This document shows, one piece after another, positions 1 to 25,966 of a DNA stretch of 25,966 nucleotides. Every line of letters starts with the position of its first letter. The stretch's first letter is position 1. Both the position numbers and the translations under genes were made by a program. Origin of the DNA: Microbacterium sp. p3-SID336. GTDB lineage: Bacteria; Actinomycetota; Actinomycetes; Actinomycetales; Microbacteriaceae. The notes beneath the pieces are model-generated. The model ran no database searches and was not told where the DNA came from. It saw only the letters and a list, made by a program, of their open reading frames with translations. The stretch is taken from NCBI RefSeq assembly GCF_025143365.1, contig NZ_JALXPE010000052.1, forward strand, positions 1 to 25,966, given 5' to 3'.

Positions 1-9
1 GCCGGCCCC

Positions 10-1143
10 CTACTCCTGCGGTGGGCGCGAGGGGGAGGCGCCGATGTCGGGCACGGGCGCGCTGCCCAGGTGCACCTCCAGGTCGTCGGCGCTCGGCGTG
101 CGCGGTCGGCGCGCGGTCGGCCGGTCCAGGTAGAACATCGCGGTGGAGGCGATGTCGTCGCGCAGCGGCAGGTAGCGCCACCCGCTGCGCCAGCCCAGTG
201 CCTGGATGTCGACCTTGGGGATGCCGGAGGCGAAGTGGATCGGGTCGAGCAGGTGCCAGCGGTACATGCCGAAGCGCTGCTGCGAGACGTACAGGCCATC
301 AGGGCGGATCACCTGAGGCATGCCGAGGTAGGGCGTGGAGAAGGCGGTGTACCCCTGCCCGGGGACGTCGAAGTTCCACGCGCCGCCGAAGTAGTCCTCG
401 GTGCCGGTGCCGCAGATCGTGGGGTGGTCGGTGTCGTCGTCGAGGTAGAACTTGATCTCGCCCTCCCCCCACCAGCCGTTCGAGTTGACGCCCCAGGCGA
501 TGTACGCGCCGACGTACTGCCCCTGGCCCTCGATGCCCTCCAGGAGCACATGCGGCGTGCGATCCTCCAGCGGGTTCGAGCGCCGCCACTGCGCGTGGAA
601 GTAGCCGTCGTCGGCATGATCCCCGCCCACCTCGTACGTCACCTGGTAGTACACGCGCACATCGACCACGGACGTGTTCTCGAGCGTGAGGCGCGCTCCG
701 CTGCGGAACGGCATCGGCCAATAGGAGTTGAAGCCGCCGTGCGGGTTCGCCGCGATGGTCTGCGAGTTCACCTGCGCGAACACGCCCCAGCCGTTGCAGA
801 AGAAGTCACCGTAGGGCACCTCGACCGCCGGCTCCGCGGCGCCGTCCCAGTACGCGCGGAGCAGGAGCGTGCGCCAGTTGTCGGTGTGGGTCGTGATCCA
901 GATGTGGGTGATCTTGCCCGGACCGTCGATGGTGGCGAGTTCGAACGTCTCCCCGGCCTTGATGTCGACGCTGGGGGAGATCTTCCAGCCGGGGCCGAGG
1001 TCGCGGGCGCTCGCCGCGCCGGTGCCCTCGGTGGCTCGCGCACCGCCGCCGGGGGAGCCGTCGAAGTTCTCCGGGGAGATGGACCGGGTCTGCACGCCGC
1101 GCAGCGCTGCGAGGCTGGCGAGAGAGGAGGGAGCTGGGGTCAT
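10..1143 (-). CDS. GH172 (DUF2961) glycoside hydrolase, possible exo-alpha-D-arabinofuranosidase
   Basis: The 377-residue protein carries the DUF2961 hallmarks: a WWGEGE stretch followed about 20 residues later by GTGTEDYFGGAW. These are the conserved acidic segments of family GH172. Characterised members act on alpha-D-fructofuranosides or on D-arabinofuranosides of mycobacterial-type arabinan. There is no signal peptide, so a cytoplasmic enzyme acting on imported oligosaccharides is likely. I chose the ATG at 1143 because a -10-like TACATT ends 7 nt upstream and no Shine-Dalgarno sequence precedes it, which suggests a leaderless mRNA. An in-frame ATG at 1167 lies inside the operator and is less likely. 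The gene is divergent from a LacI-type repressor gene and shares that repressor's operator with a sugar kinase/isomerase pair. That context favours D-arabinose release, but the substrate is inference. The family call is strong. Confidence 0.85.
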   Translation of the reverse strand: MTPAPSSLASLAALRGVQTRSISPENFDGSPGGGARATEGTGAASARDLGPGWKISPSVDIKAGETFELATIDGPGKITHIWITTHTDNWRTLLLRAYWDGAAEPAVEVPYGDFFCNGWGVFAQVNSQTIAANPHGGFNSYWPMPFRSGARLTLENTSVVDVRVYYQVTYEVGGDHADDGYFHAQWRRSNPLEDRTPHVLLEGIEGQGQYVGAYIAWGVNSNGWWGEGEIKFYLDDDTDHPTICGTGTEDYFGGAWNFDVPGQGYTAFSTPYLGMPQVIRPDGLYVSQQRFGMYRWHLLDPIHFASGIPKVDIQALGWRSGWRYLPLRDDIASTAMFYLDRPTARRPRTPSADDLEVHLGSAPVPDIGASPSRPPQE

Positions 1144-1150
1144 GGGCGCC

Positions 1151-1179
1151 AATGTAATCGATTTCATCCGGATGCACCA
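1151..1179 (-). promoter_or_regulatory. Candidate promoter of the GH172 gene, leaderless
   Basis: On the minus strand, TGGTGC (1174-1179) and TACATT (1151-1156) are 17 bp apart, with the operator filling the spacer and -10. The expected transcription start falls on or next to the ATG at 1143. This explains the missing ribosome binding site. The -35 is weak. Confidence 0.45.
1152..1167. promoter_or_regulatory. LacI-type operator at the GH172 promoter
   Basis: The imperfect palindrome ATGTAATCGATTTCAT has core GTAATCGATTTC at 1154-1165. It differs by one base from the perfect palindrome GAAATCGATTTC at 2275-2286. A central CG is usual for LacI-family operators. It overlaps the presumed -10 of the GH172 gene and lies about 80 nt upstream of the divergent lacI-type gene, so it may also serve autoregulation. 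Confidence 0.75.
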
Positions 1180-1211
1180 GGGATCGGGACCGCGCGGTAC
1201 TGTTGCTTCAC

Positions 1212-1228
1212 GTCCGGGGTCCCCGGAC
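1212..1228. promoter_or_regulatory. Palindrome in the leader of the lacI-type gene
   Basis: GTCCGGGG and CCCCGGAC form perfect 8-bp arms around a single T, ending 15 nt before the ATG at 1244. The one-base centre is too tight for an RNA hairpin loop without losing pairs, so a protein-binding site is as likely as a leader structure. It does not resemble either LacI operator type in this window. Confidence 0.4.
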
Positions 1229-1243
1229 AGGCAGTGAGGGTGC

Positions 1244-2230
1244 ATGGCAACGATCTACGACGTCGCCGAGCTCGCGGGCGTCTCTCCCGCGACGGTCTCG
1301 CGCGTGTTCAACGGCACGAGCGTTTCGGAGGAGAAGGTGGCAGCCGTGCGCGACGCCGCCGCGAAGCTCAGCTTCACCCCCAACCGCACGGCACGCACCC
1401 TGCGCCGCCAGAGCTCCGAGGTGATCGCGCTCGTGATCCCGGACATCGAGAATCCCTACTTCACCGAGATGGCCCGCGGGGTCGAGGATGTCGCGTCCGA
1501 GGCCGGGTACTCCGTGGTGCTGTGCAACTCGGACGCACAGCAGGAGAAGGAGGCCACCTACCTCCGCATCGCCATCGCCGAGCACATGTCGGGTGTCATC
1601 ATCGCGACCGCCGACGAGCACAGCGACCTCAGCGCGATCCTCGCCACCGGCCGCCCCGTGGTCGCGGTCGACCGCAGCACCACCTACGACATCGACGGGG
1701 TGGTCATGGCCAACCGTGCCGCGGGCACCTCGGCCACACAGGCGCTGATCGCCGCGGGCCACCGCCGCATCGCGTACATCGGCGGCCCCGAGCACATCGA
1801 CACCGCGGCCGAGCGTGCCGCGGGGTGGCGCTCGGCCCTCGCGGCGGCCCAGCCCGACCTGGACCTGGACGAGCTGGAGCGGTTCGCGACGTTCCGCGTC
1901 GACGGCGGTCGTGCGGCCATGGAAGAGCTGCTGACGCTGCCGGAGCCGCCGGATGCGGTAGTCGCCGGCAACAACCTCATCGGCGTCGGCGCCCTCCAGG
2001 TGCTGACCGAGCGCGGCCTCACGCCGCCCGCGGTCGGCGTCGCGGTGATCGGCTCCCTGCCCTTCACCACGCTCTCGCCCAGCGCCGTCACGGTCGTGCG
2101 GCTGCCCGCGCGGCACATGGGGGTGACCGCCGCCCGCATGCTCCTGGAGCGGATCAAGGGCGACACCCAGCCCGCCCGCACGGTCGTGCTGCGCAACGAG
2201 CTGCTTCCGGCCGCCACCGCCCGCGCCTGA
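1244..2230 (+). CDS. LacI-family transcriptional repressor of the GH172/kinase/isomerase regulon
   Basis: The 328-residue protein has an N-terminal helix-turn-helix and hinge (residues about 3-55; TIYDVAELAGVSPATVSRVF). A periplasmic-binding-protein-like effector domain follows (VIALVIPDIENPYF onward; AGHRRIAYIGGP; C-terminal LLERIKGD). Length is normal for the family. The start at 1244 is preceded by GAGGG four bases upstream. It lies between the divergent GH172 gene and the kinase gene, and the palindromes in front of both are the obvious targets. The effector would be a sugar or sugar phosphate of that pathway, perhaps D-arabinose or D-ribulose (inference). Its own operator relationship (1152-1167) suggests autoregulation. 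Confidence 0.92.
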   Translation: MATIYDVAELAGVSPATVSRVFNGTSVSEEKVAAVRDAAAKLSFTPNRTARTLRRQSSEVIALVIPDIENPYFTEMARGVEDVASEAGYSVVLCNSDAQQEKEATYLRIAIAEHMSGVIIATADEHSDLSAILATGRPVVAVDRSTTYDIDGVVMANRAAGTSATQALIAAGHRRIAYIGGPEHIDTAAERAAGWRSALAAAQPDLDLDELERFATFRVDGGRAAMEELLTLPEPPDAVVAGNNLIGVGALQVLTERGLTPPAVGVAVIGSLPFTTLSPSAVTVVRLPARHMGVTAARMLLERIKGDTQPARTVVLRNELLPAATARA

Positions 2231-2265
2231 GGACGTTCTTCCAGGCGGGGAGGAGCGCTCCCATC

Positions 2266-2295
2266 TTGCGCCGTGAAATCGATTTCGCATACAGT
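2266..2295 (+). promoter_or_regulatory. Promoter and operator of the kinase-isomerase operon
   Basis: TTGCGC (2266-2271) and TACAGT (2290-2295) are separated by 18 bp. The perfect palindrome GAAATCGATTTC (2275-2286) fills that spacer. A repressor bound there would block RNA polymerase directly. A further short palindrome, GGAGCGCTCC (2252-2261), lies just upstream and may instead mark the end of the lacI-type gene. The kinase start at 2338 has a strong AAGGAGG at 2327-2333. Confidence 0.75.
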
Positions 2296-2337
2296 GAACG
2301 AGGGCGGTGTCGGACCGCCCGCCGTCAAGGAGGACCC

Positions 2338-3855
2338 ATGCGCTGCACCCTCGGGGTGGACATCGGCACATCCAGCAGCAAGGGCGTGCTGGTCGCCGCC
2401 GATGGGACGATCCTCGCCACCGCCGCGCGGGCGCACGAGGTGAGCCGTCCGCGCACCGGCTGGGTGGAGATGGACGGCGCCGTGTGGTGGGACGAATTCG
2501 TCGCCCTCACGCGCGAACTGCTCGCCGAGGTCGCCGGGGCCGAGGTCGTCGGCGTGGGCGTCAGCGGCATGGGTCCCTGCGTGCTCCTCGCCGACGAGCA
2601 CGACGAGCCCGTGCGCCCCGCCATCCTCTACGGCGTCGACACGCGTGCCACGATGCAGATCGAGCGGATGATCGGCGAGCTCGGCATCGAGGAGATCACG
2701 CGCGTCGGCGGCTCCACGCTCACCTCGCAGGCCGGCGGGCCCAAGATCGCCTGGATCGCCGACGAAGAACCGGAGGCCTGGGCCCGCGCGCGGCGTCTGT
2801 ACATGCCCGCCTCCTGGCTCGTCCGGAAGCTCACCGGCGCCTACGTCCTCGACCACCAGTCCGCCAGCCAGACCTCCCCGCTCTACGACATCGAGCGCGA
2901 GCAATGGCACGAGCCCTGGTGGCAGCGGTACGCCGGCTCCCTCGACGCGCCGACCCTGCTCTGGGCGGGCGACGTCGCGGGCATGATCACGGCCGAGGCC
3001 GCGGCCCTCACCGGCCTCCCCGCCGGCGCCCCGGTGATCGCCGGCACCATCGACGCGTGGACCGAGGCCGTCAGCGTGGGCGCCCACGAGGTCGGCGACC
3101 TCATGCTCATGTACGGCACCACCATGTTCCTCGTGGCGACGGGCGACGAGACCCTGCGCACCCCCTCCATGTGGACCACCGCCGGGGCATTCGCGGGCAC
3201 CAGGAACCTCGCCGGCGGCCTCTCGACCTCCGGCGCGCTCACCGCGTGGCTCAAGGACCTCACCGGTGCGGACTACCCCGAGCTGCTCGCCGAGGCCGAG
3301 GCGTCCGGCGCCGGAGCGCACGGCCTGCTCGTGCTGCCCTACTTCGCGGGGGAGCGCACCCCCATCCAGGACCCGGACGCCCGGGGCGTCGTGGCGGGCC
3401 TGACCCTTGCGCACACCCGCGGCGACCTGTACCGCGCGGCGCTGGAGGCCACGGCGCTCGGCGTGCGGCACAACGTCGAGACCATGCGGGCGGCCGGAGC
3501 GGACATCCGCCGCATCGTCGCGGTCGGGGGAGGCACGCAGGGGCGCCTGTGGCTGCAGGTGGTGTCCGACGTCACCGGGCTCGTGCAGGAGGTGCCGCGC
3601 ACCACCATCGGCGCGAGCTACGGCGCCGCGTTCCTCGCCGCCACCGCGACCGCCGAAACGGACGCGGCTCCGGCCATCACCGACTGGAACCCCATCGCGG
3701 AGACCATCCGCCCCGACGAGTCGCTGCGACCGTTCTACGACGCCCTGTTCGATCGCTACGTGCGGCTCTACGAGGGGACGAAGGACGTCGTCCACGATCT
3801 CGCCGCCACGCAGCGCGACGCCGCCCCGACCACCCCGACCACGGAGACACCATGA
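2338..3855 (+). CDS. FGGY-family carbohydrate kinase, probable D-ribulokinase/pentulokinase
   Basis: The 505-residue protein is of normal length for FGGY kinases. It has the N-terminal phosphate-binding segment GVDIGTSSSKG (residues 6-16), a catalytic-base Asp in GTIDAW (D239, matching the family's conserved position), LPYFAGERTP near 335, and the ATP-site VGGGTQG near 395. It phosphorylates a ketose with ATP in the cytoplasm. Which ketose cannot be read directly; xylulose, ribulose and fuculose kinases share this fold. The stop codon overlaps the start of the isomerase gene (ATGA), so the two are translated together. With a fucose-isomerase-type partner that can also take D-arabinose, D-ribulose is the most economical substrate. 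The product D-ribulose 5-phosphate would enter the pentose phosphate pathway. Confidence 0.88.
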   Translation: MRCTLGVDIGTSSSKGVLVAADGTILATAARAHEVSRPRTGWVEMDGAVWWDEFVALTRELLAEVAGAEVVGVGVSGMGPCVLLADEHDEPVRPAILYGVDTRATMQIERMIGELGIEEITRVGGSTLTSQAGGPKIAWIADEEPEAWARARRLYMPASWLVRKLTGAYVLDHQSASQTSPLYDIEREQWHEPWWQRYAGSLDAPTLLWAGDVAGMITAEAAALTGLPAGAPVIAGTIDAWTEAVSVGAHEVGDLMLMYGTTMFLVATGDETLRTPSMWTTAGAFAGTRNLAGGLSTSGALTAWLKDLTGADYPELLAEAEASGAGAHGLLVLPYFAGERTPIQDPDARGVVAGLTLAHTRGDLYRAALEATALGVRHNVETMRAAGADIRRIVAVGGGTQGRLWLQVVSDVTGLVQEVPRTTIGASYGAAFLAATATAETDAAPAITDWNPIAETIRPDESLRPFYDALFDRYVRLYEGTKDVVHDLAATQRDAAPTTPTTETP

Positions 3856-5486
3856 CGACCTACACCCTGCCCGCACCCGCAGAGCGCCCCCAGGCGGCGC
3901 CGAAGACCGCCTACCTGATCACCTCCGGCGACCTGCGCGAGTCGGCGAACGTCGCCGGCTGGCCGACCCAGGTCGAGCTGGAGGCCGGCGTGACCGGCGT
4001 GCTCAACGGCCTCGGGTGGGAGGTCGTGCGTCCGTTCGGCGTCGACCCCGAGACCGGGCACGGCTTCATCTCGAGCCAGCGCATGGGCATGGAGGTCTTC
4101 ACGCGCGTCCCGACCGACGCGCCGCTCGTCGTCGCGATCGCCAACTGGCAGTACTCGCACCACGTGCTCGCCGGGCTGCGCACCCACGAGGGGCCCATCC
4201 TCACGGTCGCGAACTTCGCTGGCGACTGGCCGGGCCTCGTCGGGCTGCTCGGCCTGAACGCCGGGCTCACCAAGATGGGCAAGCCGTACGCCACCACCTG
4301 GTCGGTCGACTACACCGACGACTGGTTCACGGCGGGCATCCGCGAGTGGACAGAGACGGGCCGGATCACGCACGACGACTCGCACGTGCGCCCGCTCCCC
4401 GCGCTGCCGGACAGCCCCGAGAAGCAGCTCGGCGAGGCGCTCGCGGCGCAGCTCCTGGCGGAGAAGGCCATCATCGGTGTCTTCGACGAAGGCTGCATGG
4501 GCATGTACAACGCGATCTTCGACGACGAGCTGCTCAACAGGACCGGCATCTACAAGGAGCGCCTGTCGCAGTCGGCCCTCTACGCCGAGATGCTGAACGT
4601 GACGGAGGAGGAGGCCGACGCCGCCTTCGACTGGCTGATCGAGAAGGGCATGACCTTCCGCTTCGGCGAGGACGCGGCCACGGAGCTCACGCGCGAGCAG
4701 GTGCAGTGGCAGCTCAAGATGTACATCGCCGCGCTGCGCATCGCCGACGACTTCGGGCTCGACGCGGTCGGCATCCAGTACCAGCAGGGCCTGAAGGACC
4801 TGGTGCCCGCGTCGGACCTCGCCGAAGGCATCCTGAACTCCACCGAGCGGCCGCCGGTCACCTCCCGCGACGGCTCGCGCGTGCTGCACGAGGGCCGCGC
4901 CTTCCCCCACTTCAACGAGGCCGACGAGGGCGTCGCGGTCGACGCGCTCGTGACCGACCGGGTCTGGCGCGCGATGGGGCTCGTGCCCGACAACACCCTG
5001 CACGACGTGCGCTGGGGCGAGGAGTACGACGGCGAGTTCGTGTGGGTGTACGAGATCTCGGGCTCCGTCCCGGCCTCACACCTCGGTGGCTGGGACCACG
5101 CGGAGGGCTGGCGCCAGGGGCATGTGTTCTTCCCCGCGGGCGGAGCCACGATCAACGGCGTCTCCCGGCCGGGCGAGGTCGTGCTGTCCCGGGTGTTCAT
5201 CGCGGACGGCATCCTCCAGGCCGACATCTTCCGCGCCTCGGTCGTGGAGCTGCCCGCCGAGGAGACCGTCCGGCGCAAGGAGGCGACCAACCCCGAGTGG
5301 CCGATCGCGCACGTGGTGCTGCACGGCATCTCGCGCGATCAGTTCATGGCTCGGCACAAGGCCAACCACGCGCAGCTCGTCTACGCCCCCGACGCCGAGA
5401 CCGCGGACAAGGCTCTGATCGCGAAGGCCGCGATGTTCGACGGGATGGGCATCCGCGTGAACCTGGTGGGCGACGTCACGGTGTGA
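3852..5486 (+). CDS. L-fucose/D-arabinose isomerase family protein
   Basis: This 544-residue cytoplasmic protein resembles the L-fucose isomerase family. It has an N-terminal sugar-isomerase fold (AYLITSGDLRES; SQRMGMEVF; LVVAIANWQYSHHVLAGLR), a central FDEGCMGMYNAIFDDE stretch, and a C-terminal section with KANHAQLVYA. These are regions of the type that hold the metal-binding acidic and His residues, although I did not align them to a structure. FucI enzymes interconvert L-fucose with L-fuculose and also D-arabinose with D-ribulose. The gene starts inside the kinase stop (ATGA) and ends before a strong hairpin at 5497-5535. No fuculose-phosphate aldolase is present. That fits D-arabinose better than L-fucose, but is not proof. 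Confidence 0.8.
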   Translation: MTTYTLPAPAERPQAAPKTAYLITSGDLRESANVAGWPTQVELEAGVTGVLNGLGWEVVRPFGVDPETGHGFISSQRMGMEVFTRVPTDAPLVVAIANWQYSHHVLAGLRTHEGPILTVANFAGDWPGLVGLLGLNAGLTKMGKPYATTWSVDYTDDWFTAGIREWTETGRITHDDSHVRPLPALPDSPEKQLGEALAAQLLAEKAIIGVFDEGCMGMYNAIFDDELLNRTGIYKERLSQSALYAEMLNVTEEEADAAFDWLIEKGMTFRFGEDAATELTREQVQWQLKMYIAALRIADDFGLDAVGIQYQQGLKDLVPASDLAEGILNSTERPPVTSRDGSRVLHEGRAFPHFNEADEGVAVDALVTDRVWRAMGLVPDNTLHDVRWGEEYDGEFVWVYEISGSVPASHLGGWDHAEGWRQGHVFFPAGGATINGVSRPGEVVLSRVFIADGILQADIFRASVVELPAEETVRRKEATNPEWPIAHVVLHGISRDQFMARHKANHAQLVYAPDAETADKALIAKAAMFDGMGIRVNLVGDVTV

Positions 5487-5496
5487 CCCTGCGCCT

Positions 5497-5535
5497 CCGC
5501 GGGCCGGGCTCTCCGTGCGGCGGTCCGGCCCGCGG
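5497..5535. terminator. Bidirectional terminator-like hairpin
   Basis: The perfect 11-bp arms CCGCGGGCCGG (5497-5507) and CCGGCCCGCGG (5525-5535) enclose a 17-nt loop. The hairpin lies exactly between the convergent stops of the isomerase gene (5486) and the small minus-strand gene (5538). There is no T-run, as is common for actinobacterial terminators. Confidence 0.65.
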
Positions 5536-5537
5536 CG

Positions 5538-5816
5538 TCACTGCGAGCGCCAGAACCGTGCCGCGAGATTCGTGAGCTCCTTGTCCAGGTCCTCGACCTT
5601 GCGCTCGATGCGGCCGAGGCGCACGTCGAGCCCGTCCATGCGGGTCGAGAGCTTGCCGTCGAGGCCCTCGATACGCGCGGACAGGGTCCCGTCGATGCGG
5701 CCGACCTCGGCGCGGATCACGCGGCTGAGCTGTGTCGTCATGAGCGTCATGCCGCCGAGCATCGCCGCCGCGAAGATGCCGAGCAGCGTCCAGACCTGTG
5801 GATCGTTCAAGTGCAT
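5538..5816 (-). CDS. Small membrane-anchored coiled-coil protein
   Basis: The protein has 92 residues from the ATG at 5816. Residues about 7-30 form one hydrophobic segment (VWTLLGIFAAAMLGGMTLM). A charged, heptad-like C-terminal part follows, in which R/D-G-L-D-x-(K/R)-L units recur (RIEGLDGKL, RMDGLDVRL, RIERKVEDLDKEL), suggesting a coiled coil. The start is uncertain. GGAGG lies only one base from the ATG but seven bases from a TTG at 5810, which would give 90 residues. A further in-frame ATG exists at 5843. No function is recognised. Similar short TM-plus-coiled-coil proteins are often annotated as hypothetical. It shares strand with the metal ATPase upstream but is separated from it by a repeat-bearing spacer. 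Confidence 0.65.
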   Translation of the reverse strand: MHLNDPQVWTLLGIFAAAMLGGMTLMTTQLSRVIRAEVGRIDGTLSARIEGLDGKLSTRMDGLDVRLGRIERKVEDLDKELTNLAARFWRSQ

Positions 5817-5916
5817 GCCTCCAGTGTGAGTCGGAGGATCCACGGTGTCACGGTATTCCGGCGGGGTCCGGCCACGGCTCCAGGGGATGTGGACAGGCGC
5901 GGAACACGCTCATCCG

Positions 5917-6020
5917 TGCAGGCCGAAAGGTCAGCGGTGCGGGCCGCACGGTCGTGGTTGCAGGCGCAGCCCTCGTCGATGCGGGCGCGGCCCCGTCGGT
6001 GCGGGCCGCGAGGTCAGGCG
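5917..6020. repeat. Degenerate 21-bp tandem repeat, five units
   Basis: Units begin at 5917, 5938, 5959, 5980 and 6000 with TGCRGGCSG-like starts and a GGTC or CGTC near the middle-to-end. Spacing is 21, 21, 21 and 20 bp. The array lies just 3' of the metal ATPase stop codon and overlaps its last bases. Its function is unknown. It may be a replication-slippage relic or a transcript-end structure. Confidence 0.5.
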
Positions 6021-7939
6021 TCGTCGCGGCCGGCTGCCGCGGTCACTGCGGCGGGAGCCGTCGCGGCGGGTGAGCCGTCGGCCGCGGGACGCAGACCGGT
6101 GGGCGGGCCGTTCAGGGCACGGAGGGCGTAGAGGATGGTCGCCAGGTCGACGAGCTCCTGCACCAGCGCGCCGACCACGGCCGGGATCAGTCCGGTCATG
6201 GCCACGATCATGAGCCCCACGCTCAGACCGATGCCGATCCAGATCGCGGTGAGCGCCACGCGCCGCGTGTGCCGGCCGATCGCCACCGCGTCGACGACCT
6301 TGGCCAGCGAGTCCACCAGGATGACGACATCGGCGGCGTCGCCGGCGGCGGTCGCTCCCTTCGCACCCATCGCGATGCCGATGTCGGCGGCGGCCAGCAC
6401 GGGGGCGTCGTTCACGCCGTCGCCCACCATCATCACCGGACGCGGCCGCAGCTCGGCGGCGAGGCGCACCTTCTCGGGCGGCAGCAGCTCGGCATGGATC
6501 TCATCGATGCCGACCTGCCGACCGATCGACTCGGCGGTCGTCTCCACGTCGCCCGTGAGCATCGCGAGGCGGTCCACCTCGTGCAGTCGCAGCCAGGACA
6601 CGACGGCCGGTGCCTCCGGGCGCGCCGCGTCGGCGAGCACGATGACGCCCGCGAACCGTCCGTCCACCGCCATGTAGGCGGCTGCCTCGCCCGCGCCGAG
6701 GGGGGCGCGGATGGTGTCGGGCGCGAGGGAGGCGATGTACGCCGGCTTGCCGACCACGACCCGCCGCCCGCCGATCGTCGCCGAGACCCCGTTCGTCGCC
6801 GTCTCGCTGGCCTCCTCGGCGCCGAACAGCGCAAGGCCCCTGGCCTCCGCCGCGCGCCGGATCCCGTCGGCGAGCACGTGCGAGGAGTACTGCTCCGCCG
6901 ACGCCGCCAGCTGCAGGATCTCCTCCGCCTCGAAGCCGTCGGCCGGTCGCACGTCCACCAGCTCCGGCCGCCCCTGGGTGAGCGTGCCGGTCTTGTCGAA
7001 CGCGGCGGAGCGCACCCGCGCGATCTGCTCGATCACGGCACCGCTCTTCATGATGACGCCCGACTTCGCCGCCCGCGAGAGACCGCCGAGGAACGCCACG
7101 GGCGCGGCGATGAGCAGCGGGCACGGGGTCGCCAGCACGAGCACCTCGGCGAATCGGGTCGCATCGCCGGAGAGCGCCCACGCGGTGCCGGCCAGGACGA
7201 GCGACACCGCGGTGAACGGGATCGCGAAGCGGTCCGCGAGCCGCACGATGGGTGCGTGGGAGGACTCGGCCTCGTGGACGAGCGCCACGATCTGCTGATA
7301 CTGGCTGTCGGCCCCCGTGCGCAGCGCCCGGAGGCGGATCGCGCGACTGCCGTTGATCGCGCCCGACAGCACCTCCGCGCCGGAGTGGCGGGTCACCGGC
7401 AGGCTCTCGCCGGTCAGGGAGGACTCGTCGAAGGAGGCCTCGTCGGTCAGGAGCGCGCCGTCCACGGGGACGATCTCCGCCGGGCGCACCAGCAGCACGT
7501 CGCCCACCGCGACCTCGTCCACCGGCACCTCGACAGCCTCATCGGTGTCCGCGTCCTCGGGGTGCCGCAGCACATGCGCGACCCGTGGTGACCGGTCGAG
7601 CAGGGCGGAGAGGTCGCGCTTGGCGCGGCGGCCCGCGAAGTCCTCCAAGGCCTCACCGCCCGACAGCATCAGCACGATGATGAGCGCCGCGATGTACTCG
7701 CCGACCGCGAGCGTCGCGACCATCGCCACGACCGCGAGGATGTCGAGCCCGACGTGGCCGCGCAGCACGTCGCGCACCATCCCCACCAGGGTCCAGGCCA
7801 CGACGCCGGCGACGTACACCGTCGCGATGATCCGTCCGAGGGGCTGCTGGTCGATCCCGTGCAGCACGCCGACCACGGCGAACACGACGATCGTCAGGGT
7901 GATGACGGGGTACCGCCAGAGGATCCGGAGGGGGCGCAT
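6014..7939 (-). CDS. P1B-type heavy-metal translocating ATPase with TPC motif
   Basis: This 641-residue integral membrane pump uses ATP to move a transition-metal ion across the membrane. It has N-terminal membrane segments (residues about 12-95), the actuator TGES near 176, and a membrane metal-site motif ATPCPLLIA near 270. The phosphorylated DKTGTLT (Asp near 315), GDGVNDAP near 505 and two C-terminal membrane segments (about 565-605) follow. There is no N-terminal heavy-metal-binding domain. The membrane motif is TPC rather than the CPC of copper or zinc/cadmium pumps. The usual SxHP of the nucleotide domain reads SSHV. The substrate therefore cannot be named with confidence. The ATG at 7939 was chosen because the protein begins with the expected membrane hairpin and GGTGG precedes it. 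It is divergent from the endoglycosidase gene, and no metal regulator gene is adjacent. Confidence 0.9.
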   Translation of the reverse strand: MRPLRILWRYPVITLTIVVFAVVGVLHGIDQQPLGRIIATVYVAGVVAWTLVGMVRDVLRGHVGLDILAVVAMVATLAVGEYIAALIIVLMLSGGEALEDFAGRRAKRDLSALLDRSPRVAHVLRHPEDADTDEAVEVPVDEVAVGDVLLVRPAEIVPVDGALLTDEASFDESSLTGESLPVTRHSGAEVLSGAINGSRAIRLRALRTGADSQYQQIVALVHEAESSHAPIVRLADRFAIPFTAVSLVLAGTAWALSGDATRFAEVLVLATPCPLLIAAPVAFLGGLSRAAKSGVIMKSGAVIEQIARVRSAAFDKTGTLTQGRPELVDVRPADGFEAEEILQLAASAEQYSSHVLADGIRRAAEARGLALFGAEEASETATNGVSATIGGRRVVVGKPAYIASLAPDTIRAPLGAGEAAAYMAVDGRFAGVIVLADAARPEAPAVVSWLRLHEVDRLAMLTGDVETTAESIGRQVGIDEIHAELLPPEKVRLAAELRPRPVMMVGDGVNDAPVLAAADIGIAMGAKGATAAGDAADVVILVDSLAKVVDAVAIGRHTRRVALTAIWIGIGLSVGLMIVAMTGLIPAVVGALVQELVDLATILYALRALNGPPTGLRPAADGSPAATAPAAVTAAAGRDDA

Positions 7940-7992
7940 GCCACCAGCATTCCGCGGATCCCCGACGGGTGCCAGGGGGTCGCAGCGGCCCC

Positions 7993-8021
7993 TTCCCGAG
8001 GTCGCACTTAAGCGATATAGT
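7993..8021 (+). promoter_or_regulatory. Promoter and operator of the Endo H-like gene
   Basis: TATAGT (8016-8021) is a good -10; TTCCCG (7993-7998) is a poor -35 at 17 bp. The palindrome-like CTTAAGCGATATAG (8007-8020) overlaps the -10 and matches 11 of 14 positions of the ideal CTAAAGCGCTTTAG. The same AAGCGnTATAGT arrangement is found before the GH5 gene at 15989-16000. Confidence 0.65.
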
Positions 8022-8083
8022 CGGCCGCGGGTCGCTCCGACGCGACCCGCCATCGACAAGGACGCCGAAGGAGACGATCCCCC

Positions 8084-9289
8084 ATGAGTCCGTCATCACC
8101 CAGAACCCGCCGCTTCCGCCGTGCCCTCGCGGCCACCGCCGCGCTCGCCACCGCCGGGCTGGCATCCCTCGCCGGAATCGCGCCCGCGGCCGCGGAGCCC
8201 GGAACAGACGACCCCAAGCTGGCCGTCTACGTGGAAGTGAACTCGAACGATTTAGCAAACGTCGCCGACTACACCCTGGCTGACTCGGGCCGCCCCGCGG
8301 TCGATCTGGCGATGATCTTCGCCGCCAACATCAACTACGACGGCCAGCAGGCGTACCTGCACCTCAACGAGCGGGTCACGGAGACCCTGGAGGACGCCGA
8401 GAACCAGATCCAGCCGCTCCAGGCGCAGGGCACCAAGGTGCTGCTGTCGGTGCTCGGCAACCATCAGGGAGCGGGCTTCGCGAACTTCACCTCGTACGCC
8501 GCGGCCGACGCCTTCGCCGCACAGCTCGCCGACGCGGTCACGCGGTACGGGCTCGACGGCATCGACTTCGACGACGAATGGACCGAGTACGGGGCGAACG
8601 GCACGCCGCAGCCGAACGCGCAGTCGTTCGGGTGGCTCGTCACCGCGCTCCGCGAGCGGCTCGGGCCGGACAAGCTCATCACGCTGTACGCGATCGGGCC
8701 GTCGTACACGACCACGGACTTCACGCTGTTCGACGTCGCCGCCGTGCTCGACCATGCCTGGAACCCGTACTACCCCACGTACGACGCCCCGACCGTGCCG
8801 GGGCTGGACGATCGTTCGCGGCTCGGCGCCGCGGCGATCGACCTCGCGAACACGAGCGCCGCGACCGCTGCGGACTTCGCTCAGCGCACGGTCGCCGACG
8901 GGTACGGCGTCTACGTCGCCTACAACCTCACGGCGACCGACCAGTCCGCCTATCTCTCCGGCATCACCCAGGCGCTGAAGGGCGAGGCCACGGTCTATCG
9001 GGCCCCCGGCGCGGACACGACCCCGCCCACTGTGACCATCAAGGACGGCGCGCAGTACACGAAGGAGAAGGACGGGGGCTACAAGCGCGTGAGCTTCCGG
9101 CTGGAGGACGCGGGACTGATCGACCGGATCGTGCTCAACGGCGTGCAGACCGACCTGGAAGACGCCGCGGCGATCGACCTGGACGTCGTGAAGCCGGGCG
9201 TCCTCGGCGCCGCACGAGGCTCCAACACGATGCAGGTCACGGACGCTGCGGGCAACACGACCGAGGTGACGTTCTTCCTGACGAAGTGA
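8084..9289 (+). CDS. Secreted GH18 Endo H-like endo-beta-N-acetylglucosaminidase
   Basis: The 401-residue precursor has an Arg-rich N-terminus, a hydrophobic core and an AxA cleavage site near residues 35-37, so it is exported. The GH18 domain (about 40-310) closely resembles Streptomyces Endo H. It has YGLDGIDFDDEW with the catalytic pair D163 and E165, then EYGANGTPQPNAQSF, ITLYAIGPSY, WNPYYPTYD and DGYGVYVAYNL. Such enzymes cut between the two core GlcNAc residues of high-mannose or hybrid N-glycans. A C-terminal domain of about 90 residues (from DTTPPTVTI) looks like an Ig-like bacterial adhesion or carbohydrate module and is not in Endo H itself. AAGGAG lies 10 nt before the start. A LacI-type operator covers the promoter. 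A rare TTA codon is at 8252-8254. It converges on the GH92 gene with a 1-bp gap. Confidence 0.92.
   Translation: MSPSSPRTRRFRRALAATAALATAGLASLAGIAPAAAEPGTDDPKLAVYVEVNSNDLANVADYTLADSGRPAVDLAMIFAANINYDGQQAYLHLNERVTETLEDAENQIQPLQAQGTKVLLSVLGNHQGAGFANFTSYAAADAFAAQLADAVTRYGLDGIDFDDEWTEYGANGTPQPNAQSFGWLVTALRERLGPDKLITLYAIGPSYTTTDFTLFDVAAVLDHAWNPYYPTYDAPTVPGLDDRSRLGAAAIDLANTSAATAADFAQRTVADGYGVYVAYNLTATDQSAYLSGITQALKGEATVYRAPGADTTPPTVTIKDGAQYTKEKDGGYKRVSFRLEDAGLIDRIVLNGVQTDLEDAAAIDLDVVKPGVLGAARGSNTMQVTDAAGNTTEVTFFLTK
8242..8255. promoter_or_regulatory. Intragenic operator-like site containing a TTA codon
   Basis: CTCGAACGATTTAG matches 9 of 14 positions of the ideal operator, and its CGATTTAGCA half matches 9 of 10 bases of the site before the ABC operon. 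It lies about 220 bp downstream of the promoter operator, inside the Endo H-like gene. The TTA leucine codon (codon 57) is part of it. An auxiliary looping operator is possible. Confidence 0.35.
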
Positions 9290-9290
9290 G

Positions 9291-12200
9291 TCAGCCCAGG
9301 TCGAACAGCTCCAGCTGACGGATCGTGACCTCGGCATCCGCGCACAGGCGGATCGCCGAGGTCACGGTGCGTGCGGCGAGGGTGAACGGGGTCGTGCGGT
9401 CGGGGAGCAGGGCCTCCGCATGGGTCGGTGTCACGCGCCGCCACTTTCCGTCCGGCTCGCGCACCTCCCAGTGCCAGGCGTCGGCAGGGGTCGCGGTCAC
9501 CGCGGTCACCGTCACGTCGGTGAGGCTCCGCGCCGCCGGGAAGCTCCAGCCCAGCCACTCGCCCGGCCGCAGGGTCACGCCGTCCGCTCCGGTCGGGTCG
9601 CCGTCGTCGAACAGCCGCTCCGCGTGGTCGAGGCCGGGCGAGGCGAGGGGCTCGCCGGCGCCGGAGGTCAGGTCCGGGTGCCAGGGCTCGATGGAGCCGG
9701 ACGCTTCCCCGGTCTCCAGTGCCTCCGCGGGGTCACGGGTGAAGACGAGATCGAGCACCGCGCGCCCGGTCAGCGCCTCCACGGGCAGGTCGGCGGTCGC
9801 CAGCGGCACCCCGTCGAGCAGCGCCGACCGGAGCACGTGCGCCCCCGGCGCCGTGCGGTGCGCGCGGATGCGGAGGGAGGACCCGTCGCCCCGGTCGACG
9901 CGGATGTCGTCGAACAGCGGCGAGCCGATCCGCAGGTGTCCCGCCGCGAGTTCGAGCGGATACAGCCCGAGCGCGGCCCAGAGCCACCAGGCGCTCATCT
10001 CGCCGTTGTCCTCATCGCCCGGGAAGCCCTGGCCGATGTGGGCGCCCGCGAACAGGCGCCCGGCGAGGCCGTGCACGAGCTCGCCGGAGAGCCAGGGGCG
10101 GTCGCTGAACGCGTACATCAACGGGATGTGGTGGGCAGGCTGGTTGGACAGCGCGCACATGCCGGATCGCTGGGCCCTGGCCTCGCGCTGCTCGTGGATG
10201 ACGGTGCCGTACGCCCCGCCGAAGCGCTCGTCCGCGGTCTCCGGCTCGGCGAACAGCGCGTCCAGGTGACGGCCGAATCCGGTGGGTCCGCCGTGCAGCG
10301 CCGCGAGCCCCGTGCCGTCGTGCACCGCCCCGACAGACATGCCCCAGGCGTTCGTCTCGACGTTGTCGCCGCCCCACGTGCGCGGGTCGAATCCGGGGGA
10401 GAAGGCGCCGGTCGCGTCGCGCCCGCGGAAGAACCCGGTGTCGGCGTCGAAGAGCGTGCGATACGAGCGCGCCCTGTTCGCGAAGTAGCGCGCGAAGGCG
10501 CCGTAGCGCGCGGCCTGTGCGGTGGACTCCGCGTCCGACGCGAGCTGGTCTGCGAAGCGACCGAGGGCGGCATCGCTCACGGCGTTCTCGATGCTCCAGC
10601 TCATGCCCTCCGGCACGTCCGAGGCGATGTACCCGGTGAAGCGTCCGCGCCCGATGCCCTTGCGGCCGCGCCGGGCGTCCGTGCCGGGCTCGCACGCGTT
10701 GCGCCAGCCGCTCTCGAAAGCGGTCCGTCGGTCGAACGGGACACCCCAGCGCGCGGCGTCGGCGAAGATCTGGTCGCTCGACGTGCCCACCATGCTGTCG
10801 ACGTAGCCCGGGGCGCTCCAGCGGGCCATCCAGCCGCCGCGGCGATACTGCGCCAGCTGCCCGTCGAGCAGCCGCCCGGCGAGCGCGGGATCCAGCAGCG
10901 CGAGCGCGGGCCACTCCGTGCGATAGGTGTCCCAGTAGCCGTTGTTCACCACGAGCTCGCCCTCGACGGCCGGTGCGCTCGTGCGCGATTCCCCGAAGGG
11001 CTCGCGCGGAGCGAAGACGTCGGCGAAGCGCCACGCCGGCGCGGCGGCGGTGCCCGTCTTCTCGGCGGCCGTGTTCGGGTACAGGTGCATGCGGTGCAGG
11101 GCAGCCGCGATCCGAGCGCGGTGCTCCTCGTCGGCGAGGGCGCGGAACGACTGCTCGACGGCGGGCAGCGGCGGGATCGTCACGCGGCCGAGCAGCCGGT
11201 TCCACGCGGTGGCTCCCTCGGTGCGGAGTTCTTCGAACGAGAGGGAGGGCGGCGCCTCCTGGGCGAGACTGCGCCGGGCCTGCGCGATCGACAGGAACGA
11301 CACCGCGATGCGGATCTCGACGGAGCCCTGCCCCCGCACGTACCCCGCGACGCGCCCGCGCCCGTCGTCGTCGAGCCTTCCGTGCTCTTTCGCACCGGCG
11401 GTGGTCGAATCTCCGTCCGCTCGCGTGCGGGGATCCGCCGATCCGTGCCCGGCTCCGATGGGGCGTGTGCCTCGGTCCTCCGCGCTGGCCGCGGCTCCGG
11501 TGCTTCCCTCGCCCGATCCGGTCGCGGTGATGCCGTGGTCCTCTCCGGCGGCGGCTTCGGCCTCGTGGTCCTTCCCGCGGTGCACGACCCCGGCGAAGTA
11601 GCAGCGCGGGGCGTTGCCCCAGTCCTCGGGACCCTCGGGGATCCAGCCCTCGAAGCCGCCGTCCGCGGTCCACCGGAGCCGGCCCTCGTCGGTCAGCTGA
11701 TCGAGCACGAACCCGACCGCCGCCGCGGGGTCCTCTGACGTCACGACGAACGCCGCCGCGTGCGAGGTGGCGGTCATCGCGACCCGCAGCCCGTCCCCGA
11801 GCTCGGCGGCGTACTCGTGCGGGCGGGCGCGCTCGCTGCCCGGGACGATCCAGCGGCGTCGGGCGGCACGGGCGGAGTGCGGCACACCGAGGAACGGCAT
11901 GACCTGCAGCACCGAGCGGTCGCCGATCCATGGGCTCGGCTGATGCGAGAACTGCAGCGCCTCCAGGCGACGGCCCTGCGGATCGTCGTGCACGAACGGG
12001 CGGTACGGCCAGCGGGCGTCGGAGGCGTCGGTGGCCGGTGTGACGAAGGTGAAGCCGTGCGGCACGGCGACGGCCGGGATCGTGTTGCCGCGGGAGAAGC
12101 GCGGGCCCGAGTGCGTGCCGCGGCGGGTGTCCACGCGCTCCACGGGCGGGAGGTCCTGTCCGGCCGGGGCCCGCTCCTCGACGAGAACCTGCACGAAGCC

Positions 12201-12680
12201 GGACGCGTGGGCAGGCAGAAGCGGGTCGTCAGCGAGGGAGCACGTGCCCAGGACGAGCTCGACGGTGCCGCGTCGCCCCGCATCCGCCAGCGGCGCCAGG
12301 GAGACGGTGTCGGCGTTCCACTGCTCCGGCATGCTCCAGCGGGCGTCGAACTGCGCGTCGGCCGCGAGCGGAAAGTCGTACCGGTCCCGCACGGCCTCGA
12401 CCTCGCTCAGCCGACGGCCGTCGTCGAGGCGCACGTCCACCGTCACCGCGAGTGCCGCGTGTGGGGCGAGCGTCGCGTCCGGCCCGTCCGCGTAGAACGC
12501 CCAATGCACGACCGTGTCGGGCGTCAGCAGCACCTCGGCGAGACCGGGGACGTCGACGCGCTGCTCCCCGTGCGAGGGGTCGAACGCGAAGGCGAAGACC
12601 GGGCCGCTGAGCACCCCCGCGTGCGGACGCGACGACGGCGGATCCGCCGGACCGGCGGCCGGTGTCAGGCGCAGGCTCAC
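9291..12680 (-). CDS. GH92 exo-alpha-mannosidase, cytoplasmic
   Basis: The 1129-residue protein is long for GH92. An N-terminal beta-rich region precedes VDTRRGTHSGPRFSRGNTIP (about 183), the family's N-domain opening. Later come SNQPAHHIPLMYAF (about 850) and GFPGDEDNGEMSAWWLWAALG (about 885), the GH92 signature with the acidic residues of the inverting, calcium-dependent mechanism. There is no signal peptide. It would remove alpha-linked mannose from imported high-mannose glycans; linkage preference cannot be read. The GTG start at 12680 overlaps the TGA of the upstream permease gene (GTGA), so translation is coupled to the importer. A Gly/Ala/Glu/Asp-rich insertion of about 70 residues (about 367-440) interrupts the N-terminal domain. 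A 17-bp hairpin is embedded in its last codons. Confidence 0.9.
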   Translation of the reverse strand: MSLRLTPAAGPADPPSSRPHAGVLSGPVFAFAFDPSHGEQRVDVPGLAEVLLTPDTVVHWAFYADGPDATLAPHAALAVTVDVRLDDGRRLSEVEAVRDRYDFPLAADAQFDARWSMPEQWNADTVSLAPLADAGRRGTVELVLGTCSLADDPLLPAHASGFVQVLVEERAPAGQDLPPVERVDTRRGTHSGPRFSRGNTIPAVAVPHGFTFVTPATDASDARWPYRPFVHDDPQGRRLEALQFSHQPSPWIGDRSVLQVMPFLGVPHSARAARRRWIVPGSERARPHEYAAELGDGLRVAMTATSHAAAFVVTSEDPAAAVGFVLDQLTDEGRLRWTADGGFEGWIPEGPEDWGNAPRCYFAGVVHRGKDHEAEAAAGEDHGITATGSGEGSTGAAASAEDRGTRPIGAGHGSADPRTRADGDSTTAGAKEHGRLDDDGRGRVAGYVRGQGSVEIRIAVSFLSIAQARRSLAQEAPPSLSFEELRTEGATAWNRLLGRVTIPPLPAVEQSFRALADEEHRARIAAALHRMHLYPNTAAEKTGTAAAPAWRFADVFAPREPFGESRTSAPAVEGELVVNNGYWDTYRTEWPALALLDPALAGRLLDGQLAQYRRGGWMARWSAPGYVDSMVGTSSDQIFADAARWGVPFDRRTAFESGWRNACEPGTDARRGRKGIGRGRFTGYIASDVPEGMSWSIENAVSDAALGRFADQLASDAESTAQAARYGAFARYFANRARSYRTLFDADTGFFRGRDATGAFSPGFDPRTWGGDNVETNAWGMSVGAVHDGTGLAALHGGPTGFGRHLDALFAEPETADERFGGAYGTVIHEQREARAQRSGMCALSNQPAHHIPLMYAFSDRPWLSGELVHGLAGRLFAGAHIGQGFPGDEDNGEMSAWWLWAALGLYPLELAAGHLRIGSPLFDDIRVDRGDGSSLRIRAHRTAPGAHVLRSALLDGVPLATADLPVEALTGRAVLDLVFTRDPAEALETGEASGSIEPWHPDLTSGAGEPLASPGLDHAERLFDDGDPTGADGVTLRPGEWLGWSFPAARSLTDVTVTAVTATPADAWHWEVREPDGKWRRVTPTHAEALLPDRTTPFTLAARTVTSAIRLCADAEVTIRQLELFDLG
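9324..9366. terminator. Long hairpin inside the GH92 3' end, candidate terminator for the Endo H-like gene
   Basis: GTGACCTCGGC plus ATCCGC (9325-9341) pair with GCGGAT plus GCCGAGGTCAC (9348-9365) around a 6-nt loop. This gives 17 bp with one bulged C at 9354, and a further C-G pair outside. The hairpin begins 35 nt after the Endo H-like stop while still coding on the other strand. No T-run follows on either strand. Confidence 0.55.
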
Positions 12681-13606
12681 CCCTTCAGCGCACCCTCCTG
12701 CACGCCCTTGAAGAAGAACCGCTGCGTGAAGGAGAACATGATGACGATCGGCACCAGTGCGATCATGGTGCCCGCCGCGATCAGGCGCGGGTCCACCGAG
12801 AAGCTGCTGTTCAGGTACGCCATGCCGACGGTGAGCGTGTACTTGGCCGGGTCGGAGAGCACGATCAGCGGCCACAGGTAGTCGTCCCATGCGCCGATGA
12901 ACGCGAAGATCGCGACGACCGACACCATGCCGCGGATGTTGGGCCACACGATGTGGCGGATGCGCTGCCAGGTGCTCGCGCCGTCCACCGTCGCGGCGTC
13001 GAGCACGTCGGCGGGGATCATCCGGCAGGCCGTCGCGATCAGCAGCACGTTCATGGCGCTGATGGCTCCCGGCAGGAACACGCCCCACAGGGTGTCGGCG
13101 AGGCCGAGCGCGCGGATCGTGAGGAAGTTGCTCGTCACGGTGACCTCGCCGGGGAACAGCAGCGTCGACAGCAGGATCCCCATCACGATCCACTTGCCGC
13201 GGAACCGCATGCAGCCCAGGGCGTAGCCGGCGAAGGTCGACAGCACCACGTTGCTGATGACCGTGCCGATCGACACGAGCAGCGAGTGCCAGGCGTACAG
13301 GTACACCGGGACGATGTCGGCGACGGTGGCGTAGTTCTTGAGCGTCGGATCCCGCGGGATCAGCTCGGGCGGGAAGGAATAGATGTTCTCCGTCGGGCCC
13401 TTGAACGAGGTCGACAGCTGCCAGACGAACGGACCGATCACGAGGAACAGCACCAGCAGCAGCAGCGCGTACCGCCCGATCAGGCCGCCGAGGGTGGGCT
13501 TGCTGAAGTCGCCGGAGCCGCGGCGGCGGAAGATGCGCTCGCGGGTACGGGGCGTCGGCGCGGCGGGCTGCTCGCTGTCGGCGCGCGGCGGGGTGAGCGT
13601 GGTCAT
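12677..13606 (-). CDS. ABC sugar importer permease, MalG type
   Basis: The 309-residue inner-membrane protein has six predicted hydrophobic segments. Its cytoplasmic EAA-type loop reads IPADVLDAATVDGASTWQRIRHIVWPNIRG, where the ATPase subunit docks. The C-terminal FTQRFFFKGVQEGALKG is typical of the second permease of CUT1 oligosaccharide importers. Its ATG overlaps the stop of the first permease (ATGA), and its own stop overlaps the GH92 start (GTGA). It would form the channel with the first permease and import N-glycan-derived manno-oligosaccharides delivered by the lipoprotein encoded upstream (substrate inferred from context). Confidence 0.92.
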   Translation of the reverse strand: MTTLTPPRADSEQPAAPTPRTRERIFRRRGSGDFSKPTLGGLIGRYALLLLVLFLVIGPFVWQLSTSFKGPTENIYSFPPELIPRDPTLKNYATVADIVPVYLYAWHSLLVSIGTVISNVVLSTFAGYALGCMRFRGKWIVMGILLSTLLFPGEVTVTSNFLTIRALGLADTLWGVFLPGAISAMNVLLIATACRMIPADVLDAATVDGASTWQRIRHIVWPNIRGMVSVVAIFAFIGAWDDYLWPLIVLSDPAKYTLTVGMAYLNSSFSVDPRLIAAGTMIALVPIVIMFSFTQRFFFKGVQEGALKG

Positions 13607-14490
13607 GCCGAGACCTTCGCCTTCTTCTCGCGGTTCATGAACGCGATGGCCGCGAGCGGCACGAGCGTGAGGAGGAAGAGGGCCACGCTGATCGCGGACG
13701 CGTAGCCGATGTTGCCGTTCAGCCCAGAGCCGACCTGGCGGATCAGCATCACGAGCGACATGTCGTAGCCGCCGGGACCGCCCGTGCTCTTGGACAGCAC
13801 GTCGAGCTCGGCGAACACCCTCATGGCCGATACGGCGATCAGTACCGCGATGAGGAGCATGGCTCCGCGCACGGAGGGGATCGTCACGGAGAGGAAGCGG
13901 CGGAAGGAGCCGGCGCCGTCGAGCATCGCCGCCTCGTGCAGCTCCTTGCCGACGTTCCCGAGCGCGGCGAGGTACACGACCATGTAGTAGCCGAGGCCCT
14001 TCCAGACCGTGAGCAGGATCGCGCAGCCGAGCAGCAGCCAGCGGTCGACGAGGAACGCCATCGGCTTGTCGATCACACCGAGGAACTCGAGGGTCTGGTT
14101 GATGATGCCGCGGCTGTCGAACAGCCACGTCCAGATGAGGGCGACGACCACGACCGAGGCGATCACCGGGAAGTAGAACGTGGTGCGGAAGAACGAGATG
14201 CCGGGCAGCTTCTTCTGCACGAGCAGGGCGAGCAGCAGCGGGAGGATCGTGAGCAGCGGCACGCACACGACCACGTAGATGAGGCAGGTGGTCAGCGCGT
14301 TCCAGAACATCTCGTCGCCGAACATGCGCTCGTAGTTCGCGCCGCCGACGAACTCCGGTGTGCGCAGCGGGCGCGCGTTCGTGAAGCTCAGGAAGACCGT
14401 GTTGAGGAACGGCCAGAGCGCGAACACCAGCACCCAGATCACGGCGGGGGCGAGGAGCAGCCACGGTGTGAACCACCGATGCGATCTCAT
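13603..14490 (-). CDS. ABC sugar importer permease, MalF type
   Basis: The 295-residue inner-membrane protein opens with WFTPWLLLAPAVIWVLVFALWPF, the usual first segment of CUT1 permeases. It carries the EAA loop ELHEAAMLDGAGSFRRFLSVTIP. The ATG at 14490 has GGAGG six bases upstream. It lies 41 nt downstream of the binding-protein gene and overlaps the second permease gene by four bases. No ATPase subunit is encoded in the operon, so a shared MsiK/UgpC-like ATPase from elsewhere is probably used, as in many actinobacterial CUT1 systems. Confidence 0.92.
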   Translation of the reverse strand: MRSHRWFTPWLLLAPAVIWVLVFALWPFLNTVFLSFTNARPLRTPEFVGGANYERMFGDEMFWNALTTCLIYVVVCVPLLTILPLLLALLVQKKLPGISFFRTTFYFPVIASVVVVALIWTWLFDSRGIINQTLEFLGVIDKPMAFLVDRWLLLGCAILLTVWKGLGYYMVVYLAALGNVGKELHEAAMLDGAGSFRRFLSVTIPSVRGAMLLIAVLIAVSAMRVFAELDVLSKSTGGPGGYDMSLVMLIRQVGSGLNGNIGYASAISVALFLLTLVPLAAIAFMNREKKAKVSA

Positions 14491-14531
14491 CGTCTTCCTC
14501 CGGCTCGGGGTGCCGGTGTCCGCGCGCGTGC

Positions 14532-15833
14532 TCACTGGTCCACGCGGTTCGCGTTGGCGTACTCGACGATCTTGTCGAGCTGGGCCTTCGGGTCGGCCTC
14601 GCCGTTGACTGCCAGCGCGATCTGCTGCGTCATGTACGTGGCCATGTCGGAGGTCCACTGGAACGGCAGCGCCTTGGCGTCCTTCATCGCGCCGAAGACG
14701 GTGTCGATCGCGGCGAGCTGCTTCTCGTCGGTGACCGAGGAGGCGATGTTCTCGACGACCTTGTCGCCGCCCTCCGCGGTGCCGGGAGCCGTGCCGACCG
14801 CGAGCGACGAGAACGCGATCTGGTTCTCCTCGTTGGTCGCGAACTCGGCGAACGCCAGCGCGGCCTCCTTGTTGTCGGAGTCGGCGGAGACGTTCAGGCC
14901 CTGCACGTAGAGCGGCGCGACCCCGAGGCGCGGCGTGGCGACGGTGTTCGCCAGCAGGGTCGGCGCATCCTTCTGCAGGTCGGTCGTGAAGCCGGTGCCG
15001 CCGGTGGTGAAGGCGACCTTCTCCTGGATGTAGGCCTCCGCGTTGCCGCCGTAGTCGCCGGTCAGCGCCTCGGCCGGCATCGCGCCCGCCGCGTAGGCGT
15101 CGGCGTACTTCTGGATGATCGCGGCGGCCTCGTCGGTGTTGAAGTCGAACTCGCCCTCGTCGTTGATGACCTCCATGCCGGCGGCGGTGAAGGTGTCGAG
15201 CGCGGGGATCGAGGAGAGCAGCTGCACCTTGCCGCCGGACTCGGTGGCCACGTCGGTGGCGAGGGTGAGCAGCTCGTCGACTGTGGTGGGCAGGTTCTGC
15301 TCGGTCACGCCGTAGGGCGCGAGCTGGGCGAGGTTCCACCATGAGGCGTCGCTCGACAGGTACCACGGCAGGCCGTAGGTGCCCTCGACGCCGGGGTACT
15401 GGCTGTACGCCTCCCAGGCGCCGGTGTTGTACGCCGACTTCAGGTCGGGGTCGGCGGTGTCGAGGTCGACGAGCTTGCCGGCGGCGACCAGCGGGTAGGC
15501 GATGTCCGGCGGGAGGTTCAGCACGTCGGGGAGGGTGTCGGCGTTGGCCTGGCTGAGGATCTTCTCCTGGTAGCCGTCGCCCGGCTGGTCGAGCCACTCG
15601 ACCTTCACGTCGGGGTGCTCCTTCTCGAACGCGGCGATCAGGTCCTCGAAGTACGGGGTGAACTTCTCGTTCTTCAGCGACCAGGTCTGGAACTGGATCT
15701 CTCCGCTCAGGTCGCCGGAGGTGTCGATGGGACCGGAGTCGGCCGAGGTCGCGCCGCCTCCCGTGCAGCTCGCGAGCGCCAGGGCGCCGATCGTGAATGT
15801 TGCCAGAGCGACAATGCGTGCGGGAACTTTCAT
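14532..15833 (-). CDS. Extracellular sugar-binding lipoprotein of the ABC importer
   Basis: The 433-residue protein has a lipoprotein signal peptide with lipobox LASC (Cys 23). After cleavage it would be anchored on the outer face of the membrane. The mature part is a family 1 solute-binding protein: GEIQFQTWSLKNEKFTPYFEDLIAAFEKEHPDVKV, then YQEKILSQANADTLPDVLNL, and GLPWYLSSDASWWN, with the aromatic residues typical of oligosaccharide binding. GAGGAAG precedes the ATG at 15833. It is the first gene of a four-gene operon with two permeases and GH92. The presumed ligand is the glycan freed by the Endo H-like enzyme; this is inferred from the locus and the shared operator. Confidence 0.93.
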   Translation of the reverse strand: MKVPARIVALATFTIGALALASCTGGGATSADSGPIDTSGDLSGEIQFQTWSLKNEKFTPYFEDLIAAFEKEHPDVKVEWLDQPGDGYQEKILSQANADTLPDVLNLPPDIAYPLVAAGKLVDLDTADPDLKSAYNTGAWEAYSQYPGVEGTYGLPWYLSSDASWWNLAQLAPYGVTEQNLPTTVDELLTLATDVATESGGKVQLLSSIPALDTFTAAGMEVINDEGEFDFNTDEAAAIIQKYADAYAAGAMPAEALTGDYGGNAEAYIQEKVAFTTGGTGFTTDLQKDAPTLLANTVATPRLGVAPLYVQGLNVSADSDNKEAALAFAEFATNEENQIAFSSLAVGTAPGTAEGGDKVVENIASSVTDEKQLAAIDTVFGAMKDAKALPFQWTSDMATYMTQQIALAVNGEADPKAQLDKIVEYANANRVDQ

Positions 15834-15884
15834 CGTGCTTCTTCCTCGAGGCGGGCGATTCGGCGCGCGGTCCGGCCGTCCGGA

Positions 15885-15930
15885 CTACAGCGCTTTAGCA
15901 GATGAAACCATCCTCGACGTCCGCTGTCAA
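15885..15930 (-). promoter_or_regulatory. Promoter and operator of the importer/GH92 operon
   Basis: On the minus strand, TTGACA (15925-15930) is a perfect -35. It is followed after 17 bp by a weak -10, TTTCAT (15902-15907). CTACAGCGCTTTAG (15885-15898), written on the plus strand, is the best copy of the operator, 13 of 14 to the ideal CTAAAGCGCTTTAG. It covers the expected transcription start, a classic repressor position. Confidence 0.7.
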
Positions 15931-15971
15931 GACGGCCGTGTCGGGCCTCCGTCGAACTCCCGGGAGGCTGG

Positions 15972-16000
15972 TATGCAGCTTGTTGCTCAAGCGTTATAGT
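15972..16000 (+). promoter_or_regulatory. Promoter and operator of the GH5 gene
   Basis: TATAGT (15995-16000) is a clear -10; the -35 (TATGCA, 15972-15977) is weak. CTCAAGCGTTATAG (15986-15999) matches 11 of 14 operator positions and overlaps the -10 exactly as before the Endo H-like gene. Only about 95 bp separate it from the divergent importer promoter, so both could be controlled together. Confidence 0.65.
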
Positions 16001-16048
16001 AGTCCGACATGTCCTCGGGAGAGGGCTTCATCCGAAAGGTGCGAACAC

Positions 16049-17359
16049 ATGACGCAGCGTGGCGCTCTCGACGCTCCCCTGAGATTCGGGGCGAACTACA
16101 CGCCGTCGAAGGACTGGATGCACTCCTGGCTCGACTTCACCCCGGACGACGTGCGCCGCGACTTCGGCGCCCTCGCCGAGCTCGGTCTCGACCACGTCCG
16201 GGTGTTCCCGCTGTGGACGGTGCTGCAGCCCAACCGCACGCTCATCCGCACCAAGGCGCTGGATGACGTGCGGGCCATGGTCGACATCGCCGCCGAGTTC
16301 GAGCTGGACGCGAGCGTCGACGTGATCCAGGGGCATCTGTCGAGCTTCGACTTCGTCCCCGCCTGGCTCTCCACCTGGCACGACCGCAACATGTTCACCG
16401 ACCCGAAGGCGCTCGACGGGCAGGTCACGCTCGTGCAGCGGCTCGCCGGAGCGCTCCGGGACGCCCCGAACTTCCTCGGGCTGACGCTCGGCAACGAGAC
16501 GAACCAGTTCTCCGCGCATACGCACCCCTCGCCCTGGCCGGTCACGGTCGACGAGGCGGGCGGCTGGATCGAGGCGCTGCTCGCCGCCGCACACGAAGCG
16601 GCGCCCGACCTGCCGCACGTGCACAGCGAGTACGACGCCGTCTGGTACATGGACGACCACGGCTTCACCCCGGCGCACGCCTCCCGTCTCGGCGCCATGA
16701 CCACGATCCACTCCTGGATCTTCAACGGCACGGCGCAGCGGTACGGCGGGCGTTCGGTCGCCTCCGACCGGCACGCCGAGTACCTCATCGAGCTCTCCCG
16801 GGCATTCGCGACCGATCCCGAGCGCATCGTCTGGCTGCAGGAGGTGGGCGCGCCGGCGAACTGCCTCGACGAGGCGGAGATGCCCGGCTTCCTGGAGGCC
16901 ACCCTGCGCTCCTCGGCGCGGACCGCGAACCTGTGGGGCGTCACCTGGTGGTGCTCGCACGACGTGAGCCGCGAGCTGGGCGACTTCCCCGAGCTGGAGT
17001 ACTCGCTCGGCCTGATCGATCAGACCGGTGCCGCGAAGCCTCTCGGACGCCGCTTCGCCGAGCTGATCCCGGAGCTGCGCGCTCGCGTCGCGCCCCCGGA
17101 CCGCTCGACTGCGATCGTGGTGGAGGTCGACGAGCACGAGACGCCCGTGAGCCGCGCGGCGCTCAGCCCGGGCGGGGCTGTGTTCCAGGCCTGGGTCGAC
17201 GCGTGCGCTGCGGGGGACGATCCCGCCTTCGTGACCTCGCGCACCGCCCTCGATCCTGCGGCCCTGGAGGCGCGCGGTATCCGTCGTCTCATCCGTCCCG
17301 ATCTGTCGGCCTCCGGCGTCGGCCGCTACGGCTCCGTCAACACCGTCGTCGACGCCTGA
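16049..17359 (+). CDS. GH5 (GH5_18-like) beta-mannosidase for the N-glycan core
   Basis: This 436-residue (beta/alpha)8 enzyme of clan GH-A type has an acid/base candidate in LGNETN (E150) and a nucleophile candidate in WLQEVGAP (E265). It also has [15 protein letters not shown] and TWWCSHD. There is no signal peptide, so it acts in the cytoplasm. Length and motifs resemble subfamily GH5_18. A Bifidobacterium member of that subfamily is a beta-mannosidase specific for Man-beta-1,4-GlcNAc of N-glycans, which is the disaccharide left when GH92/GH38 finish. The ATG at 16049 is preceded by AAAGG. The operator at 15986-15999 places it in the same regulon. The subfamily is assigned from memory of sequence character and context, so specificity is less certain than the family. 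Confidence 0.75.
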
Positions 17360-17382
17360 CGGGACACTGCTGCTTCACCGAG

Positions 17383-17412
17383 GGCCGTGTCGGGCCCGGG
17401 TTCGACACGGCC
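17383..17412. terminator. Terminator-like hairpin between GH5 and the second lacI-type gene
   Basis: The perfect 10-bp arms GGCCGTGTCG (17383-17392) and CGACACGGCC (17403-17412) enclose a 10-nt loop. They sit between two convergent stops (17359 and 17455). The left arm repeats directly at 17410-17421 and, extended to 14 nt, at 15934-15947. Confidence 0.6.
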
Positions 17413-17454
17413 GTGTCGGGGGACCGGACCCCGTCGCTTCGGCTGCCCGGAGCC

Positions 17455-18480
17455 TCAGTGCTGCGGGGGCGCCGTGCTCTCGCGCGCGGTGAGCGTGGGG
17501 GTCGGGCCCTCGACGCTCGGCAGGGTCGTGCCGGCCTCGATCTGCTGCAGCAGCAGCGTCGCCGCCTGCTCGCCGAGCTCGAACGTGTCGCGGGTCATCG
17601 CCGTGATCGACGGGTTGATGAGCCCGGCGATCACCGAGTCGTCGAACGAGGCGAGCGAGACGTCCCGCGGCACCGCTCTGCCCATCTCCTGCGCGACGCG
17701 CAGCCCGGCGACGGCCATCACGTCGTTGTCGTACACGATCGCCGTCGGTCGGAGCCGGCCGGAGAGCTGCGCGCGCGTCACGGCGGAGGCGCGTGCCGGG
17801 GAGAAGTCGGTCGTGATCACCTCGCTCGCGATGCCGTCGGCGGCCATGCGCTCCAAGACCTCGGCGCGCAGACGCGTGTGCTCCAGCTCGGCGGGACCGG
17901 CGACGTAGGCGATGCGGGTGTGGCCGAGGGCGGCGAGGTAGGAGAAGAGGGTCTCCGCGACGGTGTCGTCCCCGATCCAGACGCTGGGCACCGCACCCTC
18001 GGGAGACGGCTTCGAGCCGATCATCACGGCGCGGGCGTCGAGGGCGGCGATGCGGTCACCGCGCGGGTCGTCGTCGCGGGGGTCGATCAGGATGATGCCG
18101 TCGACCTGGTTGGAGGAGCGCCACTGCCGGTGCACCTCCATCTCCTCCTCGATGTCGGCGACCAGGCGCAGCTGCAGGCCGACCTTGCTGACGGAGAGCC
18201 GCGACTCGATGCCCGCGATCAGGTCGGTGAAGAACGCCTCCGACCCGAGGGATCGCGCGGGGCGGGCGAGCGCGAAGCCGACTGCGTTGGCGCGCGCGCC
18301 GACCAGCGCGCGTGCCGCGGAGCTCGGCTGCCAGTGGTGCTCCTCGATGATCGCGAGGATGCGCTGCCTGGTCTCCTCGCTCACGCCGGGGCGCCCGTTG
18401 AGCGCGAAGGAGACGGCGCCGGGGGAGACGCCGGCCAGGCGTGCGATGTCCGCGATCGTCACGCGCTTCCCCGAGGCCAT
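17455..18480 (-). CDS. LacI-family repressor of the N-glycan regulon
   Basis: The 341-residue protein has an N-terminal helix-turn-helix (residues about 8-30; TIADIARLAGVSPGAVSFAL) and a hinge ending ARALVGARANAVGFAL. A sugar-binding-like effector domain follows (QVDGIILIDPRDDD; ALGHTRIAYVAGP; SLASFDDSVIAGLINPSITAM). It sits between the GH5 and GH38 genes. The operator-like palindrome recurs at five promoters of the locus, including its own (18493-18506) and the divergent GH38 gene, so it is the natural candidate to bind them. The inducer is probably a mannosyl oligosaccharide or Man-GlcNAc (inference). No Shine-Dalgarno is evident before the ATG at 18480. A TAGGGT ending 7 nt upstream would allow a leaderless transcript. 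Confidence 0.92.
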   Translation of the reverse strand: MASGKRVTIADIARLAGVSPGAVSFALNGRPGVSEETRQRILAIIEEHHWQPSSAARALVGARANAVGFALARPARSLGSEAFFTDLIAGIESRLSVSKVGLQLRLVADIEEEMEVHRQWRSSNQVDGIILIDPRDDDPRGDRIAALDARAVMIGSKPSPEGAVPSVWIGDDTVAETLFSYLAALGHTRIAYVAGPAELEHTRLRAEVLERMAADGIASEVITTDFSPARASAVTRAQLSGRLRPTAIVYDNDVMAVAGLRVAQEMGRAVPRDVSLASFDDSVIAGLINPSITAMTRDTFELGEQAATLLLQQIEAGTTLPSVEGPTPTLTARESTAPPQH

Positions 18481-18492
18481 GGCATCACCCTA

Positions 18493-18506
18493 CTTGATCG
18501 GTTTAG
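18493..18506. promoter_or_regulatory. Operator-like site before the second lacI-type gene
   Basis: CTTGATCGGTTTAG matches 10 of 14 positions of CTAAAGCGCTTTAG and ends 13 bp from the repressor's start codon, suggesting autoregulation. It lies 40 bp from the GH38 operator, so the pair could act together. Confidence 0.5.
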
Positions 18507-18533
18507 CCTCCCGGAAGCGCGCGCGGGGTCCCG

Positions 18534-18562
18534 TAGACTCGCATCACTAGATCGCTTTAGTA
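18534..18562 (+). promoter_or_regulatory. Promoter and operator of the GH38 gene
   Basis: TAGACT (18534-18539) and TTTAGT (18557-18562) are 17 bp apart. CTAGATCGCTTTAG (18547-18560) matches 12 of 14 operator positions and overlaps the -10 in the same register as before the Endo H-like and GH5 genes. Confidence 0.65.
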
Positions 18563-18614
18563 AATCCGATAGCATCAACAGCAACCCTCACCGTCGAGCC
18601 CGGAGACTCCCACC

Positions 18615-21608
18615 ATGCATGACGACACCTCGCTCACCGTCGGCCGCGTCAAGCGGGTCCTGGACGAGCGCATCCGCCCCGCGATCCACTCCGGCGCCGT
18701 CCCGCTCACGGTCGAGCTGCACGAGCTGCCGGGCGAGCCGATCCCGCCGGCCGAGGGTCTGGCGCTCGACTTAGCACCCGGCGCGGTCGGCGAGCTGTGG
18801 GGCCCTGCGTGGGGCACGACCTGGTTCAGGCTCACGGGCCGCGTGCCCGCGGAGTGGGCGGGCCGCCGTGTCGAGGCGCTGATCGACCTCGGCTTCGACG
18901 TGAACATGACGGGCTTCCAGTGCGAGGCCCTGGCGTACCGCCCCGATGGCACGCCGATCAAGAGCATCAACCCGCGCAACCAGTGGGTGCCGATCGCCGA
19001 GACCGCCGCGGGCGACGAGCCCGTCGAGCTCTACCTGGAGGGCGCGTCCAACCCGGTGCTGCTCGACTACCACCCCTTCCTGCCGACGCAGGAGGGCGAC
19101 ATCCTCACCTCCTCGAAGGAGCCCCTGTACCGACTGCGCCGCCTGGACCTCGCGGTGTTCGAGCCGGAGGTGTTCGACCTGTCGCTCGACCTCGAGGTGC
19201 TGTTCGAGCTGCAGGCCGAGCTTCCCGCGACGTCGCCGCGGCGCATGCGCATCCTGCAGGCGATGGACGACGCCCTCGACGTGCTCGATCTGCAGCGCAT
19301 CGTCGACACGGCCGCCGACGCCCGGGCCCGCCTGGCCGACGTGCTCGCCGCGCCCGCCGAGGCCAGCGCGCACCGCATCTCCGCGGTCGGGCACGCCCAC
19401 ATCGACTCCGCGTGGCTGTGGCCCGTGCGGGAGACGATCCGCAAGGTGGCGCGCACCACGTCCTCCATGACCACCCTCATCGAGGAGCAGCCCGACTTCC
19501 AGTACGGCATGTCCAGCGCGCAGCAGTACGCGTGGCTCCAGGAGCACCGGCCGGAGGTGTGGGAGCGGGTGAAGGCCGCGGTCGCCGCAGGGCGCTTCCT
19601 CCCGCTGGGCGGCATGTGGGTCGAGTCCGACACCGTGATGCCGACGGGCGAGTCGCTCGTGCGGCAGTTCTCCCACGGCCAGCGCTTCTTCGAGCGCGAG
19701 TTCGGCATCCGCTCGAAGGGCGTGTGGCTGCCCGACAGCTTCGGCTACTCGCCCGCCCTCCCGCAGCTCATGCGCCGCGCGGGCTTCGAGTGGTTCTTCA
19801 CGCAGAAGATCTCGTGGAACCAGCAGAACGTGTTCCCGCACCACACCTTCCTGTGGGAGGGCATCGACGGCTCGCAGGTGTTCACGCACTTCCCGTCCAT
19901 GGACACCTACAACTCGCAGCTGAGCGGCATGGAGGTCGCGAAGGCCTCCCGGCAGTTCAAGGAGAACCGGGTCACGTCGCGGTCGATCGCACCGGTCGGC
20001 TGGGGCGACGGCGGCGGCGGCACGACCCGGGAGATGACGGGCAAGGCCGAGCGGCTGCGCGACCTCGAGGGCAGCGCGCAGGTGGTGTGGGAGCACCCGG
20101 ACGACTTCTTCGCGCAGGCGCGGGCCGAGCTGCCGCACCCCGCCGTGTGGGTGGGGGAGCTGTACCTGGAGCTGCACCGCGGCACCCTCACCAGCCAGCA
20201 CGCCACGAAGGCGCTGCACCGCTGGGCCGAGCACGCGCTGGTCGAGGCCGAGCTGTGGGCGGCCACCGACGCCGTGCGCACCGGGGCCGCATACCCGCAG
20301 GCCGAGTTCGACCGGCTGTGGCAGACCGTGCTGCTGCACGAGTTCCACGACATCCTGCCCGGCACGTCCATCGCCTGGGTGCACCGGGAGGCGGTCGCCG
20401 TGCTGTCCGACGTGCTCTCGGACGCGCAGGACATCGCGGATGCCGCGCGGCGGTCGCTCGCCGGAGAGGGCGACCGCGCCCTGCGCTTCGTGCCGACCTC
20501 GGTCGGCGGCGGCCGTGCGCTCGGGGCGGCGTTCGTCGGGGAGAGCACGGCTGCGCCGGTGTCTCTGACCCAGGAGGACGGCGGCTGGCGGCTGGAGAAC
20601 GACCTCGTCTCGGTGCTCGTGTCGGGGGAGGGGCTGATCGTCTCCGCGGTCGACAAGGCGTCAGGGCGGGAGGCGGTCGCCGCCGGCAGGGCCGCGAACC
20701 TGTTCCAGCTGCACCAGGACTTCCCGAACATGTGGGACGCCTGGGACATCGACCGGTACTACCGCAACAGCGTCGAGGACCTCACGGCGGTCTCGTCGAT
20801 CGAGGCGACCGTCATCAACGGCGTCGCCCAGATCGTCGTCGTGCGGCCGTTCTCCGAGTCGAGCATCACGCAGACGATCATCCTCGCGCCGGAGTCGCGC
20901 ACGGTGCACCTGCGCAACGACGTCGACTGGCACGAGACCGAGAAGCTGCTCAAGCTCGCCTTCCCGCTCGACATCCAGGCGGCGCACACCGAGGCCGAGA
21001 CGCAGTTCGGCTACCAGGCGCGCGTCACCCACACCAACACGAGCTGGGAGGCCGCGAAGTTCGAGACCTCGATGCACCGCTTCGTGCTGGTGCGGGAGCA
21101 GGACTTCGGTGCGGCGCTCGTGAACGACTCGATCTACGGCTACGACACCACGCGCGACGTCGACGGCGACGCGGTCACCACCACCGTGCGGCTCTCGCTG
21201 CTGCGGGCTCCCCGGTTCCCCGACCCCGACACCGACCACGGCCACCACCAGATCGAGGTCGGCTTCGTGATCGGCGCGGATGCGGCGACCGCGACCGCCG
21301 AGGGCATCCGTCTCAACGCGCTGCCGACCGTGGTGCGCGGCGCGCGCGAGGTGGAGCCGCTGGTCGCCGTGACCGGTGAGGGCATCGTCGTGTCGGCGGT
21401 CAAGCTCGCCGACGACGGCTCGGGCGACGTGATCGTGCGGGTGTACGAGGCCCTCGGACGCCGGGCCGCGGGCGAGCTGTCGGTCGGGTTCGCGCATCGC
21501 GAGGTGCGCGAGGTGAGCCTGATCGAGGACGACCTCGACGAGGCGCGCGAGGGCGGCGAGCTGCGGCTCCGTCCGTTCGAGGTGCGGACGCTCCGCATCG
21601 TGCGCTGA
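18615..21608 (+). CDS. GH38 alpha-mannosidase, cytoplasmic
   Basis: The 997-residue enzyme is of usual length for bacterial/ER-cytosolic type GH38. An N-terminal beta domain (about 1-250) precedes the catalytic domain. That domain has zinc ligands in GHAHIDSAWLWP (H260, H262, D264), the nucleophile Asp in WLPDSFGYSPALPQLM (D374), and the C-terminal zinc His in HEFHDILPG. A long beta-sandwich C-terminal half follows. It is a retaining, zinc-dependent exo-alpha-mannosidase. With no signal peptide it would trim imported mannosides alongside GH92. GGAG lies 9 nt before the ATG. A TTA codon is at codon 53 (18771-18773), inside an operator-like half-site. It is transcribed divergently from the repressor. 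Confidence 0.94.
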   Translation: MHDDTSLTVGRVKRVLDERIRPAIHSGAVPLTVELHELPGEPIPPAEGLALDLAPGAVGELWGPAWGTTWFRLTGRVPAEWAGRRVEALIDLGFDVNMTGFQCEALAYRPDGTPIKSINPRNQWVPIAETAAGDEPVELYLEGASNPVLLDYHPFLPTQEGDILTSSKEPLYRLRRLDLAVFEPEVFDLSLDLEVLFELQAELPATSPRRMRILQAMDDALDVLDLQRIVDTAADARARLADVLAAPAEASAHRISAVGHAHIDSAWLWPVRETIRKVARTTSSMTTLIEEQPDFQYGMSSAQQYAWLQEHRPEVWERVKAAVAAGRFLPLGGMWVESDTVMPTGESLVRQFSHGQRFFEREFGIRSKGVWLPDSFGYSPALPQLMRRAGFEWFFTQKISWNQQNVFPHHTFLWEGIDGSQVFTHFPSMDTYNSQLSGMEVAKASRQFKENRVTSRSIAPVGWGDGGGGTTREMTGKAERLRDLEGSAQVVWEHPDDFFAQARAELPHPAVWVGELYLELHRGTLTSQHATKALHRWAEHALVEAELWAATDAVRTGAAYPQAEFDRLWQTVLLHEFHDILPGTSIAWVHREAVAVLSDVLSDAQDIADAARRSLAGEGDRALRFVPTSVGGGRALGAAFVGESTAAPVSLTQEDGGWRLENDLVSVLVSGEGLIVSAVDKASGREAVAAGRAANLFQLHQDFPNMWDAWDIDRYYRNSVEDLTAVSSIEATVINGVAQIVVVRPFSESSITQTIILAPESRTVHLRNDVDWHETEKLLKLAFPLDIQAAHTEAETQFGYQARVTHTNTSWEAAKFETSMHRFVLVREQDFGAALVNDSIYGYDTTRDVDGDAVTTTVRLSLLRAPRFPDPDTDHGHHQIEVGFVIGADAATATAEGIRLNALPTVVRGAREVEPLVAVTGEGIVVSAVKLADDGSGDVIVRVYEALGRRAAGELSVGFAHREVREVSLIEDDLDEAREGGELRLRPFEVRTLRIVR
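18767..18776. promoter_or_regulatory. Operator-like half-site with TTA codon in the GH38 gene
   Basis: CGACTTAGCA resembles the half-site CGCTTTAGCA (15891-15900) at 8 of 10 bases. It lies about 207 bp downstream of the promoter operator, close to the spacing in the Endo H-like gene. The evidence is weak on its own and is listed because of the parallel. Confidence 0.25.
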
Positions 21609-21660
21609 GGCGCGGGCGCAGGCGTGGGGCGCGGGGCGCAGGCTGCCGTGATCGCACTCG

Positions 21661-21693
21661 GGCCGGCGTCCGGGCCCGGCCCCGGGGCCGGCC
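21661..21693. terminator. GC-rich inverted repeat after the GH38 gene
   Basis: GGCCGGC (21661-21667) can pair with GCCGGCC (21687-21693), and the GC-rich interior offers further pairing. It lies 53 nt after the GH38 stop. The rest of 21609-21790 holds G-rich GGCGCRGG-like direct repeats and a possible -10 TAGGAT at 21726-21731 for the next gene. Confidence 0.4.
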
Positions 21694-21790
21694 ACTCTGT
21701 GCCTCTGGTGGGTCTTCGCCTCCGATAGGATCCGGTGAGCGGTGATCCGTTCGCGATCGGCGAGCCACTGCGATCTGGGGATGGGGAGCA

Positions 21791-22459
21791 ATGACGTCTG
21801 ACGAGCCCACGGGTATCAGCCGCCGAGGTGTCGTGAAGGCAGCGGCATGGAGTCTGCCGGTGATCGCGGCGACGACGACCGTTCCGCTTGCCGCGGCCAG
21901 TGCGGCCCCCGCAGCGTCGGCGTACATCGCGACGACGTGCGGTGGGCCTGATCGCCTGACGCTGTACATCACCAACAGCGGCACTTCCGCGCTGCAGACC
22001 TTCGTCGACGTCGACCTCGACGACGACGGCGTCTGGGACGCCGGCGACGGACCGATCGTGAACCCCGGCGAGACTCAGACGCTGGGGTACGGGCTGATGG
22101 CGAATGGGGCATACCGGTTCCGGGTGATGACGGCCGACGCCGTCCTTCTGCAGGAACGTGTGGTGCTCGATTGCGCACCCGTCGGTCTGCGGGCGTGGAC
22201 CACGAGTGCCATCGAGAACGGGACGAACCCTGTTCTCACCGTGCACCTCCAGAATGAGACGTCCTCGCCGATGCAGACGTACATCGATCTGGATTGGGAC
22301 CGTGACGGCATCCCCGATTCGGGAGACGGGCCCGTGCTCGCCCCGAATGAGTACCGGGAGGTCCGGTACGAGCTCTGGTTCGCTGACTTCGGTGTCACCG
22401 TTCGGAACGACGTGGGATACGCGCTGAACACGACCGTGGCCTTCGGCAGCGGGGCATAG
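21791..22459 (+). CDS. Tat-type exported protein with two DxDxDG-bearing repeats
   Basis: The 222-residue precursor begins with a twin-arginine-like signal (SRRGVVKAAAWSLPVIAATT, then AAASAAPAA), so Tat export is likely. The mature part consists of two homologous units (about 45-128 and 129-222). Each has LTLYITN/LTVHLQN, then QTFVDVDLDDDGVWDAGDGP or QTYIDLDWDRDGIPDSGDGP, then a beta-rich tail. The DxDxDG loops look like calcium-binding loops of dockerin or thrombospondin-3 type. Cys near 50 and 128 could form a disulphide. GGGGAG precedes the ATG at 21791. The function is not recognised. It may be a cell-surface structural protein. It shows no LacI operator. Confidence 0.75.
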   Translation: MTSDEPTGISRRGVVKAAAWSLPVIAATTTVPLAAASAAPAASAYIATTCGGPDRLTLYITNSGTSALQTFVDVDLDDDGVWDAGDGPIVNPGETQTLGYGLMANGAYRFRVMTADAVLLQERVVLDCAPVGLRAWTTSAIENGTNPVLTVHLQNETSSPMQTYIDLDWDRDGIPDSGDGPVLAPNEYREVRYELWFADFGVTVRNDVGYALNTTVAFGSGA

Positions 22460-22465
22460 CTCCGA

Positions 22466-22484
22466 CTCCGTCGGCTGCACGGAG
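22466..22484. terminator. Short hairpin between convergent genes
   Basis: CTCCGT (22466-22471) and ACGGAG (22479-22484) form a 6-bp stem with a 7-nt loop between the stops at 22459 and 22523. It is a modest candidate terminator. Confidence 0.35.
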
Positions 22485-22522
22485 CCCGGATCCGGATCGA
22501 CCCGGGTCACCTCCGAGCGACG

Positions 22523-23110
22523 TCAGGCCGGGGGGAGGCGCAGCACCTCGGGGGATTCCCCACCCGTGAGGTCGTCGGCGATGCGCAGACTGCGGGCCAG
22601 GTCGTCGAGGGCGCCGGAGAGGGTGCCGAAGCGCTCGCGGTCGCTGCACACCGCGGTGAGCGTGACCAGGTGCGTGCCGGTGTCCCACGTGTACGTCGTG
22701 AACGGCGGCGTCGCGGGGGAGGGCGGCATCGCCACGACCAGCTTCTCGCCCACGCCCAGCCGTGTCGGGAAGGACGTGGTGTCGTCGTACTCCATCGGCA
22801 TGGAAGCCCGGGCGATGCGCACGTCCGGCGTCAGCACCTGCGCGGTCGCCATCGCCACCACGAGCTCCGGCTCGGCCTTCCACGTCCACACCAGCACGCG
22901 CCCGTCCGCCTTCTTCATCAGCATCGGAGCCGCCTGGCTCATCGCCCACGCCCCGAACCGGGAGCCGGGGCGCTCGGTCGCGCCCACCGCCGCGTTCACC
23001 TGACCGAGCAGCATCCGGATCGCGGCCTTGCGGTGCCGGCGCCCCCGCCAGCCCAGCGAGTCCGTCACGGGGATCCACAGCTGCGGGTCGGCGTCGGCAC
23101 TCAGTCGCAT
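22523..23110 (-). CDS. Unrecognised 195-residue protein
   Basis: No family is recognised. The protein is predicted cytoplasmic, with no signal peptide or membrane segment. It opens with MRLSADADPQLWIPV, has a basic stretch (WRGRRHRKAAIRML) near residue 20, and then alternating beta-like segments (GRVLVWTWKAEPELVVAMATA, GTHLVTLTAVCSDRE). It ends with a helix, LDDLARSLRIADDL. The start at 23110 was chosen because the frame upstream reads as low-quality, Arg/Ser-rich sequence overlapping the divergent glycosyltransferase leader. A GTGGGG lies before the ATG. The third-position G/C bias and folded-looking composition support a real gene. Neighbours give no hint of function. Confidence 0.7.
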   Translation of the reverse strand: MRLSADADPQLWIPVTDSLGWRGRRHRKAAIRMLLGQVNAAVGATERPGSRFGAWAMSQAAPMLMKKADGRVLVWTWKAEPELVVAMATAQVLTPDVRIARASMPMEYDDTTSFPTRLGVGEKLVVAMPPSPATPPFTTYTWDTGTHLVTLTAVCSDRERFGTLSGALDDLARSLRIADDLTGGESPEVLRLPPA

Positions 23111-23234
23111 GGCCCCACGGTAACGGCTCAGGCTGAGGGAAGCCGGTATGCCGCGGCGGTGCGGCCAGGGGCCTCGGGTAGAGTTGCGTGCGCCCGACCA
23201 GGGCTTTCCCTTGGCCGCCCCATCGTAAGGCAGC

Positions 23235-24464
23235 ATGTCTGTGACCCCCTCCGACGACCCGATCGATGCGTCGCGCGACGCCGCCGCAGCAGCACCCCGT
23301 CCGCTGAAGATCCTGATCGGCTGCGACACGTTCGCCCCCGACATCAACGGTGCCGCGCGCTTCGCCGAGCGCCTCGCCGCCGGCCTCGTGCAGCGCGGAC
23401 ACGACGTGCACGTCGTCGCACCGAACCAGGCCTACCGTCGTGCCGCCGCGCGCACCGAGGTCATCGAGGGCGAGCCGATGACGCTGCACCGCCTGCCCTC
23501 CGTCCGCTGGGCGCCCCACGACTGGCTGCGCTTCGTGTGGCCCTGGCGCTCTAAGCACTACGCGCGCAAGGTGCTCGACCGCGTGCAGCCGGACGTCGTC
23601 CACATCCAGTCGCACATCGTGATCGGCCGCGGGCTCGCGCGCATCGCGACGCAGCGCGGCATCCCCGTCATCGCCACCAACCACGTCATGGCCGAGAACA
23701 TCCTCGACCACACGACCATGCCGAAGTTCGTCGACGACCTCGTGCTCAAGTTCGCATGGGCGGACGCGAAGCGCACGTTCGACCTGACCAGGGCCATCAC
23801 CACCCCCACGCGCCGCGCCGCCGACTTCCTCGAGCGGACCGTCGAGGTGCAGGGCGTGATCCCCGTCAGCTGCGGCATCGACCGCTCGCAGTACACGCCG
23901 GTCATCGCGCCGCGCACCGAGAACCGGCTGGTCTTCGTCGGGCGGCTCACCGCGGAGAAGCAGGTCGAGGTCATCCTCAAGGCCATGACGAAGCTCGACC
24001 CTGCGCTGCACACCACGTTCGACATCGTCGGAGGCGGCGACCAGCGCAAGCAGCTGGAGAACCTCACCGCGCAGCTCGGGCTCGCCGACCGCGTCACGTT
24101 CCACGGCCGCACCACCGACGAGGAGCTGCGGGCGCTGCTGTCGCGGGCCAGCCTCTTCGTGATCGCGTCGATCGCCGAGCTGCAGTCCATCGCCACCATG
24201 GAGGCCATGGCGTCGGCACTGCCCATCGTCGCGGCCGACGCGGTCGCGCTGCCGCACCTCGTGCACGACGGGGAGAACGGGCACCTGTTCGAGCCGGGCA
24301 ACGTCGACGAGCTCGCCGCGCGCCTCACCGACGTGCTCACCGCCTCTCCGGGCGAGTACGAGCGGATGCAGCGTGCGTCGCTCGACGGGGTCGCCATCCA
24401 CGACATCAACCGCACGCTGGACACGTTCGAGGCGCTGTACCGCGACGAGCCGCTGCCGGAGTAG
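23235..24464 (+). CDS. GT4-type glycosyltransferase
   Basis: The 409-residue GT-B enzyme has an N-terminal acceptor domain (LKILIGCDTFAPDINGAARFAERLAAGLVQRGHDVHVVAP from about 24). Its C-terminal nucleotide-sugar domain starts with LVFVGRLTAEKQVEVILKAM near 235 and carries the E-x7-E-type segment ELQSIATMEAMA near 314. It would transfer a sugar from a nucleotide donor, probably UDP- or GDP-sugar, to a lipid or polysaccharide acceptor at the inner membrane. Neither donor nor acceptor can be read. AAGG precedes the ATG at 23235. The next glycosyltransferase gene follows after 6 nt, so the two form an operon and may act in sequence on one glycolipid. Confidence 0.9.
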   Translation: MSVTPSDDPIDASRDAAAAAPRPLKILIGCDTFAPDINGAARFAERLAAGLVQRGHDVHVVAPNQAYRRAAARTEVIEGEPMTLHRLPSVRWAPHDWLRFVWPWRSKHYARKVLDRVQPDVVHIQSHIVIGRGLARIATQRGIPVIATNHVMAENILDHTTMPKFVDDLVLKFAWADAKRTFDLTRAITTPTRRAADFLERTVEVQGVIPVSCGIDRSQYTPVIAPRTENRLVFVGRLTAEKQVEVILKAMTKLDPALHTTFDIVGGGDQRKQLENLTAQLGLADRVTFHGRTTDEELRALLSRASLFVIASIAELQSIATMEAMASALPIVAADAVALPHLVHDGENGHLFEPGNVDELAARLTDVLTASPGEYERMQRASLDGVAIHDINRTLDTFEALYRDEPLPE

Positions 24465-24470
24465 ACCCGC

Positions 24471-25703
24471 ATGCACATCGTCTTCTTCGGCGATCAGCAC
24501 CTCGACTCGCTCGGCGGGGCTCAGGTGTCGATGCGGTTGCAGCGCGCGTTCCTCGAACGGGCGGGGCACACCGTCACCGTGGTGGCGCCGAGGATGCATG
24601 CGGTGCGCCCGACCGAGGGGGCCGCGCTCCCCGGCTCCGAGGTCGACCTGCCCTCGATGCCGATCACTCCCGACCGCGAATACGCGATGAGCTGGCCCGG
24701 TCGCGCCACCGACCGAGCCCTCGACCGCGCCATGACCCGCCGTCCGCCGGTCGACCTGGTGCACGTGCAGGCCGACTTCTGGGGGGCCTTCATCGGCCAC
24801 CGCTACGCCGCGAGGCACGGCCTGCCCGTGGTGCACACGATGCACAACAGGGTGGATGTCGGGCTCGCCGCGGTCACGCCGTTGCACCGTCCGGTGCTCG
24901 CGGCCCTCAACCTCTGGCGACGGCGCGCCCTGCGGGGCATCGGGGTGCCGGTGGGCGGGAGCGACGGATGGTCGTACCTGCGCGGACTCGCCGCGGGCGC
25001 TTCCGCCGTGACCGCCCCGTCCGGACACTTCGCGCGTCGACTGGAGCAGAACGGGGTGTTCCCGCACGTCGACGTGATCTGGAACGGCATCGACGACGAC
25101 GCGCGCGAGCGCACCCTGGCCGCGGCGCCCCCCGTGCGCGAGCCTGGCCGCCCGCGCTTCGTCTGGCTGGGCCGCATGAGTCCGGAGAAGCGGCTGCTGC
25201 CGTTCCTCGAGGCCTTCGTCGCCTCGGGGGTCGACGCCGACCTGGAGGTCATCGGCGGGGGCGCACAGCGTCCGGCCGCGGAGCGGATCGTCGCCGGGCG
25301 GGAGGGCGTGCACTTCGCCGGGCGCCTCACCTACGCCGAGACGCTCGCGCGGATCGCCGCGGCCGACGCGCTCGTGCAGACCTCGATCGGCTTCGAGACG
25401 CAGGGCATGACCCCGTTCGAGGCGGCGACCCTCGGCACGCCGTCCGTCGTGTGCGACCCCGACATCGCGGCCGAGCTGGAGGGCGGGCTGTGGGCCGTGC
25501 CGGAGGCTGCTCCGGATGCCGCTCCGCGCGAGAGGGAAGCGCAGCGCACGGCCGCGCTCGCGGAGACCCTGCGGCGCGCGGCCGCCGACATCGCCGCCGG
25601 TACGGCGCCCGAGCCGGTGCCCGCCGTGGCCGAGGCCTTCCGTCAGTCCTCGCGGACGGCCGCGATGATCGACGTGTATCGGCGGGTGCTCGACGGGCGC
25701 TGA
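24471..25703 (+). CDS. Second GT4-type glycosyltransferase
   Basis: The 410-residue GT-B enzyme has N-terminal MHIVFFGDQHLDSLGGAQVSMRL and a VDLVHVQADFWG segment. The donor domain has FVWLGRMSPEKRLLPFLEAF near 232 and the E-x7-E-type GFETQGMTPFEAATLGTP near 305. It is paralogous in layout to the preceding gene but clearly diverged. It starts 6 nt after the first gene's stop with no separate promoter, so the pair is one operon. An Ala-rich low-complexity stretch lies near 345-385. The 3' end is duplicated downstream: a 27-bp segment around the stop (25680-25706) recurs at 25841-25867 with one mismatch. Confidence 0.9.
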   Translation: MHIVFFGDQHLDSLGGAQVSMRLQRAFLERAGHTVTVVAPRMHAVRPTEGAALPGSEVDLPSMPITPDREYAMSWPGRATDRALDRAMTRRPPVDLVHVQADFWGAFIGHRYAARHGLPVVHTMHNRVDVGLAAVTPLHRPVLAALNLWRRRALRGIGVPVGGSDGWSYLRGLAAGASAVTAPSGHFARRLEQNGVFPHVDVIWNGIDDDARERTLAAAPPVREPGRPRFVWLGRMSPEKRLLPFLEAFVASGVDADLEVIGGGAQRPAAERIVAGREGVHFAGRLTYAETLARIAAADALVQTSIGFETQGMTPFEAATLGTPSVVCDPDIAAELEGGLWAVPEAAPDAAPREREAQRTAALAETLRRAAADIAAGTAPEPVPAVAEAFRQSSRTAAMIDVYRRVLDGR

Positions 25704-25966
25704 CCGCGCGGCAGGGGTCCGCGTGGAGCGCGAACTGGGCGTGCTGCCAGGGTTGCCAGTGCACGGGTCTGAGCCGGTGCAACGGGGTAAGGACCGCCGG
25801 TGCATCGGTCCGAGCCGACGGCGCGATGGCCGCGGTGCACCGGCGGGCGCTCGACGGGCGCTGACCGTCGTTGAGCCCGCGCCTGAAGAGCGGGCCGGAC
25901 GTGCTGACTGTGCACCGGGGCAGCGCCGCGCGCGGGCACCGGTCGGCCCGCCGGCGCGATCGCCGC
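25653..25966. repeat. Degenerate tandem repeats carrying copies of a gene 3' end
   Basis: Three units are visible. GCGAT-centred segments occur at 25662, 25823 and 25956; the third is cut by the window edge. CGGCGGGYGCTCGACGGGCG with the stop and flank appears in units one and two. TGCAACGGGGTAAGG-like sequence before unit two resembles TGCACCGGGGCAGCG before unit three. From 25704 on, no gene is supported; these repeats are all that is seen in the 263-bp end. Confidence 0.55.

What the first reader, a model, noticed from the sequence alone, without database searches (positions are those of the whole stretch)
7993..21608. Complete high-mannose N-glycan capture and breakdown locus in an actinobacterium
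One contiguous stretch holds an exported Endo H-like GH18, a lipoprotein/two-permease importer, cytoplasmic GH92 and GH38 alpha-mannosidases, a GH5_18-like beta-mannosidase and a LacI-type regulator. Together they give every step from glycoprotein to mannose plus GlcNAc. The logic parallels Bifidobacterium N-glycan loci, but the gene set and regulator look different and the likely host is environmental or commensal Microbacteriaceae. The families are established knowledge; the pathway is inference from co-location and the shared operator.
Basis: partly seen in the sequence, partly recalled or inferred. Interest (0 to 1): 0.82.

Follow-up and report, generated by a model that had tools for sequence, protein, structure and literature searches.

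The report
N-glycan-eating gene cluster with built-in operator
A Microbacterium carries a gene set that should strip sugar trees off proteins, import them and break them down; its switch protein appears to be shared with gut bifidobacteria, and one of the switch's docking sites lies inside the gene of the secreted enzyme.

Summary
The locus is real. Window 8006-21608 encodes a secreted Endo H (GH18), a lipoprotein and two permeases, GH92, GH5_18 and GH38 mannosidases and a LacI regulator. The host is Microbacterium. The catabolic logic is known from Bifidobacterium: a new member of a known kind.

The less expected part is control. A 16-bp palindrome (RCTAAANCGNTTTAGY) occurs six times. In seven relatives' genomes all 41 matches lie in this locus. 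Elsewhere it leads to other N-glycan enzymes: GH85 in Microbacterium; GH38, GH125 and an EndoS-type GH18 in Bifidobacterium. In 101 Bifidobacterium genomes, operator and GH5_18 occur in the same 26. The regulators form one clade over five families, so the claim that the regulator differs from Bifidobacterium fails.

One operator lies inside the Endo H coding sequence. All 26 distinct Endo H genes with an upstream operator of their own keep it, with codons AAC-TCK-AAC-GAT-TTA; TTA is otherwise 1 of 4,605 leucine codons in six companion genes. None of nine operon-internal Endo H genes has it. This resembles lac O2 and implies a double lock on the secreted enzyme. Regulation and substrate are inferred; nothing was assayed.

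The parts
8006..8021 (+). LacI-type operator upstream of Endo H (ACTTAAGCGATATAGT), 62 bases before the ATG
   Evidence: upstream site present in every Endo H row that has the inner site
8084..9289 (+). Endo H-type GH18 endo-beta-N-acetylglucosaminidase, 401 aa, exported (signal peptide by eye), extra C-terminal domain of unassigned type
   Evidence: PDB 1edt E 8e-86 over residues 39-304 with DGIDFDDE motif aligned; NF045482 372.7 bits, cut-off 300
8241..8256 (+). Intragenic operator inside Endo H (ACTCGAACGATTTAGC; codons AAC TCG AAC GAT TTA GCA), 235 bp from the upstream operator
   Evidence: kept in 26 of 26 distinct Endo H genes with their own upstream operator and 0 of 9 distinct operon-internal ones
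9291..12680 (-). GH92 alpha-1,2-mannosidase, 1129 aa, GTG start overlapping the permease stop, no signal peptide seen
   Evidence: PF07971 2e-93; TIGR01180 286 bits, cut-off 249.55; NnGH92 E944, H996-E997 and D1058 equivalents aligned
12677..13606 (-). ABC permease 2 (MalG-like), 309 aa
   Evidence: PF00528; weak NCBIfam likeness to MalG; start
13603..14535 (-). ABC permease 1, 310 aa (GTG start) or 295 aa (ATG 14490)
   Evidence: PF00528
14532..15833 (-). Extracellular sugar-binding lipoprotein, 433 aa, lipobox LALASC by eye
   Evidence: PF13416/PF01547; nearest solved 6wpm E 8e-28
15884..15899 (.). Operator before the lipoprotein operon (ACTACAGCGCTTTAGC)
15985..16000 (.). Operator before GH5_18 (GCTCAAGCGTTATAGT)
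16049..17359 (+). GH5_18 beta-mannosidase for Man-beta-1,4-GlcNAc, 436 aa, no signal peptide seen
   Evidence: PDB 9y4v E 1e-257, 7lr7, 7lqx, 6mp2, 6gvb; motifs GNETNQFS and WLQEVGAP lie in the part aligned with 9y4v and 7lr7; matched to catalytic Glu140/Glu259 of CaMan5_18 (PMC6160142 passages) by inference, not by alignment
17383..17412 (.). 13-bp GC hairpin between convergent GH5 and LacI genes, possible two-way terminator
   Evidence: the whole 111-nt stretch folds no better than shuffles (z -0.64)
17455..18480 (-). LacI-family regulator, 341 aa, HTH SPGAVSFALN
   Evidence: PF00356/PF13377; clade of 39 rows, support 100/99
18492..18507 (.). Operator before LacI itself (ACTTGATCGGTTTAGC), suggests autoregulation
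18546..18561 (.). Operator before GH38 (ACTAGATCGCTTTAGT)
18615..21608 (+). GH38 alpha-mannosidase, 997 aa, no signal peptide seen
   Evidence: PF01074 5e-92; PDB 7ufr E 2e-241, with WLPDSFGY aligned to WLPDSFGY of 7ufr and to WLPASFGY of 7ufu, read as a nucleophile mutant

Best explanation
This is a LacI-controlled operon set for eating high-mannose N-glycans. Secreted Endo H cuts the chitobiose core and frees Man5-9GlcNAc. The lipoprotein and two permeases import it, with an ATPase encoded elsewhere. In the cytoplasm GH92 removes alpha-1,2 mannose, GH38 removes alpha-1,3 and alpha-1,6 mannose, and GH5_18 splits Man-beta-1,4-GlcNAc. The LacI protein represses four transcription units and itself through RCTAAANCGNTTTAGY operators until an intracellular breakdown product appears. 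The same regulator and operator serve N-glycan genes in other Actinomycetota, Bifidobacterium included. In one Microbacterium lineage Endo H stands alone, convergent to the importer operon, and is held by two operators: one upstream and one about 235 bp further on, inside its coding sequence. The inner site works as a roadblock or auxiliary operator, as lac O2 does, and forces a rare TTA codon to be kept. Shown here: gene content, residues, operator positions, conservation, co-occurrence, codon constraint. Inferred: substrate, inducer, repression and the action of the inner site.
For: Families and residues. Operators: 6 in the window, shuffle mean 0.00 (pattern written from these sites). In 7 relatives' genomes (3.5-4.0 Mb) 41 of 41 matches lie in the locus (the reversed control pattern gave 11 matches there). 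70 of 80 related loci have a site upstream of the SBP, GH5, LacI, GH38 or Endo H gene (my count). Unlinked sites lead to GH85 in 3 Microbacterium genomes; 6 of 7 GH85 genes found in 149 genomes carry the site, 0.02 expected. Bifidobacterium: operator genomes and GH5_18 genomes are the same 26 of 101; in the stretches looked at, sites sit at GH38, SBP, GH5_18, LacI, GH125 and EndoS-type GH18 genes. All 20 Endo H and all 7 GH85 genomes also hold GH5_18, which 42 of 149 hold. Intragenic site: 26 of 26 against 0 of 9; TTA 26 of 26 there, 0 of 26 at each of 12 other invariant Leu columns, 1 of 4,605 Leu codons in the aligned parts of six companion genes.
Against: No assay, expression or binding data. 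Operator and regulator are linked by position and co-occurrence only. Endo H with its own operator looks like a single lineage (5 rows, 100/100), so 26 against 9 is about one evolutionary switch, not 35 independent cases. Of 23 GH5_18 Microbacterium genomes among 79, 5 have no operator match (with a pattern narrower than some true window sites), and 2 operator genomes have no GH5_18 hit. 7 of 80 loci have no site and 3 only unassigned ones. One GH85 gene of 7 lacks it. One Bifidobacterium site (L152) has no N-glycan gene beside it, and one Microbacterium site on a separate contig (G032) was not looked at. The LacI seems to lack a tetramerisation tail (by eye), so looping needs another explanation. 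No sigma-70-like promoter was found in 7900-9400.
Confidence: 0.85

Rival explanations
1. The conserved TTA codon in Endo H is a translational control point (a bldA-like rare-tRNA switch) and not an operator.
For: TTA is almost absent otherwise (1 of 4,605 Leu codons in six companion genes), so it may cost translation.
Against: The neighbouring codons are fixed too (TCG or TCT, AAC, GAT; GAT is the minority codon at the other 15 invariant Asp columns), the 16 bases match the operator pattern whose 41 matches in 7 genomes all lie in this locus, and operon-internal Endo H genes lack both.
Confidence: 0.1
2. The main substrate is fungal or yeast mannan, and N-glycan handling is secondary.
For: GH92 and GH38 also act on yeast mannan (review PMC10154615, passages; NnGH92 was tested on yeast mannan, PMC10167667, passages).
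Against: Endo H and GH5_18 act on the chitobiose and Man-beta-1,4-GlcNAc core; no GH76 or GH99 was seen among the 20 window reading frames scanned with Pfam; operator-linked genes elsewhere are the endo-beta-N-acetylglucosaminidases GH85 and EndoS-type GH18. Fungal glycoprotein N-glycans remain a likely natural source.
Confidence: 0.12
3. The operators belong to a different LacI or a global regulator, and the local LacI acts elsewhere.
For: Two Microbacterium genomes with no GH5_18 hit have matches beside a distant LacI, 27-28% identical (G043, G054).
Against: The local LacI has an operator in its own promoter, and its orthologues accompany the operator across five families.
Confidence: 0.05

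Closest known systems
Bifidobacterium longum high-mannose N-glycan cluster (Cordeiro et al. 2022/2023; known here only as cited in review PMC10154615, passages; the paper itself is not held)
   Same: ENGase, cytoplasmic GH38 and GH5_18 logic; same LacI clade and operator in the Bifidobacterium loci examined here (B. phasiani by name, others unnamed; B. pullorum has the operator, its regulator was not seen in the stretch held)
   Different: GH92 takes the alpha-1,2 step here; one GH38 and no GH125 seen in the window; Endo H-type GH18 with no membrane anchor seen; intragenic operator.
Cutibacterium acnes N-glycan locus 1 (PMC6160142, passages read)
   Same: GH38, GH5_18, ABC transporter, regulator gene; GH18 in some strains
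   Different: GH20 and no GH92 named in the passages read; no operator described in them
Streptococcus pneumoniae N-glycan system (PMC5215778, search listing only; otherwise recalled)
   Same: GH92, GH38, ABC importer logic (recalled)
   Different: GH85 EndoD, GH125, other regulators, different phylum (recalled)
E. coli lac operator O2 inside lacZ (site in lacZ named in PMC4052901, passages read; rest recalled)
   Same: LacI-family operator inside a structural gene in addition to an upstream one
   Different: 235 bp spacing here against about 400 (recalled); repressor seems to lack the tetramer helix; site tied to a rare codon
Streptomyces Endo H (PDB 1edt; source organism recalled)
   Same: Catalytic domain, active-site motif
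   Different: Extra C-terminal domain of about 95 residues, local LacI control

Membership tests
Endo H-type GH18 | Equivalog model score above cut-off and D-x-D-x-E active site | tested here: met
   372.7 against 300 bits; motif aligned to 1edt
Endo H-type GH18 | Cleaves high-mannose, not complex, N-glycans | not testable with these tools
   needs an assay
GH5_18 | Closest to characterised GH5_18 enzymes, two catalytic Glu | tested here: met
   dbCAN not run; catalytic Glu placed by motif
GH92 alpha-1,2-mannosidase | Acid Glu, base Asp, +1 subsite His-Glu pair | tested here: met
   alignment read against residues named in PMC10167667; Trp of the +1 subsite not checked
GH38 | GH38N, middle and C domains, nucleophile Asp | tested here: met
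Carbohydrate ABC importer | SBP plus two permeases | tested here: met
Carbohydrate ABC importer | ATPase encoded in the locus | tested here: not met
   none among the 20 reading frames scanned; a shared ATPase elsewhere is usual in such systems (recalled)
Actinobacterial LacI N-glycan regulon | Orthologous LacI and operator with GH5_18 genes | tested here: met
Actinobacterial LacI N-glycan regulon | LacI binds the operator and responds to an N-glycan product | not testable with these tools
   needs EMSA and inducer tests
Intragenic auxiliary operator (lac O2 kind) | Operator in the coding sequence kept by selection at DNA level | tested here: met
   codon constraint
Intragenic auxiliary operator (lac O2 kind) | Contributes to repression | not testable with these tools
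   needs reporter strains

The most novel reading that the evidence does not exclude
One LacI repressor is the old, shared N-glycan switch of Actinomycetota, from Microbacterium and Lentzea to gut Bifidobacterium. In the Microbacterium lineage where Endo H stands outside the importer operon, the gene gained a second operator inside its own coding sequence that fixes an otherwise avoided UUA codon. The secreted, shareable enzyme is thus locked twice in transcription and perhaps slowed once more in translation.
Probability: 0.35. Interest if true: 0.65.

Novelty: new variant of a known kind. Interest (0 to 1): 0.52.

Why it matters
The operator is a sequence tag that finds N-glycan genes wherever they sit: searched as a bare pattern it led to GH85 in Microbacterium and to GH125 and an EndoS-type GH18 in Bifidobacterium, and it gives a testable regulator for N-glycan use in gut bifidobacteria. 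Intragenic LacI-family operators are rare (under 1% of sites in the survey PMC4052901, passages read). This one is supported by a conserved rare codon and a natural control (operon-internal Endo H genes without it). In 9 library searches I saw no title or abstract on this regulon or the inner operator. The library holds open-licence papers only, and a Bifidobacterium regulon survey (PMC4746261, passages and one section read) left 18 regulator groups without a pathway, whose tables I could not read.

Tried and rejected
Looping between the two Endo H operators: spacing 232-238 bp is narrow, but signal-peptide length alone would hold it so, and I saw no tetramerisation helix in the LacI; not claimed. 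P-type ATPase as part of the system: rejected, found in only 6 of 80 related loci. Promoter and terminator consensus scan of 7900-9400: nothing found. The hairpin at 17383-17412 was noted, but its whole stretch folds no better than shuffles. GH20 counts were wrong because the query began with an out-of-frame stretch of permease; repeated with a trimmed query (the GH20 marks come from the untrimmed query and are not used). Plasmid search: one weak match only. The PDB entry 9y4v, the closest GH5_18, is named in no paper of the library. I did not run structure prediction or dbCAN.

Selection effects: one search kept the best 80 of 124 confirmed loci. The window pattern and the consensus were written from the window's own sites; the Bifidobacterium pattern from two Bifidobacterium loci that are among the 101 genomes. 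One search picked its 26 genes by the presence of the motif; one search shows that every row with Endo H opposite to GH92 has it, so none was lost that way; for one of the 26 (L115) GH92 was not in the stretch held. Distinct operon-internal genes (9) are my count after merging duplicate loci; one divergent Endo H (L127) could not be placed and is left out. The 79-genome and 149-genome Microbacterium samples overlap almost but perhaps not wholly.
Full report
What is there. The window is a high-GC Microbacterium contig: relatives of its GH5 gene with 83-90% identity are all titled Microbacterium. Its N-glycan LacI is 97% identical to that of Microbacterium sp. LCT-H2 (L059) and 93% to that of M. 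sufflavum SSW1-51 (L001). The finding's region holds, in order, Endo H (+), then GH92, permease 2, permease 1 and the binding lipoprotein as one run on the minus strand, GH5_18 (+), LacI (-) and GH38 (+). Endo H ends at 9289 and GH92 at 9291, so these two are convergent and nearly touch.

Enzymes. Endo H matches the solved Endo H through the catalytic domain, with the DGxDFDDE motif intact, and passes the NCBIfam equivalog cut-off. GH5 is closest to 9y4v and then to ScGH5_18, BlGH5_18, BlMan5B and 6gvb. GH92 aligns with the N. novalis alpha-1,2-mannosidase; the acid Glu944, base Asp1058 and the His996-Glu997 pair named in PMC10167667 (passages) have identical residues here (my reading of the printed alignment). 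GH38 aligns along its length with the 7ufr-7uft set. Review PMC10154615 (passages) says that B. longum GH38 enzymes remove the last alpha-1,6 mannose and that GH5_18 enzymes break Man-beta-1,4-GlcNAc, so the set here is sufficient on paper. Secretion and lipidation were judged by eye. A Microbacterium GH92 (strain M-90, 1994) is already cited in PMC10167667.

Operators. Reading the promoter regions side by side gave the palindrome RCTAAANCGNTTTAGY. Six window sites score at least 12 of 14, against 0.01 in Markov-random sequence; the pattern RCTNNANCGNTWTAGY gives the same six and none in 100 shuffles. Both were written from these sites, so the test that counts is elsewhere. They lie before Endo H, inside Endo H, before the lipoprotein, before GH5, before LacI and before GH38. 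Of 80 related loci (best 80 of 124), 70 have a site upstream of one of these genes, 3 only at unassigned places and 7 none (my count). In seven relatives with the same arrangement, all 41 whole-genome matches lie in the locus; the reversed control pattern gave 11 matches in those genomes.

The regulon outside the locus. In 79 Microbacterium genomes 20 have a site; 18 of these hold GH5_18, 2 do not (their site lies beside a LacI only 27-28% identical), and 5 GH5_18 genomes have none (Fisher p 2e-11, relatedness ignored). I looked at the surroundings of 12 stretches; most other sites lie close to GH5_18 by coordinate, and one on a separate contig (G032) was not looked at. Three unlinked sites (G008, G009, G038) lie before GH85, another endo-beta-N-acetylglucosaminidase family. 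GH85 was found in 7 of 149 genomes, and 6 of the 7 genes have a site of 13-14 of 14 within about 120 bases upstream, against 0.02 expected in all. Endo H was found in 20 of 149 genomes and GH5_18 in 42; every Endo H and GH85 genome also has GH5_18.

Bifidobacterium. Of 101 genomes, 26 have WCTAAANCGNTTTAGW and 26 have GH5_18, and they are the same 26 (the reversed control hits five others). In 18 stretches fetched from 12 of the 26, sites stand before GH38, lipoprotein, GH5_18 or LacI genes, and others beside GH125 (Pfam-confirmed in L153 and L161; look-alikes in L158 and L164 were not scanned) and an EndoS-type GH18 (L155, 233 bases upstream). One site (L152) has no such gene. A tree of 55 LacI rows, thinned by me from 88, puts the N-glycan LacIs of Bifidobacteriaceae, Streptomycetaceae, Pseudonocardiaceae, Micrococcaceae and Microbacteriaceae in one clade of 39 (100/99) apart from 16 other LacI rows. 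The outgroup is small, and the program warned of long branches. PMC9599254 (passages) names a NagR paralogue, NglR, as potential regulator of a complex N-glycan cluster in one B. infantis strain, so bifidobacteria may use more than one regulator.

The intragenic operator. In 26 distinct Endo H genes that have their own upstream operator (25 seen convergent to GH92; for L115 GH92 was not in the stretch), the codons AAC-TCK-AAC-GAT-TTA are fixed (TCG 24, TCT 2). Of 149 invariant amino-acid columns 28 use one codon throughout; GAT and TTA here are the only two of these that end in A or T. TTA is used at this one of 13 invariant leucine columns in 26 of 26 genes and never at the other 12. Over the aligned parts of GH5, LacI, GH38, SBP, permease 2 and GH92, where held for those loci, it is 1 of 4,605 leucine codons. 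Nine distinct Endo H genes that lie in the same direction behind GH92 have ATG or CTC, GAC, and AGC or AAC there, and no operator. Upstream and inner operators are 232-238 bp apart. I read this as DNA-level selection on an operator within the coding sequence. Because Endo H with its own operator looks like one lineage, the contrast amounts to about one evolutionary switch.

Variation. Of the 80 loci, Endo H is found in 26, all with GH92; GH92 in 30; GH20 in 24, six of these with both a sulfatase and a GH29 fucosidase and no Endo H. The same chassis (LacI, importer, GH5_18, GH38) therefore seems to be fitted for high-mannose or for complex N-glycans in different species. Many loci are cut by contig ends, so the counts are lower bounds.

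Judgement. The locus as described is a good, ordinary find: known families, known pathway, known for Bifidobacterium. The shared regulator and operator, and above all the inner operator with its fixed rare codon, are what a specialist would not have expected. I file it as a new variant of a known kind. Nothing has been tested at the bench.

Noticed in passing
window 10-5486: Separate sugar cluster: DUF2961 protein (-), its own LacI (1244-2230 +), FGGY kinase (2338-3855 +) and a fucose-isomerase-like protein (3852-5486 +); a palindrome GTGAAATCGATTTCGC at 2273 may be that LacI's operator. Relatives of this LacI (80-92%) occur at the far end of nine of the loci in the tree.
   Followed up: partly
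L020, L023, L024, L030, L031, L032: Variant loci with GH20, a sulfatase and a GH29 fucosidase and no Endo H or GH92, around the same LacI, importer, GH5_18 and GH38; they look fitted for complex or sulfated N-glycans.
   Followed up: partly
window 17383-17412: 13-bp GC hairpin between the convergent GH5 and LacI genes; its word GGCCGTGTCGGG recurs at about 15934, between the two operators there, and at about 17409.
   Followed up: no
L006 and L059: Two close relatives keep GH92 and the rest of the locus but show no Endo H in the stretch held; possible natural deletions, useful as controls.
   Followed up: no
L152 position 4613: A full operator match in an unnamed Bifidobacterium genome near an NMT1/THI5-like binding protein and what looks like a tRNA-synthetase gene (by eye); unexplained.
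   Followed up: no
window 8999-9289: C-terminal part of Endo H (about residues 306-401) without a Pfam match; tblastn matches in many relatives stop before it.
   Followed up: no
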